64,000 nt of DNA from Mesostigma viride (taxonomy: Eukaryota > Streptophyta > Mesostigmatophyceae > Mesostigmatales > Mesostigmataceae), in NCBI GenBank assembly GCA_009746045.1, contig RPFO01000978.1:1-64000 (forward strand). Direction: 5' to 3'. The notes under the pieces were generated by a model that was given only the letters and a program-made list of their open reading frames with translations, was not told the DNA's origin and searched no databases. Made by a program: the position numbers and the translations under genes. Below are positions 1 through 64,000 of this stretch, in pieces. Positions within the stretch are counted from its first letter, which is position 1, and every line of letters begins with the position of its first letter.

Positions 1-170
1 AACGAATTGAAGTGGTTCCGCGGCACAAGTGGATTGTCCGGATGGGTGGCCCGTAGTTGTCACAGCAGCGCCTTCCAGGAAATACCTCTGCAGCACACTT
101 GTAGAGGCCTTCCTTTTCCTGGTTTGCCTTGTTTGTGCTCACAACTTGGGGCATGGTGTTGGATATTTGT
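1..170 (-). CDS. Possible partial host exon running off the left edge
   Basis: On the minus strand a frame is open from a plausible 3' splice site (CAAACAG, about position 171) to the window edge, about 56 codons. The peptide has a pair of cysteines (RRCCDNYG) and a further Cys near the end, with no family I recognise. It could be a downstream exon of the minus-strand gene whose first exons are at 59579-59169, with Copia A in an intervening intron, but nothing proves that link. It is short and based on frame openness and one splice signal only. Confidence 0.25.
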
Positions 171-1713
171 CTGAACTTCCCTGTTTGGAGTCAGCAACAT
201 AAGAAATTAACAACGATGCAGAAACTAATTACAAGTACAACATAAGTCATGGATTTGGTGGGTGCAATTTACGCTGGGGACGCCAATAAACAAAGTTGCC
301 ATTATAAGCTCACATAATGCCATATGCCAATAATCCATTATCATGGGAAGATGCTTACAACAAAACCATTCCAGGACCATGTCGCTACAAGGCATGAGCG
401 AGTGCGAACGGGAAAATGAGATAACGACATGGAACGGGGCAACGGTACGTTGGAAAACGGTTGTCGCCGTGCTCCGACAATCGGTGCCGGCGCTGCCGCA
501 GTGGAGGTGCTCCAACATGGGACGTGGCGGGAGAAAGTGCGGAGAAGGTGGCGGAGGAGGTGCGGTGGCGGTGGCAAGGGTGGCAGGGTGCCGGTGCGTG
601 GGGCGGGGGGGGTGGCGGGAAGCAGAGAAAGATAATACGTGAGAGTACGTAATACGCAAAGAGTACCGTATCGTACGGCAAGCTGCGTATGATGTATAGT
701 CTGCGGACAAAAACGTATTCATATGCCACCACATACTTTCCTTTGCGGGGAAGGTGGCGGTGGGAGGGGAGGATGCTTCCCCGCGCTGTGAGGAAGGATG
801 CTTGCGTTGCCGCACCGGCTTTAGCGAGCGAGATAGCGGCGAACCAATTACGCGATGCCTGGTCGCCGAACTGACTGCGTTTTGGAGCGATGGCATTGTT
901 CCTTGTGCCAATGCAGGACAGGACTAAGGAGAGCACCTCGGATTATCCCTGGCTCAGCAACGCCGCAAAAGGAAAAAGGGCAGCGAAGAAAGAAGTTATG
1001 AACTAACCTCGATCGCCACCTCAAATGGCCAAGCAAGTCTAGGAATAGCTGCTGGGGGCTGCCAACATACTCCAAAAAATAAACCAACTTAAAATAGCTT
1101 CCGCTAGATCCCAATAGCTTTAGGCCCCGCGTTTGCCGACGTTGGCCCAAGAAGTATCTGAAAACAACTCATCATTGTGTATTCCGCTGGAAACTGAAAG
1201 GGAGCATTCAGTGCATTAGTCGTTATTAGGGTAGCATGGATTCCTTACCTCAGGACCAACATGTAGTGCCAATACGCCAAGGGTTTATATCCACATGTGG
1301 ATGTGAAATCTGCACCACTTGCGCGTGACAAGTATGAACATACCAACAAAGTTGCAGAGCAGCGTTCTCAGGGGGGCTATTACCAACAGATAAAGCCCCA
1401 TGGCATAACGCTTCCATCTCGTGCAAAAGGACAACTATGACCTAGAAATTCAGAAAATATATTCTTAGTCTTTCCCTCTACTCCTTGCTTACCTGGGTTG
1501 ATAGGCGCGACAACTGAAAACTTCGCAGGCACCCGCGCGCGCTCTTGCACCGCCACATGCCCTACATGGATAACCACCAACCAAACATGAAAAAAGTTAT
1601 AACTAGAAGGATTAAGGAAAGAGGAAATGCATTTAATTCATATAGTTTAATATCGCCCATGAAATTGTATGTTGAAGTAATAATGGGCCGAAATATGCAC
1701 ATCGGGAACACGT
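171..1713. other. No gene supported; unclassified intergenic or intronic DNA
   Basis: Open frames here, including a 228-codon one on the minus strand at 225-911, have no domain, biased low-complexity composition (Pro/His/Ser-rich) and overlap other frames equally well. A purine-rich G-run tract lies near 540-620. I see no RNA gene or clear transposon end. Confidence 0.5.
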
Positions 1714-1986
1714 CCCATTACAGGGGCAGCTCACGTAGGTGGGACGCGAGTGGAACACTTTTCACCTAGGAGAGACCAGGTTCAGGTACGTGGAACAGCC
1801 ATGTTTCAGGTATTCATGTAAGTGGGACAGGGTAGCTTTCAAAATTCAGTGTGGTGGGACAGTTACATGTTCAAAATTCAGGTCGGTGGGACAGGCAAAT
1901 TTTCAATTACATGTAGGTGGGACACATGTTCATACACATACAAAACACAGGTTGGTGGGACATGTCCCACCGAGTTGTGTGGCATG
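1714..1986 (+). repeat. Degenerate GGTGGGAC minisatellite, target of Copia A
   Basis: About seven imperfect units of roughly 30-40 bp each carry a GTAGGTGGGACA-like core (for example near 1736, 1851, 1886, 1915 and 1954). The left edge (about 1717-1746) reappears in reverse complement at 63512-63541, so this looks like the end of a dispersed repeat family. Copia A is inserted at its right end with TSD GCATG at 1982-1986 and 10384-10388. Confidence 0.7.
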
Positions 1987-2639
1987 ATTTGCGCAGCAAC
2001 TCGTCAGCAGAGCTTGTGAGCTCCTGGTCCTTGCCGGCTGGAATGACCCTAGGCTGCTGGCTAGCAACCTTTATCCTCACACCAGGCCTACGACCCTCGA
2101 TAGGCTCGCCACTCGTCGTGACGACCAAGGTTCGTGTGTGAAGACGCTCGTTGCCTCGTTGAGCCTCGAGCTATATGCAACCTCGTTCCATCCTTGTTCC
2201 TCGGTCATGAGCAACGCTGGGCAACGCTACATTGCCAGAGCCTCGTATCGCTGCCCTGCATCCTGTTGCAGGCAGCATACAGGAATCTCTGGCTATCCTG
2301 TGTCTAGGACAGCACAGGACCTGCCACAGTCCTGCAAGGACTTACATCCTTGCAGACCTGCTGGCTGGTTACTGGCTTCTACTAGCCACAGTACCGTTGA
2401 GCCCTCAGTACACTGTGTCCCAGTCACGTGAGAGTACAGGCTAAGCCTGTGCAGGCACGGCCTGCCACGTGTCCTGTCCACTATGCCCTGAGTGTGCCCC
2501 GCCCTCGCCCACCGGTCGGCAGTACTTCGGGACTTGATAACTTTCTAGTCCCTTGTCTGTTCTAGGCGGTTGACACGGCGTTGGAAAGGTCTCCTCAACC
2601 TGCATCCATCTAGCACATTGGTGCCCCAATATGCTAACT
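1987..2639 (-). repeat. 3' LTR of Copia A
   Basis: It is a direct copy of 9730-10383, with a few substitutions and one missing T relative to it. Similarity ends abruptly at 2639/10383. It is the 3' LTR because the coding frames run on the minus strand. Confidence 0.9.
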
Positions 2640-3576
2640 CCAACCCTTTCTTGTTTTGGAGCTTGGACCAGCCTGAGAACCTATCAGCCACTGTCCCCAC
2701 AAGCCTTCAGACATCTGATCCCTCCCAGAGACCAGACCTGCCTTTTCTTTTGGAACCTGAGGTGCCTCCAAATATTAGCTAGGCCTGCTCATTGGTTCAA
2801 AGGTTGCCCTCTGACCCACATGACATCCCAACCCTTTCTTTGGGAACCTGGTGTAGATTAAAGTTAGGTCTTCACTTAGTCAGAGGAGTTTGGATAGAGG
2901 AGTCCATGAACGTACTATTGTGAGTTCCTGGTCATCCAGTTATCACAGGCGCCCGTTCATATGGCGCCCGCCACGGAGCCTCCTTTATCTTTTAAATCCT
3001 TCCAAAGACTGAGAGAGCCCTGACAAATGTTAGCCAACACATGGGGAGCCCATGTCCTCACTGAGGGATAAACTCAGGATTCATACATGCCAGGCTGAGG
3101 TCAGCTGGGGAATCGAACCCCACCCCATATCCTCCAGGTTTGGATCAGCTCCTGGAACTGAGCATCACAAACAACAAGACATGACAATAACAAGATTATG
3201 TTTTATTATAAAGGAGTATAACCCATAGTGAGGCCCCTGGCAACCACGTCCAACATGGTCACACAACCAGGGATTTTATTAGCATGCAACAGGTTGGTTA
3301 CAGAGAATATATACAAATGTACAGCAACCTGTTAGAGCCAACACTTGGGCTGCCCTTGCAGGGTCCATTCCATGAAGACCCAAGGCCCATTACAAAGTCC
3401 TTAAGACTCTTCTGCAGCTCCATGACAGAGCCAGGCGAAATTCTCAGCCAGGGGAGTGACTCCACCCTGACCCCTGTCCAGCAGAGTGTGTCTGAACTCT
3501 GAAGGACCTGCTGTCAGCCACCACGTGGCTGCCCAGCCCACTGGGATGCCTCCCACCTAGAGCAAGGCTGTTTGGT
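2640..3576 (-). other. Copia A 3' non-coding region with polypurine tract
   Basis: This stretch lies between the end of the RT/RNase H frame and the 3' LTR. On the minus strand it ends in a purine-rich AAGAAAGGGTTGG tract touching the LTR. A similar AAAGGGTTGGG tract occurs again about 190 bp further inside (near 2830). No ORF with support is present. Confidence 0.7.
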
Positions 3577-5940
3577 CTACTCTGGCCCTCCCCCCTTGGA
3601 GGCCATGAGCCCACGAAGCAAAGGGTATTGCAGCTCAGCCTTCTCCTCCAGCTTGGTGAGAGCATCTGCAGGGTTGTCCACGCCAGCCACATGTTCAATG
3701 TTAGCTAAGCAAGACATTTCCTTGAGCAACAAATAATCAAGGTCCCTGCTCCTGGCCAGCTGCCTGTGCACAAACTGCACCATGCCCATGCTGTCAGTTC
3801 TTACCAGTGTGTGCATCTGCAACCGACAGGAAGCCACTTGACATAGCTGGTAAAATAGCTCCCTCAAGTAAAGAGCAGTATGAAGCCCTTCACAGATTGC
3901 CCTGCACTCAGCAATGTCACTGCTGGGAGTTACCCTGTTTTGCAACCGACTGTACCAGCAGACCAGAGAGGACTGTTCCTGCACCAGGGATATTAATGCT
4001 GCTGCACGGCCCCTGACCTCTGTGACCTTCCTACTATCCATAGAACTGTCCACATAGAGCATCATGTCAAAAGGCCTGTACAAATCCAAAGGACCCAGCA
4101 TGAGAGGGGGAGACATGCGAACAGCCTCTACCACTCTCTCAGCACCCACCTCAACCAGTTGGGAATCGGTCAACCGACTCAGTACCAACAGGTCAGGAGC
4201 ACAAATGCTGGCCAGCCATGCCAACATACCTCGTATTGTTGCACATCTGGCCTGGGTGATGGGCTCCTGCAAGGCATCTATGATCTGCTGAGGATAATCC
4301 TTACCACCCTCCAGCTGGATGGACCATGTACCCTGCTGATGGACCAAGGTCGCCTGCATTCCACAAAACACCATGGGCTCATTCTCAACCATGTACTGGA
4401 TCTTACCCAGTTCAAACCGTTTCTGGATCCTGGCCAGAGTCAACTCTTGCCAAGTGGGATGGCCCAGGAGATGCAGATCATCACCATGCAGGGAGGCAAA
4501 CGCTGGCAGCCCCTCATAGCTACCCTGAAACAGACAAGGATCAACTGGAGAGACTGAGAGACCACAGACAGACCTGAGGTACTTCTCCAAGCTCTTCCTC
4601 CAGATGATGGGACTCGATCTAAGGCCTTCCACGCCTTTGAGAATCCTCAAATACCTCGTCTTCAGCTCTGCCCTCCACACTGCAGGCACCTTAACAAAGA
4701 AAGGGGGTATTGTGCGCCAAGTATCCTGTGCTTCCTGCTGATCACCCTTAAGAAAAGCCCTCTTGAAATCTACCAACACAGAGCTATAGGGTATCCCCTT
4801 CTGCAGAAAAGACAAATAAATGCACAACAAAATCCTCCATGTATCATGCAGCATCCCTGGTGTGTAAAGCTCCTCATCTGCTAACTGTCCAGTGCCATGG
4901 TACTCAGTCACAACTGGTCTAACATGTGGCACCTGCACGCCATCTACCTCCTTGAGCTTGAGGACAAACATCAACCTGAGCAGCTGGTGATCCTCAGGGA
5001 GGACATCCACAGGCTCTGCACAGTTGGCAACTATCCACTCATGCCCAGAAGCAACAAAGCCAAGAGTCCATGCCTTAGCCATCTTGGGGCTTTGCATCAT
5101 CTCCACTAGCTTGCGCCAAGGTACAGGACTCGTTCCTGGGATCTGGTACCTCTGCACACCCAACTCACGTGGGTCAAACGTAGTAGGGAGGATCAGCAGG
5201 TCCCCAGCAATGGGCTCCTTTGTATCAGGACCCTCTGCCTCTAGACCCCTCACAGCCCTTACAGCCACACTAAGACCCTGGGAGTAGCGATATCTCTGCA
5301 AGGGAAGGCGGCCCTGCCCTTCTAATGCTAGCTCCTCAGAGGATATCCTCACCCCTGGTAAGCACAAGAAGTTCTGACCTAGAATGGCAGGCCCCTGATA
5401 CCCTTCAACCACACTGAACGTGGTGGGCACCCCCAGGATAGGCACACTCACTTCTCCCAAGATCTTCATGGACACATTCCCAGAGAAATCAGACACAGCT
5501 AGGCAGCTAGGGGATGACCACTGCAAGCCTGCAGCATCCTCTACCCTTAGAATGGACACCTGTGAGTTGGTATCCACTTCTAGTGCTGGTGCCCCACATG
5601 ACCCCCATCCCGTGAGCTTAGATACCTTGGGATCACGCTTGCTGTTCTGCAGAGCTCGAATGATGTCCGCCATAAGCAGCCCCCTGGACTGTGGTGCAGC
5701 CCTGGCCACCTCTGGCCTTGTGACAGACGTCTCAGCAGACTCCTGCTCACCCTCATCCATCCAGGACAGACCATAATCCAAGCATGGTGGGTTAGCATCT
5801 GCTGCCTGGCTCTCATCCTGCTCATCTCCCTCCAAGGGAGGATCAGGGCCGTCTTCAGGCCAGATTGCAGTTGGCCTTCTCTCCTTGACGTGAGCCCAGG
5901 ATAGCCTGTACACGTGCTTGGGATTACTCTCCAAAGCCAC
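3577..5940 (-). CDS. pol: Copia A pol: protease-like, reverse transcriptase and RNase H
   Basis: A single 787-codon frame. A retropepsin-like segment comes first: VDTNSQVSI around Asp123, then AILGQNFL some 70 residues on, which matches the ILGxxFL flap-proximal motif; the usual DTG is DTN. The Copia reverse transcriptase follows, with VDFKRAFLKG (motif A aspartate) and HGDD at residue 485 (4477-4488) in place of YVDD. RNase H is C-terminal, with YVDSSMDS, SDIAECRA and NPADALTK motifs. The start codon is uncertain: the frame overlaps the upstream integrase frame by about 360 bp, so a frameshift or spliced fusion probably joins them. The RT copies element RNA into cDNA in virus-like particles. 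Protease after integrase is not the standard Copia order. Confidence 0.9.
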   Translation of the reverse strand: MALESNPKHVYRLSWAHVKERRPTAIWPEDGPDPPLEGDEQDESQAADANPPCLDYGLSWMDEGEQESAETSVTRPEVARAAPQSRGLLMADIIRALQNSKRDPKVSKLTGWGSCGAPALEVDTNSQVSILRVEDAAGLQWSSPSCLAVSDFSGNVSMKILGEVSVPILGVPTTFSVVEGYQGPAILGQNFLCLPGVRISSEELALEGQGRLPLQRYRYSQGLSVAVRAVRGLEAEGPDTKEPIAGDLLILPTTFDPRELGVQRYQIPGTSPVPWRKLVEMMQSPKMAKAWTLGFVASGHEWIVANCAEPVDVLPEDHQLLRLMFVLKLKEVDGVQVPHVRPVVTEYHGTGQLADEELYTPGMLHDTWRILLCIYLSFLQKGIPYSSVLVDFKRAFLKGDQQEAQDTWRTIPPFFVKVPAVWRAELKTRYLRILKGVEGLRSSPIIWRKSLEKYLRSVCGLSVSPVDPCLFQGSYEGLPAFASLHGDDLHLLGHPTWQELTLARIQKRFELGKIQYMVENEPMVFCGMQATLVHQQGTWSIQLEGGKDYPQQIIDALQEPITQARCATIRGMLAWLASICAPDLLVLSRLTDSQLVEVGAERVVEAVRMSPPLMLGPLDLYRPFDMMLYVDSSMDSRKVTEVRGRAAALISLVQEQSSLVCWYSRLQNRVTPSSDIAECRAICEGLHTALYLRELFYQLCQVASCRLQMHTLVRTDSMGMVQFVHRQLARSRDLDYLLLKEMSCLANIEHVAGVDNPADALTKLEEKAELQYPLLRGLMASKGGGPE

Positions 5941-7163
5941 CAGACAAGAATGGTTAGCTTCTCAACATGGGTTACCTGCCCATCTTGCCACTTGCCACGC
6001 TTGCCTGGTAATGACGGTTCCTTCCACATCCTGACCCTCAGTCCCACCTGGGGCCTCAGCATTTTCCAACCCTTGTCCTTACGCCTCAATCTGGAAAACA
6101 CCCTGTCTGCCTTCTTCAGGCAGGCTGCCACCACGTCCTGTGATAGCATACCAAACTGCAATGCCAGGGGAGAGACTGCCACACCATCATAGTAATAGGT
6201 TACCCTGTGGTTAAGCTGCTCCTCAATCCCCTTACACCAAGCTGCTTTCTCTAGAGCTGATGCCACAACAGGCACACTCCTAGCTGCTAGCACCACTGTT
6301 TTTACTTCACGTATAGATCTCTCTACAGCTCCCTGCTGCCCATGGGATTCCCTAGGGACCACTACCAACTTACAAGGAAGCTGGTCAGCCAGCTTGATCA
6401 AGCAGTCAAACTGCAAGTCAGCTTGCACCTTGGTGTACACCCCAAAGCCTGGCAACAAAGACTGGAGACCCATCAACAGCTGATGCTCCTGCATTCCAGG
6501 AAGAATGGTCAGCAACCTATATCTGCTAAACCTATCCACCCCCACCAACAGATACATGCCCCTGATGTGTTGGATGTCCACCTGGATATCCCCCCGCTCT
6601 CTAGCAGGTTCTCTGGCATGGGACTGTGGGAGGCGAACAGCATTCTCCTGACAGACACAATTCTGAGCAGCTGCACTGCAGGCCTCTAGCAAAGGCTCCT
6701 TGCCAATCTTCCAAGCAAACATCTCTGCCTGCTTAGAGTGGCCAAAGATATGGTGTAGAGTGTTTCCAGCCTGAGCATAGCTCAACCCCCTGTCAGCCTG
6801 GCTGCACAGAGAGGAACGTGACAAAGACTGTGTGCTTGGGATAGCACGACCCACCTGCTGTTCTCTTGCTCCAGGGACCTCCTCCAAGGTAGCTCGGCTC
6901 CCAGAGCCAGCCCCGGTTCCCACAGAAGCTGCAGGTCCTTCCAGTCTGGCGGCTTGACTCCCAGAGTCAACCCCAACAACTGGAGACCCTGCACCTGCCA
7001 CAGGCACAGGGAATTCCACTGCTGCAGCAGCGTTATTGCAATCATTGAGTGGAAGCACCTCATCATTCCCAACCCCTTGCTGCTGCACAAGAGGGACACC
7101 CCCATTACTATGTACAACTGTTCGTCCCACTAGGGGTGATTGACTATTTACAGGGGACAACAT
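5580..7163 (-). CDS. int: Copia A integrase
   Basis: A 527-codon frame. An HHCC-type zinc site is recognisable (LHHIFGHSK near residue 133, then CVCQ), followed by the DDE core: DIQVDIQHI, VDRFSRYRL, an aspartate in QADLQFD and the glutamate in GQQGAVERSIREVK. The integrase joins cDNA ends to target DNA. The last 120 codons (below about 5940) are probably out of frame, because the protease/RT frame takes over there. No protease motif lies upstream of the integrase, which makes the order gag-IN-PR-RT-RH. Confidence 0.85.
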   Translation of the reverse strand: MLSPVNSQSPLVGRTVVHSNGGVPLVQQQGVGNDEVLPLNDCNNAAAAVEFPVPVAGAGSPVVGVDSGSQAARLEGPAASVGTGAGSGSRATLEEVPGAREQQVGRAIPSTQSLSRSSLCSQADRGLSYAQAGNTLHHIFGHSKQAEMFAWKIGKEPLLEACSAAAQNCVCQENAVRLPQSHAREPARERGDIQVDIQHIRGMYLLVGVDRFSRYRLLTILPGMQEHQLLMGLQSLLPGFGVYTKVQADLQFDCLIKLADQLPCKLVVVPRESHGQQGAVERSIREVKTVVLAARSVPVVASALEKAAWCKGIEEQLNHRVTYYYDGVAVSPLALQFGMLSQDVVAACLKKADRVFSRLRRKDKGWKMLRPQVGLRVRMWKEPSLPGKRGKWQDGQVTHVEKLTILVWWLWRVIPSTCTGYPGLTSRREGQLQSGLKTALILPWREMSRMRARQQMLTHHAWIMVCPGWMRVSRSLLRRLSQGQRWPGLHHSPGGCLWRTSFELCRTASVIPRYLSSRDGGHVGHQH

Positions 7164-7169
7164 CTCAAG

Positions 7170-9704
7170 TCATGGCTTACCCACCTGGCCAGAGCCTGCT
7201 CCAGCAGACTTGGCCTGGTCTGGGCAGTCACGTCGCCAATGACCCGTCCTGCCACATCCAAAGCATTTGTCATCCTTCCCAGCAGCAGCCTTCTTCAGGC
7301 CACCCTGGTTCTGGCTGCTCTGACTGGCCTGGGTGCCCTGGCCCTGGCTCTTGCCTTGCCCTTGGCCACCCTTGTTCTGCTGACCACCCTGGTGACCACC
7401 AGCCTGCTGCTGACCCTTGCCTTTGGATCCCTGCTGCTGGCCCTTGCCACCCTGGTTACCATTCTGCCTGCGCCTGTTAGCCCTCTGACGCCTACTAGGT
7501 CTGGTTTCTCCCTGAGCACCCTGCCCAGGGGCGTCACCATGGACCTGATGAGCGGAGGCTGAAGGGGCACCAGTCACCTGGATTGCCTTGCAAGCAGCAT
7601 TGTCAGATGGACGGATATTAAAATAACCTTTTGCAAGGCTGGCCACGTCCCATCTGTCTGATCAGCAAACATCCTAGCTGCATTTCTCCCATCCACACTC
7701 AGCCCCATGCGATCCAGGAAGTAATCTGCCACTGCTCTATCAGTCAGATTGAAGCCATGCTTGGCCCCCTTCTCCCTGATGCGTGTGAGCCGCTGCAGCT
7801 CCTCAGCTATTGTGCCCTTGATCTCAAAGGTATCATAGCTGAGCTTATAGTGATTAGTGAGGTTGAGTACCTTATCAGAAACTCCTGACGTAGGCCCTCT
7901 AGGAACTGAGACCAAGTCAGCTTGTCCTTGACAGCTTGCCTAGCCTTGTCCCTCACACGCTCACTGGAATCCCTATTAGTCGTGGATGTGTGGAATACCT
8001 GCACAAGGTTGACAGTGGGATCTACAGAGCATGAAACTAGCTCCATATCCTCCAACCACTTGTCTAGCTCTTCCTGTCCCACAGGAGGCTTGAGAGGCTT
8101 CTGGCCATTCATCACAGCCACAGCACTCATATGAGGTCTAGTCCCAGGCAAAGCACGAGGGTCACTGCCAATGACAGCAGCTCCTACAGGTGCTAATGGC
8201 GCAGGAACATAGCTGCAGGAACACCAGACGCAGGCACACATGGTCTCTTACCAGGTGCTTGACGTTCAGCATCATTCTGGCCCTCCCCCGTCAGCACCAC
8301 GCCGTCGGTTGGCCACCCTGCACGCTCCTCCCCTTGTGCCACCTCTTTCCTCTTCCGGTTGGATGCCCTCCTGCCATTGACGCCCTCTGCCGTTGGGATC
8401 GCCTGTCCCTCTGGCACGACGTTGGCGGGGCCTCCTGTGTCTGCCCTTGCCTCACCCCGCCATCCCCCGCTCCCGCCCCGCTCCCGCTGCCGCCCCGCGC
8501 GTGTTACGAAGCATTATAAAATACCACAGACAACACACGCAGATACGGTTGCTGGAACCCACTCAGGCTCACGCACTTACTCCAGACGAGGCCGCCTCCT
8601 GGCTTGCACTCGCCTGCCCCTCCTCACGGTCTTGACGCTGCTCAACACCCTCAGCAACCGGTATGGCTGCTGCTGCCTCTGCGACAATCTGGAGGTCTGG
8701 GTTGAACTCTCCCAGCACGCAGGTCACAGGTCGCCCGTCTGCCTTGCGTTCGACTGGATGTTGTGTCTCACCTGGGTTGCGATGCCAAGCAAGATCGCGT
8801 ACCCACCGCTTACCGCCGCCGACAAGCTCGTTCTGCTCGCCTCGGCCGTAACGATCGTACTCGTGAGTCACCTCACGAGGGATATGCAGATCAGCTCTCT
8901 GCCTTGCCTCGTAGGTCTCGGTAGTGCCGTCGCCCTCGTTTATCTGCTGGGCTGAGCGCTTGACGGAGCCCTCTGGCTTGTCAGTCCACTCAAAATGGAC
9001 GTCTTCAGGCGTCTTCTCGACCCCGTGACAATCTCCACCTCCGGACCCCACGCAGTGGTGTTTTCCGGCCTCGGTGTATCAAGCCTGGAGTACACTCCGA
9101 AAGGCTGCGTAGTAATATAGAACCTGTCTGCGTACCCTCTCGACTCTTGCAAAAGGACAGCAACAAGATTCTCAATGGTTTGGGCAAATACCTCCGCCGT
9201 GCTCCAAGGATTCACCGCCTCCCGAGCACGCGCGTTCCGGATGATGTCGGCGTCTGGTACCCCCTCTCCTAGCACTGCTGTAGCCACCCAGTGGTTAAAC
9301 AGTCGGGTGCTGCCGAGCGCTGTTGCCACAATCTGGCTAAGCGCCTCCCTGGCTAGGTCGAGACCGGCTAGCGTGATATGGGCGCCCTGATAAGCGACCT
9401 CCACACGATTAGCAGTTTCAGCTAGCGCGTCCCGAATACGCACCAACTCTTCCACCGCCACTCGCCCCGTCTCACCTGGAGAAATCACGACGCGAGCCCG
9501 TTGTATAATCGGGTCCGCCGCCGCTGGCCTGCTGCCTCCCCCACTCACCGCCACCCACCCCTCTTCTGCCAAGTGCCTCGCTACGTAGGCCGCTTGCACG
9601 AATGTTGGAGCGTTTGCTTGGTTACGGTAGGGGAAAAACGCTTGCGCGTCTCTCTGCTCGTTCGCCTCACCAGCACCGTGGCTGCTTGACGATGAACCAG
9701 ACAT
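7170..9704 (-). pseudogene. gag: Copia A gag, broken into several frames
   Basis: The likely ATG is at 9704 (MSGSSSSSHGAG), about 25 bp inside the 5' LTR. The first frame runs to 8940, another covers 9051-8569, and capsid-like helical sequence follows in pieces at 8241-7807 and 7915-7574. The last piece (7646-7170) is rich in Gly/Gln/Lys and carries a CCHC zinc knuckle, CFGCGRTGHWRRDC. Frame changes near 9000, 7870 and 7620 mean the copy cannot make one Gag as read. Between about 8240 and 8570 the frame is uncertain. Gag would form the particle and bind RNA through the knuckle. Confidence 0.75.
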
Positions 9705-9729
9705 GAAAGCGCTTGGAAGCAATAGTACG

Positions 9730-10383
9730 ATTTGCGCAGCAACTCGTCAGCAGAGCATGTGAGCTCCTGGTCCTTGCCGGCTGGAATGACCCTAGGCTGC
9801 TGGCTAGCAACCTTTATCCTCACACCAGGCCTACGACCCTCGATAGGCTCGCCACTCGTCGTGACGACCAAGGTTCGTGTGTGAAGACGCTCGTTGCCTC
9901 GTTGAGCCTCGAGCTATATGCAACCTCGTTCCATCCTTGTTCCTCGGTCATGAGCAACGCTGGGCAACGCTACATTGCCAGAGCCTCGTATCGCTGCCCT
10001 GCATCCTTGTTGCAGGCAGCATACAGGAATCTCTGGCTATCCTGTGTCTAGGACAGCACAGGACCTGCCACAGTCCTGCAAGGACTTACATCCTTGCAGA
10101 CCTGCTGGCTGGTTACTTGCTTCTACTAGCCACAGTACCGTTGAGCCCTCAGTACACTGTGTCCCAGTCACGTGAGTGTACAGGCTAAGCCTGTGCAGGC
10201 ACGGCCTGCCACGTGTCCTGTCCACTATGCCCTGAGCGTGCCCCGCCCTCGCCCACCGGTCGGCAGTACTTCGGGACTTGATAACTTTCTAGTCCCTTGT
10301 CTGTTCTAGGCGGTTGACACGGCGTTGGAAAGGTCTCCTCAACCTGCATCCATCTAGCACATTGGTGCCCCAATATGCTAACT
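9730..10383 (-). repeat. 5' LTR of Copia A
   Basis: It is the near-identical partner of 1987-2639. The outer edge (AGTTAG on the minus strand) abuts TSD GCATG at 10384-10388. Transcription of the element would start here and run toward lower coordinates. Confidence 0.9.
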
Positions 10384-10388
10384 GCATG

Positions 10389-11253
10389 GATATGTAACAC
10401 CTATAATGCGCTAGTTTCAGCTATACTGTCTGCACTCGTTTCAGTGCTATATAAACTGTGCCGGAAAGGTCACGGCAAGCCCTACCTAGCCTATTCAAGG
10501 TGTGCCAGAAATACGGCAGGCGGGTGCGATTATTAATGACGCAACCGGCAACCCTAATACCTCCGTTTACAACATGATGGCCAGATATTAAAAACATGAA
10601 GGGCAGTTGGGCCCACAGGGAAAAGTCTACATCGCAACAAGGCACCATGCGACTCCGCAGTCAGCGATCACAAACGTTTGCTTCACCCTTTCCGTGCGCT
10701 TCTGCTCATGCTGTTTAGGGTACCTGCACATAAGAAACGTGCCAAGACACACAACCACACACCATAATAATGCATTACAAATGCGAAGTACAATGCTGTT
10801 GTTGTTGTTGTTGGTTGTTGTGGTGGTGGTGGTGGTGGCGGCGGCGGCGGCGGTACATGGTGGTGGTGGGGGTTGGGGGTTGGGGTGGGGGTGGGGGTGT
10901 GGGGGTGTGGGGGTGTGGGGGGGTGCGTCCCTGTGTTGTGGTGCGTGTGCGTGTGACAGTGCATATGTACGTGTGATGAACGCGTGATGTGTGATGGGTG
11001 ATGTGTGATGTGCGATGTGTGATGGGTGATGTGTGATCGATGTGTGATGTGTGATGTGTGTGTGCTCATACGCCTACTAATATGTTGGCCCATTTGATCA
11101 TGCCGACGTGACCTGTCGCATGTGTGCGGTAGACATATGTACTGCATGCTACCTAGTCACACATGGCATGGGTTTGCAGAGTTACATACAGAGTGTACAT
11201 TCTTGTCACATAAATGGTCCAGTATATCTTGGAGCCAACCCATGCAACGATAC
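10389..11253. other. No gene supported; contains microsatellites
   Basis: Two low-complexity tracts dominate. Positions 10796-10932 pass from GTT repeats to GGT, GGC and GGGGT repeats. Positions 10977-11062 hold GTGATGT-type repeats. Open frames across these tracts are compositional. The remaining sequence shows no recognisable feature. Confidence 0.6.
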
Positions 11254-11640
11254 TTACTTGACCACCATGCGCCAGTGGTTGTCATACTTCTTTGCATACG
11301 GGTCCTGTGGGTCAGGGTTTCCGTAGTACGTCAGGCCGTCACCATACAAGGTGAAAACCTGGTATTTGGCCCAGTCCGCCGTTGTCAGCACCTCGGCATG
11401 CTTTGCCACAGTGCGCTGTGGCGGAAGCTCGAGAGGAGGGAGAGAAGGCTTGGACTTTTTCTTGGCTGGGCGGGTGGCCTGATCCGTTGGTGGTGGTGCT
11501 CCCGCGGCTGGGTTGCCGACCCCTGCTGCCCCCACCTGGTCGGCTGCCCCCCCCTTCCCACCACGTCAGCTGCCTCACATCCGGCCTTGTCCCAGGTTGC
11601 CTTCACTGCTCCAGCCTTCTTGCATCATGAGCAATATCTT
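11254..11640 (-). CDS. Probable host exon of unknown function
   Basis: A minus-strand frame at 11535-11254 encodes a Pro/Lys-rich stretch (PAKKKSKPSLPPLELPP), then a compact segment with VFTLYGDGLTYYG and PYAKKYDNHWRMVVK. It ends at a strong 5' splice signal (AAGTAAGT, about 11258). Upstream, another frame (KATWDKAGCEAADVV) runs back to about 11630 and can be joined only by a one-base change in the run of eight C at about 11547. It may be a downstream exon of the gene split by Copia B, since strand and position fit. I do not recognise the family. Confidence 0.4.
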
Positions 11641-11922
11641 GCAAATAAAGGGGGCAGCTGGGATATCGCCAAGAAATGAGCAAGACTGCTAGTTTCCAAC
11701 CCTTACATAATTCATGATCACCCGTTGCTGGGTGGTTACGCTGCATCATTTGGCTGCATGCGACGAAGAAGACCATTACATACTTTCGGCTCTTCCACGT
11801 CAAATTCTCACGGGGCCGGGCTGCATGCATACTCATGAAACAATCGAAACTCAGCAAACTAGTGCGACATGTACAAAATGCAGCAGGAAAAATACCGACA
11901 ATTATGATGGAAATAAACTTAC

Positions 11923-11953
11923 GCGCACAAGCGCGCGGTTGACCATGTACCCC
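11923..11953 (-). pseudogene. Distal piece of the host exon split by Copia B
   Basis: Immediately left of Copia B, the minus strand continues the frame that ends at 59169. After one copy of ACCCC is dropped, YRSKG is followed by YMVNRALVR and then a GTAAGT donor (revcomp of 11917-11922). The continuation is what a CENP-B-type HTH would have, which supports both the insertion point and the gene. Confidence 0.6.
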
Positions 11954-12473
11954 AGTTATTCTAGGACTTCAGGCCTAGACTATCAGTACACGTGGCGTTG
12001 TCCCCGTCTCCCAAGTGGGATACGGACATGGACGGTGGTGTAGTACACTGGACATATCTCTACTAGGGTTTAGATCCGCACGTGCCATATTGGGCACGTG
12101 GGTGCTAGATATTAGCACTGAGATATGTAGGGCACACGCACGTGGGTATTCACGTGGTAGGGTTTATGAGCTGTGATGCAGACCACAAGGTGGTTGCAGT
12201 GCTAGTCCTGTACGGAGGTCCTAGGGGAGGTCCAGGACCATCCACGTAGTGCTGTTAGGCAGCCGGTGCCTGTGGGCATCGTATCAGTCCTAGCTGGAGT
12301 AGATCTAGCTGGACGGAGCCAGCACCTCATTGGTTAGCACTAGTACAGGATAGCTAGGTTACCCTAACCTACGTGCCCATGCAATCCAGCTTGGCAAGCT
12401 TGCATGGATTGATATATGCCAGCCATTGCATAATCAAAAAGACGTTCGCATCCATTGCACGAGTGCTATAACT
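11954..12473 (+). repeat. 5' LTR of Copia B
   Basis: It matches 58649-59168 over its full length with no difference seen by eye. It contains several CACGTG hexamers (about 12078-12160), two of them in a short inverted arrangement around CCATATTGG. A TATA-like GATATATG lies near 12411, close to where the transcript should begin. Confidence 0.93.
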
Positions 12474-12523
12474 TGCATTTATAAAAACTCTCACAGTTTT
12501 TATCATCCTCTCTCATTTTTAAA

Positions 12524-13409
12524 ATGTCGAACGTTTCTGATCGTGAGGGCTCTTCGGAGTCAAGCCTGTCCCCATCGTCCGAAGATTTGGACTACCGGGC
12601 GGCAGTGCGGGGCCGGCAGGGTAGGAATGATCACGCTGGCAGCGATGCCGGCAGTGGTCGCTCGTCTTCGGACGAGGACCCGCGGTTCCTGGATCAGCTG
12701 GCGGCGAGGCCGCCGCTGTACAATGTATGGCGTCCCAATGCACCACCGGCTGAAGGGCAGCCCACGGCACCCGAGCTGGTTACGGGGCCGGGGAGGGTGG
12801 TGCCGGTACTGGGGGACATCCCGTCAGATGGCTACGACGAGGACGAGGACCTTGTGGATCTTGAGCTGCCGGAGGACAGGGAGAAGCGAGAAGAGCTGCT
12901 CCGCCGCGAGGCCGAGCGCATTCGGCAGGAGGCCCAGCTGCGCAAGGAGCTGGAGCAGCAGCGCGAGCTGGAGGCTCAGCGCGAGGCTCAGCTGCGGGCG
13001 GAGACTGAGATGGACAGAATAGCCCGGGAGCTCGCGGAGCGGCAGCTGGAGCGGGATCGAGTGGCGAGGGCGGGTTTGCGCGCGGGGCCGACAGGCGCGC
13101 GAGAGGCGCCCCCATACGTTCTCCGCAAGAAGAACGAGCTCTTCACCTTTGCGCACAGGCGCACAGCGCGCTCCTTTAGGCGCATGGCTGGGGATGTATT
13201 GCAGGAGACCGACTCCTCGGTGGAGATGCAGCCCGGAGCGCGGGGTGAGGAGCTGGTTTTGATGGACCCAGCTATGGTCGAGGCCGAGCGCCTGGCCAAG
13301 ATAGAGTACACCAGGCATTGCCAGCGGAAGGCGAAGCGGGCAATGGTGCGGTCCATGGCTGAGAACAGTTTGGCTAGGGAGCGTGCGGCCAGGGAGGCGC
13401 AGCATCGGG
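12524..13409 (+). CDS. gag: Copia B gag, N-terminal segment (cut by Copia C)
   Basis: It starts at ATG 12524, 50 bp after the 5' LTR. The first 100 residues are acidic and Ser-rich. A long Glu/Arg/Gln-rich coiled-coil follows (about residues 115-185; REAERIRQEAQLRKELEQQ). Copia C interrupts it at 13409 inside EAQHRE. The frame resumes at 21913 with LRRLRAKAHD when the TSD TCGGG is counted once. The stop seen at 13426 is Copia C LTR sequence, not a true end. Confidence 0.88.
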
Positions 13410-13864
13410 AGTTGGATGGAGACTAGGGACGACGAACAACTGCGAAAGCTGAGAGCGAATGATGATTGTATTACAATAATACAATGAGAGAGCGATGAAA
13501 GCTGAGGGCTCAGAATGGAACTGGGCAGACTCGGGTGCTGTGGCACTCCCCAGTGCTACGCCTATATGCCTATGGCGGTGCTACCTGCAGCACACGACCA
13601 GTGGACAAGTGTACACTGCAATGCCATGCGACCACGTCACTAGCATCCAGCTAAGACTCGGCCCGTCAGGCCCGGCTACACCGGACCTGGCGGGTCGAGC
13701 TAGCACCTAGGAACAGTCTGGCACTAACCGCACATCGGTCCACATGACACCTCAGTACCGTACACCCTGCCGTACTGTACTGAGGTGTCCCGCTCAGCCG
13801 CGGTAGGCAATACGCGGCGCGCAGGCCGGAAATCCGTGTGTCAGCCTAAGCATCTCATCTAACT
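13410..13864 (-). repeat. 3' LTR of Copia C
   Basis: It is a direct copy of 21453-21907. Visible differences are single bases near 13560 (ACGCC versus ACACC) and 13681 (CCGGAC versus CCAGAC). It contains short inverted segments such as ACCTCAGTACCGTAC/GTACTGTACTGAGGT at 13748-13787. Confidence 0.93.
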
Positions 13865-14929
13865 CCCATTATGTTTTCCTTTCAGGTTGAAGGCTAGCGA
13901 CTTCAAGCCTGACCCTGCCCAGCTAGGAGACTGACTCCAAGCTGACTGAGGTGCTGAGCAACTGACACCCATACTGCAACATCTGGACTGAAAAAGATGG
14001 GCCCCAGAACTCGTGCAATACTTGTGATGGCATCACGTTTAGCTCAACATGCCCGGGGAGTTCCTCCTCCTCGCGAGCTCACAAGGGAGATAGCTATGCC
14101 TGTCTGCCTATCCAGGGAGTGCACCACCAGCCAAGAGAGCCCTTGTAAAAAAATGCCAAGGTAACCGTTTAAGAGGTTCCATGTTGTTCCATCATCATCG
14201 CCCACTCAGAGAGAAAATACCCAGCCAGGCTGGGTCAACTGAGCTCAGGTTACCTGCAACCTGAGGAGTGACAGTGGACAGGTTTATTGCACCCTGCACT
14301 GTCCATGTTGTACCTGCACAACATGTGAGGACCAGCCACCCCTGCCCTGCACAGAGGGGGCTGAAGTCCGAGTGACAGGTGACAGGACTATGACATCCTG
14401 GACCTGGCCACATTGCACCTGCACAACGTGGGAGACCAGCCACCCCTGCCCTGCACATGGGTGACTGAAGTCCTGGTGACAGGTGACAGGAATATTTCAT
14501 CCTGCACCTGTGCTGAGCACGTTGTACTAGACAACATGACAGCACCCATGCCTTACTGCCACTGAACAGTAAGGCCAGGTGGCCCAGGATAGCCACAGTG
14601 AACTGGGGTCCTGGGTAACCACCTGTCAAGGGAGCTTTGACCCTCCACTTGAATGGGGGCACCTGAGCCACTGAGCTCAAGGCCATTCCACCAAGGCATA
14701 CGCCCTAGGGAATAAAGGTGTGAGATACATCCCATGCCCACCTATGAAGGTGTGCATAACGAAATTCCATGGTGTTGAGAAAATCAAAACAGATTTTATT
14801 GGGCATAGGGCACGCAGATGTATGAAAACAGACTCCAACCAACCCCCCTTGCTGGAAGCCACAACCTACCCCTTGGACCTGCCCAAGGGGTACTGGGTGA
14901 CCTAGGCGGCCCTGGTGAACAGGACCCTG
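13865..14929 (-). repeat. Copia C 3' non-coding region with about 103-bp tandem repeats
   Basis: Between RNase H and the 3' LTR there are roughly three imperfect copies of a unit of about 103 bp (14267-14540), recognisable by GACCAGCCACCCCTGCCCTG and GTGACAGGTGACAGG. No coding potential is supported. The polypurine tract is at the left end, next to 13864. Confidence 0.65.
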
Positions 14930-16357
14930 CTAGGCGTCCCCCCTATGGGGCAGGGTTGCCTGCTTGCCATAGGGGTTCATCAAGTGGTACAACAGCTGAT
15001 ATTGTTCAGCTGCCTGCTGAGGCACTTTAGTGAGTGCATCAGCAGCGTTGTGTTTGTCCTCCACGTGACGGGTGGACTCCCAGTAGGTGGACTCCTGTTT
15101 CAGGACCACCCAGTCAAGATCAGTGTGGACAGCATAGGGGTTAGCAAGGAAACTGAGGACTGACTGACTGTCAGTGAGCAAGTGTGCCACCACCCCAGCA
15201 TTGCTGCCTGCTTGCATCTGCAACCAAACCAGCACATGATTCAAGTACCTGGCATGAAGCACTGCTGACACCACTGCCCTGCACTCAGCAGCATTGCTGC
15301 TGACAGCCTTGCGTCTATGCAACCGGCTGTACCATGAAATGAGAGACAAGGGTGCATCATCATTCTGCACAAAATACAAGCCTGACTCCCTTGCCTGCAT
15401 CTTGGTAATCTGCCTGGACTCCATGGAACTATCCATCATAGCTTGGATGTGAATGGTTTTGTGGAGATCCAAGGAGTGCAAGATAAGGGGAGGGCCCTCC
15501 TGGAGAGTTTTGGTGATGGCTTTGTGACCTACTTGCATCAAGACATCATCATCAACTCTGCTAACCACAGCCAGGTGAGGTGCACACGTTGAGCACAACC
15601 ACCCCAGCTTGCCTCTAATGGTAGGACAGGCTCCAGGTTTGATTTTTGTTTGCAAAACCTCCAAGCAGCTGTGCATGTAATCATTGGGAGAGTAGAGTGC
15701 ACACACCCACTGGTTTTGATGCTGCTGGAGTTGTAACATTGTGCCACAAAATTTTATGGCAGTGGTGCCCAGCTCTACTTGCTTGCCAATCTCAAAATGC
15801 TGTGACACTTGTTGAATAAAATCATCCACAGCACGCCTTGGCCCAGCAATCAGCTGATCATCCCCATGCCACACAAAGGTGAGAATGCCATGAGGGTGTG
15901 GGACCACAAAGAAGCAAGGGTCTATGTCATCATATCTAGCCCCTAACTTTTCAAACACAGCCTGAGCTGACATCCTGAAAATGCGAGGAGCTGATTGCAG
16001 CCCTTCAACACCTATGTTAGCTTTCAGGTACTGCTGAGGGATGTGTTTTGCCCAAACTCTGGGAGTGGAGACTACGTACACCTGACCATGCCACACTTGT
16101 TGTGCTATCTCAGGTGAGCCTTTCAGGAAAGCCCTTTTAATGTCTGTAGCCTTACAGATATAGTCATCCCCATCATTGAGATGACCCACAAAGACAGACA
16201 GCAAGATTTTTAGGGATGTTTGCTGAATGCCTGGCGTGTACAACTCTGCCTCTGTCAGATCAGTGGTGCCCTTGAACTCTGTCACACAAGGTCTAGCATG
16301 AAAGATGACTGACCCATCTGCTGCTGGCTTATGTTTACACACAAACTTCAGGCGCAA
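14930..16357 (-). CDS. pol: Copia C reverse transcriptase and RNase H
   Basis: A 475-codon frame. RT motif A is ATDIKRAFLKG, then GVEGLQSAPRIFR, then the catalytic box HGDD at residue 164 (15857-15868) in place of YVDD. RNase H follows with MMDSSMESR, SNAAECRAVVSAVLHARYLNH, LLTDSQSVL and HNAADALTKVP. The true N-terminus lies in the frames at 16348-16719 and 16701-19427; a one-base shift near 16350 separates them. It is close in sequence to the same part of Copia B, so the HGDD box is shared and not a chance mutation. Confidence 0.9.
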   Translation of the reverse strand: MRLKFVCKHKPAADGSVIFHARPCVTEFKGTTDLTEAELYTPGIQQTSLKILLSVFVGHLNDGDDYICKATDIKRAFLKGSPEIAQQVWHGQVYVVSTPRVWAKHIPQQYLKANIGVEGLQSAPRIFRMSAQAVFEKLGARYDDIDPCFFVVPHPHGILTFVWHGDDQLIAGPRRAVDDFIQQVSQHFEIGKQVELGTTAIKFCGTMLQLQQHQNQWVCALYSPNDYMHSCLEVLQTKIKPGACPTIRGKLGWLCSTCAPHLAVVSRVDDDVLMQVGHKAITKTLQEGPPLILHSLDLHKTIHIQAMMDSSMESRQITKMQARESGLYFVQNDDAPLSLISWYSRLHRRKAVSSNAAECRAVVSAVLHARYLNHVLVWLQMQAGSNAGVVAHLLTDSQSVLSFLANPYAVHTDLDWVVLKQESTYWESTRHVEDKHNAADALTKVPQQAAEQYQLLYHLMNPYGKQATLPHRGDA

Positions 16358-16719
16358 GTGCTTGCACCCTGCAGGCTTTTTGTCAATAGGTGTGACAGGG
16401 GAGTATGAGAAGGACTAAGAGGATCTGGCACTACCCATTCTTCCCTGGCCTTGTTAAAGGCCTCCACCCATTTTAGGAATCCTATGTGTGTGCGACAGTC
16501 TTGCTCTATCTGTTCATAAGAAAGAGGAGACATTTTAGCCACATCATGCTTGCCCAATCCAAATGAGTTGGGATGAAGTTTTTGGTTGTGAACCAGGTCT
16601 GCCACACAGGGTTCTTGCCCTGGGGCATACTTGGGTGTAGCAAATTTTACAGAAGCAATGTTGGTGTTAAGAAGTTTTTCAAGAGAAATTTTGAAATGAT
16701 TCAGATCAACACCACCCAT
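16348..16719 (-). CDS. pol: Copia C pol segment linking protease-like and RT domains
   Basis: It aligns by eye with Copia B sequence between the two domains (DLVHNQKLHPNSFGLGKHD; REEWVVPDP). The frame is offset from both neighbours, which overlap it by about 10-20 bp, so two single-base shifts are needed for a continuous polyprotein. It contributes the RT N-terminal region. Confidence 0.75.
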   Translation of the reverse strand: MGGVDLNHFKISLEKLLNTNIASVKFATPKYAPGQEPCVADLVHNQKLHPNSFGLGKHDVAKMSPLSYEQIEQDCRTHIGFLKWVEAFNKAREEWVVPDPLSPSHTPLSHLLTKSLQGASTCA

Positions 16720-18689
16720 GTCCTGGATGGATAGTCTATCACTGGATATGAGACACCAGGGTAACAGAGAAAAGGATCCCCCAACAAAGCATTCCCTTTA
16801 TAACCTTCCAATACCTGAAAAGGAGTGGGGATACCGAGTATAGTCAACATGACCTGACCTAATACCTTGAGGGATGACTGCCCTGAGAAATCAGCCACAT
16901 GGTGCCAGGGTGAAGGTTCCAAAGGCAAATGGGGCACAGCCAGGGCACTGATAATGCTGACCTGGGCTTGTGTGTCCACTGCAACCATAAATGGGCTATT
17001 GTCATTCTGCCCAACCTTCCCCACCTTAGCTGATCCTGCAGCAGTTTGAGCTTTGGCTCTATGAGCTGCTTGTAAAATGCGAACAGCGTCTGCTAGGCTG
17101 CGTTTGGAAGGTGCAGCTAGTGGCTGAGCTATGTTCACACTTGTAGAGGTGATAGGTTGCTGATCACCTGTTTTGCCAATGTGACCCTCTGCTGCAGGGG
17201 GCCAATCCTGCAGTGACTGCCTGCAATCATCAAGGGTGACCTGGGTGTCACAGTGGGTGTGGCTCTCACACTCACCAGTGGGTGTTCCAAACAACCACTC
17301 ACTGGGCAACGCTGGGATGCCAGGCAACTGTACAGGGCTGTCGGCCAACAGCTCTTCCTCCTCTGCCACGTCTGACACAGTTGGAAAATACAATTTCATC
17401 CTGTGAGGTGAACACCTGTGAATTTTTCCCGTGTCATTGTGTTTAACTAACACTGTCCTGCCAGTGGTGTTAAACTTTAGGATGGTGGCTGGCCCATGCC
17501 AGGTACCCACCTTGCCTAGTCCCGACTCCTTGTAGAATAGGACCTGATCCCCTTCTCTGAAGGTGGGACGTGGATGCTTTGCATCCTTGACAGCTAACCT
17601 GCTAGCTGTCTGTGCTCGCTGTGCGTTGTAGAGGGCTAGTACCTCAGGTGGATAAATGCCTGCATGCAATCCATCTGGTGTAATGACCACCCCTTGTGGG
17701 GTTTTCATGAGTGGCCTCCTGTTGAGGACTTGGCACAACCTGGTGGACCACAGAGCTCTGTCAGCATAGGACCCACTGTCAGCCAGCAGATTGCCATCTT
17801 CTTTGGCTACAAGGGTTTTAATGGACCTGATGGCCCTTTCAATAATGCCTTGCCTCTCATGATCTTCTAGCCCAGCCAGATCAATAGCCTCACACCCTGG
17901 TTCATTGGCAAGACATGTGAACTGCTGATCCAGTAACAATGCCTCCACAGGGTAGTACCTGGCCTGAGCAATCAAGAGAGCCCTGAGCAACTGTGTCTTG
18001 TCCATTCCAGGTAATGGTTCAATGGTTGTGTACCTTGACCATGCATCTTTAAGTGCCAAGTAAGATTGTCCTTTGATATGAAAGACATCTCCTACCACCC
18101 TGCCCTTGCTCTTAGGTGGGGTAGCTACATGCCACTTAGGGGGTTTGGGTGCATTGAACTGACAATGCTGGCAGTGGGATCTGACCACCTGGCATGCACG
18201 TCTGAGTGCTGCCCCCCCTATTGCTGCTGCCACCACCTCTGCACTCACTTCATGCCCATAAAGGAAATGCAACTGCAAAGCAAGCTCCTGAAAACTGATC
18301 TGAGCATCCTCTGCTGGGGACACTCTGCACACCTTGGGAACCATAGATGTGAAGGTTGGTTTAGAGACATAATCTTCTGAAACCAGCTGTAGCACCTTTC
18401 CAGAACTGCTCACTGCTCTGACAGTGGGGCATGCAGAAGAAGAAGGTGAAGCAGGCACACTCAAGCCAGCATGAGAGGGAGACTCACACTTCTTGCCGTA
18501 AGGAGGCCGCTTGCAGTCCTTGGGGTCACCGTGGGGCGGCCCGTGGCACTTGTGGCACAGGACGTCCAAATGCCCCAGCTCGTCCACGTTCTTGCGGCAG
18601 GTGGGCCGCAGGTGGTACTTCATGCCACAGCGGGTGCACCGCTGAGAAGACTTGTCCTCCTTGTCCTGCTTCTTGTTGTTGTTGTTGTT

Positions 18690-18737
<48 letters not shown>

Positions 18738-19427
18738 ACTGTTGTTGTTGTTGTTGCTGGAGCTGCCCCCCTTGGAGGGAGACTGCCCCTTACCCTTGCC
18801 CTTGCCCCAGCCCCTGCCCTTGCCCTTGCCCTTGCCCTTGCCCTTGCCCTTGCCCTTAAACATTTGTCCCAGCAGGGACTTGACTTCTGCCATAGTGACA
18901 GGTCTCTTGCTCCTGTCTTCCCTCTCCCTATCCTCCTCCTCCCTCTCTTCCCCCCTGACCCTCTTTACAGAGGTGCCCATGGCCCCCTGGCTAAGGGGAG
19001 CCAAGGCCAGCTTGATATAATCCAATGCCTCCTTCATGTCCTCCCAGTACTTTGCCATTCCTGTTGCAAGCATGGCGTAGGTGTTTTTGTCAAGTTTGAG
19101 TTTCTCAAGGAAGGAACGCAGCAAGAACTTGTGATCTAGCTGCTGGACATCAGGACGTGCTTTGATGGCTAGCTCATATTTCTTTGTCTCAGCCACATAG
19201 TCCACTGATGTGACCCTGTATTCCTCTACCCACCTGAATGCCCCATAGATGTCCACAGATGAGGGGGTGGAGAGGAGGTCAGTTAGCTCCTTCATGAAAG
19301 CCTCCCAAACTGCCCTAGCCTGCGTGTCCTGCCACTTGGGATACCTACGCTGGAAGACAAGAATGAGATTCTGAATCTGAGAAGAGGACTGATGGTAAAA
19401 TCCCCCTGCATGAGAGATCCAAACCAA
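16701..19427 (-). CDS. gag-pol: Copia C gag C-terminus, integrase and protease-like domain
   Basis: A 908-codon frame. Residues 1-150 are capsid-like helices; a Lys/Gly-rich repeat (KGKGKGKG) and a long Asn run encoded by an AAC microsatellite (18679-18760) follow. Two zinc clusters come next (CTRCGMKYHLRPTC, then CHKCHGPPHGDPKDC). The integrase has an HHCC site (LHFLYGHE; CQHCQ) and a DDE core (GDVFHI, LDQQFT, GIIERAIRS). An SH3-like tail (FREGDQVLFYKE) precedes the protease-like segment: VDTQAQVSII with Asp818, then NALLGDPFLCYPG. The protease-like domain is after, not before, the integrase. Confidence 0.88.
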
Positions 19428-21407
19428 TTCTTGACATTCAGTTCCTCCCTAGCCAGCTGCAGAGAGAGAAGTGCATGATTCCCCTGCTCCCTAGTATACC
19501 CCTCAGGCAGCCCCCTGACATTAATCCTATCCACAGGACGGTTTTCATTGTAAGTGGGCAACCTAGAGGGGGATGCAGGGGGAGAGGGAGAAGATGGTGT
19601 TGCTGCTGCAGCATTCACAGGAGAGACCTGCTGAGAGGGAAGTGCTACTTGAGTGAGCTGAGCAGGATGGGCAAACATGGGCTGTGTAGGAGGGTTAGAC
19701 AACATAGGGGTGGGCTGGTGGGGGTGTGAGTGTGTGTCACTTCCCGCCTCCTGCTGCGGGCCTCCTCCCAATCATGGAAGGTGGGAGAGAGGGACACGTC
19801 ATCGTCAGTAGGGTTAGTAAGATTGTGATGCAACCAGGTAGGCAGAGTTAGCCACCTACCCGCCCCTCTCAGGATGGCGTTGTGTAGGAGCTCCAGCAAA
19901 CGCACCAGACGCACCCTGCTGCCCTGCACCCTCCTCCCTGAGAGGAGAGCCTGCAGGGCAGGCAGCAGGTCGTCGCACACCCTGCGTGTGCCCTCTTGGA
20001 GGTTGGGCAGGCCCAGGATGTGCGTGATGATTGCACACACCAGGCTGCCCGCCTCCGCGACATGCATCTGCTGGCTCCTGTCGGCCAGCCCACGGAAGGA
20101 GGCTGTGGCTGTCTGTATGGCACGCCACACGGCCTCATCACCAGGGTGATGAAGTCGCGACCTTGCAGGTCGCCCTCCAGCAGTGCTGGTTGCTGCCCAG
20201 CTGCGGTGGGACCCTGGGGCCCCTCCGGCCCTGCCAGGGACTTGTCCTTGGTGCGACTAGAGGGGGCCTGCCCCCCAGAGCCGCTGGAGGTGCCCGTGAC
20301 ACCCTCCATGGGGGCTGCATCCCCCGCCAGCGCCGGAGGCGCCGGCGTCGCTGCCGGGGTCCCTGCGACCCCGGGCGCTTGTGTCGCCGCCGGGGTCCCT
20401 GCGACCCCGGTGGCCTCCTCAGCCACCTGGCCCCCCACGCGGGGCGGGGGAGCCTGCGGCTGAGGTTGGACCCTCTGACCTGCCAGAGGGTCCTGGGTGG
20501 CTTCACCACCCATGGGCGTGTTGGGGGCGTCTGCCGCCCCGCGCTCCGTCGCAGGCGGCATCGCAGCCGCCTCACGCCTATCCGGGCCCCAGCCAACTGG
20601 CGTGACTTGGGGCCACGGCCCCAACGGAGTCAGCGCGATCTCTTGTCTGGCGACCACGCGCAGCGCCTCTCTCTGGCGCTGCCTGGACGCCCACTGATCA
20701 ACAGTGCCGGGTTGTGCCTCGGCCGATTGGCGAAACAGTACAGCCAAACTGCCACCTGAACCAGTGGACTGCATCCTAAACGCCCCTCGATCATCGTGTG
20801 CACCCGATGAACCTCTATCGCGTGGATCTCCTCATCTGGAAGCAGCTGAAAACGTTGATGTAAGATCCGGCCGTTCACCGAAATGAACGCCGGGATGTCG
20901 TCCTCCCCAAGGGGGAGAAAATGGGGTGGGCGCCCGAACGCGACCGGGGGCGGAACATGTTCCCCATACCGGTCAATGTCCATGGTGGCCATCTGTCGGC
21001 CCACGGAAAGGTTGCCAGACGTCGCAGGTGTCTGCGACGAAAGCTCAAGCGAAGGCCGAGGCCTCGCAGGCTGCACCTCGCCATCCTCCTCGAGGAATCA
21101 CTCCGCTCACGACCCCCGTCACCTGCGACGGGGGAACGTCGTGCCCGGGGGACCTGCCCCCCAGGTGCCATGGCGGACGAACCGCCAGTGGCAAACGGAC
21201 GACCGCTCGCCATCCCCGGGCGCCGGGCCCCACCTGCGGGCCCCGACGCCTGGGTTGGTCAGCGACCACCGTGCGGAAGGTGACGTTGGGCGTCACCCTC
21301 GCATCGTTGGTGGAGGGCGTGCCCTCCGGCGAAAGGCGGGGTGAGGTGCGCCTGGCAGGCGCCTTCCCCTTGTTGTTGTTGCCGTTGTTGCCGTTGTTGG
21401 AAGCCAT
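19292..21407 (-). pseudogene. gag: Copia C gag N-terminal half, multiple frame breaks
   Basis: The likely start is ATG 21407 (MASNNGNNGNNNKGK), 46 bp inside the 5' LTR. The reading passes through frames ending at 21045, 20875, 20630, 19869, 19645 and 19292. Segments are Pro/Ala/Gly-rich with Arg-rich patches; a conserved-looking helical part is at 20130-19860 (ITHILGLPNLQEG; LLPALQALLSGRR). At least four frame changes are needed to reach the 16701-19427 frame. Runs of G or C sit near several breaks, so sequencing indels are possible. No other function is visible. Confidence 0.6.
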
Positions 21408-21452
21408 ATCTTTTTTTTTGCTTGTAAAAAAAATATCGAACTTTTCAGTCCA

Positions 21453-21907
21453 AGTTGGATGGAGACTAGGGACGACGAACAACTGCGAAAGCTGAGAGCG
21501 AATGATGATTGTATTACAATAATACAATGAGAGAGCGATGAAAGCTGAGGGCTCAGAATGGAACTGGGCAGACTCGGGTGCTGTGGCACTCCCCAGTGCT
21601 ACACCTATATGCCTATGGCGGTGCTACCTGCAGCACACGACCAGTGGACAAGTGTACACTGCAATGCCATGCGACCACGTCACTAGCATCCAGCTAAGAC
21701 TCGGCCCGTCAGGCCCGGCTACACCAGACCTGGCGGGTCGAGCTAGCACCTAGGAACAGTCTGGCACTAACCGCACATCGGTCCACATGACACCTCAGTA
21801 CCGTACACCCTGCCGTACTGTACTGAGGTGTCCCGCTCAGCCGCGGTAGGCAATACGCGGCGCGCAGGCCGGAAATCCGTGTGTCAGCCTAAGCATCTCA
21901 TCTAACT
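21453..21907 (-). repeat. 5' LTR of Copia C
   Basis: It is the partner of 13410-13864. The outer edge CTAACT (plus strand) is followed by TSD TCGGG at 21908-21912, after which Copia B gag resumes. Confidence 0.93.
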
Positions 21908-21912
21908 TCGGG

Positions 21913-23261
21913 AGCTGCGGCGACTTCGTGCGAAGGCGCACGATGCCACAGAGAAGACCCGGCGCCACCAGGCGCGGCTGGACGCGGCCATGAGGAGGTC
22001 GGAGGCAGCACTGGCATCAATGGTGGGCCCGGCGAGGAGGGAGCAGGAGGCCAGGCTGGCGAGGAAGAGCAGGCGGAACGCACGAGCCCTAGACAGGCGC
22101 ATGCGTAAGGAGGAGCGGGCTCTGCGCAGGTATCAGGAGGCGGCCAGGACCTGGGCTCTGCAGGGAGAATTCGGAGATGCAATCCGTTTTGAGCGTGGTC
22201 TGGCGCCACATGAGCCGCTGCCCGAGGACGCGGTACTGGACTTCATGCGCACCCCGCAGCCAGCAAGAGCCCAGCGAGGAGCGGCCTTGTTAAACGCGCG
22301 TGAGCGTGTTCGCGCTGGTGCAGACACACCCCACCCCCCACCCCCCACACCCAAACACACTGTGCAGACCGACACGGACATGGAGCTGGACCGCATCGCT
22401 GCACTACTCCACCAGGAGCTGGACGCAGCGGAGGCCAACCCGACCAAACGGGCGCGGGCAGCAGAAGCAGTAGAGCAACTGCTGAAGGCCGCCAAGCGGG
22501 TCCGCCAAGGAAAGTGGCAGGAGGGGTGTGGACCATCGTCTACGCCCCAGCGGTCGCATCCAGAGGAGGATGGTGACGAGGGGAAGGACGGGGGAGCACC
22601 AGGGGGAGGGGCACCAGCAAGCACCGGGGGTATGGCGGGCGGCAGCAACGCTGGAGCGACAACCCAGCAGCAGCAGCAGCCACAGCATCAGCAGCAGCAG
22701 CAGCAGCAGCAGCAGCGGCAGCATCAGCAACAGCAACCGCAGCAGCAGCAGCAGCAGCAGCAACCTCAACCACAAGCGACTGTCGCTGTACCACAGCGAC
22801 CCAGGTTTGATGCATCCCGTAGGGAAGATAGGATTACCTTCCCAGGTCTAGCTGAGGGATATGTGCAGGAGGACGCACTTGAGTTTCTTTTCAAGATAGA
22901 ACATTCCTGGTCCCATGATAACATCCGTGATTGGTTTCCTGCTCTTAGGGTGTCTAACACGATCCACCAATCTGCACCTAGCATAAAACAAATGGTACAG
23001 ATGTATGAGAGGAGGGCCAGCACACAGGGGGCAGAGGAGGTGCAAATCTTCACAGAATTCATAGCAGACCTAAAAGGGCTGTTGACCAAGGGGGAACACC
23101 TGCAGGCTCTCAAGGGGTTCAACTGGTTGGCCTCGTACAAAGTCAACAAGTCTGACTACGTACGTGATAACAAACAGTTTGTCCTGTACATAGACAGGGA
23201 CGAGGAGTTGAAGAAACTCAACTCTAAGTACCTGATCCATCAGTGGCTCACCAAAGCTGAG
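21913..23261 (+). CDS. gag: Copia B gag, middle segment (cut by the chromovirus)
   Basis: This continues the 12524-13409 frame. It opens with an Arg/Ala-rich coiled-coil (EARLARKSRRNARALDRRMR), then a Gln-rich tract coded by CAG repeats (22665-22770). The capsid-like domain follows: FPGLAEGYVQEDALEF, SHDNIRDWFPALR, KGFNWLASYKVNKSDYV. The chromovirus LTR cuts it inside WLTKAE at 23261 with TSD CTGAG. The next residues, LDKNTNAVLLAGLKDKW at 54212 onward, align with LDKNTYAMLATGMAKYW of Copia C, which confirms the junction. Confidence 0.9.
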
Positions 23262-23845
23262 TGTTACGTCCCTGCCCAGACTCACCTAGCCTGAGCTACG
23301 TAGCGAAAGACCCTCCTTGCCGGAATTAGGAATAATTCAAGATAGCCTAAAGTAGGTTGCGCTTCACGACGTGAGTCGTGAGATATCTGGCATCACGGCT
23401 TAATGCCAAGCTAATTAGTTCACACTTATATTGGCTAGCAATACCAATTACAAATGGATAATGCCCCGGGCTCAATGTGTAGGCGTATTCGCACTTATCA
23501 TTCATTAAACCAAGAGGACGAGACTCTCGTCCTCGGACCAATTTAACCTAGGTTGGTGGCGGCGCAGATACACGCCAATTTCCCTAGAACAATCCGAGTC
23601 ACTCATTCCACGTAGGATCCGGGCCGACATCGACCCTCAACTATAGGATCCACGCCTAGAACTACTGACGGACTCAGAACTGGCGCGGCGCCACAGCGCC
23701 GGCCCCTAAAAGGACAACCTAGGACCAAAATAACTAGTCCAATTCACACAATAGCCAAGGTCCATAAAACCCAAGTCCAATAGACCAAACAGCCTTAGTA
23801 ATTTATTCCATTGTTACGTCCGACCAAAAGGGCAGGGACGTAACA
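23262..23845 (-). repeat. 3' LTR of the chromovirus
   Basis: It has near-perfect identity with 53623-54206. Its last 34 bp hold an inner TGTTACGTCC facing GGACGTAACA, so this end can fold as a hairpin in addition to the 16-bp LTR-terminal inverted repeat. Confidence 0.95.
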
Positions 23846-23863
23846 CTCCTCCCCCCCCATGGG
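23846..23863 (-). promoter_or_regulatory. Polypurine tract of the chromovirus
   Basis: On the minus strand a run of nine G followed by AGGAG ends exactly at the 3' LTR start. This is the expected primer site for plus-strand cDNA synthesis and confirms element orientation. Confidence 0.85.
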
Positions 23864-24064
23864 GGTCGGTAGTCCCTACCGTACAAGTGAGATTGGAAAA
23901 CAACACTACTATAAGAGTACTATGTCCCAACCTCGGTTCACCCGCAGGTTAGTAATGCCAGTTCCTCTAGAAGTTGATACACAGGACCAATTCTGACGTA
24001 GTAGTAAGACTCTGATGGTGACTGGATCAATCCGCTATCCGTCACGAAAACTATTCTAACCACT

Positions 24065-25957
24065 CTAGCGTCCGCCGCTAGTGGCACGTCGCTGCGACAG
24101 GATTTCAGTGAAGGCCCTACGCCCCGCGTGGGTCATCTGTGAAGTCATCACCCCAGGGTGCGAACACAGGTCAACCTCAAAAGCCACTTGGTAGGGGGAC
24201 ACCTTCTGCCGGCCCAGCCGGGACAGCTCCACCCACGACCCTCTGGGCCACAGAGACAGGAACCCAGCGAAGTACTGGGGATGGGTGAATAGGAGTGTCA
24301 GCGCCGACCGATCCACCACCCCACAACGATGCTCGCGGACAAAGCGCACCCCCATCATGAAAACCTCCATACGCACGTGATCATCGTTGATCGACACCGT
24401 CGGGGACCCTACAATATCGGGCGCCACCAGATTAAGAAAGACACTCCCCTCAGCTGGAGCCACCTTGGGAGGCGTCACCACGTGCCCCACCCCGTCGACC
24501 TGATATCGCCAATCCCACCAGTCTTCGGACCCGAACCGCACAGTATGCCCCACCGCAAGGGGAAAACGGGGGTCGTCGGGTTGCGGCAGGGGCAGGGGAA
24601 CCTGGGGCCGAAAGGTGATCTCTCCCTGTTCCCAGTAAGCCCCGCGATCCACAGCGAACCAAGGACCCGCTTGAAACACCAGAGGAGCGGGTAGGTGCGT
24701 GCCCGGGGGAACCTGAAAAGCCGGAGGTCCCTCGAATGTCACACACAGCTTCTCCGTGCGAGGTCCTGGCCCGCCATGTCTCACCGCTCTGCCCGGTACC
24801 GGCCGTATGAAGTCCCCCAATGACCACTCCTCGTGACCAGGAGCTCTGGAAGCCGCATCATAGCCCACTGAGGTGGCCGCAGAATGATCGCCTTGACGAC
24901 CGTGCTGGACCATCAGGCGCTGTATCAGGTCCTGTCCGGATTGTACCGCAGCCACGAGCGCTTCCAGGCGCATCACGGGCTCCGCTGGTACCAGAATGCC
25001 CGATCCGCTGGGACCCTCCGCGACCCGAGGTCGCGTCTCTGCCATGGTGTGTAGGCACGGTTCCTCCGCGGAAGGGTGCGAGGGTCGACCCGACGAAGTG
25101 GGCCGGCCGTGTCCCTCCGCAGGACGTGGCATTGATGATCCGGCTGGTGCGTGACGGGGACGTGGTTCCAGGGAGACTAGGAAGGTAGGCTCCGGTGGTT
25201 CCAAGGAGACATGGAAGGTAGTATCCTCTTGGCCCGCCTCCGTCGGGGGACCTGAGGGGGCCACAACCGGGGGCTCGCCCCCGGCCGGCTGCTCTGTCCT
25301 ATCCGGAGCAGCTCCCGTCATATCCGACCGCGGTCGCCGAGCCTCACGCTCCAATTCCACCGCCGACCCCCACGTGCGCTCCCAGTGCCGATCAGCCGGG
25401 CGACGAGGTGGTGGTGACGCGCGGCGAGCAGGGCGTACCTCCGTTCCCGAGTCCGAACGGGAACGCGAGCGCGATGACGGTGAGGGCGAGCGCCGACGTG
25501 CAGGCCGGTCTGGAGCACGCCGAGAAGCTGGTTGGCTGCCGCCGCCCCAACCCGTGGACCGCGGGCGAGCCCCTCGCTCAGAGGGGCGCCCCCAGCCTAT
25601 CGCCGGCGGTGGCGCCTCGAAACGCGTCACAGGACGATGTCCTGCGCCGCCCTCCAAGGAGCCCCCAGAAGGTGGATCCCTTGGAGGAGGACGAGGAAGA
25701 GGGCGGGGAGGGTAGTCATCAGAATCGGAGTCGTCACCCTCGCTCCCATCATCCTGGTCCTCGTCGTCCATCGCCACAATGCGATCTAGGGCCTGCCGTA
25801 ACGAGTACTGACCCGCGCGCATACACTTCTCGCCCCGCAACGCCCCTTCAAACGGGAGGTATCGAGGGAAGTAGTTCTCCAGATGCTTCCGCACCTCGGG
25901 TGGAATTAGGAGGAGCAACAGCCGTGGAAATACCAGACCTGCATCCAGCGTGTTCAC
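24065..25957 (-). CDS. Chromovirus extra 3' ORF, unknown function
   Basis: A 630-codon frame lies after the chromodomain and before the 3' LTR, where some retroelements carry env or other accessory genes. The first 35 residues include a hydrophobic stretch (LVFPRLLLLLIPP). An acidic patch (DDEDQDDGSEGDDSDSDDY) and an Arg/Ser/Pro-rich region (RRRSPSPSSRSRSRSDSG) follow, then a C-terminal 240 residues with more globular composition (GSEDWWDWRYQVDGVGHVV, FLSLWPRGSWVELSRLG). I see no furin-like site, fusion peptide or C-terminal membrane anchor, so I do not call it an envelope. The first residue is a GTG overlapping the stop of the preceding frame, so it probably continues from 25954-26244 by frameshift. 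Confidence 0.6.
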   Translation of the reverse strand: MNTLDAGLVFPRLLLLLIPPEVRKHLENYFPRYLPFEGALRGEKCMRAGQYSLRQALDRIVAMDDEDQDDGSEGDDSDSDDYPPRPLPRPPPRDPPSGGSLEGGAGHRPVTRFEAPPPAIGWGRPSERGARPRSTGWGGGSQPASRRAPDRPARRRSPSPSSRSRSRSDSGTEVRPARRASPPPRRPADRHWERTWGSAVELEREARRPRSDMTGAAPDRTEQPAGGEPPVVAPSGPPTEAGQEDTTFHVSLEPPEPTFLVSLEPRPRHAPAGSSMPRPAEGHGRPTSSGRPSHPSAEEPCLHTMAETRPRVAEGPSGSGILVPAEPVMRLEALVAAVQSGQDLIQRLMVQHGRQGDHSAATSVGYDAASRAPGHEEWSLGDFIRPVPGRAVRHGGPGPRTEKLCVTFEGPPAFQVPPGTHLPAPLVFQAGPWFAVDRGAYWEQGEITFRPQVPLPLPQPDDPRFPLAVGHTVRFGSEDWWDWRYQVDGVGHVVTPPKVAPAEGSVFLNLVAPDIVGSPTVSINDDHVRMEVFMMGVRFVREHRCGVVDRSALTLLFTHPQYFAGFLSLWPRGSWVELSRLGRQKVSPYQVAFEVDLCSHPGVMTSQMTHAGRRAFTEILSQRRATSGGR

Positions 25958-26244
25958 GCACGCATGACACAGGCACCCCGCTCATGGGTTTCCCAGTCGA
26001 TACCGACCACCACGCCGTCGCGCTCGGCGGTGCGGGTCTCCATCTTGAACCCCACATTTCTCCGCACGAACCATCGAAAATCCTCCAGCTTAGCGGGGCC
26101 GACCCGCGCCAGAATGGAATCGGCGCGGAGATCTGACGGCATCTGGTTACGGCGCCGACGACGCCGCTCCACCAAGTCACCCGCCCGACCATAGTCGCGC
26201 ACGAACACCCGGGGGTTGAATGTCTCCTCATTCAGCTCCTTCAC
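25954..26244 (-). CDS. Chromovirus extra 3' ORF, upstream piece
   Basis: A 96-codon frame with a basic patch (VERRRRRRNQMPSDLR), then VGPAKLEDFRWFVRRNVG and VVVGIDWETHE. It ends four bases into the next frame (GTGA overlap at about 25954-25957), a layout seen where a -1 shift joins two ORFs, or where one base is miscalled. Family unknown. Confidence 0.5.
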   Translation of the reverse strand: MKELNEETFNPRVFVRDYGRAGDLVERRRRRRNQMPSDLRADSILARVGPAKLEDFRWFVRRNVGFKMETRTAERDGVVVGIDWETHERGACVMRA

Positions 26245-26324
26245 TAGCTGCAGCGCGCGCGCGTCCGGAGCTTCGGGTCTGGACGACGTCTCGTGCCGGC
26301 CACCACCTCCCGAGCCCCCGGCCC

Positions 26325-26693
26325 TTACAGCACCCCTCGGACTGCAGGCTCTCCGCGAGCTGTCTGCATCCTGTCATCCTGTTCTGGTAGAGGGGCCTCC
26401 GGGTAATCTGTCGTGTCCATGTCCACCAGATCTTCCTCACTCGACTCCCCGTCTACTACCCGGATTCCTGCCTCTACGGCCTCCGCGGCGCTGGCGGAAG
26501 TCTGGCTCCTGGGAGGCGCCTCCGCGGCGTCCCCCTGCACGGCCCACACACCACAAGCCAAGGCGTTAGTCGGCGTGTACCTGGTACCCGGCTCACACCT
26601 CACTCTCACCCTACACCGTACACCGTTATACCGCATGTGGCCTATTAATGCAATTGGTGTGTCTTCTTGTACGCTTCCAATAAGCGGGCGCAA
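26325..26693 (-). CDS. Chromovirus extra 3' ORF, first piece after the chromodomain
   Basis: A 122-codon frame overlaps the end of the chromodomain frame by about 50 bp. It includes ALIGHMRYNGVRCRVRVRCEPG and an acidic tail (DGESSEEDLVDMDTTDYPE). MRYNGVRCRVRVR resembles a second chromo-like beta strand, but the match is too short to claim. It is probably the N-terminus of the same product as the next two frames. Confidence 0.45.
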   Translation of the reverse strand: MRPLIGSVQEDTPIALIGHMRYNGVRCRVRVRCEPGTRYTPTNALACGVWAVQGDAAEAPPRSQTSASAAEAVEAGIRVVDGESSEEDLVDMDTTDYPEAPLPEQDDRMQTARGEPAVRGVL

Positions 26694-27006
26694 CCCGCTA
26701 ACTCAGTAGGAGTGCGCCAGGAGTCCTCAGACTCATGCTGCGCGAATCGCCATCGCACACGGTACTGTCGCTGGGTCCCCCGACCTCGTTTGACATCCCG
26801 GTGTCCCACGATCGCTGCCACCTCATCCTCCTGTTCCCCCGTGTCCGGATTGAATTCCAACGGGGCCGGGGGATTGACCCGACCCTGAATGGTGTTCTGG
26901 TGGTACAACTTGAGCTGGTCACGATGGAAACGGTTGGACGTGAGGTTCCATGACACTGGGACGTCCACCTGGAACATGACGTCGTCAAACTTGGTGAGAA
27001 CCTTGT
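26645..27006 (-). CDS. int: Chromovirus integrase C-terminus with chromodomain
   Basis: From just left of the nested DNA transposon the frame reads YKVLTKFDDVMFQVDVPVSW, the usual SH3-like tail, then HRDQLKLYHQ and a chromodomain (VAAIVGHRDVKRGRGTQ, then QYRVRWRFAQHESEDSW). Chromodomains in this position target integration to chromatin marks. The residues before YKVL in the open frame (27055-27011) belong to the DNA transposon end, not to the integrase. Confidence 0.88.
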
Positions 27007-27010
27007 AGGG

Positions 27011-27082
27011 GGGTGGTCCCACGCGGAATGGGGTCATTTTTGGCGCATTTTGCAAGAAAAAAACGCTAGTTTCAATCGTCCG
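27011..27082 (+). repeat. Left terminal inverted repeat of the DNA transposon
   Basis: The outer 24 bp match the right end perfectly in reverse complement; after a gap of about 9 bp, TTTGCAAGAAAAAAACGCTA and TTTCAATCGTCCG match again. Subterminal DNA repeats TAATTCATGT (about 27161 and 27208). Confidence 0.9.
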
Positions 27083-27310
27083 ATATCTTTTTTTCGCGCG
27101 CGCGAGAATTTGGCGTCCGATCGCGTATTTTCGAGCTAATTTGGTGTCATAATGCTTAATTCATGTCAATTTGAGCGTACATTCCACATCGAGAGGCTTG
27201 AAAGTTAGTAATTCATGTAAATTTTACGTGGAGAGACTCGACATCATCCTAACCTTTGTATTAACCATAGGACGAGCATTGCCAGCGCATGTCCAAGTGC
27301 TAACTTTCCC

Positions 27311-30300
27311 TCACACTTTCGAGGGCCTCTTCCGTAATTTCGCTTCCGCGATCTGCTGTTCCGTTTTCGAGTTCCTCCTCTTCTTATCGATCTCCTTTGC
27401 AGGCGCCCAGACTTCCACATCCTTCCAGCTCTTGCCATCCGTCAGCTTTACCACCTTCATCGCGTAGTCCAGCGGCATCCACCACAACTTGTTCTTCAAC
27501 TTCCCTCCCTTCTCCCCCTCAGCGAAAAACTTAAATGCGACGTCCCTCCACTTGGTGTCGTATCCAGACACCTGCCCATAAAGCATGACGTCTTCTAGCT
27601 TGGCATACATTGGCGTAGCCGTATCCTTGTTCCCTGCTTGCATAATGGCTAAAGTCCACCCATCACACCAAAAGGCCTCTGGTGCTCCGAACCCCATTTC
27701 CCCGTCCATAAGTCTCATTTCCAACGTGGGCTTGTCATCATCCTCATCGCCCGCCTGACTGTCTTCCGCCCCCTTAGGCTCCTCCCGTCCGGAAGTGTCA
27801 GCATGTACAGCCGCTGGTCCGAAGCCCACCGCCACATTAGCCAAGCGAAGTAACTGCTCCACATCCTCATTACCTGCGAGCAAACCGATCATGCCATCAA
27901 CGCATGACTAAAATCGAGTTAGTAGAAATCGGACTGCCAACCGTGAAAAATCAAAACACTCTACATACCAGAATTCACTCGCAGATTTTTTCTTACCCTT
28001 TTTGGCCTTTTCCTTCGACCTCTGCTCGCAGGTAGACCCCGTCTGGGGGTGGGGGGCAGGCGCCGGGGCGGGTTTGGCGGGCTCGGCAACCTTGGCAGTC
28101 TTCGCGGTCTTGGGTAACTTCTTGGAAGCAACGCGCTCCTTTCCCCCGTCCTCCTCCTCTCCGCCGCCATCCTCCTCCTCCTTCTCCTCCTCATCGTCCG
28201 AATCTGAAAGCACAACTGCTTTTCGACGCCGTTTCTGAGGCAGGGCAGGCTTGGGAGGCTTCCCCACCTTGGCCGATTTCTTGGAAGCAACGTGCTCCGC
28301 AGCCTTCCCACCCTTGGCGGATTTCTTGGTAGCAACGTGCTGCTCCTCCTCCTCCTCCTCCTCCTCCTCCCCCTCCTCCTCCTCAGCATCGTCGTCCTCC
28401 TCCTCCTCCTCCTCCTCAGCATCGTCGTCCGAATCAGCCACTGCCACAACTGGCTTACGAAGCTGCTTCTTCGGTACCTGAGAAATGGCCAGAGTCGGCG
28501 GGGGAACCCGAAGCTGCTTCTTCGGTACCTGAGAACTGGGCAGAGGCGCCGGGGTGGGCAGAGTCGGCGGGGGAACCCGAAGCTGCTTCTTCGGAACCTG
28601 AAAAACGGGCTGCGACGCGGCAGGCTTGGAAGGCCCACCTCCATCATCCTCAACAAGTGACACGACTGCCCGTCGAGTCACTTGAGAAGCGGGCTTCTTC
28701 GCCGCAGGCGGATCCGAATCACCTTCAGGCCCCGTCATCTGTTCGGCCTGCTGCGTTCTGACCTCGACGGGGGTCTCTCCGCGGTTAGACCCTCCTGCCG
28801 GACCTCCATCCCCTCCATCCCCTCCCTCCAACAACTGTTGGTCATCCCTCTCCACCACGGCGGACGATCCCCCAGCTTCGTGGGAAGCTTTTCGCTTCTT
28901 CGCCCTTCCGAGCCTAGGCCCCCCATCACCTTCCCCCTGTTCAAGCCGCTCCCACAATTCACTCCCTTTCCCGATCCTTTCCACTATCTCTTGAAACCCC
29001 TTAATCTCCGTCTCGGTACCAAACACGATCACCATCGGTTCGAACCTGGAGAAAAAGTCGTGGGCGCAAGCCTTCAGCACATTATCGTACATCCCGCCCG
29101 GTTGGGGAATGTCCGAAGCTTCGGGCAAGGACCGAACGCCCACCACCTGGACTGAAAGTTACTCCACTTATCACCCCAAATGTTCGCCAAGTTCAGCAGG
29201 CTCAGGCACGGAAGGGACCTGCCCAAGGGAAAGGGGCGGGCTGAAGCTGAGGCAACCTCGCCTGCCACCTGCTTGACGAGCGACTTGTCATCATCATCAC
29301 CGTCTAGTAACTGACAGCAAAACCAGACCCGGCGACGGCCCCAGTCCACACTCTGCCACTCATACTTCACGTCCCACTCCTCCTCCTCCTTCGCCTCCGT
29401 CTCCTTCCCCTTCCCCTTCCCCTTCGATCCCTTCTCCAGCCCCTTCACCGGCCCCTTCATCGCCGCCTCCTTCACCCCCCCTTCGAGTAATCCAACTTTT
29501 GGAGCGTACTTCCTGAACGCTTCCGGAGCAAAAAGTGCCAAACCCACCGTCTTGTCCTCGCTCTCTTTTAGCAGAATCTCCTGAAAGTCGATCTTGCCAT
29601 TACTGATATCCTTTCTCGGAATCCTCAGATGTGCGGCGTGTTTTTTGGCTTTAAGAAGGTAGGCGATGTTCCTCGTTATGATGACGGCCACATCCCAAAA
29701 TTCCCGGTATCTGGCCACAATCTCCTTCCTGCCGACCGGCCGAGCGAGAGGATGGAGATTGAAGACGAGTTCGAAAATATGAGACGCCACAAACTCCTTG
29801 CCATTTGCGTCCTTGCATCGCGCTTCCAGCGTCACATCCTCCTTGAATCTGGCGCAAATGGTCAGCCGCAGGCACTCCAGCACATCCTTGGCGATCTCCA
29901 CCAACTTGGTGAGCTTTTCCGGTCCAACCTGGCAGCTCATGATGCAATCGATCACGGCGTCCATCATAGGAAGGCTGGCCAAGTTCCTGAAAGAAGTCCA
30001 AGAGACCTTCTGGCCTTTCTTCTCCCCCTCTGCATTGGCGAATTTGCACCTTTGCATCATCACCTCCTCAGGCGCGGGTTTCGTTGAGGCAGGATCATCA
30101 GTCTGCTCCTGTGTCAGACGGAGAAACGTGTTGGCCAGCGTGCGACTGTAAGCGGAATGCACTGAAGCAATGCTGTGGGCCGGCTTTTTCTTTCCTTCTG
30201 CTTCCTCCTCGTGTACATCCACCGCTGCCGGCTCCACATTCCCTTCCCTTCCCCCCGCTTGCCGCATAGCCGGGAGGATGTACGTGAGCAGATTGGTGTA

Positions 30301-33300
30301 GTGGCCATCCGCAATATAGTGGCCCTTCCCACGCGTGACTTTGCCGTATAGATATAGCTTGTTGTAGTTCCACACGTCAAGCAACGCCTGGCCCAGCGTA
30401 CGATCCGCCACGGCTAAGTCCTCCGAATTCGCCCCCTTGGCGATGTCGAACAGCTTCTCCAGCTTGCCGGTCAGCACCGCCTGCGACATCAATTAACATC
30501 GAGCGAGCAACGACAAAACTCAGTCATAAAAGGCGAGGGGTATAGCTGCGGATAGACCCTAACAAAATTCGAAAAAGAAACGGCCGACAATACGCAACGA
30601 AAATTCCAACAAAAAAAAGGAGAGGGTCTAGCTGCAGCGAGACCCTCGCAAAAAACTTGAAGCGCACACAAAAAACAACCACGAAAATTCCGAGGGTCTA
30701 CCCGCAGCTAGACCCTGCCAAAATAGATAGCTTACATCTTCTTTTGCCTTAGGTAGATTTCGCAGCTCACTCCACGACGGGAGCAGGTCGCCACCCTTGA
30801 GAAGAATGACGTTCGTACCCATGTAACCACCACGGAATTTCCGCAACAGGTCCTGGAAGGCGTGCTCCGCCTCCTTAGGAGTACTTGCGAAATTGGACTC
30901 CGCCCCACCCTCGCACATCATTGCCCGAACCTCTCCCCACCCGCCATCCGGCCCCCTGAGAAACGACTTTAACCCCTTAAAGTAGTGGTTCCCATCCACC
31001 ACCGCGTACCGGAGAACCAGATACGGTACCGGTACCCGTTCCTCAAAAAATTTCGGATCGTAGGACTTCATCGCAGTATTGCACAGCAGGTTGAAAACTT
31101 GCCGACTGCCCTCGATCTCCTGAGGCAAAACTGCGGCCACCTCGTCCACCTGGCGTAGGTACGCCACTCAAGTCCTCTCGCGAGGAAAGAGGTGGTGGAC
31201 TCCGTGTTAAGCCACACGTCGACTTCAGTATCCGAAAGGGGCCGGAAGTACCTGGACCCCACATCCTCCGCGTCAATCTTGGCGCCGTGGTAATGCTTCA
31301 GCCACTTGACGAAATCCGGCATGCACAAGATTTGCTTGTCGAACAGGTCAGGTTGAGATTCGGCAAGCGCCTGGAAAGGGAACTGCCAGACCGGGACAAC
31401 AACCTTGAAGTGCAAGGCGTTGTCCCGCGCATTGAGGAGAATGCGGGCGTTCTCCTTAATGGTTTCAAGGTTTAAACGCCGCTGCCTCAAAGCCTCTGGC
31501 AAAATAAGCGCGTTGACCGTCTGGATCCGCATACTGAAACATCCGGTCTGCTGAAAATCGGCCGGCCGAATCCAACGCGTTTCCCTGAGAGAATTGGCCT
31601 TCCGGATGTTCTGGTCCCTGACCTCCTTGTTCGAGTCGACCTTTTTCGAAGGCTTCCAGCTTTCAATGATAGGGTCGGTGTCCGGGTTCCCACTGCTCGT
31701 GAGCACCCCCTCCTTAAAAAGCTTGTTGAGTGACCGGAGCAGCTCAAGAAAGGGGGAGAACTCGGGCCAGTTTGGCAGGTCATCGACGTCCGCCATCCGC
31801 CTACTCGAGCAGTACTTGAGCATATCCTTCACCAGCGCGAACACGGCGTCATGACCAGGTAACTTCTTCTCCACCGTGGCGTCTTCGTCCCCCCCGTCAT
31901 CCTGAAGTAAAAAATCGAAAAGGACCGCAGGATTTGCTCAAGTCAGTAATCTTTAGGCCGACCACGACATCCTGTTCAGGGACGAACAAAGTTCTGTTGG
32001 AATAGTACCTTACTGACACTAAACACCAAGTCCCGCAGCCGGTCAGCGTCTACCCGCAGCGAGAGGTCTAAATTTTCACAACAATCGTACCTGTCCAGTT
32101 TTCTGCTGCTTCTTGGCCTCCTTAGCCTTCTCCTTCTCCGCCTTCTTCGCCTCCTTCTCCGCCGCCTTCGCCTCCGCGTTCTTCTTACTGTTGGCCTTTG
32201 CCACCGCATTCAGCGCCCTTTTTCCCTCAGCGGCCCGACGACGAAAATCAGCCTTCATGAATTTCTCGATCTTGTCAACCTTTGCCTCTGAGTACTCCTT
32301 AGGCTGCCACTTGAAATTCTTGGTGGCTTTCGACTTCACCAGATTTGCGAATTCATATGCCAATTCACTCTTAAAGGTAGCGTCACCCAACACCTCCGTA
32401 TCGAAATCGGCATCGACTTCCGCCTCAAGTCGTGTCAGGTACTTGCGAAACTCGGACCCCGCAGGTCCCTCCGAATCGACGCCATCGGGCGGAGACTTAA
32501 GCATGATCAGGCCAACAGCAATAATATGATCCTTCGCAACCTTCTTGCGGGAATCCAGCTTTTCCCTTTCATGCTGTCAATGGGGCTTCGCCGCCTTCCC
32601 CCCCGCAGTACCCCCAGCGACAGCCCCCGCCTGCATGACAAAAAAAAACGAACAAGAAGGGACTTGACCTCAGTTCGATTGTTGCACCATCGTCTCTCTG
32701 CGGAGATACCCCTCAGCACGAAAAAAATCACACGAACTCGCGGCGGATGAACGTACCTGCACAGCCACTTCTCCCTCAGCGTCTCCCCCATCCTCATCTC
32801 CTCCAGCGTTTTCATCCCCCCCATCCTCATCTCCTCCAGCGTTTTCTTCCTCTCCGGCAGCGCCTGCTGAGGCCAAACCCCCCGCCTGTCAACACCGAAT
32901 ACGACAGCTCATTGGAAATCAAAATTAGTCGACATTTGTATATTTCGCATAATGCGCTCACTAAAACTTCAGGCGAAATGCAGACATCCGGATATCGTTT
33001 AATGCTTACCATTTCCATCTCGAGTCCAGACCAAATACCAGCACTGTCAACAGCCATCGCCGCAGCCGCCCCCTGAAAAAAGACAACAGATTGGTTGGGG
33101 GCACCGTTGAAATTAGCCGAACATGTCAGTCTCAATAAAAGGGTGAGGGTCTACCTGCAGCTAGACCCCATGTAAGATGCTCGTGGAAACTCGACGGACA
33201 AGCACCCACCTTATCAACCAAGTCTGACAAATTAGGTAAATCCTCCGATACGTCCCCTGGCATGGAGCCCCCCTGCATGATATGACAGGACAAACCATGA

Positions 33301-35811
33301 AGGTTGGTCAGCATATAGAGCCCTATTCAGGGAATGGAAACAACCCAAATCGATAAACGATATCGGCAAGTTAACGTACCGAAACGTAGAACTTCCACCT
33401 CCTCAAAATCTTCCCCAAAGGCCATATCGGCACTTGATGGGCTCTCTCCTTTTCCAGTTGCCGCCTCAATTCCGCCTCGAAGAACAACTCGAGGGACTGC
33501 CAATGGCCTCCCGCCTCTAAATCAGACCACTCCGTGTCTGTCTTGGTTCGGATACTCTGGAGACAATCAACCAACGAGATTTGATCCAACCATTCCTGGA
33601 CGACTTCCCGGTATGGCTTATATGTCTGAATAACATGGAAGTCCTCCCGGTGCCGGAAACTTTGGATCACCTGTCCAGCCCAATCCAAAAAGAAAGCGAC
33701 CGCTTCCCGCGAAAGGCTGGCGTCCGGGCTGACAAGAAAGTCAGTCCGCCACTTAACAAAAGATTGCAGTAAGTGGTCTCTTGCCATGTCCAAATGCGCG
33801 ATCACTTCATGTGCGCGCTCCTCCAATCCTCCTACGTCATTCATTCTTCCCGGCACAATTACGATATAGTCACTGTTGGACGTGTCAACAAATCCTTGCC
33901 TGACAATATCAAACACTTCATCTTCCGACAGTGAAGCCCTCGAATCCGCTCTCATATCTCCAGTCATGAGTTTAAAGAGCTGATGCAACGCAGTGGTTTT
34001 CAAGGTTTCCATATAGGAAGCCTCGATGCATGTGAAGCCAATGTGGACCTCGAACTTTTCAACCTCATCAAAGAGCGTCGACCATATTAAAGCACGACGG
34101 GGAAAGTAACGTCCGACATCCTCCTTCAGATTAAGGATGCACGACTGCGCGATCTTCAAAACCTCATACATGTCGTCACCAACGACCCTCTTCCCATGAA
34201 TGGCTCGCTGTGTGGCTTCGAACAATGCAAGACGGCCCAGGCGGTCGTTCTTCCAAATTATGTGTGCCGACTCCGGACGGTCCACGACGACACCGGACTT
34301 CTCTGCAAACGCTATCTCGGCCGAAAGAAAGCGGATCAAGCCTCTCAAGCCCTTTTCGGCTTTACGACTCACCCCAGCTCAGACTCAGTCTGAGCCAGGT
34401 ACTGTTTCAGAATGGCCACCGTGGAGGGCTGCAGACAACAAGAGTAAAAAAAAGGCCACACATCGTCGTCGTCGTCAACAACCTTAACTCCTAGGTCAAC
34501 GTCTCTCCGCAGCTAGACCCTTACGATCAATGTATGACATAAAATCCCACCCTTTCTACGATACACACACGCCGTTCAAGCCATCTGAAAAATGTACGTC
34601 TCACATTAATAAACATACCTGATAATCGACTGAAAATCCTTCGTGAAGAAGGGGTGGGCTCCCGTTCTCGTCCTTCTCCCCCTCAACTGCCTTCGCAGCC
34701 TCCTCCTCCTTCCTCGCAGCCTCCTCCATCTTCCTCGCGGCCTCTTCCGCCTTCATCCTCTCCTGTCGCATCTGCAAAAAAAGAGCGGCCTCCTCCGCAA
34801 GAATTCCTTCGCTGCCGCCTCCGTCTTCTTCTTCGCCTCCTCCTTCTGCTTCGCCACCAGGATCCTGTGCTCCTTCTCCTGGGCAGCCTTTTTCTCCTTG
34901 TACTCCCTCTCCTCCTCCTCCCTCTCCGCCTTCTCCAGCCTCTCCTTCTCCTCCCTCTCCACCCTCTCCCTCTCCGCCTTCTCGATGGCCTCCCTCTCCG
35001 CCTTCTCCTTCTCCTTGTCCTTCTTGTCGAGAGCCGCGTATTCGTCAGCAAAGCTTGCGGCCATTGCTAACAAATCGGACAACCGCTTCTGACGCGACTC
35101 CCGAACCGGCGATTCCGGGTCTTCAGGCCTCCCGTTAGTCTGATCGCGCTCGTCCTCCTCAACAAGCTCACTGATAGACTTCCTCAGCTTCCTGAGCTCT
35201 TTGGTGCGGTCGTCTTCCTCTACCCACTCGGCCGCAGGCTTACGCTTAGAACTGGAATGCTTGGGGGACGGCGAGCGGGACGCAGCAGCGGGGGACTTGG
35301 GTGGCGGCGAGCGGGACTTGGGGGAAGCAGAGCGGGACGGCGAGCGGGACGCAGTTGCGGGGTTCTTGGTTGACGGCGAGGGGGACTTGCGAGAAGGAGA
35401 GCGGGACGCGGTAGCGGGGGGAACTTTGGGCGGAGAGGGGGACTTGCGGTTCGGCGAACGGGTCGCAGTTGCGGGGGACTTGGGGGACTTGCGGGGCGGC
35501 GAGCGGGACGCAGTAGCTCCGGCCGACTTGGGGGGCGGCGATGGAGACTTACGGGGCGGAGAGCGGGACGGAGCGCGAGACGCAGCAGCGAGAGGGTTGG
35601 GGGGTATAATTCTGTCCAACTCGCTGGGGGGCAAGTTGGACTTGGAGGGCGAGGGGACTCGGTGGGGGGGACCTCGCAAGATCTTTTACGGGACCGAACT
35701 GCAACGGAGGAAACTCCTCCGTTGCCGTTCGGTCCGGCGAGGTGTTCGACGTCATCTTGGGTGAAACGGGAGTGGCCTTGACAGAATCGGAATAGGAGGA
35801 CGACATCTGCA
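27311..35811 (-). CDS. Nine-exon gene of unknown function in the DNA transposon
   Basis: Exons (minus): 35811-34619, 34429-33380, 33272-33210, 33072-33010, 32885-32757, 32630-32091, 31901-30736, 30480-27969, 27873-27311, all bounded by GT and AG. It starts MSSSYSDSVKATPVSPK. An RS-type domain comes next, about ten repeats of the form ASRSPxRKSPSP, then a long Glu/Lys/Arg coiled-coil. Exon 2 is helical; exon 5 repeats ENAGGDEDGGD; exons 7-8 look globular (LPNWPEFSPFLELLRSLNKL; IASVHSAYSRTLANTFLRL). The end of exon 8 is very acidic with PKKQLRVPPPT repeats. Frame breaks at 35665 (G7), 34795 (A7), 34375, 32570, 31165 and 29155 are mostly near homopolymers. RS repeats and acidic/basic tracts suggest a nuclear protein. 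It could be more than one gene; no enzyme motif is recognised. Confidence 0.6.
30536..30716. repeat. Three palindromes in intron 7 of the unknown gene
   Basis: Copies at about 30538, 30625 and 30692 have the form GGGTCT-N10-AGACCC with CTGCAG or a variant core. Four of the eight introns of this gene carry at least one copy (others near 32045, 33147 and 34500). No copy falls in an exon. Confidence 0.8.
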
Positions 35812-35883
35812 GAACAATATCAAAAAAGCAAGTTTCACAAATGTCATTCAGAATCTGAATCGCCGGCAGAAAAACGATGGGGA

Positions 35884-36345
35884 GGGTCTCGCTGCAGCTA
35901 GACCCTTTCGTGGATTCTAAAAGGGACATTTAGTTTAATGCAAAACTTTGGCGTCTCGCTGCAGCGAGACCCTCACTTCAAGCAAAAACAAATCATTTTT
36001 AGGGTGAGCGAAAACAAGCAACCTCCCATCATGCAAACATAAAAAAGTATACATTCCTTGGGGTCTCGCTGCAGCGAGACCCTAACGTCAAACAAAAACA
36101 AATAATTTTTAGGGTGAGCGAAGAAAGCCCCTCCCATCTTGCAAACATTAAAAGTCGACATTCGTAGGGGTCTCGCTGCAGCGAGACCCTAACACCGATA
36201 CAAAAACAAATCATTTTAAGGGTGAGAAAAGAAAGACCCCCCATCATGAAAACATGAAAAATTGACATTCCTTGGGGTCTCGCTGCAGCGAGACCCTACG
36301 TCAATACAAAAACAAAATTCCGAGGGTCTACCCGCAGCGAGACCC
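35884..36345. repeat. Promoter-proximal palindrome array (about 107-bp period)
   Basis: Six 22-bp palindromes start at 35884, 35951, 36061, 36168, 36275 and 36324. Three are perfect: GGGTCTCG, CTGCAG, CGAGACCC. From 35951 the spacing is about 107 bp because the intervening sequence (AAACAAAAACAAAT, then GGGTGAG) is also repeated. The array sits just upstream of the unknown minus-strand gene, so it may be its promoter/5' leader or a transposase-binding region. Confidence 0.85.
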
Positions 36346-36359
36346 TTACGACCACGTAT

Positions 36360-36895
36360 AAATACATGTGGGGGGGGAAGCTACGTATAAATACATGTGG
36401 GGGGGGATGCTATGTATAAATGCATGTGGGGGGGTGCTGGCATTAATAATTAAATGTGGGGGGTGATGGCATGAATAAATAAATGTGGGGGGGTGCTGCC
36501 ATGAATAAAAGAATGTGGGGGTGTGATGGCATGAATAAATGAATGTTGGGGGGTGCTGGCATTAATAATTAAATGTGGGGGGGTGATGGCATGAATAAAT
36601 AAATGTGGGGGGGTGCTGCCATGAATAAAAGAATGTGGGGGTGTGATGGCATGAATAAATAAATGTGGGGGGTGCTGCCATGAATAAAAGAATGTGGGGG
36701 GTGATGGCATGAATAAATAAATGTGGGGGGTGCTGCCATGAATAAAAGAATGTGGGGGGTGATGGCATGAATAAATAAATGTGGGGGGTGCTGCCATGAA
36801 TAAAAGAATGTGGGGGGTGATGGCATGAATAAATGAATGTGGGGGGTGCTGGCATTAATATTAAATGTGGGGGTGTGATGGCATGAATAAATAAA
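36360..36895 (+). repeat. Satellite array with G-run on the plus strand
   Basis: About 18 units of 28-31 bp each carry ATGTGGGGGG followed by TGCTG or TGATGG and a TGAATAAA segment. Two unit types alternate (TGCTGCCATGAATAAAAGA and TGATGGCATGAATAAATAA), forming a higher-order dimer. Open frames through it are artefacts. Confidence 0.85.
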
Positions 36896-39050
36896 TGATA
36901 CGTAGCATCACCCCCCACATGTATTGATACGTAGCATCACCCCCCACATGTATTGATACGTAGCATCACCCCCCACATGTATTAATACGTAGCATCCCCC
37001 CCCAACTGTATTGATACGTAGCAGCACCCCCCCACATGTATTGATACGTAGCAGCCCCCCCCACATGTATTGATACGTAGCAGCACCCCCCAACTGTATT
37101 GATACGTAGCAGCACCCCCCCACATGTATTGATACGTAGCAGCACCCCCCCACATGTATTGATACGTAGCAGCACCCCCCCACATGTATTGATACGTAGC
37201 AGCACCCCCCCACATGTATTGATACGTAGCAGCACCCCCCCACATGTATTGATACGTAGCAGCACCCCCCACATGTATTGATACGTAGCAGCACCCCCCA
37301 CATGTATTGATACGTAGCATCACCCCCCCACATGTATTGATACGTAGCATCCCCCCCCACTGTATTGATACGTAGCAGCACCCCCCCACATGTATTGATA
37401 CGTAGCAGCACCCCCCACATGTATTGATACGTAGCAGCACCCCCCCACATGTATTGATACGTAGCAGCACCCCCACATGTATTGATACGTAGCAGCACCC
37501 CCCCACATGTATTGATACGTAGCAGCACCCCCCCACATGTATTGATACGTAGCAGCACCCCCCCACATGTATTGATACGTAGCAGCACCCCCCCACATGT
37601 ATTGATACGTAGCAGCACCCCCCACATGTATTGATACGTAGCAGCACCCCCCCACTGTATTGATACGTAGCAGCCCCCCCCACATGTATTGATACGTAGC
37701 AGCACCCCCCCACATGTATTGATACGTAGCATCCCCCCCACATGTATTGATACGTAGCAGCACCCCCCACATGTATTGATACGTAGCAGCACCCCCCACA
37801 TGTATTGATACGTAGCATCCCCCCCCACATGTATTGATACGTAGCAGCACCCCCCCACATGTATTGATACGTAGCAGCACCCCCCACATGTATTGATACG
37901 TAGCACCCCCCCACATGTATTGATACGTAGCAGCACCCCCCACATGTATTGATACGTAGCAGCACCGCCCCACATGTATTGATACGTAGCAGCCCCCCCA
38001 CATGTATTGATACGTAGCAGCACCCCCCCACATGTATTGATACGTAGCAGCACCCCCCCACATGTATTGATACGTAGCAGCACCCCCCCACATGTATTGA
38101 TACGTAGCATCACCCCCCCACGTGTATTGATACGTAGCAGCACCCCCCCACATGTATTGATACGTAGCAGCACCCCCCCACATGTATTGATACGTAGCAG
38201 CACCCCCCACATGTATTGATACGTAGCAGCACCCCCCCACATGTATTGATACGTAGCACCCCCCCACATGTATTGATACGTAGCAGCACCCCCCCACATG
38301 TATTGATACGTAGCAGCACCCCCCACATGTATTGATACGTAGCAGCACCCCCCCACATGTATTGATACGTAGCAGCACCCCCCCACATGTATTGATACGT
38401 AGCAGCACCCCCCCACATGTATTGATACGTAGCAGCACCCCCCCACATGTATTGATACGTAGCAGCACCCCCCACATGTATTGATACGTAGCAGCACCCC
38501 CCCACATGTATTGATACGTAGCAGCCCCCCCACATGTATTGATACGTAGCAGCACCCCCCCACATGTATTGATACGTAGCACCCCCCCACATGTATTGAT
38601 ACGTAGCACCCCCCCACATGTATTGATACGTAGCAGCACCCCCCACATGTATTGATACGTAGCAGCACCCCCCACATGTATTGATACGTAGCAGCACCCC
38701 CCACATGTATTGATACGTAGCACCCCCCCACATGTATTGATACGTAGCAGCACCCCCCCACATGTATTGATACGTAGCAGCACCCCCCACATGTATTGAT
38801 ACGTAGCAGCCCCCCCCACATGTATTGATACGTAGCAGCACCCCCCCACATGTATTGATACGTAGCAGCACCCCCCCACATGTATTGATACGTAGCAGCA
38901 CCCCCCCACATGTATTGATACGTAGCACCCCCCCACGTGTATTGATACGTAGCAGCACCCCCCCACATGTATTGATACGTAGCAGCACCCCCCCACATGT
39001 ATTGATACGTAGCAGCACCCCCCCACATGTATTGATACGTAGCAGCACAA
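36896..39050 (+). repeat. 30-bp satellite array, about 70 copies, C-run on the plus strand
   Basis: The unit reads GATACGTAGCAGCA, C6-8, ACATGTATT, about 30 bp. It holds two palindromes (TACGTA, ACATGT), and length varies mainly in the C-run. Because the neighbouring array has the G-run on the same strand, the two arrays face each other with CCCCCCACAT opposite ATGTGGGGGG. Long open frames in all registers (up to 706 codons) are repeat artefacts. Confidence 0.92.
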
Positions 39051-39775
39051 TTTTAGTCAGCCTACCATCCACGTTGCGGCAAAAGATCACCTTTTTTTGT
39101 GTTTCGGCAAAATGAAGATTTCTTGCAAACTATCGTTATGCAGGCAGGTAGCAACGTCCGATGTTATAATCCGGCAGGTAGCATGCAAACGTCGAAACGA
39201 TATGAAGGGGAAAAAAAGCATCAAACAGGAGCACCGATTAGAAACGCAGCAAATGCAGTATGTGCACATCTACACCTATAACCTAACCAGACCAAAGGCA
39301 TAGCAAACATGGAAAGGGTGACCCAAGTGAAAGCCTAGCACCACCATGATCGACATGTGCGAGACCAAGAAACGCTCCATGGCAACTAGACTAAAGGGAT
39401 GGATGCCAGATGTGGATTAGGATCGGCTTAGCTGACTCTACCGAGATGTCTGCAGGGTTTAGCTAGCAACGAAAAGAAGGAAGCCAGACATTTTTATCAC
39501 TCTTGCTGCAACATAGAGTTTCTTGCGATGGCAGCAAGGACATGTCTTCGCCCAGCTGGCTAACTGTGTCGTCGGCGTGCATGCGCTGTTTAGTTGCCGT
39601 TTTTGATAGAACAATTTTAGTCAGCCTACCATCCAGGATGCGGCAAAAGCTCACCTTTTTTTCGTTGTGCGGCGAAAGCAGACCGATTTCCTTGTAAACT
39701 TCCGGCACCAGGCAGGTATCAACGTAGGATTTTATAATCCAGCAGGTAGCATGCAAACGTCGAAACGATATGGCA
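39046..39775 (+). repeat. Diverged direct repeat of about 165 bp
   Basis: The segment 39046-39213 (ACAATTTTAGTCAGCCTACC through GCATGCAAACGTCGAAACGA) recurs at 39609-39775 with about 75-85 percent identity by eye. The 400 bp between them shows no gene. It marks the right shoulder of the satellite block. Confidence 0.75.
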
Positions 39776-40594
39776 GCTCGTATCAGCTATGGGGTCTCTC
39801 TGCGGCTGCGCTTCTTTTTCGATGGGCGATGGGACGGTCGCAATTCGCAAAACGGACGCGGCGTCACAGGGCTGAACGGTATTGAAAAAATTGGAAACGT
39901 GGCATCCTCGTTCCTCCCCACGGAACTGAAAACTGGAAGCGCGGCGCTGGTGCAAAAGCTCGATCCCATCTTTTGGAACCAAGCTAGCGGATTGGACGAC
40001 ATCCAATATGCCGTCACCCGTGCTTGTGGCCGCAGGTATAAAAAGAGACGACCTCCAGCCCATTTACCTGGGAACATTCGGATGTTTGGCTGACATCGTT
40101 ACCATGCGTCAATGTACAATGAGGTTCTGGGTTCGATTCCTGGTGTGGTCATGGAAATAAATTTTTTTCTGCACATCTACTGAAATCAGTCATAGCACCA
40201 AACAATCACGCTGCAGCGAGACGCTATAGCCCTGGAGGCCGCTGATAAACCTGACATCCGGTACGTCTTACTATCATAGATTGCCGAACTATATAATAAT
40301 AATAGTCTATACCACTTTTTCTTGTAAATGATTTACTAAATAATGATTCTATATACTTTAACATACCATATTATTAAAGTATGTGGAATTTAACCATGCT
40401 ATTCACAATATATTATAAAATCTTTTGCAAAATATACTGTAATTAGTATATATATTTTCTGATAAACAATTTTATCAATGCTACTGTGTTATTTTTGTTA
40501 TTCTCGCCATGCAGGTATCTGAGTGTTCTGGGAGAACTAATAAGAGAATGAGCCGCGAAGGTGAGGAAAACCTGAAATCTTTTCGTCCTTATTG
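39776..40594. other. Non-coding transposon DNA with an AT-rich tract
   Basis: Positions 40270-40505 are extremely AT-rich with TATATAT-like runs, a likely easily melted or promoter-flanking region. A degenerate palindrome is at about 40205. A B-box-like GGTTCGATTCC lies at about 40129, but no full tRNA can be folded there. No ORF is supported. Confidence 0.55.
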
Positions 40595-40852
40595 GGGTCT
40601 CTCTGCAGCTAGACCATTTATAACCACAAGCAATAGCTTAAATTCAAGGGTCTCGCTGCAGCTAGACCCTCTTTATGGTTGCTATAAAATTAATGAATCA
40701 GAAGTCTGTGATTTAACAATCGCACGCCGCAATGAAGGGTCTAGCTGCAGCGAGACCCCAATCTTGGTCGGGGTATGCTAAGTTCACCACATCAGGTAAT
40801 CTTTTCGTCTAACGGAAAAAGCCCCTCTAAGGGTCTAGCTGCAGCTAGACCC
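40595..40852. repeat. Palindrome cluster upstream of the transposase gene
   Basis: Four palindromes (40595, 40648, 40737, 40831), each GGGTCT-N10-AGACC, lie in the 270 bp before ATG 40868. They mirror the cluster at 35884-36345 in front of the divergent gene, which suggests shared regulation or binding by an element protein. Confidence 0.85.
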
Positions 40853-40867
40853 CAATCGTGGTAAAAA

Positions 40868-43800
40868 ATGATACACTTTCGAACTTTGTCTGTAATTGTC
40901 GCTTTTCCCAACGATACTCGATTTGCATGGATTTCGTTGTGCCGGTCGTCATGGCATGCAGCACGCGAACGGGTGGGAGTTTTCGCCCTTGCGTCCGGTC
41001 GTCCAGGATTCAGTGCAATTAAGTTGAACACCGGGACGAAGCAGTCAACTGGCGCAAAAAGGGTTTTCGGAGATGAGAACCAGAATCCAGCGCAGCCTGA
41101 AGCCAAGGAAGTCAAGCGGCCGGGAGAATACTCGAAATCAAAGAGGGTTATTGGGGAATATTTCGCTGACCAGGCGTTTGAAGCGGCTCAGGCGATGACA
41201 AAACCCGAGGGGCGGGGGCCGGCTTTCGACCAGATGATTGCTGGCTTTAACTCTAGGGCCGCTGAACTAGGTCACGGGAAGTATCATGAGGAGGCGAAAA
41301 AGCTTTACAATCAGGAGCGGATGGCAGAACTGAACAGGTTCTGGGTGGCTCGGATTAACGGCTTTTTTGATGGTCTGACCAAAAGCGACGCAGACAGAGA
41401 CGTCAGGATGGTGCTGATGTCCACGCTTTACTGTGGTGACGACTTGGAGAAGGAGTTTTCGGCCGCGGAGTTGGAGAACCTGACGGGGATGGACGCCAAG
41501 AAGATTCGCGGAATTCGCGCGATACGAAGGCAGCAGAAGTTGGACTACCTCAGACACGCGCAGGCTCGCAAGGGGCGCCCTTTGCCGCAATTCGTGATTG
41601 ACGCGATAGTGGACGCGTGGATGCACGATGATGAGTCGCGCGCCTCCTCCCAGATGAAGGATGTCAAGCGCACTTACAGCAGGGAGGGTCGTGGCAATCA
41701 CGGGGTGCTCGTCGCCGTTGAGGGAGCGCGCTATTACATGACCTCCAAGGAGGACATGTACAATCACTTTCTCGAAAAGCATGCGTACTGGAACAAAAGG
41801 AGTAACCAGTATGATAAGGACGTGGGCATTCACGTGGGCTACACGACCTTCTGCAAATACGCGCCCGATTGCATCAAGGGCAAGTGGAAGGAGAGGAACC
41901 TGTGCGCGTGTGAGAAGCACGTCACCATGCAGTCGGCCATGGGGGCGTGGACCAAGCACTCCAATGCGAACCACGGCAAGAACTGCAAGTGTGGCGCGGA
42001 GTGTGCGGGATGCTCCAAGTACAGAGAGCCGGACGGTACTTGCGGAATGTGGAAAGCCATTCACTCGACGGACTGGATCAAGCACTTTCACTGCCCGGTG
42101 TCCGCCGAGACTGACGGCAGGGATAACGGGCTGCGTGAAGGGGGCGGAATGGGCGGGGGGATGGAAGAGGGGGAGGGGGAAGATGAATGGCGGGGACGGG
42201 ACCTGGAAGACCTCGACATTTCTGAGAGGCTGGTGGAGGACGAAGATGGGGTGCCGAGGACGGAGAGGGTTCACCGCATACTGAAGATGGCGTGTGTGGA
42301 GGGGTTCTGTCCTGAGGAATCATGCGGCATCCATAATAACTGGGTGCAGTGTGATCGGGACAAGAATTCCACGGAGATTCTGAATTGGTTCAAGTTCGAG
42401 ATGGTGGAGCAGACTGTGACCCGACGGGTGAATGTGAGTTGGTTTCGATTTTATTTCTCCGTTAATATGTTGTTGACTTTTTTTTTTGTGACCTATAGCT
42501 GCAGCGAGACCCTTTGTGAGTTGCAGTTATCTTATCGAAATGCGATTTTATTGCAAATCGAAACTGTCTGCGGACCTTTGCGAAACAGGGCGAGACCGAT
42601 GGCAGGGCGGCGAAGAAGGTGAAGCGGCCCGAGCAAGTCCAAATGAGGTCCACCCCAGCTGAGCTGCGGGACGAGATTCTTAAGATGTGGGACAAGTTCA
42701 CCGTGCACTGCTTTACGGCCTGGTCGCAGGCGGATACAATCAAGGATCGGGAGAAGAATCTGAGAGAGGGGGACGTGCTCGTGCACGGCGACTGGGCCGA
42801 GAACTACGAGAACAGCAGCTACGTCCAACTGCAGTCGCAGTACTTCCACAAGCGCAGCCACATCCTGATGCCCATGATCGTGCGTTATCGGCTCAACGGC
42901 GAGCTGGAAAAGCGCGTCTTCTTTTTCCTGGGGGATTCCAGTATCAAGCGGGGCGAGCGCGCACTCGTATACGCTCTTCGCAAGATTCTGGAAACCCTGC
43001 GGGTAGAAGTAGGGGTAGAGGTGCGAAACCTGTACATGTGCTCGGACAACTGCGCGGTGCAGTTTAAGTCCAGGTACGTGATTAACCAGATTAACGGTCT
43101 GCTCATGGGGGATCCCGACCTGCAGGCCTTTGAGTTCCACTACATGGGGGAGCAGCATGGGAAGGGGGAGGTGGATGGTCAAGGAGCGAAGTGCAAGTGC
43201 GTCTTGAGGGAAATGCAGAGGATTCCCGAAAACCAGCACATACTTGAGACCCACCAGCTAGTCGCCTACTTGAACCAGAACTGGCAGGGCGGCAAGACAT
43301 CGAGCAGGGAGTCGGCCCGCGCGCGGGCCGAGAACGTCACTCGCCACTTCTTCCTTTTACCCCCGGTACGGAATTTTGTGTTATTTCAGGTTTTAAGACG
43401 TCAACTGCCGCTGTTCTATAAAAATTCAAACCCAATAAAGGTATCTCTGCAGAGAGACCCTATATACTGTCATGGGTTGCTTTTCTTTTAGGTATGAAAT
43501 TTCGCTTGTTCTTTCGGTATGAAGGGGTCTCTCTGCAGCTATACCCTGTGTCGAATTTCGATCACTTGATATCTTGTCGTACGTTGTTATTATGATTCGA
43601 ATGGGGTCTCTCTGCAGCTATACCCTGTGTCGAATTTGATCACTTGATATCTTGTCGTACGTTGTTATTATGATTCGAATGGGGTCTCTCTGCAGCTATA
43701 CCCTGTGTCGAATTTTGATCACTTGATGTCTTGTCGTTAATTTTTTTTTAAGGGGTCTCTCTGCAGCTATACCCTGTTTTATTGGTTTTTGGTCAATTTT

Positions 43801-44591
43801 GCTAATTTGAACGGTATTCTTTTTGTCCTAACTATTTGATGACAGGACGTCGAGTCCGGCCGACGCGCGGAGGTGAGGAGGTGCCTGGCATCAAGAAGGC
43901 GCATTGGTGGCGACTGGACAAGTCCGACCCTGGCCTTTTGATGATTAGGCGCTATTCCTGCTACTGTCCGCCCTGTTTGGCTGGGCGGTTTGAGGGATGT
44001 CTAAGCGAGTGGTCGTTTATCATCGAGTTCAATGATGCAGGAAGCTCGATGAAAACTGTCCGTTTGCTGCCACCGAGCCAGCCCAACCCTCCGGTTCGCA
44101 TGGTGACGCGGGGGGAGCAGCTGAAGGACAAGCGGGAGGCGATGGGCCGGCAGATGAGACTCCACGACTATGTGGCAGTTCCATCGGACAAGGACACGGA
44201 TCACGATCCCATCCACCCGTTCTGGTTGGCTGAGGTTGTAAGCGAAGCCGGGCCGATCGTGTTAGACGAGAACTTCGAGAGGTGGGTCGAGGGCCGGAAC
44301 GGACGGGAGAAGGAGCTGTTCCTCGCCGGGAACGGCATTCTTCCCGTTCGGATTTGGAAGCGGGATAAGCATGACCCCCTGCATTTCACGCTCAACGTTG
44401 AGGATTGGCCACCGTCACGCCAGCCCGAGCTTGTGAATTGCTATCTCTGCGTCGCTCCGGCTCTCCGGCTAGAAGCACGCGTGCGCAGCGACGGAATGTG
44501 TGCCGACATCAGGATGAGCAAGGAGCTCGACAAGTGGCTTACTACGCTGGTGATCAAGGATGAAGCCCCGGAGGGGCCGGCACCGACTTAA
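40868..44591 (+). CDS. DDE/D-type transposase of the 19.3-kb DNA transposon
   Basis: Exons 40868-42433, 42589-43365 and 43846-44591, with GT-AG introns. The N-terminal half has a basic lead-in and a Cys/His-rich region (CKYAPDCIKG, CACEKH, CKCGAECAGCSKY, then CVEGFCPEESCG), likely zinc-binding. Exon 2 has the catalytic-like core: VHGDWAENYENSS, MCSDNCAVQFKSRY and EQHGKGEVDGQGAKCK, giving acidic residues spaced as in RNase H-fold transposases. The HGKGxxDGxG motif is, from memory, shared with a widespread uncharacterised family of animal and protist proteins. Exon 3 (KKAHWWRLDKSDPGLLMIRR; CYCPPCLAG) is a C-terminal extension. The exon 2/3 phase is off by one, perhaps an indel in the C-run at 43361. 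Superfamily not assigned. Confidence 0.72.
43524..43774 (+). repeat. Intronic tandem repeat built on the palindrome
   Basis: In the second transposase intron a unit of 78-79 bp starting GGGGTCTCTCTGCAGCTATA repeats at 43524, 43603 and 43681, with a partial fourth at 43752. Here the right arm is TATACCC instead of AGACCC, so this is a sub-variant amplified locally. Confidence 0.85.
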
Positions 44592-45415
44592 AAACAAGAA
44601 ATTGGGGTCTCGCTGCGGGTAGACGACGCCCTAGTTTCGGCTCGTATTATATCTTTAGAGTGGGGCTTCAGTAGGGTGTAAAAAGGTGGCCGCATATATT
44701 GTATATATTTTTCGAGATCTTTCTGTGGTCAAGTTTAAGGGTAGTTGATAATTTTTTGCGGCCTTCAATTAACAGTTATTTTTTACTGCAACATAATTTT
44801 ATGCTGTATATTTAAATAATGATAAGGATTTCGATATTTTTTTGCACAATCTATTCGACATTTGTTTCTGCATGTCGAGAATTTATTGCTCCACCCCCAC
44901 AAAAAAAATCGTTCCGGAACTGTTCGAAGCGAATAGCACTGACAGGATTCGAACCCGGGTCCACATTAATGTTCGGAGTGAGGTAGGCCAGCCATCATGT
45001 TCCGCACTGAAATCTGGCTCGGGTCCGATCCCTTCCATTGCTCTTCGCTTCGAACAGCTCCGGAACAAGTTAGGTTTGGGGTTGGAGCAATAAATACTTA
45101 TTTGCCGGGCGCAGTTGTCATTCCGCCTAGTACAATTGCGTCACTAGTACAATTTTTGTCTGGGTACGGTACGAACCAATAACGCAATATTTAGTATCTA
45201 ATCGCCGCTGCTCTTGCTGAATTTTATCCGGAAGCTGAAACAGGTGTCCGGTGAAGCGAATACTAGTGACTGGTGGTCGTGCCCTTCCATTACTCCTTAT
45301 CGACAAATTTTGGGTTCTACCTGCAGTTATAACCCTTGCGCGTCTGGCTGTCGGGGTCACCAATTTCCTGTCGATTGCAAGCAGCCAACCTTGCCGAAAT
45401 TTAACACTGTCACAA
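44592..45415. repeat. Non-coding DNA with a 220-bp inverted-repeat unit (44881-45099)
   Basis: Arms at 44881-44938 and 45039-45099 pair over most of their length (ATTTATTGCTCCA against TGGAGCAATAAAT at the edges; GTTCGAAGCGAA inside). The loop has a tRNA-like B box (GGTTCGAATCC on the minus strand). This could be a small MITE or a tRNA-derived SINE fragment within the transposon. A palindrome variant lies at 44606 and another at about 45309. Confidence 0.55.
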
Positions 45416-45853
45416 ATGGAGCAGAGCAATATTTTCGGTTCTCAGCATACCTATGTGATGGTCGACAAAAATGAGCACGCTGCAAACATCAGAATTGATG
45501 TAGAGTTGCTCGGACCTTCTGCACAGTGGGGTGCAGGTGTCATTGCGTTCGGCAATGGCATGATCGATCTGGTGCCACCCGATTCAGATTTGAACCCTGC
45601 TTACCAATGCGTGCCTGACAATCAGGCGAGAGTGGTGGTGGAGAGCACGGAAATTCCGGGCTCTCCCAATGTATCAATGATGCGCCTGAGGGCCGAGGCC
45701 CAGCAGGAGTTCCTGGCTGCTGCGGAGAACGGCGGGGCCAAGTGGAACACCAAAATGTATACAGGCGAGCCTCCCAACTACAGGGGAGACCAGTACCAGG
45801 GAGTGTACTCCTTCGGCGATTTTGACATCGACGGATGGGGCACCTTTTTCTAG
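45416..45853 (+). CDS. Small ORF of unknown function in the DNA transposon
   Basis: ATG 45416 gives 145 residues starting MEQSNIFGSQHTYVMVDKNE and ending GDFDIDGWGTFF. It is mildly acidic, without membrane segment or known motif. The same frame is open back to 45251, but that part contains a palindrome copy (45309), which elsewhere is confined to non-coding DNA, so 45416 is the likelier start. It lies between the transposase and the right TIR and may be a capsid-like or accessory product; no family recognised. Confidence 0.45.
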   Translation: MEQSNIFGSQHTYVMVDKNEHAANIRIDVELLGPSAQWGAGVIAFGNGMIDLVPPDSDLNPAYQCVPDNQARVVVESTEIPGSPNVSMMRLRAEAQQEFLAAAENGGAKWNTKMYTGEPPNYRGDQYQGVYSFGDFDIDGWGTFF

Positions 45854-46238
45854 GCGCAATGCCTAAGTTGTCAAATACTCCGACAATGTCAAAATTGCGA
45901 ATGATAAAATTACGGACATGTGCACATATATGTACTGATTCAATAAAAAATTTCGGCAATTTTGTTCCCGGCATTGATAATCAAAAGCTGCTAGCAAGCC
46001 AAGGACTTCAAAAGTGGCAATAGATCGATGTAGGTCGTCGATAAACTTGTCTAGTCGTCATATTTCGGTCGCAAAATTCGTGCGTGGCCTGCAGGCATCG
46101 GACAAAGTGCACGCAACAGCAGGAGTCGGTTGAGTTCGAAGCACGGCAGACACAAAATTTCGGCGCAAAGTCCGTCGGGCAAAAAATTCGCTCGGCTGCC
46201 AAATTTTCGGCAAGAATTTCGGCGCAATGTCCGGTTTT
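45854..46238. other. Right subterminal region of the DNA transposon
   Basis: No gene. Short motifs of the form AAATTTCGGCGCAA recur (about 46155, 46200, 46215), as often seen in subterminal transposase-binding regions. A related GCGC/AATTTGGCG motif occurs near the left end at about 27100. Confidence 0.5.
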
Positions 46239-46301
46239 CGGACGATTGAAATTAGCGTTTTTTTCTTGCAAAAATCTACCCCATTCCGCGTGGGACCACC
46301 C
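46239..46301 (-). repeat. Right terminal inverted repeat of the DNA transposon
   Basis: It is the reverse complement of 27011-27082, with a deletion of about 9 bp relative to the left copy. The outer base (46301) is followed by TSD AGGG at 46302-46305. Confidence 0.9.
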
Positions 46302-48126
46302 AGGGGCCCAGGAACATGGGACGAAGCTTAGTCTTCAGCTCCTTCTCCACCTTGTGTGAGAATCGTCCGATCTGTGGGCCCTCCACCAGGACCCAATCGC
46401 CCACCTCAATGGACGGCGCCCGGTTATCCCGCTTGCCGGCTGTCCTCTCCAGATACCGCTCGGTCGCGGCGCGATAGCCCTGGACTGCACTGTTATGAGC
46501 CTGGTGCATCCGCTGCAGCAAGCGATCAACCCCTTGGCGTGTGTCCAGCTTGACCTGATCCTCTCCCCGTCCGGGGCTCATAAGCAGGTCGGGAGGCGTG
46601 AGAGGGTGCCTGCCAGAGTTGAGGAAAAAGGGGGTAAATCCGTGGGCGGCCTGGGGAGCATTGTTCAGGGAGAATTCCACCAAGCCCAGAAGTTCCTCCC
46701 AATTGCTGCCCACCGCGTCGGTGTAGTGTCGCATGGTCTCTTGCACTGTACGGTTCAACCGCTCCACCAGATGTGACGACGAACTGTGGTAGGCCGTGCC
46801 CAGCGACACCTTGGTGCCCAGTCGTTCGAAAAACTCCTGCCAGAATTTGGCCGTGAAGAGCTTGTCGCGGTCGGAGATGAACTGTCGGCTGAGCCCGTGG
46901 AACCGGAACACGTGCGTCAGGTATATCTTGGCGCACTCCTCCGCAGTGAGGTCGGCAGGACACGGGGCCAAGTGACACATGCGCGTCAGGCGGTCCACGA
47001 ACACCAAGACCATGCTGTTGCCGCTCTTCGCCTTCTTGAACGGGCCGATGAAGTCCATCATGATAGAATCCCAAGGACCCATCGGATCAGGTAACGTCTT
47101 GGGGACGGCTTGCGAACCCGTGTTCCTGGACTTCATGATCTGGCACGAGGGGCACTGGCGCACATATGTCTCGATATACTCCTTCATCCCTGGCCAGTAG
47201 AAATGCTTGCGGGCCCGAGGATAAAGACGGTGGCTTCCCTGATGTCCGCCTAGAAGCGAATCGTGGAGCTCGTGAAGCAAGGCGGCCCTACAAAGCTCCG
47301 GGACATACAGCCGCCATTCCTCCGGCTGGATGCTCACGAACAGGCGTCCATCCTGGAACTTGCAAGGGTAGGCACCCATCTGCTGGGGATGCGCCCGGAT
47401 GGCTTCAAGCGCCGCTTCCTCCGTGACCGTGAAACGACTGATCATCGTCTCCAGGTCCGACGTGACTGTGAACGCGTCCGCGGCCGGTTCTGTCTCCGCG
47501 CTCGCCTGGTTGACGAATTCGGAGAAGACTGTGGGCGGGCCGATCGGCTGAAGCTGAAAAATTCCCTGGGGCGGCACCACATGACTAAGGGGCATGCGCA
47601 TATGCGATCCCTCCCCCTCTCCGGGGGCGTCCACGTCCTCGTGGGCACTCGTCTCCTCCAAGAGAGGTGACAAGTCATCGCTGGTGGTGTGTCCCAGATG
47701 AAACAGGTGGCGGGCCCGGGGAGACCGTGGCTCCGCGCCGTAGGCGGTCCCCGGGGCGGCCACTGGTACGCAAGTGGTATGAAGCACATCCATGTCCTCG
47801 TAGAACCAATAGTCCGCCCGTCGCGAAAGGGCGTCTGGCACCACGTTGTCCGCGCCCTTGACGTATTGGATCTTGAATGGCGCAAACTGTGACAAGTACT
47901 CCATCCACCGCGCTTGGCGGGGCGTCAGGTTGGGCTGCACCAGGAGGTGGGTGAGCGGCCGGTGGTCGGTGTGGATCACCAGGCGGTGGGGGTCGAGATC
48001 CCCCTGCTCACTAATGGCCACCGAAAACTGGGCCCCCAGAAGATGATGACGCCACGTGTGGCAGCTGTAGACTACTGCCAGAAGCTCCTGCTGATGCACT
48101 GGGTAATTCCGCTCCGCCGGAATCAT
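46302..48126 (-). CDS. int: Chromovirus RNase H end and integrase, truncated by the DNA transposon
   Basis: The frame starts in RNase H (HTDHRPLTHLL, VKGADNVVPDALSRR), then has the integrase HHCC zinc site (HDSLLGGHQGSHR; CPSCQ), the DDE core (MMDFIGPFKKAKSG; ISDRDKLFTAKFW; LVERLNRTVQ) and the SH3-like tail (VGDWVLVEGPQIG). Just before the 46301 junction it reads KLRPMFLGP, and the natural continuation YKVLTKF is found at 27006. The open frame ends at 46276 in transposon DNA. The usual HPQTDGQ before the catalytic Glu is YHSSSSHLVE, an oddity. Confidence 0.9.
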
Positions 48127-49598
48127 TGTGCGTGAGATATACTCGATGGGCTGAAGACCCTTGCCTTGGTCCTGCAGAGGACACCCCCGATGGCCACCTT
48201 GCTGGCGTCCGTAGCCACGACGAAAGGAAGGGCCGGGTCCGGCAGGATAAGGACTGGTGCTGTGGTGAGGTGGCGCTTAAGCGCCTCAAAAGCCTGTTGG
48301 CACTGCTCAGCCCAGAGGAACGGGGTACCCTTCTTGAGAAGAGCGTTGATCGGGCGGCGATGGTGGCAAACCGCGGGATGAACCGTCGGTAGTAAGATGC
48401 CAATCCCAGGAAGCTGCGCACCCCCTTCACGTCCGTAGGGACAGGCCATTGCTGGACGGACTCGATCTTCTCTGGGTCGGTCGCGATGCCGTCTGCTGAC
48501 AAGGTATGGCCCAGAAACGGCACGCAGCGGCCGGCGCGCACCTTGGCTTTCCGCGCCGAAAGGTGCTCATCCTCCATGATCTGCAGCACGGCGTCCACAT
48601 CCTCTAGGTGCTCCTCGAACGTCTTGGAGTACACCAGGATGTCGTCCAGATACGCCAGCGCGCACGTGCGCTTGTAGGTCCAGGGCGGGCGCGCCCCCTT
48701 CTGCGGGTCCGCCAGGTCCTGGGAGACCTGCGGCAAGTGGGCTGTGCCCATCACCGGGCGGAGGATATCATTCATCAGCATCTGGAAGGACGCCGGCGAA
48801 TTGCACAGCCCCATTGCAGCCACCCGAAACTGATAGTGACCGAAGGGCGTAGCGAACGCGGTCTTGTGGCAGTCTTCTGGAGCGATGCGCAGCTGCCAAA
48901 ACCCGTCCGCACAGTCGATGACGGTGAAACACGTGGCCCCCTGGACGCGGTTGAAGATGTCGTCGATCCGCGGTAGAGGATACCGGGACTTGACGGTGAT
49001 GGCGTTCAGCTTCCGGTAATCCGTCACCAGACGCCACTTGCCTCCTGGCTTGGGAACGAGCAGCACGCCCGCTGAGAAGGGGCTGTTGCTGGGTTCAATG
49101 AGCCCCGCGTCGAGCAGTGAAATGAGGATCTTCTTGAGCTCCACCAGCTCGACTGGGCCCATGCGGTACATGGGAGACACGGTAGGACCGGAACCCTCCT
49201 GGAGCTGGACACGGTGCAACACCGATCGATTGGGAGGGAACTGGGGGTGCGATCCGCAAAAGGGTAGTGCGCTTCTCCAGGACGGCATTGAACCGCGCCA
49301 GCTCATCCGGTGTGAATCCGGCGCCAATCTCGTTAAGCAGAGCCTGAGTGCTATCCAGGTCTATGCGATACATCGCGTACTCCTTGCCCTTCCGAAGCTG
49401 GCGCGCCAGCGTCTTGCTACTCATCAGGATCTGGGACGCTGGTCGAGGCCCGTCCGCCGAGCGCTCGTGTGTAATGTTATGGACCTCCGCGGCCTGTGCC
49501 CTATACTCGCTGTCAGGGCACCAGAATGAACCATCAGGAAACCAAACTACCCGCCGGCGCACACTGATGTCCACATCCTGCTTGTCCAGCCAGTCCAC
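48011..49598 (-). CDS. pol: Chromovirus reverse transcriptase
   Basis: RT motifs in order: VRFRV-like start in an overlapping frame (49598-49095), then KPGGKWRLVTDYRKLN, RIDDIFNRVQGA, FATPFGHYQFRVAAMGL, YLDD at 48641-48652 and KAKVRAGRCVPFLGHTLSADG. The box is a normal YLDD, unlike the Copia elements in this window. Frame changes at about 49300 and 48130 separate it from protease and RNase H, so this copy needs correction at several points to make one Pol. Confidence 0.88.
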
Positions 49599-50116
49599 TC
49601 CAATGATGATGTCGGCAGCGCCCAGGGCGCAATAGTCGCCACCAGGTCCACCGGCGTGCCCTGCAGCACACCCTTGATGTCTGCTAGGCCCGGCGATTGG
49701 TGTCGCCGACCGTCTGAGTAGGTGACATAGACTGCCGTGGTGTGAGGCCGGGGTACCAGGCCCAGCCGACGCACCAGGGCCTCGTTGATGAAGGACGTGG
49801 AGGCGCCGGTGTCGACCAGGAACTTCACGTCCATGATCGTTTTCTCCTTCAAATACGGATCAAGGACGGTGGGAGGGACCAATAACCCTCCGCTGAAAAG
49901 GAACAGATGCCGCGAATCTCCTTGAGATGCACGCGCCGCCGGTTGGGAGGACGCGTCTGCGGCCACGTTATTGACGTCTACCTCTACTCTAGTTGACTCC
50001 GCGTCTGGGCTACCATCTGATTTTTCTATCCTATCCCCTACCCCGGGACCCAAGCCCATGGGCAGGGCTACTACTCCCGAGGAGCGGTGGGACGGGAGGC
50101 CGCCTCGCCCGACCAC
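49547..50116 (-). CDS. pro: Chromovirus aspartic protease
   Basis: The frame contains FLVDTGASTSFINEALVRRL, a standard retropepsin active site, and downstream SDGRRHQSPGLADIKG. It lies between the Gag zinc knuckle and RT, the normal Ty3 order. It processes Gag-Pol in the particle. A frame change near 49600 precedes RT. Confidence 0.85.
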   Translation of the reverse strand: MVGRGGLPSHRSSGVVALPMGLGPGVGDRIEKSDGSPDAESTRVEVDVNNVAADASSQPAARASQGDSRHLFLFSGGLLVPPTVLDPYLKEKTIMDVKFLVDTGASTSFINEALVRRLGLVPRPHTTAVYVTYSDGRRHQSPGLADIKGVLQGTPVDLVATIAPWALPTSSLEWTGWTSRMWTSVCAGG

Positions 50117-51982
50117 CCGCCCTCTTCCCCCCCCTCCTCCTCTTCGTCAGCCCCCTCCTCGTCGTCATACTCGTAGCCAGCCACTGCCTGCGTTTGGCCG
50201 GAAGAGGAGGACTGTCGCCGCGCCTCCATCTCGTTGACCGCACGCAACACACCCTTGGTAGAGCTGGTCGCGGGTGGTCGCGGCTGCTGGTACTGCGTCG
50301 GGGCCTGTCTGGCGTGCTGCAGGCGAGCCGCACGCTCACCCGCGTTGCGGGGTCGATCCCGAGGACCGGAGGAGTCGGGGCGGCTGCCGAAGGCCGGGCC
50401 GGAGAAACGAACACTGGGTGTCCCCTCTCCTGTCCCACGACTGGCGTTCTTGCCCCGGAGCTTGGGGCAGTCGCGCTTGAGGTGCCCCACCTCGCTGCAC
50501 ATGAAGCAGCGCGCCTTGCTAGCGTCGATCGCGTTGACGCCAGGGTCAGTGTAGCCCTCGTCAGGGTCGTCGAGGTACTCGTCCTCCTCCTCGCCGGCGA
50601 AATCAGTGGAGTACATCTGGTTCACCCGTCGCGGGGAGCAGGTCTGAAGAAACGGCGCACCGAGGGTGCGCGCCCGCGAGACACCACGTCGGCCACCTGC
50701 AGAAGGTATCTCTGGATATTCAGGATGTCCCACTCCTTCCAGGGGACCTCAGCGTAGTGTTTGAATACCTCGTCCTGCAGCTCGGGGCTGAGTGCCTCGA
50801 TGAATCTGATCTTGTACTCGTACCAGGTCATGTCGGTTAGATAAGCGGCGCTGGACTCAAACTTGGACAGAAACTCGCGATATGGGTGGTCCCCTGGCGC
50901 AGCTTGCCGAAAGCGATCCGCTCGTGGAGCTCCGCGTCTGGGGGTATCAGCTTGCGGCGCACCCGGTCCATCAGCTCCTCCACGGTTTGCGGGTATGACT
51001 GGGATGCGATGCTCTCACAGTTCAGGATGCTCACCACCGAGGGGTCCATGCAGGTGTTGACCACGTGGGGATCAAATCACAGGTGGCCAGTTCCCAGCTG
51101 TTGTGATTGCACCAAACTGTATACTGCTGTTGCCACATGCGTCCCCATTCGTCGACCTCTCGCGGTTTCATATCCGCGTGCAGCTTGGGAACATTCTTGA
51201 AGGTAGGCATCGGTGGGGCCTTTATCGTGTTAAGCTTAGGCCCACCGACCTCTCTGTAGGAGATGGAGCCGAATGCTGGAGGCTGCGACCGCGGGAGAGA
51301 TCCGGATCTGTCCGGTGTGCCGTGTGTCCGGCGCACCTGTACCGACGAGGGGTGTTCGTACCCCGGGTCATCCAGTGCCACCCTGCTGAAATTCAGGTTA
51401 CCAACGGCCGCGGGCGAAGGGACCACGCTACTGTCAAGCGCCCGTAGACGCTGCGGTTGAGGTGCCGGGCGCTGGGCTGGCGGGTGAGTCTCCTCGTCGC
51501 GGGTGGTGACACTGCTCCGGGTCTCCCCTGGGCTGGTCCGTGGTCTATAAGAACCAACGGGCGGGCCCTGCGTGACAGATCCCTCGTCCGCCTCGTTAGT
51601 CCCTTCCAGGTCATCGAACTCGCCATCTGCCCCTGGGGCCTCCCCTTCCTCGTCCGAATACCATAGCGCTGTGGGTAACAGGGACGTGCTGCCGAAGGAC
51701 ACTCTGCGTCTGCCCCGGTGTGGGGGACCCGGTGGAGGTCTCTGGGGCCGCCCCCGACCTGCCCAAGGATGCGTTGGCCGCCCGGTGACTGGCTGCTGCT
51801 GGCGGTAGTGCAGGGTATCTCCATTATCGTCTCCCTGCTGCTCTGGATCCGGTGGTAGCCATTGTGGTCTCGTCTGGGGTTGTTGCTGCTGCATCCGGGG
51901 TTGCTGCTGTTGCCATTGCTGCTGTGGTGACCGTTGCTGCTGCTGATGCTGTTGCTGCTGTTGCTGCTGCTGCGGTTGCTGC

Positions 51983-52038
<56 letters not shown>

Positions 52039-52404
52039 TTGCTGTTGCTGCTGTTGCTGCTGCTGCTGTTGCTGCTGCTGTTGCTGCTGCTGTTGCTGCT
52101 GCTGCGAGTACTCTTGGAGCCTCTCTCGGTCGTTCCTGTCATCTCCCTGCCTGGGTAAGGCGTCTATATTGTCCCCATCCGCTGGGAACCTAGGGTTCTG
52201 ATCTCTGGATCGTGGGGAGCCTTCCGCAGGTCTCTCCATGACCTCACCTGTATTTGTCCCTGCTTGGACGTGCAGTGGTACCTCTATACCCTCTGTACCG
52301 TGCTCGTGGTTGTCTACCGGTTCTATCTCTGTATTCTCTAGATCTCGTTCTCTAGTCTCTTCCTCTATATCTCTGGCGTTCCTTGTTTGGGACCGTGTGG
52401 GCAT
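50107..52404 (-). pseudogene. gag: Chromovirus gag, four frames
   Basis: ATG 52404 begins MPTRSQTRNARDIEEETRE. A poly-Gln tract coded by CAG repeats (51930-52110) follows, then Arg/Pro/Gly-rich sequence and the capsid start (FKNVPKLHADMKPREVDEW). Capsid helices continue in other frames at 51064-50837 (YPQTVEELMDRVRRKLIP) and 50831-50622 (YKIRFIEALSPELQDEVF). The last frame has a CCHC knuckle, CFMCSEVGHLKRDC. At least three single-base shifts are required. Confidence 0.8.
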
Positions 52405-52538
52405 GGTGCTCGTACCGGTACCTTACACTGCAGGCAACACCTCCCCAGGAAGGAAGAGAGAGCAAGGGAGAGAGAGCAACCACGTGCTATAGAGCTATAA
52501 CTATAGAACCTAATACTACTCCCTAGTAATGGTCTCCT

Positions 52539-52877
52539 CTACTGCTTGCTAGGGCCAATGGTCAGCTGAGAGAAAGTCACTGTAACTGCTGTCCCCTCCC
52601 CCTGACTGCTGAGTGTGGGTGGCTTGGAGCATTCACGTGTGACGTGCATCCCCTCAGGCAATGGCATGTGTTCTCTAACAAACCTATCTGCATCTGTAAT
52701 GTTATCAAACCCTTTCCACTTAGCACTAGAGCCTTGGGACAATATCTTATCTTTAATATGCTCCTCACAAGTCTTCCAGCTGTAGAATATAGCAGGCCTA
52801 CCCTTATCCCCGTCGTGAGCTACTGCGTAGTAAGGAAATCCAGACTGTCCACCCTTGTTTATTTTACGTCGTGGCAT
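52539..52877 (-). CDS. Leader ORF with RNase H1-type hybrid-binding (viroplasmin) domain
   Basis: The 112-codon ORF lies between the 5' LTR and gag. It reads YYAVAHDGDKGRPAIF, YSWKTCEEHI, then SAKWKGFDNITDADRFVRE, matching the pattern of the RNase H1 N-terminal / caulimovirus viroplasmin domain (Y-V-x-x-G-x-x-x-G-I-Y-x-x-W-x-x-C, then G-A-K-Y-K-x-F). This domain binds RNA:DNA hybrids or dsRNA. A stand-alone copy upstream of gag is not part of the usual Ty3 layout. It may aid reverse transcription; that is inference. The start ATG is at 52877. Confidence 0.7.
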   Translation of the reverse strand: MPRRKINKGGQSGFPYYAVAHDGDKGRPAIFYSWKTCEEHIKDKILSQGSSAKWKGFDNITDADRFVREHMPLPEGMHVTRECSKPPTLSSQGEGTAVTVTFSQLTIGPSKQ

Positions 52878-53609
52878 GTTACATCATAGTCTGGCAGCGG
52901 CTTGCAAGCAAGAGAGAAAGGGGAAACCCAGGCTACCTCTAATGCAGTGACCTTAAACAAACGAGGAGAGAGCACGGAGTGTATCACAGCACACGCCCGA
53001 GCCTTCCGCAGGAACGGGCTATACGCACACACGGAGGTAAACACCGTCAACACAGTCGGCAACAGCCAGACGGTATCCACCCCCACGACCCCTTGCAGGT
53101 CAAACAACGAATGTCCGTCTCCGCGACGTCCATGGGCACCAACAACATTTACAACCTATAGAGGCACAACATATAACATAAACCCCCTGCGCGCGCGTTC
53201 CCGGATAGAGAGCAAGCTCGCCAGCTAGCCTTCAGCAGGCATAGCTTTGTAAAGAAAGAATTCTAACTAGGGGACGTACCATCTTCGATGACGTTAAACC
53301 CTCCTGAGCTGGCCGCCACCCGGTGTCGTTGAAGGCAAGCCCTGGCCGCCACTAGGTGTCGTTGAAAACAGGAGAGCTGAACGCTATCGTTGACAGCACC
53401 TCACCACAGGACTATTGCTAGCCCCGCCGAGTATCCCAGACTGGCCGCTTGCTGCCTAGGTCGTCGTTGAATCCCTTTACGGGCTGGCCGCCGGCCTGAC
53501 AGCAATCGTTGAATTCCGGAACCTCTACCTACGCCAAGCTTCGTCTTGGTATCCTAATTGGCTCACTAACCCTCTCCGCGAGAGTTAGCTAACCTTTCCA
53601 GCACATTTC
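52878..53609 (-). other. Chromovirus 5' leader, non-coding
   Basis: The sequence lies between the primer-binding site and the leader ORF. A motif of the form CGTTGAA with nearby CTGGCCGCC recurs four to five times (53325-53520). No convincing ORF is present. It probably holds packaging and translation signals. Confidence 0.5.
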
Positions 53610-53621
53610 CTCCGATAACCA
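53610..53621 (-). promoter_or_regulatory. Primer-binding site of the chromovirus
   Basis: TGGTTATCGGAG on the minus strand begins one base inside the 5' LTR and starts with TGG, complementary to a tRNA CCA end. The matching tRNA cannot be named from this window. Confidence 0.65.
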
Positions 53622-53622
53622 G

Positions 53623-54206
53623 TGTTACGTCCCTGCCCAGACTCACCTAGCCTGAGCTACGTAGCGAAAGACCCTCCTTGCCCGAATTAGGAATAATTCA
53701 AGATAGCCTAAAGTAGGTTGCGCTTCACGACGTGAGTCGTGAGATATCTGGCATCACGGCTTAATGCCAAGCTAATTAGTTCACACTTATATTGGCTAGC
53801 AATACCAATTACAAATGGATAATGCCCCGGGCTCAATGTGTAGGCGTATTCGCACTTATCATTCATTAAACCAAGAGGACGAGACTCTCGTCCTCGGACC
53901 AATTTAACCTAGGTTGGTGGCGGCGCAGATACACGCCAATTTCCCTAGAACAATCCGAGTCACTCATTCCACGTAGGATCCGGGCCGACATCGACCCTCA
54001 ACTATAGGATCCACGCCTAGAACTACTGACGGACTCAGAACTGGCGCGGCGCCACAGCGCCGGCCCCTAAAAGGACAACCTAGGACCAAAATAACTAGTC
54101 CAATTCACACAATAGCCAAGGTCCATAAAACCCAAGTCCAATAGACCAAACAGCCTTAGTAATTTATTCCATTGTTACGTCCGACCAAAAGGGCAGGGAC
54201 GTAACA
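53623..54206 (-). repeat. 5' LTR of the chromovirus
   Basis: It is the partner of 23262-23845 with one visible substitution. The outer edge abuts TSD CTGAG at 54207-54211, after which Copia B gag resumes. Confidence 0.95.
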
Positions 54207-54211
54207 CTGAG

Positions 54212-57200
54212 CTGGACAAGAACACCAATGCAGTTCTGCTGGCTGGCCTTAAAGACAAGTGGGATGATTTTCGGGGGGCCATGTTGTTCATTCAGCAGAG
54301 CCTAGAACCCTTCTCAACTGTCAAGGAACCCAAGGTTAACAAGGTCCAAGGGGGGGGTGGTCAGGACGGTGCAGGTCCTAGCAGGAAGAAGCTCATCAAG
54401 GAGGTGGTAGCTCAGGTCAAGGCGGTGTTCAAGGGTCCCCAGCAAGGTAAGAAGGCAGGGGGGTCCTCCAAGCAGCAGGGGAAATCAGACAAGGGGGGAA
54501 AGGGGAACCCAGGCAGTAAGGCTGGGCCCTCCCAGGGGCCTAGTCAGAAAGGTAAGCCTCATGACTCCACCCTGTATTGCACCAGGTGCTCATGCAAGGG
54601 GCATGAGAGGGATGATTGCTGGAAGGGCAAACCCGAACTTGGATCTGATGTGGATGTATGCCCAGGTTGCTGGGAGCCTCGCCACCCGTTACCTGCAGGG
54701 GGACGCTGCAACAAGCCCAGGAAGGGAGCCTCAACGGGGCGCCCCAACAAACAAGCCAGCACTCAGGACGACTGTAAGTCTCCTGTACCCTGGTTTCTCA
54801 ATGGCCGTGTACCTTCTATTTGCTCTGTGTTGCCTGACAGTGAGGAAGTGGACTGGGACCTGGCTTATGACATGACGTTAGCACAGGTGGCCCAAGATCC
54901 CACTATAGCCTCCTTAGATGCAGCAGCAGATAAGGTTATCTCCTATGCCAGGTTAGCCCAACAGCTACACAAGGCAATGGGGCATGAGGCAGTGGCAGAA
55001 AGGCTGGCCAACAAAATTGATGGCCGTGACCTGGAACAGATGTGCAGGCATGTCAGGAAGCACTGTGAAGCGTGCCAACTGCATGCACCTAAACCCAAGA
55101 GATGGCATGTGGCCACCCCACCACTGGCTAGAGGAAAGCTAGTAGGGGATGTGATACACGTGGTGAAGGACACGGTGTATTACTTGGTCCTAAAAGATGC
55201 CTGGTCTAGGTTTGTGGTGATAGAACCCTTGCCAGGCATGGCCAATGAACAACTGCACAGAGCCCTGCTGATTGCACTAGCACGGTATCATCCTCAGGAA
55301 AAATTAATGCTGGATCAGCAGTTCACGTGGATACAAGATTATCCTGATCTGCCCAAGATAGACATTGCTGGGGCTCAAGATCATGAACGCCAGGGGATGA
55401 TTGAACGTACCATGCGTGCTATCAGGGACCTCATAAAGAAAAATGAGTTCAGGACAGCAGAGTCTGGGAGCTATGCTGATAGGACAGCGTGGGCAGCTGA
55501 AGTGTGCAGAACTCTGAACACCAAGCCCCTCATGTCTTCTCCTTTTGGTGAAATCACATCAATTGGCCTGCAATCAGGTAGCTACTCTCAGGAGGTACTA
55601 GACCACCACAACACGCAAAGGCAACACTTGGCCAAGTTGCTGGCAAAAAAGGATAAGAGTAATGCCAGGCCTGTGTTTGAAGTGGGGGATCAGGTACTCT
55701 ACTATAGGGAGGGGGAAGGGAACAAAGCCCACTCTGGTAGATGGCATGGTCCAGCTGAAATCATCAGGTTCTCAGAAACAGGGGACACGGTGACTATTCA
55801 GCATCACAGAGAGCGAATGGTTGGCAAGCATAGACTGAAGCTTTATTACCCTCCTTTGGCAGACGTGTCAGGGGTAGAATTCTTGGACATGGATTCAGAG
55901 CCTCAGTCTGGTGGGTTGGTCTCACCCAGTGAATTGGCTAGGGACATAGCTGATGCAAGCAACACAACCATAGACGCTCCTGTGTTCCTCAGTGGTGCAG
56001 CCCCACCACAGCCCACCGGTCCAACTGGGCAGGAGGAACGTGCACTGGATGAGCAGCAGGTCGCTCCTCCCTCATCTCAGGAACAGCCACGCGAAGCAGC
56101 AGATCCTGTTGTCCCCAGGAATAAATTTGCTGAGGCTCTCAAAGCTCTACATAGAGCACACACTGCCAAGGCACAAATGGCAGCAGGTGCAGCACAAGTC
56201 AATGCTGTGGGTGAATCTAACCAGGATCCCAGTATTCTGGCAGTAGACACACAGGCACAGGTGAGCATCATCAGTGCACAAGCTGTATCTGGCCTAAGTC
56301 TGCAACGCTCGCCCTGGGCTAGAGTGTCAGATTTTTCAGGCAAAACAAAAATGGCAGTCAAAGGCCAAGTGCTAATTCCCATTCTGGGTGTGCCCACTCC
56401 CTTCCAGGTAGTAGAGGGCTACAAGGGGAATGCACTGCTGGGGGAACCATTTGTCTCATACCCTGGAGTTGTCATCTCAGCTGGGAGGTTGAGCGTGACT
56501 GGGGTGGGGCAGGTCACCCTGGACCATTTCAAAATTCCTTTAACACAGATCAGTGATGGCCTGGAAGCAGCCATCAATGCTGTCCACATAAAATACCTCC
56601 CAGGTCAGGAACCCTGTGTTGATTCCCTCATTCATTCTCAGAAGCTACACCCCTCTGCGTTTGGGCTTGGTAGATGGGACATAGCGTCCATGTCTCCCTT
56701 GTCCTATGATGATGTGGTCAAAGACTGTCAAACGCAGATTGGTTTTCTGAAATGGATGGAAGCCTTTAACAGGGCTAGAGAGGAATGGGTTTGTCCTGAT
56801 CCACGTAGTAAGTCCCAGGTACCACCTGTAACACCGATTGAGGCACTGCCACAAGGGGCCAGAAAGCTCAGACTGAAGTTTGTCTGCAAGCATAAACCCC
56901 AGGCAGATGGGACACCTCCCATTTTTCATGCCAGACCTTGTGTCACGGAGTTCAGGGGCTCCACTGAGCTAACAGAGGCTGAACTGTATACCCCAGGTAT
57001 TCAGCAGACGTCTCTTAAGGTCCTGTTGGCCACTTTCCTTCACCATCTGAATGCTGGTAAGGACTACGTGTGTAAAGCCACTGACATTAAGCGTGCCTTC
57101 CTTAAAGGCAACCCTGACATAGCCCAAAAGGTGTGGAGGGGTCAAGTCTATGTGGTAAACACTCCCAAAGTCTGGGCTGGGGACATCAAGGAACCTCATC

Positions 57201-58273
57201 TAAGACCTAACTTGGGGGTAGAAGGGCTTCAGTCAGCACCTAAAATTTTTAGGCTGTCTGCCCAAGAGGTCTTCCTGAAGCTGGGGGCCCAGTATGATGA
57301 TATTGACCCTTGTTTCTTCACCATCCCTCATCCTGCTGGTATGATGATGTTTGTGTGGCATGGGGATGATCAGCTCATTACTGGTCCCAGGGCAGCTGTG
57401 GAGGATTTCATTGCTCAAGTGTCTGCTAGCTTTGAATTAGGCAAGCAGCTGGAGCTGGGAAAAGATCCTGTCAAGTTCTGTGGCATCATTCTGAACCTGT
57501 TTAAGGAGCAGAAGGAGTGGGTGTGTTCTCTCAAAGCCTCCCCTGAGTATGTCATGTCTTGCAAAGATGTTCTTCCCTCTGACATCACTCCTGATCTCTG
57601 TCCCACTATTAGGGGTAAGCTAGGTTGGCTGTGTGCCACTTGTGCTCCTCACCTGGCAGTGGTCAGCAGAGTGGATGATGATGTCCTTCTGGAGGTAGGG
57701 TCCAGGGCTATTAAACAGGTGTTGCATGATGGCCCTCCCCTTATTCTTCATGCTTTGGATCTGTTCCAACCCATCCACATCACATGCATGATGGACAGTT
57801 CCATGGAGTCACGGGTAGTCACTAAGGTACAAGCCAGAGAGGCAGGTCTCTTTATGTTGTCTAACCCCACTGGCAAGCAATCTTTGGTTTCCTGGTTCAG
57901 CAGACTCCACAAGCGCAAGGCAGTCAGCAGCAATGTAGCGGAATGCCGTGCTGTGGTCTCAGCTGTGTTGCATGCCAGGTACTTGAACCATCTGCTGGTG
58001 TGGTTGCAGCATCAGGCTGGTAGTTATGCTGGTGTCAAATCTCATCTGCTGACTGACAGTCAATCCCTTCTCTCCTTCCTGGACAACCCCTTGGCTGTGC
58101 ACACCGATTTGGACTGGATTGTCCTCAAGCAGGAGTGTACCTATCTGGAGTCCAAGACTCACATCCGAGACCCTGACAATGCAGCAGATGCACTCACAAA
58201 AGTGCCACAGGCTGCAGGGCCTCAGTACAGAATCCTATACACGCTGATGAACCCATATAACGGCAGAGGGTGA
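54212..58273 (+). CDS. gag-pol: Copia B gag C-terminus, integrase, protease-like, RT and RNase H
   Basis: It continues the gag frame from 23261; the first in-frame Met at 54281 is not the true start. Counted from 54281, two zinc clusters (CTRCSCKGHERDDC near residue 100; CPGCWEPRH) are followed by the integrase HHCC (LHKAMGHE; CEACQ) and DDE core (VGDVIHV, LDQQFTW, GMIERTMRA), then the protease-like VDTQAQVSII with Asp656 and NALLGEPFVSYPG. RT has ATDIKRAFLKG and HGDD at residue 1027 (57359-57370). RNase H has MMDSSMESR, SNVAECRAVVSAVLHARY and NAADALTKVP. This one uninterrupted frame of 1,330 codons proves that protease after integrase, and HGDD, belong to an intact polyprotein. Confidence 0.95.
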   Translation: MDKNTNAVLLAGLKDKWDDFRGAMLFIQQSLEPFSTVKEPKVNKVQGGGGQDGAGPSRKKLIKEVVAQVKAVFKGPQQGKKAGGSSKQQGKSDKGGKGNPGSKAGPSQGPSQKGKPHDSTLYCTRCSCKGHERDDCWKGKPELGSDVDVCPGCWEPRHPLPAGGRCNKPRKGASTGRPNKQASTQDDCKSPVPWFLNGRVPSICSVLPDSEEVDWDLAYDMTLAQVAQDPTIASLDAAADKVISYARLAQQLHKAMGHEAVAERLANKIDGRDLEQMCRHVRKHCEACQLHAPKPKRWHVATPPLARGKLVGDVIHVVKDTVYYLVLKDAWSRFVVIEPLPGMANEQLHRALLIALARYHPQEKLMLDQQFTWIQDYPDLPKIDIAGAQDHERQGMIERTMRAIRDLIKKNEFRTAESGSYADRTAWAAEVCRTLNTKPLMSSPFGEITSIGLQSGSYSQEVLDHHNTQRQHLAKLLAKKDKSNARPVFEVGDQVLYYREGEGNKAHSGRWHGPAEIIRFSETGDTVTIQHHRERMVGKHRLKLYYPPLADVSGVEFLDMDSEPQSGGLVSPSELARDIADASNTTIDAPVFLSGAAPPQPTGPTGQEERALDEQQVAPPSSQEQPREAADPVVPRNKFAEALKALHRAHTAKAQMAAGAAQVNAVGESNQDPSILAVDTQAQVSIISAQAVSGLSLQRSPWARVSDFSGKTKMAVKGQVLIPILGVPTPFQVVEGYKGNALLGEPFVSYPGVVISAGRLSVTGVGQVTLDHFKIPLTQISDGLEAAINAVHIKYLPGQEPCVDSLIHSQKLHPSAFGLGRWDIASMSPLSYDDVVKDCQTQIGFLKWMEAFNRAREEWVCPDPRSKSQVPPVTPIEALPQGARKLRLKFVCKHKPQADGTPPIFHARPCVTEFRGSTELTEAELYTPGIQQTSLKVLLATFLHHLNAGKDYVCKATDIKRAFLKGNPDIAQKVWRGQVYVVNTPKVWAGDIKEPHLRPNLGVEGLQSAPKIFRLSAQEVFLKLGAQYDDIDPCFFTIPHPAGMMMFVWHGDDQLITGPRAAVEDFIAQVSASFELGKQLELGKDPVKFCGIILNLFKEQKEWVCSLKASPEYVMSCKDVLPSDITPDLCPTIRGKLGWLCATCAPHLAVVSRVDDDVLLEVGSRAIKQVLHDGPPLILHALDLFQPIHITCMMDSSMESRVVTKVQAREAGLFMLSNPTGKQSLVSWFSRLHKRKAVSSNVAECRAVVSAVLHARYLNHLLVWLQHQAGSYAGVKSHLLTDSQSLLSFLDNPLAVHTDLDWIVLKQECTYLESKTHIRDPDNAADALTKVPQAAGPQYRILYTLMNPYNGRG

Positions 58274-58648
58274 AGTGCCTCAGCCTAGGGCTATTAGCAC
58301 CAGATAGGAGGGTGGTCATGGGGTGGCAGGGTCCGAAGTGTCCCACCCGTAAGACTCTCTTTGCGTCATTAAAGATTGAGGTCAGAAGGGTCCTCCTTTA
58401 TTGATGGCTTGTTCTTTGTCAATAAAACGTGTGGTCATTTTTTCTGACAATGGTCTTCCTAACACAGGCACCCAACCAGTGGGGATGTTGTATCCAACAC
58501 GGAGGAGCTATGGGCGCTTTTATAAATGCATCTCTTTCAGTGTCCTGGTTGTCCCTGTAGGGAACCTTGCTTATCAGTAGTGGTTGGCATATGAGTGGGT
58601 TGTGGGAAGAGTCTTCCCCTCACTCCCCAAAAGAAAAGTAATAATGGG
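58274..58648 (+). other. Copia B 3' non-coding region and polypurine tract
   Basis: No ORF. It ends in AAAAGAAAAGTAATAATGGG directly before the 3' LTR; Copia C has the related ACATAATGGG at the same place. Confidence 0.75.
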
Positions 58649-59168
58649 AGTTATTCTAGGACTTCAGGCCTAGACTATCAGTACACGTGGCGTTGTCCCC
58701 GTCTCCCAAGTGGGATACGGACATGGACGGTGGTGTAGTACACTGGACATATCTCTACTAGGGTTTAGATCCGCACGTGCCATATTGGGCACGTGGGTGC
58801 TAGATATTAGCACTGAGATATGTAGGGCACACGCACGTGGGTATTCACGTGGTAGGGTTTATGAGCTGTGATGCAGACCACAAGGTGGTTGCAGTGCTAG
58901 TCCTGTACGGAGGTCCTAGGGGAGGTCCAGGACCATCCACGTAGTGCTGTTAGGCAGCCGGTGCCTGTGGGCATCGTATCAGTCCTAGCTGGAGTAGATC
59001 TAGCTGGACGGAGCCAGCACCTCATTGGTTAGCACTAGTACAGGATAGCTAGGTTACCCTAACCTACGTGCCCATGCAATCCAGCTTGGCAAGCTTGCAT
59101 GGATTGATATATGCCAGCCATTGCATAATCAAAAAGACGTTCGCATCCATTGCACGAGTGCTATAACT
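58649..59168 (+). repeat. 3' LTR of Copia B
   Basis: It looks identical by eye to 11954-12473. The outer end CTATAACT is followed by TSD ACCCC at 59169-59173. Confidence 0.93.
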
Positions 59169-59579
59169 ACCCCTTGCTCCGATACTCGCGAATCTCAGTG
59201 GCCACCTCTTTCTCCACCAAGGGAAACTTGGCCGTAGTCGGGTTTCTGACACGACTTGGGCACTTCTTCCCCGCTAGCTTGGGGTTGTCTGCTGCAGCCT
59301 TGATGGCCGCCTCCTCTGTGAGCATGCGGTTGAAGGTTGAAATCGGGATGGGGGGGTCGCTAGTTTTGCAGAATTGGCGCTGCGACAATCCGCTCTCGTG
59401 AAAGGCGTCCAGAATCTTCCGCTTGGTGCGCATATCCCTGAACATTTAATTTCATCTCGCGGCGCACGGCTTACTTTTTCGCCCTTGTCAGCTGGTTTGT
59501 CGGAGTTAACCAGCCCCGCTTCTGATGCCGTGGTTAGCCCTGCCTGTCGTAGTTGCTTTTCCCTCGTCCTCGGTGACAT
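59169..59579 (-). pseudogene. Host gene with CENP-B/pogo-like HTH, disrupted by Copia B
   Basis: Minus strand: exon 1 (ATG 59579 to 59475, MSPRTREKQLRQAGL) ends in AAA followed by GTAAGC; a short intron ends in TTCAG; exon 2 (59437-59169) encodes KRKILDAFHESGLSQRQFC, ISTFNRML and VEKEVATEIREYRSKG. KRKIL...GLSQRQFC is a psq/Tigger-like helix-turn-helix, and VEKEVATEIREYRSKG begins the second, CENP-B-type helix set. The frame then hits Copia B; its continuation is at 11953-11923. The product would bind DNA and could itself derive from a pogo transposase. The exon 1/2 phase is off by one, perhaps in the A5 run at the exon end. Confidence 0.6.
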
Positions 59580-59699
59580 GCGGCACAAGAAAGCTTGCAG
59601 GTCCAGACCTGCGGGGGCCGGGCATCACGCGAGCCGCCGACAGCTGGCCCTGCGGATGATGGACTGCACTCCGGCTCGCCTGACCCGCTCGCCATAGCG

Positions 59700-59725
59700 G
59701 CTCACCGTATATAGTTAGAGACCTC
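59700..59725 (-). promoter_or_regulatory. TATA-like element upstream of the HTH gene
   Basis: On the minus strand CTATATAC (about 59708-59715) lies roughly 130 bp upstream of ATG 59579, correctly placed for a core promoter. Confidence 0.4.
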
Positions 59726-59969
59726 AGACCACGGATGCAGTCACGTGTTCAATAATTAGTTAATTGATCATTAACTGATGCAGCTGACTAGCACTCTCTA
59801 ACAAAAGTCACGTACTGTACGTAGCCAGCGTGTGCCTCTCTCACCTCCTTACAGTATAGGTACCATGTTAATTACGCCGGCAGAAGGGGAATTCATAAGG
59901 TGGGGCGCCTACAGTGCCACGTGTACTGATGTACGGTTATTGTGGATGCGACAGCCCACCGACCAACAC

Positions 59970-60290
59970 AGCAAGGTGGGCCACCTGTTCCACGTACTCA
60001 GATTTTGGAAGAGCCAGTCCCACCAACGCAGCAACTCAACGCAGCAAGGTGGGGCACCTGTTCCACGTACTTAGATTTTGGATGGGACTGTTCCACCTAC
60101 GCAGCAAGGTGGGGCACCTGTTCCTCGTACTCAGATTTTGTAAGGGACTGTTCCACATACGCAGCAAGGTGGGCCACATGTTCCACGTACTCGGATTTTG
60201 GATGGGACTGTCCCACCTACGCGGCAAGGTGGGGCACCTGTTCCACGTACTCAGATTGTGGTTGAGACCGTCCCACAGGCGCATACAGCC
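59970..60290 (+). repeat. 60-bp minisatellite with CAAGGTGGGGCACCTGTTCC core
   Basis: Five copies, with ACGTACTCAGATTTTGG at about 59993, 60064, 60124, 60184 and 60244, give a 60-bp period (71 for the first interval). It shares GGTGGG/CCACCTACG words with the arrays at 1714 and 63300. Confidence 0.85.
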
Positions 60291-60371
60291 CACTTCCACG
60301 GCTACGTGGTACGCGAACCGTCCCACTTTCACGGCTAAGTGGTACGCGAACCGTCCCACTTTCACGGCTAA
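60291..60371 (+). repeat. 33-bp minisatellite, left part
   Basis: The unit is CTAAGTGGTACGCGAACCGT plus CCCACTTTCACGG. The array is interrupted by the MITE at 60372 and continues from 61045. Confidence 0.85.
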
Positions 60372-61044
60372 GGGCTAACTCACACGGGTCGCGATCCGTA
60401 GTTCGTGAGCACTCTTGTCATGCGTGGCAGGAATCTTCTCACGGCGTCGGCAGATAGTGCCGGAAAACGGGCATGGTTCGCGACCCGACTTTGTGGTTCG
60501 CGGGAAATCGTGTCGCGACCCATGTTCGCGAGCGAAAAGTCCACGTGTCCGTGAATCGAACCTGACAAGTGCGAAAAAGACCTGAAAGTACGGGAATTCA
60601 TGGTACGAATTCAGTCGGCGTAGAACCAGTACGGCAGGGTGCTGAGGAAAACTGGACAGCTTCGATCCAGCGAAGCCGGTCTCGCCAGGAAGAATTTAGT
60701 ATCGTCCAGTAAAGACAAATAATCACTGGATACACCCGAATAATCAGAATACGATATCGTAGATATCCCCTGTATGTGTAAATCCAAGGACAGGTGGCGA
60801 CAACGAGGAGATTGAGGAGGAGTGCGGAAAAGAGCGGAAAGTGCGGAAATGCCAGCAAAAAAGGTACTGTGAACCAATCTTTATCTATCTGAACAATCCG
60901 AACGCCCGCGACCCGCCGTGTGAGTGCGACCGGTTCGTCAACCAATTTCTGTTCCACGTGGCAGAAGGTTCGATGCCACTCGGCAAAGCGGTTCGCGAAC
61001 CATGACCGTACGAACCACGGATCGCGACCCGTGTGAGTTGGCCC
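60372..61044. mobile_element. PIF/Harbinger-type MITE, 673 bp
   Basis: Ends are GGGCTAACTCACACGGGTCG on the left and the complement of GGGCCAACTCACACGGGTCG on the right, about 37 bp with a few mismatches. TSD TAA is at 60369-60371 and 61045-61047. Deleting the element restores a perfect 33-bp satellite unit, proving insertion. TAA TSDs and GGGC termini are typical of PIF/Harbinger. No transposase is inside, so it is non-autonomous. Confidence 0.85.
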
Positions 61045-61200
61045 TAAGTGGTACGCGAACCGTCCCACTTTCACGGCTAAGTGGTACGCGAACCGTCCCA
61101 CTTTCACGGCTAAGTGGTACGCGAACCGTCCCACTTTCACGGCTACGTAGTACGCAAACGTCCCACTTCCACGTGGTGTGGGAACAGCCCAAGTACCCGT
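61045..61200 (+). repeat. 33-bp minisatellite, right part
   Basis: About four units of the array seen at 60291-60371, the last one degenerate (TACGTAGTACGCAAACGTCC), then GTGTGGGAACAGCCC. Confidence 0.8.
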
Positions 61201-61388
61201 GAGGCGGTGTACTGTACTGTGTACATATACACACAAGTGGTCACATATCACTACCAACTTGCTACCAAGACCTATATTTCACTACACCGCACATACGTAT
61301 TGTATATAATTCGACGTGGCTTTATTATCAAGTATCGTTAACTGCATAAATACTTGCACTCCGTGAGCAGCTAGCGGTACAATATAGC
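61201..61388. other. Short AT-rich spacer
   Basis: It may be the promoter of the following ORF, but I see no definite TATA or other motif beyond ATATACACAC and TATATAATTC stretches. Confidence 0.3.
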
Positions 61389-61931
61389 TTGTTTTTCTTC
61401 TTGAAACAATGGATTAAAGCGCTTCATCATGGTTCAGAGGCAGATTCGGAGGCTGCTTATGAGGCAGCTTCCGGGGCCTCTACACCGGTGAAGGTCCAGC
61501 CCAGCGTTGATGTTGATGATGAGTTGAACTCCACCCCAGACCTAGCGTCCTCTACAAATGATGAGGACATAAGTACCAAGGCATCGCCTTCAGGTCTTAC
61601 AGTGATCCAGGAAGAACAACCAGCTTCTGCATCCTTGGCTTCTGAGACTCACAACCGGCAAGGGAATGAAGCGGAGGCCGTTTTGGCAAGAACAGATTCC
61701 GGGGGGTCTTCAGATTCCGGGGATTCGGAGAAGTTTTGGAAGCTGGTGCGCACCCAGAAAGGCATTCTCTTACCGACCAAGAAGCCGGGGCAGTTTCTAC
61801 ACGTCGCAGCTGGTTCAAGCTCTGAGCCCAGCGATTCAAGTTCTGAGGATAATGAAGGGAATTCCAGTGACGAAGAGTGGTCCGTGGACGTCAGCTCTGG
61901 TCAACCCGATGTCGGTTCTTTGCAAATATGA
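61389..61931 (+). CDS. Acidic Ser-rich protein of unknown function
   Basis: A 180-codon ORF (MFFFLKQWIKALHHGSEADS) is Ser/Glu/Asp-rich, with DSGGSSDSGDSEKFWKLV and SSSEPSDSSSEDNEGNSSDE. A short segment (FWKLVRTQKGILLPTKKPG) is less biased. No domain is recognised; such acidic N-termini occur in some transposases (for example PiggyBac) and in nuclear proteins, but neither can be claimed. A 5' exon may be missing. Confidence 0.4.
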   Translation: MFFFLKQWIKALHHGSEADSEAAYEAASGASTPVKVQPSVDVDDELNSTPDLASSTNDEDISTKASPSGLTVIQEEQPASASLASETHNRQGNEAEAVLARTDSGGSSDSGDSEKFWKLVRTQKGILLPTKKPGQFLHVAAGSSSEPSDSSSEDNEGNSSDEEWSVDVSSGQPDVGSLQI

Positions 61932-62765
61932 CTGAACACAGGTGCGTGATTCAGAATCCTTCCAATCACGAATCCCGTTGCTGGGTTCCCCATGATGGCC
62001 ATTGTGCTGATGCTTAAAGGGTTTTCGCATGAGGAAATGTGAGGCCATGTGCATTATAACCGCGTTGTTCAGTTTGGGGTAATTCCAAGTGTGGGCACAA
62101 AGTTTGCGCATTCATTCATTGTGTTCATGTAGTTCTGTTTTGTGCAACCATGCACTACATGCAGGCTGCAGGCTAGGCGTATTGTGTTGATGGACAGTTT
62201 TTTGCAAGCACGATCGAATGCGAGGCCTTGTGAATTTTAATGCCTGCGTGGACGTCATAGGCAATCATGCATACATGGGTGTGTGCATAATAAAAATGCT
62301 GTCAATTTTCACAACCATACACGTGCAGGCACACACATGGCCGTGTGGATGATGTGAAATTTTTTGCCACCATGTATATGCATGGCCATGAGGTGCGGCA
62401 TGGTTATTCATGATTCCTTACTTGAAAATCTGGCACCCTTTTTACACCATTACAACAACCATGGATGCATTCTCTTGCCCACATCTTGCTAGCACGGTAA
62501 TTGTTTGAGTCAATCTTTTATGATCCTAATCCAAAGCTTCCGAGTTATGACGTGGTTGTACATGTGCATCACTTGGATTATGGCGATTGCAGACCCAGTC
62601 ATCAAGTTTCGCACGTACGAGCGCTTGGCTGACCTGGAGCCTGTTGTCTTGTACATGATTGCCCGAATTCTCCCGATTTCTGGCCTGCGCAGGTTGTCTC
62701 CTTGATGATGGCGGTGGCGACTGCACCACGATGTCATTTCTTATCGTGGTGTTGTTATGTTGTTG
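61932..62765. other. No gene supported
   Basis: AT-moderate sequence with recurring CATGCATG- and TGTGTGCAT-like words, short ORFs without features. Position 62660-62740 has an open frame leading into the G-rich array only. Confidence 0.5.
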
Positions 62766-63056
62766 TTATATGGTGGGGGTGGGGGTGGGGTGGGGTGGGG
62801 GTGGGGTGGGGGTGGGGGTGGGGTGGGGGGTGGGGTGGGGGGGTGGGGTGGGGGTGGGGTGGGGTGGGGGTGGGGGTGGGGTGGGGGTGGGGTGGGGGTG
62901 GGTGGGGGGGTGGGGGGGGTGGGGGTGGGGGTGGGGGTGGGGTGGGGTGGGGGTGGGGGGTGGGAAGTGGGGTGAAGTGGGGTGAAGTGGGGTGAAGTGG
63001 GGTGAAGTGGGGTGAAGTGGGGTGAAGTGGGGTGAAGTGGGGTGGGGGTGGGGGTT
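62766..63056 (+). repeat. G-rich array (GGGGTGGGGGT, then GGGGTGAAGT)
   Basis: The plus strand is almost pure G and T for about 190 bp, then eight units of a GGGGTGAAGT type. Strong G-quadruplex potential. It resembles the tract at 10860-10925. Confidence 0.9.
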
Positions 63057-63290
63057 CTAACCCCACCCCCATGCACCATATAACAATAACAATGTTGTCA
63101 TACAAATCTGCAAGAACTACCATATTTGCACTTGATTGATTTAATTTCCAGCGTATTATCGGTTGCACACAGATCAAGTGTCCCTACGCCATGAGCAAAC
63201 GTGCAGAATAGGTAGCATGCCCCATAGGAGTAATAGGGACATGTATGTATAACATATGTAGGAGTATGACACATAGAGCCCATATGTGCG
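63057..63290. other. No gene supported
   Basis: A short complement of the G-rich tract (CCCCACCCCC at 63061) allows local pairing. Nothing else is recognisable. Confidence 0.4.
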
Positions 63291-63541
63291 TAGCCACTAC
63301 ATTCAGGAAGGTGGGACACATAGAAACATACAGTTAGGTGGGACACAGCTTCAAGTTCGGGTAGGTGAGACAGACCTGTATCACAAATGCCGGTAGGTGG
63401 GACACCATGTTTTTCCAAATTCAACAAGGTGGGACATAATTTCAGTTAGGTGGGACACCTGAACATGTCCCGCTTTGCTGAATTTGTCCCACCTACCGGA
63501 GTTGGAACACTGTCCCACCTACGTGAGCTGCCCCTGTAATG
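63291..63541 (-). repeat. GGTGGGAC minisatellite, inverted copy of the left-end family
   Basis: Six units with GGTGGGACA-like cores (about 63311, 63336, 63361, 63393, 63427, 63448) are followed by two in the opposite orientation (63486, 63510). The right edge, about 30 bp at 63512-63541, is the reverse complement of 1717-1746, so both belong to one dispersed family with a defined end. Confidence 0.75.
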
Positions 63542-63719
63542 CACATGCGAAGCTAATGTCAGGACAACGCATCATTAACAAGGGGGGGTCCGCATGCGCA
63601 AGACGAAGCAAGTACAGTTAATATGATGTGCCATTTGGACAGAAACTGGAATAAGGGCTTAACGCCTTACCTAAGGCACAGACCCACACGATGCCGCTGA
63701 CCGCTAGAAAATTGCGAGG
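63542..63719. other. Spacer without recognised feature
   Basis: No motif or ORF with support. Confidence 0.3.
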
Positions 63720-63947
63720 ATGGCCACCAGCACACCCTGTCTGGTGCTGGTCAAGCAGCAAAGGCAGGGCCGGGCCATGAAAGCTGGAGGTCACGAGCAC
63801 TTTGTTGCAGTGGATGTAAACGACCCCCCTGTTTGGAGCACAAAAGGCGAGAAGCAACTTAAAAACGGCCAGTCATACGCCGCGCAGCTCGCGAGAATTC
63901 CAGGAACCAGTTTTTGTGTGATATTCGCATTTAGATGTCGTGCATAA
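63720..63947 (+). CDS. Possible small ORF or exon, unknown
   Basis: A 75-codon frame (MATSTPCLVLVKQQRQG, then HEHFVAVDVNDPPVWSTKGE) has ordinary composition. A splice donor or continuation cannot be fixed. It may be an exon of a gene extending beyond the window. Confidence 0.25.
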   Translation: MATSTPCLVLVKQQRQGRAMKAGGHEHFVAVDVNDPPVWSTKGEKQLKNGQSYAAQLARIPGTSFCVIFAFRCRA

Positions 63948-64000
63948 CCATTCCTTTATTATCGCACACACCAGTAAACAGTACAAGGATTTGCGTCAAC

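Follow-up and report, generated by a model that had tools for sequence, protein, structure and literature searches.

Palindromic sites mark a Mesostigma viride DNA transposon and its gene-less relatives and suggest recognition by the transposon's own protein

Given that a single DNA transposon of Mesostigma viride carries about 25 copies of one 22-bp palindrome, we asked what purpose these copies might serve. An earlier note on the 64,000-nucleotide stretch analysed here (the window) had listed them and offered three roles: a binding site for a transposase or regulator, a hairpin acting in splicing or silencing, or a micro-repeat spreading within the element. All 25 listed palindromes matched sites within about 4 bases, and two further sites, at 32690 and 28771, raised the total to 27. 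The pattern GGGTCT-N10-AGACCC, allowing ≤2 mismatches, occurred 22 times in the window against 3.8 expected, a number reached by none of 100 shuffles. A matrix built from the sites themselves scored 26 places at ≥21 bits and the 27th, at 40203, at 15.5; this site and the one at 32046 are degenerate. The best score in the 44.7 kb of window DNA outside 27011-46301 was 6.6 bits.

The element that holds the sites is an autonomous-looking DNA transposon (27011-46301) lying within a Ty3/gypsy pol ORF, with TIRs beginning GGGTGGTCCCACGCGGAATGGGGT and a 4-bp target duplication, AGGG. Its ends were placed at the limits of homology with copies A and B at both ends and with copy C at the left end. MITE copies share part of the left TIR and subterminal part (27011-27083, plus strand) and are about 94% identical to the right one (46171-46301, minus strand). 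The TIR, beginning GGGTGGTCCCACGCGG with few changes, was found at both ends of the window element, of copies A and B and of eight MITE copies, and its genome-wide places numbered 237 + 233 compared with 0 for the control. The target duplication, read by eye, measured 4 bp in all 11 insertions with both flanks (window, A, B and the eight MITEs). In its TIRs and its fixed-length target duplication, the element has the properties of a cut-and-paste TIR DNA transposon. Mutator target duplications, by comparison, are 9 bp long. The element does not look like a member of the Mutator-like VANDAL group: there was no match to a Mutator-like transposase, the duplications are of 4 bp rather than 9 bp, and the VANDAL motif YAGTATTAY does not occur in the window (0 against 0.8 expected).

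The transposase gene lies on the plus strand and comprises an open frame taken as exon 1 (40868-42433), exon 2 (42595-43365) and exon 3 (43845-44591); a small plus-strand gene of 145 aa follows at 45416-45853. Exon 1 is 52% and the small gene 59% identical in a sister subfamily (subfamily 2, as opposed to subfamily 1 of the window). The large minus-strand gene or genes (27311-35806) combine parts conserved between the subfamilies with fast-diverging ones (26% identity at 33371-34378 and 35% at 34785-35685), and minisatellites of 29/58 bp and 30 bp occupy 36358-39048 between the divergent genes. Ten element ORFs gave no Pfam match above the curated cut-off, and the three transposase exons matched no Pfam family at E up to 1, Mutator-like transposase included. 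A low-confidence model of exon 2 (pLDDT 56) has an order of strands and helices that fits an RNase H-like fold, and its Foldseek matches, all weak, include viral terminase nuclease, RNase H, Argonaute and SETMAR; a single-sequence model of partial exon 1, all-helical (pLDDT 58), was not used. Protein searches returned only two relatives for exon 2, one of them labelled Prorocentrum lima, and none for a copia piece, while solved structures searched by sequence yielded one match only (E 0.47).

One intron of the minus-strand gene holds three sites (30538, 30624 and 30694; 30538-30715), and further intron sites lie at 32046-32067, 32690-32711, 33147-33168 and 34499-34520. Six sites (35884, 35951, 36061, 36168, 36275 and 36324; 35884-36345), partly in a 107-bp tandem repeat, lie upstream of this gene, and five (40203, 40595, 40648, 40737 and 40831; 40203-40852) precede the transposase gene. 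Transposase intron 1 contains a site whose left half is degenerate (42491-42512) and intron 2 contains five (43439, 43525, 43604, 43682 and 43753; 43439-43774), four of them in a 78-bp tandem repeat; one more lies just past the transposase stop codon (44605-44626) and another upstream of the small gene (45313-45334). The sites nearest to the element's ends are 967 and 1760 bp away, and most are in the central promoters and introns. Multiplication is by local tandem duplication, with units of 107, 78, 58 and 57/120 bp. The earlier statement that no copy falls in a predicted exon did not hold: the site at 28771-28792, with centre CCGCGG and unchanged in 4/4 copies compared, falls in a 416-aa ORF (27908-29158, minus strand), and it counts against a marking of non-coding DNA only. 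Overall, one of 21 independent sites overlaps coding sequence, which by an ORF-based estimate makes up 54% of the element.

Subsequently, we scanned the 440-Mb genome, as the earlier note had proposed, and found GGGTCTNNCTGCAGNNAGACCC at 3699 places with ≤2 mismatches, whereas the reversed control gave 2. The listed exact places, 50 in all from contig C1 and part of C2, comprised 17 in MITE copies, 33 in long copies and 0 outside either, three of the 33 (C1:760378-760561) having been assigned via identical sequence and spacing. At ≤4 mismatches, no site was detected in roughly 76.7 kb of DNA from the window and flanks that lies outside the elements. The palindrome is dense in element copies, and equal density was not seen in the other DNA examined; the claim that it never occurs outside the element stands for the window, but elsewhere in the genome non-autonomous relatives carry it. 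One such relative, a 584-bp MITE with the element's TIRs, has two sites, at positions 133 and 359, and another, a 10.3-kb element sharing the TIRs, has 21 sites in mirror-image arrays and, in the 10.0 kb read, no recognisable transposase exons. At distances of 132 and about 204 bp from the MITE's two ends, these positions would also suit a role in transposition. The 226-bp pairs had been considered as part of a retrotransposon and were reassigned to MITEs that share the element's TIRs. Copy B contains two insertions of 1.7 kb with a weakly similar palindrome; these were set aside, having TTAA-type ends and no resemblance to the element's TIRs. Matches to transposase exons in the genome numbered at least 122 for subfamily 1 and at least 65 for subfamily 2.

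Alignment of copies revealed that the sites are conserved beyond their surroundings, with 9 changes in 2222 aligned bases versus 473 in 29,174 for the flanks (p=4e-7), about four times fewer, a site common to the overlapping rows L002 and L003 being counted once. At 30 loci around the transposase, which are best matches and hence nearly identical by choice, sites showed 0 changes in 4597 bases versus 27 in 21,208 for other non-coding DNA (p=0.009); only stretches of ≥85% identity in 51 columns were counted, which drops misaligned parts of L031, L039 and L048 and of locus ends. Across seven MITE copies (L005, with an internal insert, and the damaged L012 omitted), 0 of 44 site columns and 34 of all 587 columns were variable. 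We also compared copies for the presence of individual sites, a further check proposed earlier, and every site was found in every copy with an alignable stretch. All four sites of the 78-bp repeat were present at 28 of the 30 loci; L031 has lost one unit, leaving three, and L039 and L048 have no sites beyond 43582 and 42496 because homology to the element ends there.

In the sister subfamily, of which one copy was read at length, the transposase exon is 68% identical and palindromes occur in homologous non-coding intervals, five of the eight tested no longer being alignable. Arrays precede both divergent genes in both subfamilies, and two subfamily-2 copies have arrays of 14 and 6 sites. Nearly all sites in the copy read at length have changed at one position: half-site position 6 was G or A in 45 of 48 cases, versus T in 41 of 42 for subfamily 1 (p=6.5e-17), in a count whose sites were partly picked by eye. 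When the core was made neutral at positions 5-8, the corresponding figures, tandem copies included, were A or G in 51 of 54 and T in 42 of 42. Nine homologous non-coding intervals were each tested in both subfamilies; in 17 of these 18 tests, ≤6 of 300 shuffles matched the best place for the neutral core, and the sole exception (61/300) was the window's 31938-32089, with the degenerate site at 32046. Because 20 sites placed randomly in non-coding DNA fill all nine intervals in 5% of trials, full occupancy is weak evidence for one subfamily alone. The subfamily-2 motif had 879 genomic places versus 0 for the control. Among the places and exons listed, 52 of 76 exact subfamily-2 places had a subfamily-2 exon within 30 kb and 1 had a subfamily-1 exon nearby, while 0 of 50 exact subfamily-1 places lay near a subfamily-2 exon. 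The 23 subfamily-2 places near no exon among those listed include L056; over the 6 kb read, this locus belongs to a subfamily-2 copy, and its transposase part would fall beyond that stretch.

Since each subfamily has its own site version and the other DNA examined holds no site, the palindromes are probably binding sites of a factor encoded by the element. Left and right halves vary independently, with 186 of 242 base pairs symmetrical against 184.6 expected after the halves were shuffled, and each palindrome acts as two independent half-sites. This independence, along with a conserved intron version that forms no hairpin, fits a dimeric DNA-binding protein better than an RNA structure. Sequence evidence supports the first of the three roles originally offered, a transposase or regulator binding site, and speaks against the other two. 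A hairpin of RNA or DNA working in splicing or small-RNA silencing is the least probable reading: perfect copies do fold well as RNA (-16.9 kcal/mol), but two of the four versions folded give no stem, including the intron version GGGTCTCTCTGCAGCTATACCC, which is present four times and folds at only -1.9 kcal/mol, and MITEs without introns carry sites. A functionless selfish micro-repeat jumping inside the element is very improbable as well. The local tandem multiplication, the subfamily-2 arrays and the 1 of 30 loci with three 78-bp units would agree with it, but all alignable copies share the sites, and, tandem arrays and truncations apart, no single site was found that one aligned copy has and another lacks. 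The conservation above flanks and the coordinated change between subfamilies also speak against it.

Capture by the element of sites for a host DNA-binding protein is improbable, given that every exact place listed on C1 and part of C2 lies in element or MITE copies (three by spacing), that the remaining window DNA scores so low, and that the motif differs between two subfamilies of the same genome. It is rather unlikely that the element encodes a transcription factor whose sole task is to turn on its two promoters; this would explain the arrays before both divergent genes, but not the sites in introns, in gene-less derivatives and past the stop codon of the transposase. Better placed among these alternatives, though still doubtful, is a transposase or accessory protein that assembles the two ends, with internal copies as transposition enhancers. 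Gene-less derivatives, needing only to move, keep the sites, and those of the MITE are subterminal; against this, the sites of the long element are mostly central and distant from its ends, and end assembly does not call for sites in introns.

We favour the reading in which the palindromes bind the transposon family's own dimeric protein with anti-silencing as the main role, a statement that, taken whole, we consider an even call. An element-encoded dimeric protein would bind the palindromes, and the bound dimer, as in VANC systems, would counter silencing by the host, maintaining the non-coding DNA of the element in an open, transcribed state. Such a role would lead to sites in promoters, introns and gene-less derivatives, with coding sequence nearly free of them. 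CpG content is only suggestive of lowered methylation in site-bearing copies: observed/expected values were about 0.9-1.0 in both elements versus 0.15-0.20 in three copia-like elements of the window, but the window's gypsy pol is likewise rich in CpG (0.90). The 10.3-kb element had a value of 0.78, and that of the MITE (1.65, L005 included) accompanies a high GpC of 1.43. The excess of CpG transitions in young copies (11/15,670 versus 11/43,850) was too slight to weigh, and given how young the copies are, CpG content can reflect only the history of the lineage.

The VANDAL elements of Arabidopsis provide a known case of sequence-specific anti-silencing in which the motifs evolve alongside the element. 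In maize, TnpA binds repeated short motifs, the 12-bp subterminal repeats of Spm, and assembles the two ends, whereas the sites described here are palindromic and occupy internal promoters and introns. In kind, the 584-bp MITE and the 10.3-kb element, the latter with mirror-image arrays, resemble MITE and Foldback-like derivatives of DNA transposons, but both bear the marking site, which is numerous in the 10.3-kb element. No comparable anti-silencing case outside plants was found among the literature matches listed, which is not proof of absence in print. The target of VANC21 is a short motif located in introns and in intergenic and terminal non-coding DNA; it expands as tandem repeats, and related elements have different versions of it (PMC5735166). 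The VANDALs are plant elements of the Mutator-like kind, with the motif YAGTATTAY arrayed in one orientation (PMC5735166, PMC10398659), and VANC motifs are not described as palindromic, a word absent from PMC5735166. As in that system, the present short motif occurs in many copies, mainly in non-coding DNA, dense in one element family and rare elsewhere (PMC5735166, PMC10398659); it likewise grows by tandem repetition and differs between related elements. The likeness is one of sequence pattern, and the present element differs in being an unclassified TIR transposon with 4-bp duplications, transposase exons that lack a Pfam match, a 22-bp two-fold symmetric site and no YAGTATTAY in the window. 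According to PMC10398659, TnpA of Spm/En is element-encoded and its action accompanies the element's demethylation and activation, and MURA of maize MuDR lowers methylation of non-autonomous relatives in trans by acting on their TIRs. MURA thereby parallels the present case as an element protein able to act on non-autonomous relatives, but the passages on MuDR (PMC10398659) mention no dispersed internal sites such as those found here.

Collectively, the element and its gene-less relatives are both marked by the sites. Target motifs that shift with the element are the signature of self-recognition systems such as VANC/VANDAL anti-silencing in Arabidopsis, and our findings suggest binding sites through which a protein of the transposon recognises, and probably activates, the transposon's DNA. 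More tentatively, and at less than even confidence, this may be an independently evolved form of anti-silencing or self-recognition, in which a transposon unlike VANDALs would use palindromes bound by its own dimeric protein to tag its non-coding DNA, along with the non-coding DNA of gene-less passengers, and sister families sharing a nucleus would have split into separate codes through a coordinated change at one half-site position. Two sister families in one genome offer a natural experiment on how dozens of scattered target sites and the protein that binds them would change specificity together, and the site provides a simple mark for finding gene-less relatives not yet recognised.

Homology between the window and three other genomic copies, A (L013-L015), B (L016-L018) and C (L020-L022), placed the left limit of the DNA transposon at 27011, a match from 27001 in C being chance similarity, and copies A and B, whose right end was fetched, placed the right limit at 46301. 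Both ends start with GGGTGGTCCCACGCGGAATGGGGT. Direct repeats of 4 bp, read by eye, flank 11 of 11 insertions. The repeat is AGGG for the window copy, CTAA for A and CCCT for B, and each of eight copies of a gene-less relative (MITE) has a different one. The window copy lies in an ORF named by eye as Ty3/gypsy pol (46310-50757 and 26645-27160), which has what appears by eye to be a chromodomain-like end. Open frames, from which exon limits were estimated, outline a plus-strand transposase gene (40868-42433, 42595-43365 and 43845-44591), a small plus-strand gene (45416-45853) and one or more large minus-strand genes (27311-35806); the genes of the two strands diverge around a 2.7-kb minisatellite block. 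None of 10 scanned element ORFs reached the Pfam cut-off, and the three transposase exons and the small gene gave no Pfam match up to E 1. In a low-confidence predicted model, the structural elements of transposase exon 2 follow the order found in an RNase H fold, and the nearest named outside relative of this exon is a protein with the label Prorocentrum lima (45%, covering 40% of exon 2). Copy B additionally contains two 1.7-kb insertions of one transposon with TTAA-type ends, 97% alike (12240-13975 and 22035-23765 of the reversed joined stretch).

The element carries 27 sites of a 22-bp palindrome, GGGTCT-N10-AGACCC, and its confinement to the element held within the window, no site being found beyond 27011-46301. 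The half-site derived from 25 sites is R-G-G-G-T-M-T-M-B-C-Y-G, where positions 5 and 7 are either A or C and position 10 is either C or T; T4, T6, C9 and G11 are invariant, which is partly circular because the set was chosen by similarity. The earlier note had every site outside exons: 20 of 21 independent sites are indeed clear of coding sequence, and the one at 28771 touches it. With 54% of the element coding by our own estimate, one coding site in 21 has a probability of about 2e-6 under random placement. Site arrays precede both divergent genes, and on a loose count all nine non-coding intervals hold at least one site; since random placement of 20 sites fills all nine in 5% of trials, this coverage counts only together with the sister subfamily described below.

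Sites are also conserved. Between the window and copies A, B, C, D (L019) and one further copy (L001-L003), 9 of 2222 aligned site bases changed versus 473 of 29,174 in the 150-bp flanks (p = 4e-7, approximate because neighbouring flanks overlap and the copies are related), and seven of the nine changes fall at half-site positions 1, 5, 7 or 8, already variable among sites. At 30 loci in the transposase region, nearly identical to one another and filtered of badly aligned stretches, changes numbered 0 in 4597 site bases, 27 in 21,208 other non-coding bases and 25 in 85,378 coding bases. A hairpin, as the earlier note had proposed, is disfavoured: left and right halves vary independently (186 of 242 symmetrical pairs versus 184.6 after shuffling, P = 0.40), and an intron version found four times cannot fold. 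Judged from the sequences, an RNA stem would not leave such a half-site pattern, whereas it would be expected from a homodimer that reads each half separately.

The genome-wide scan bore out the palindrome, returning 3699 sites at up to two mismatches versus 2 for the reversed pattern. Among 50 listed places with exact sites (C1 and part of C2), 33 lie in long copies and 17 in MITE copies, the three at C1:760378-760561 having been assigned by spacing. The 584-bp MITE has about 131 bp of the element's right end and 62 bp of its left end in common and carries two sites, at positions 133 and 359. One MITE (L009, 1361-1946) sits inside another long copy, at the equivalent of window 45665-45668, with a clean 4-bp duplication; a damaged one adjoins a telomere-like tandem array of AACCCTG/GCACCCT-like units (L012, just left of 1101). 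Exact TIR matches some 10.3 kb apart bound a further element (C80:300152-310463), and TIR pairs at this distance also occur on C36, C280, C335 and C429 among the matches listed. In the 10.0 kb read of it (L055), none of the transposase exons gave a blastn match, but remnants of the minus-strand gene are retained. With half-site positions 5-8 left free it holds 21 sites (one at 1505, eleven at 2101-2720 and nine at 7131-7630) and, at 7071, a further one that is degenerate; its two arrays mirror one another, each adjoining a 30-bp minisatellite. That gene-less passengers keep or enlarge the site set speaks for a DNA site that would act in cis and be recognised in trans.

Transposase exon 2 matched at least 122 places of the window element's subfamily (subfamily 1) and at least 65 of a sister, subfamily 2, at 68% identity. 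For subfamily 2, the sequence read comprised 20 kb of one copy (L054+L053) and 6 kb of a second (L056). The first copy holds 35 sites of equal length, mostly with unchanged centre and ends; its array counts 14 sites versus 6 in L056. Half-site position 6 is A or G in 45 of 48 cases (24 independent sites) versus T in 41 of 42 in subfamily 1 (p = 6.5e-17). Because site choice could bias this count, it was repeated with positions 5-8 free and tandem copies included, giving T in 42/42 for the window element, A or G in 51/54 for subfamily 2 and T in 42/42 for L055. When the best place in each of nine homologous non-coding intervals was compared with 300 dinucleotide shuffles, at most 6 shuffles were as good in 17 of 18 tests; in window interval 31938-32089 the best place was not outstanding (61/300). 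With sites removed, five of eight tested intervals align between subfamilies no better than 50 shuffles, and 32577-33370, 34379-34784 and 44592-45415 align modestly better; the ninth interval has one 68% match at 39987-40139. Among the exons listed, 52 of 76 exact subfamily-2 sites lie within 30 kb of a subfamily-2 exon (the same contig, on short contigs), one near a subfamily-1 exon and 23 near neither, and none of the 50 listed subfamily-1 places is near a subfamily-2 exon. Beyond the right end of one subfamily-1 copy, at a distance of about 22 bp, there is a subfamily-2 site (G000:C557:423695), possibly a nested insertion. Site arrays in both subfamilies and in the 10.3-kb element adjoin a 30-bp minisatellite that is rich in G on one strand and has differing unit sequences (window 36358-39048; L054 about 8585 to L053 1158; L055 2837-3918 and 5894-7013). 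In the minus-strand protein, two parts show 26% and 35% identity between subfamilies versus 49-62% for most others (one other stretch 38%, a short one 36%); we guess that these fast-diverged parts are a candidate specificity part.

The best parallel, by analogy, is VANC21. This protein binds the motif YAGTATTAY in VANDAL21, both in introns and in intergenic and terminal non-coding DNA; the motif multiplies by tandem repetition and varies among related elements, and VANC causes methylation loss throughout the element (PMC5735166, PMC10398659); TnpA of Spm and MURA of MuDR are likewise element proteins linked to methylation loss (PMC10398659). The window system shares anatomical and evolutionary features with these. 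However, the element differs from VANDAL in transposase family, duplication length and motif, and membership was rejected on these grounds.

CpG content bears on silencing. The window contains three copia-like elements (3577-7661, 14930-19448 and 54116-58273), one of which has an intact ORF of 1385 aa. Their CpG observed/expected ratio is just 0.15-0.20 and TpG+CpA is in excess, as should be seen if transposons undergo methylation and decay here; this points to a long history of methylation-driven decay in the host. The two halves of the window element score 0.94 and 1.01, subfamily 2 scores 0.88 and 1.00, L055 0.78 and the MITE 1.65, but with GpC at 1.43. The values are 0.90 for gypsy pol, 0.68 for gag and 0.57-0.76 for the flanks of copies. 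By these values the element lineage was spared the decay of CpG, which is what anti-silencing predicts; but gypsy pol was spared too, and another cause may explain the element's CpG retention. We infer that an element-encoded binding protein exists and, by analogy with VANC21, that it may act against silencing: this predicted protein would recognise the sites in trans, gene-less passengers included, and counter their silencing, which would class the site system as element-encoded self-recognition.
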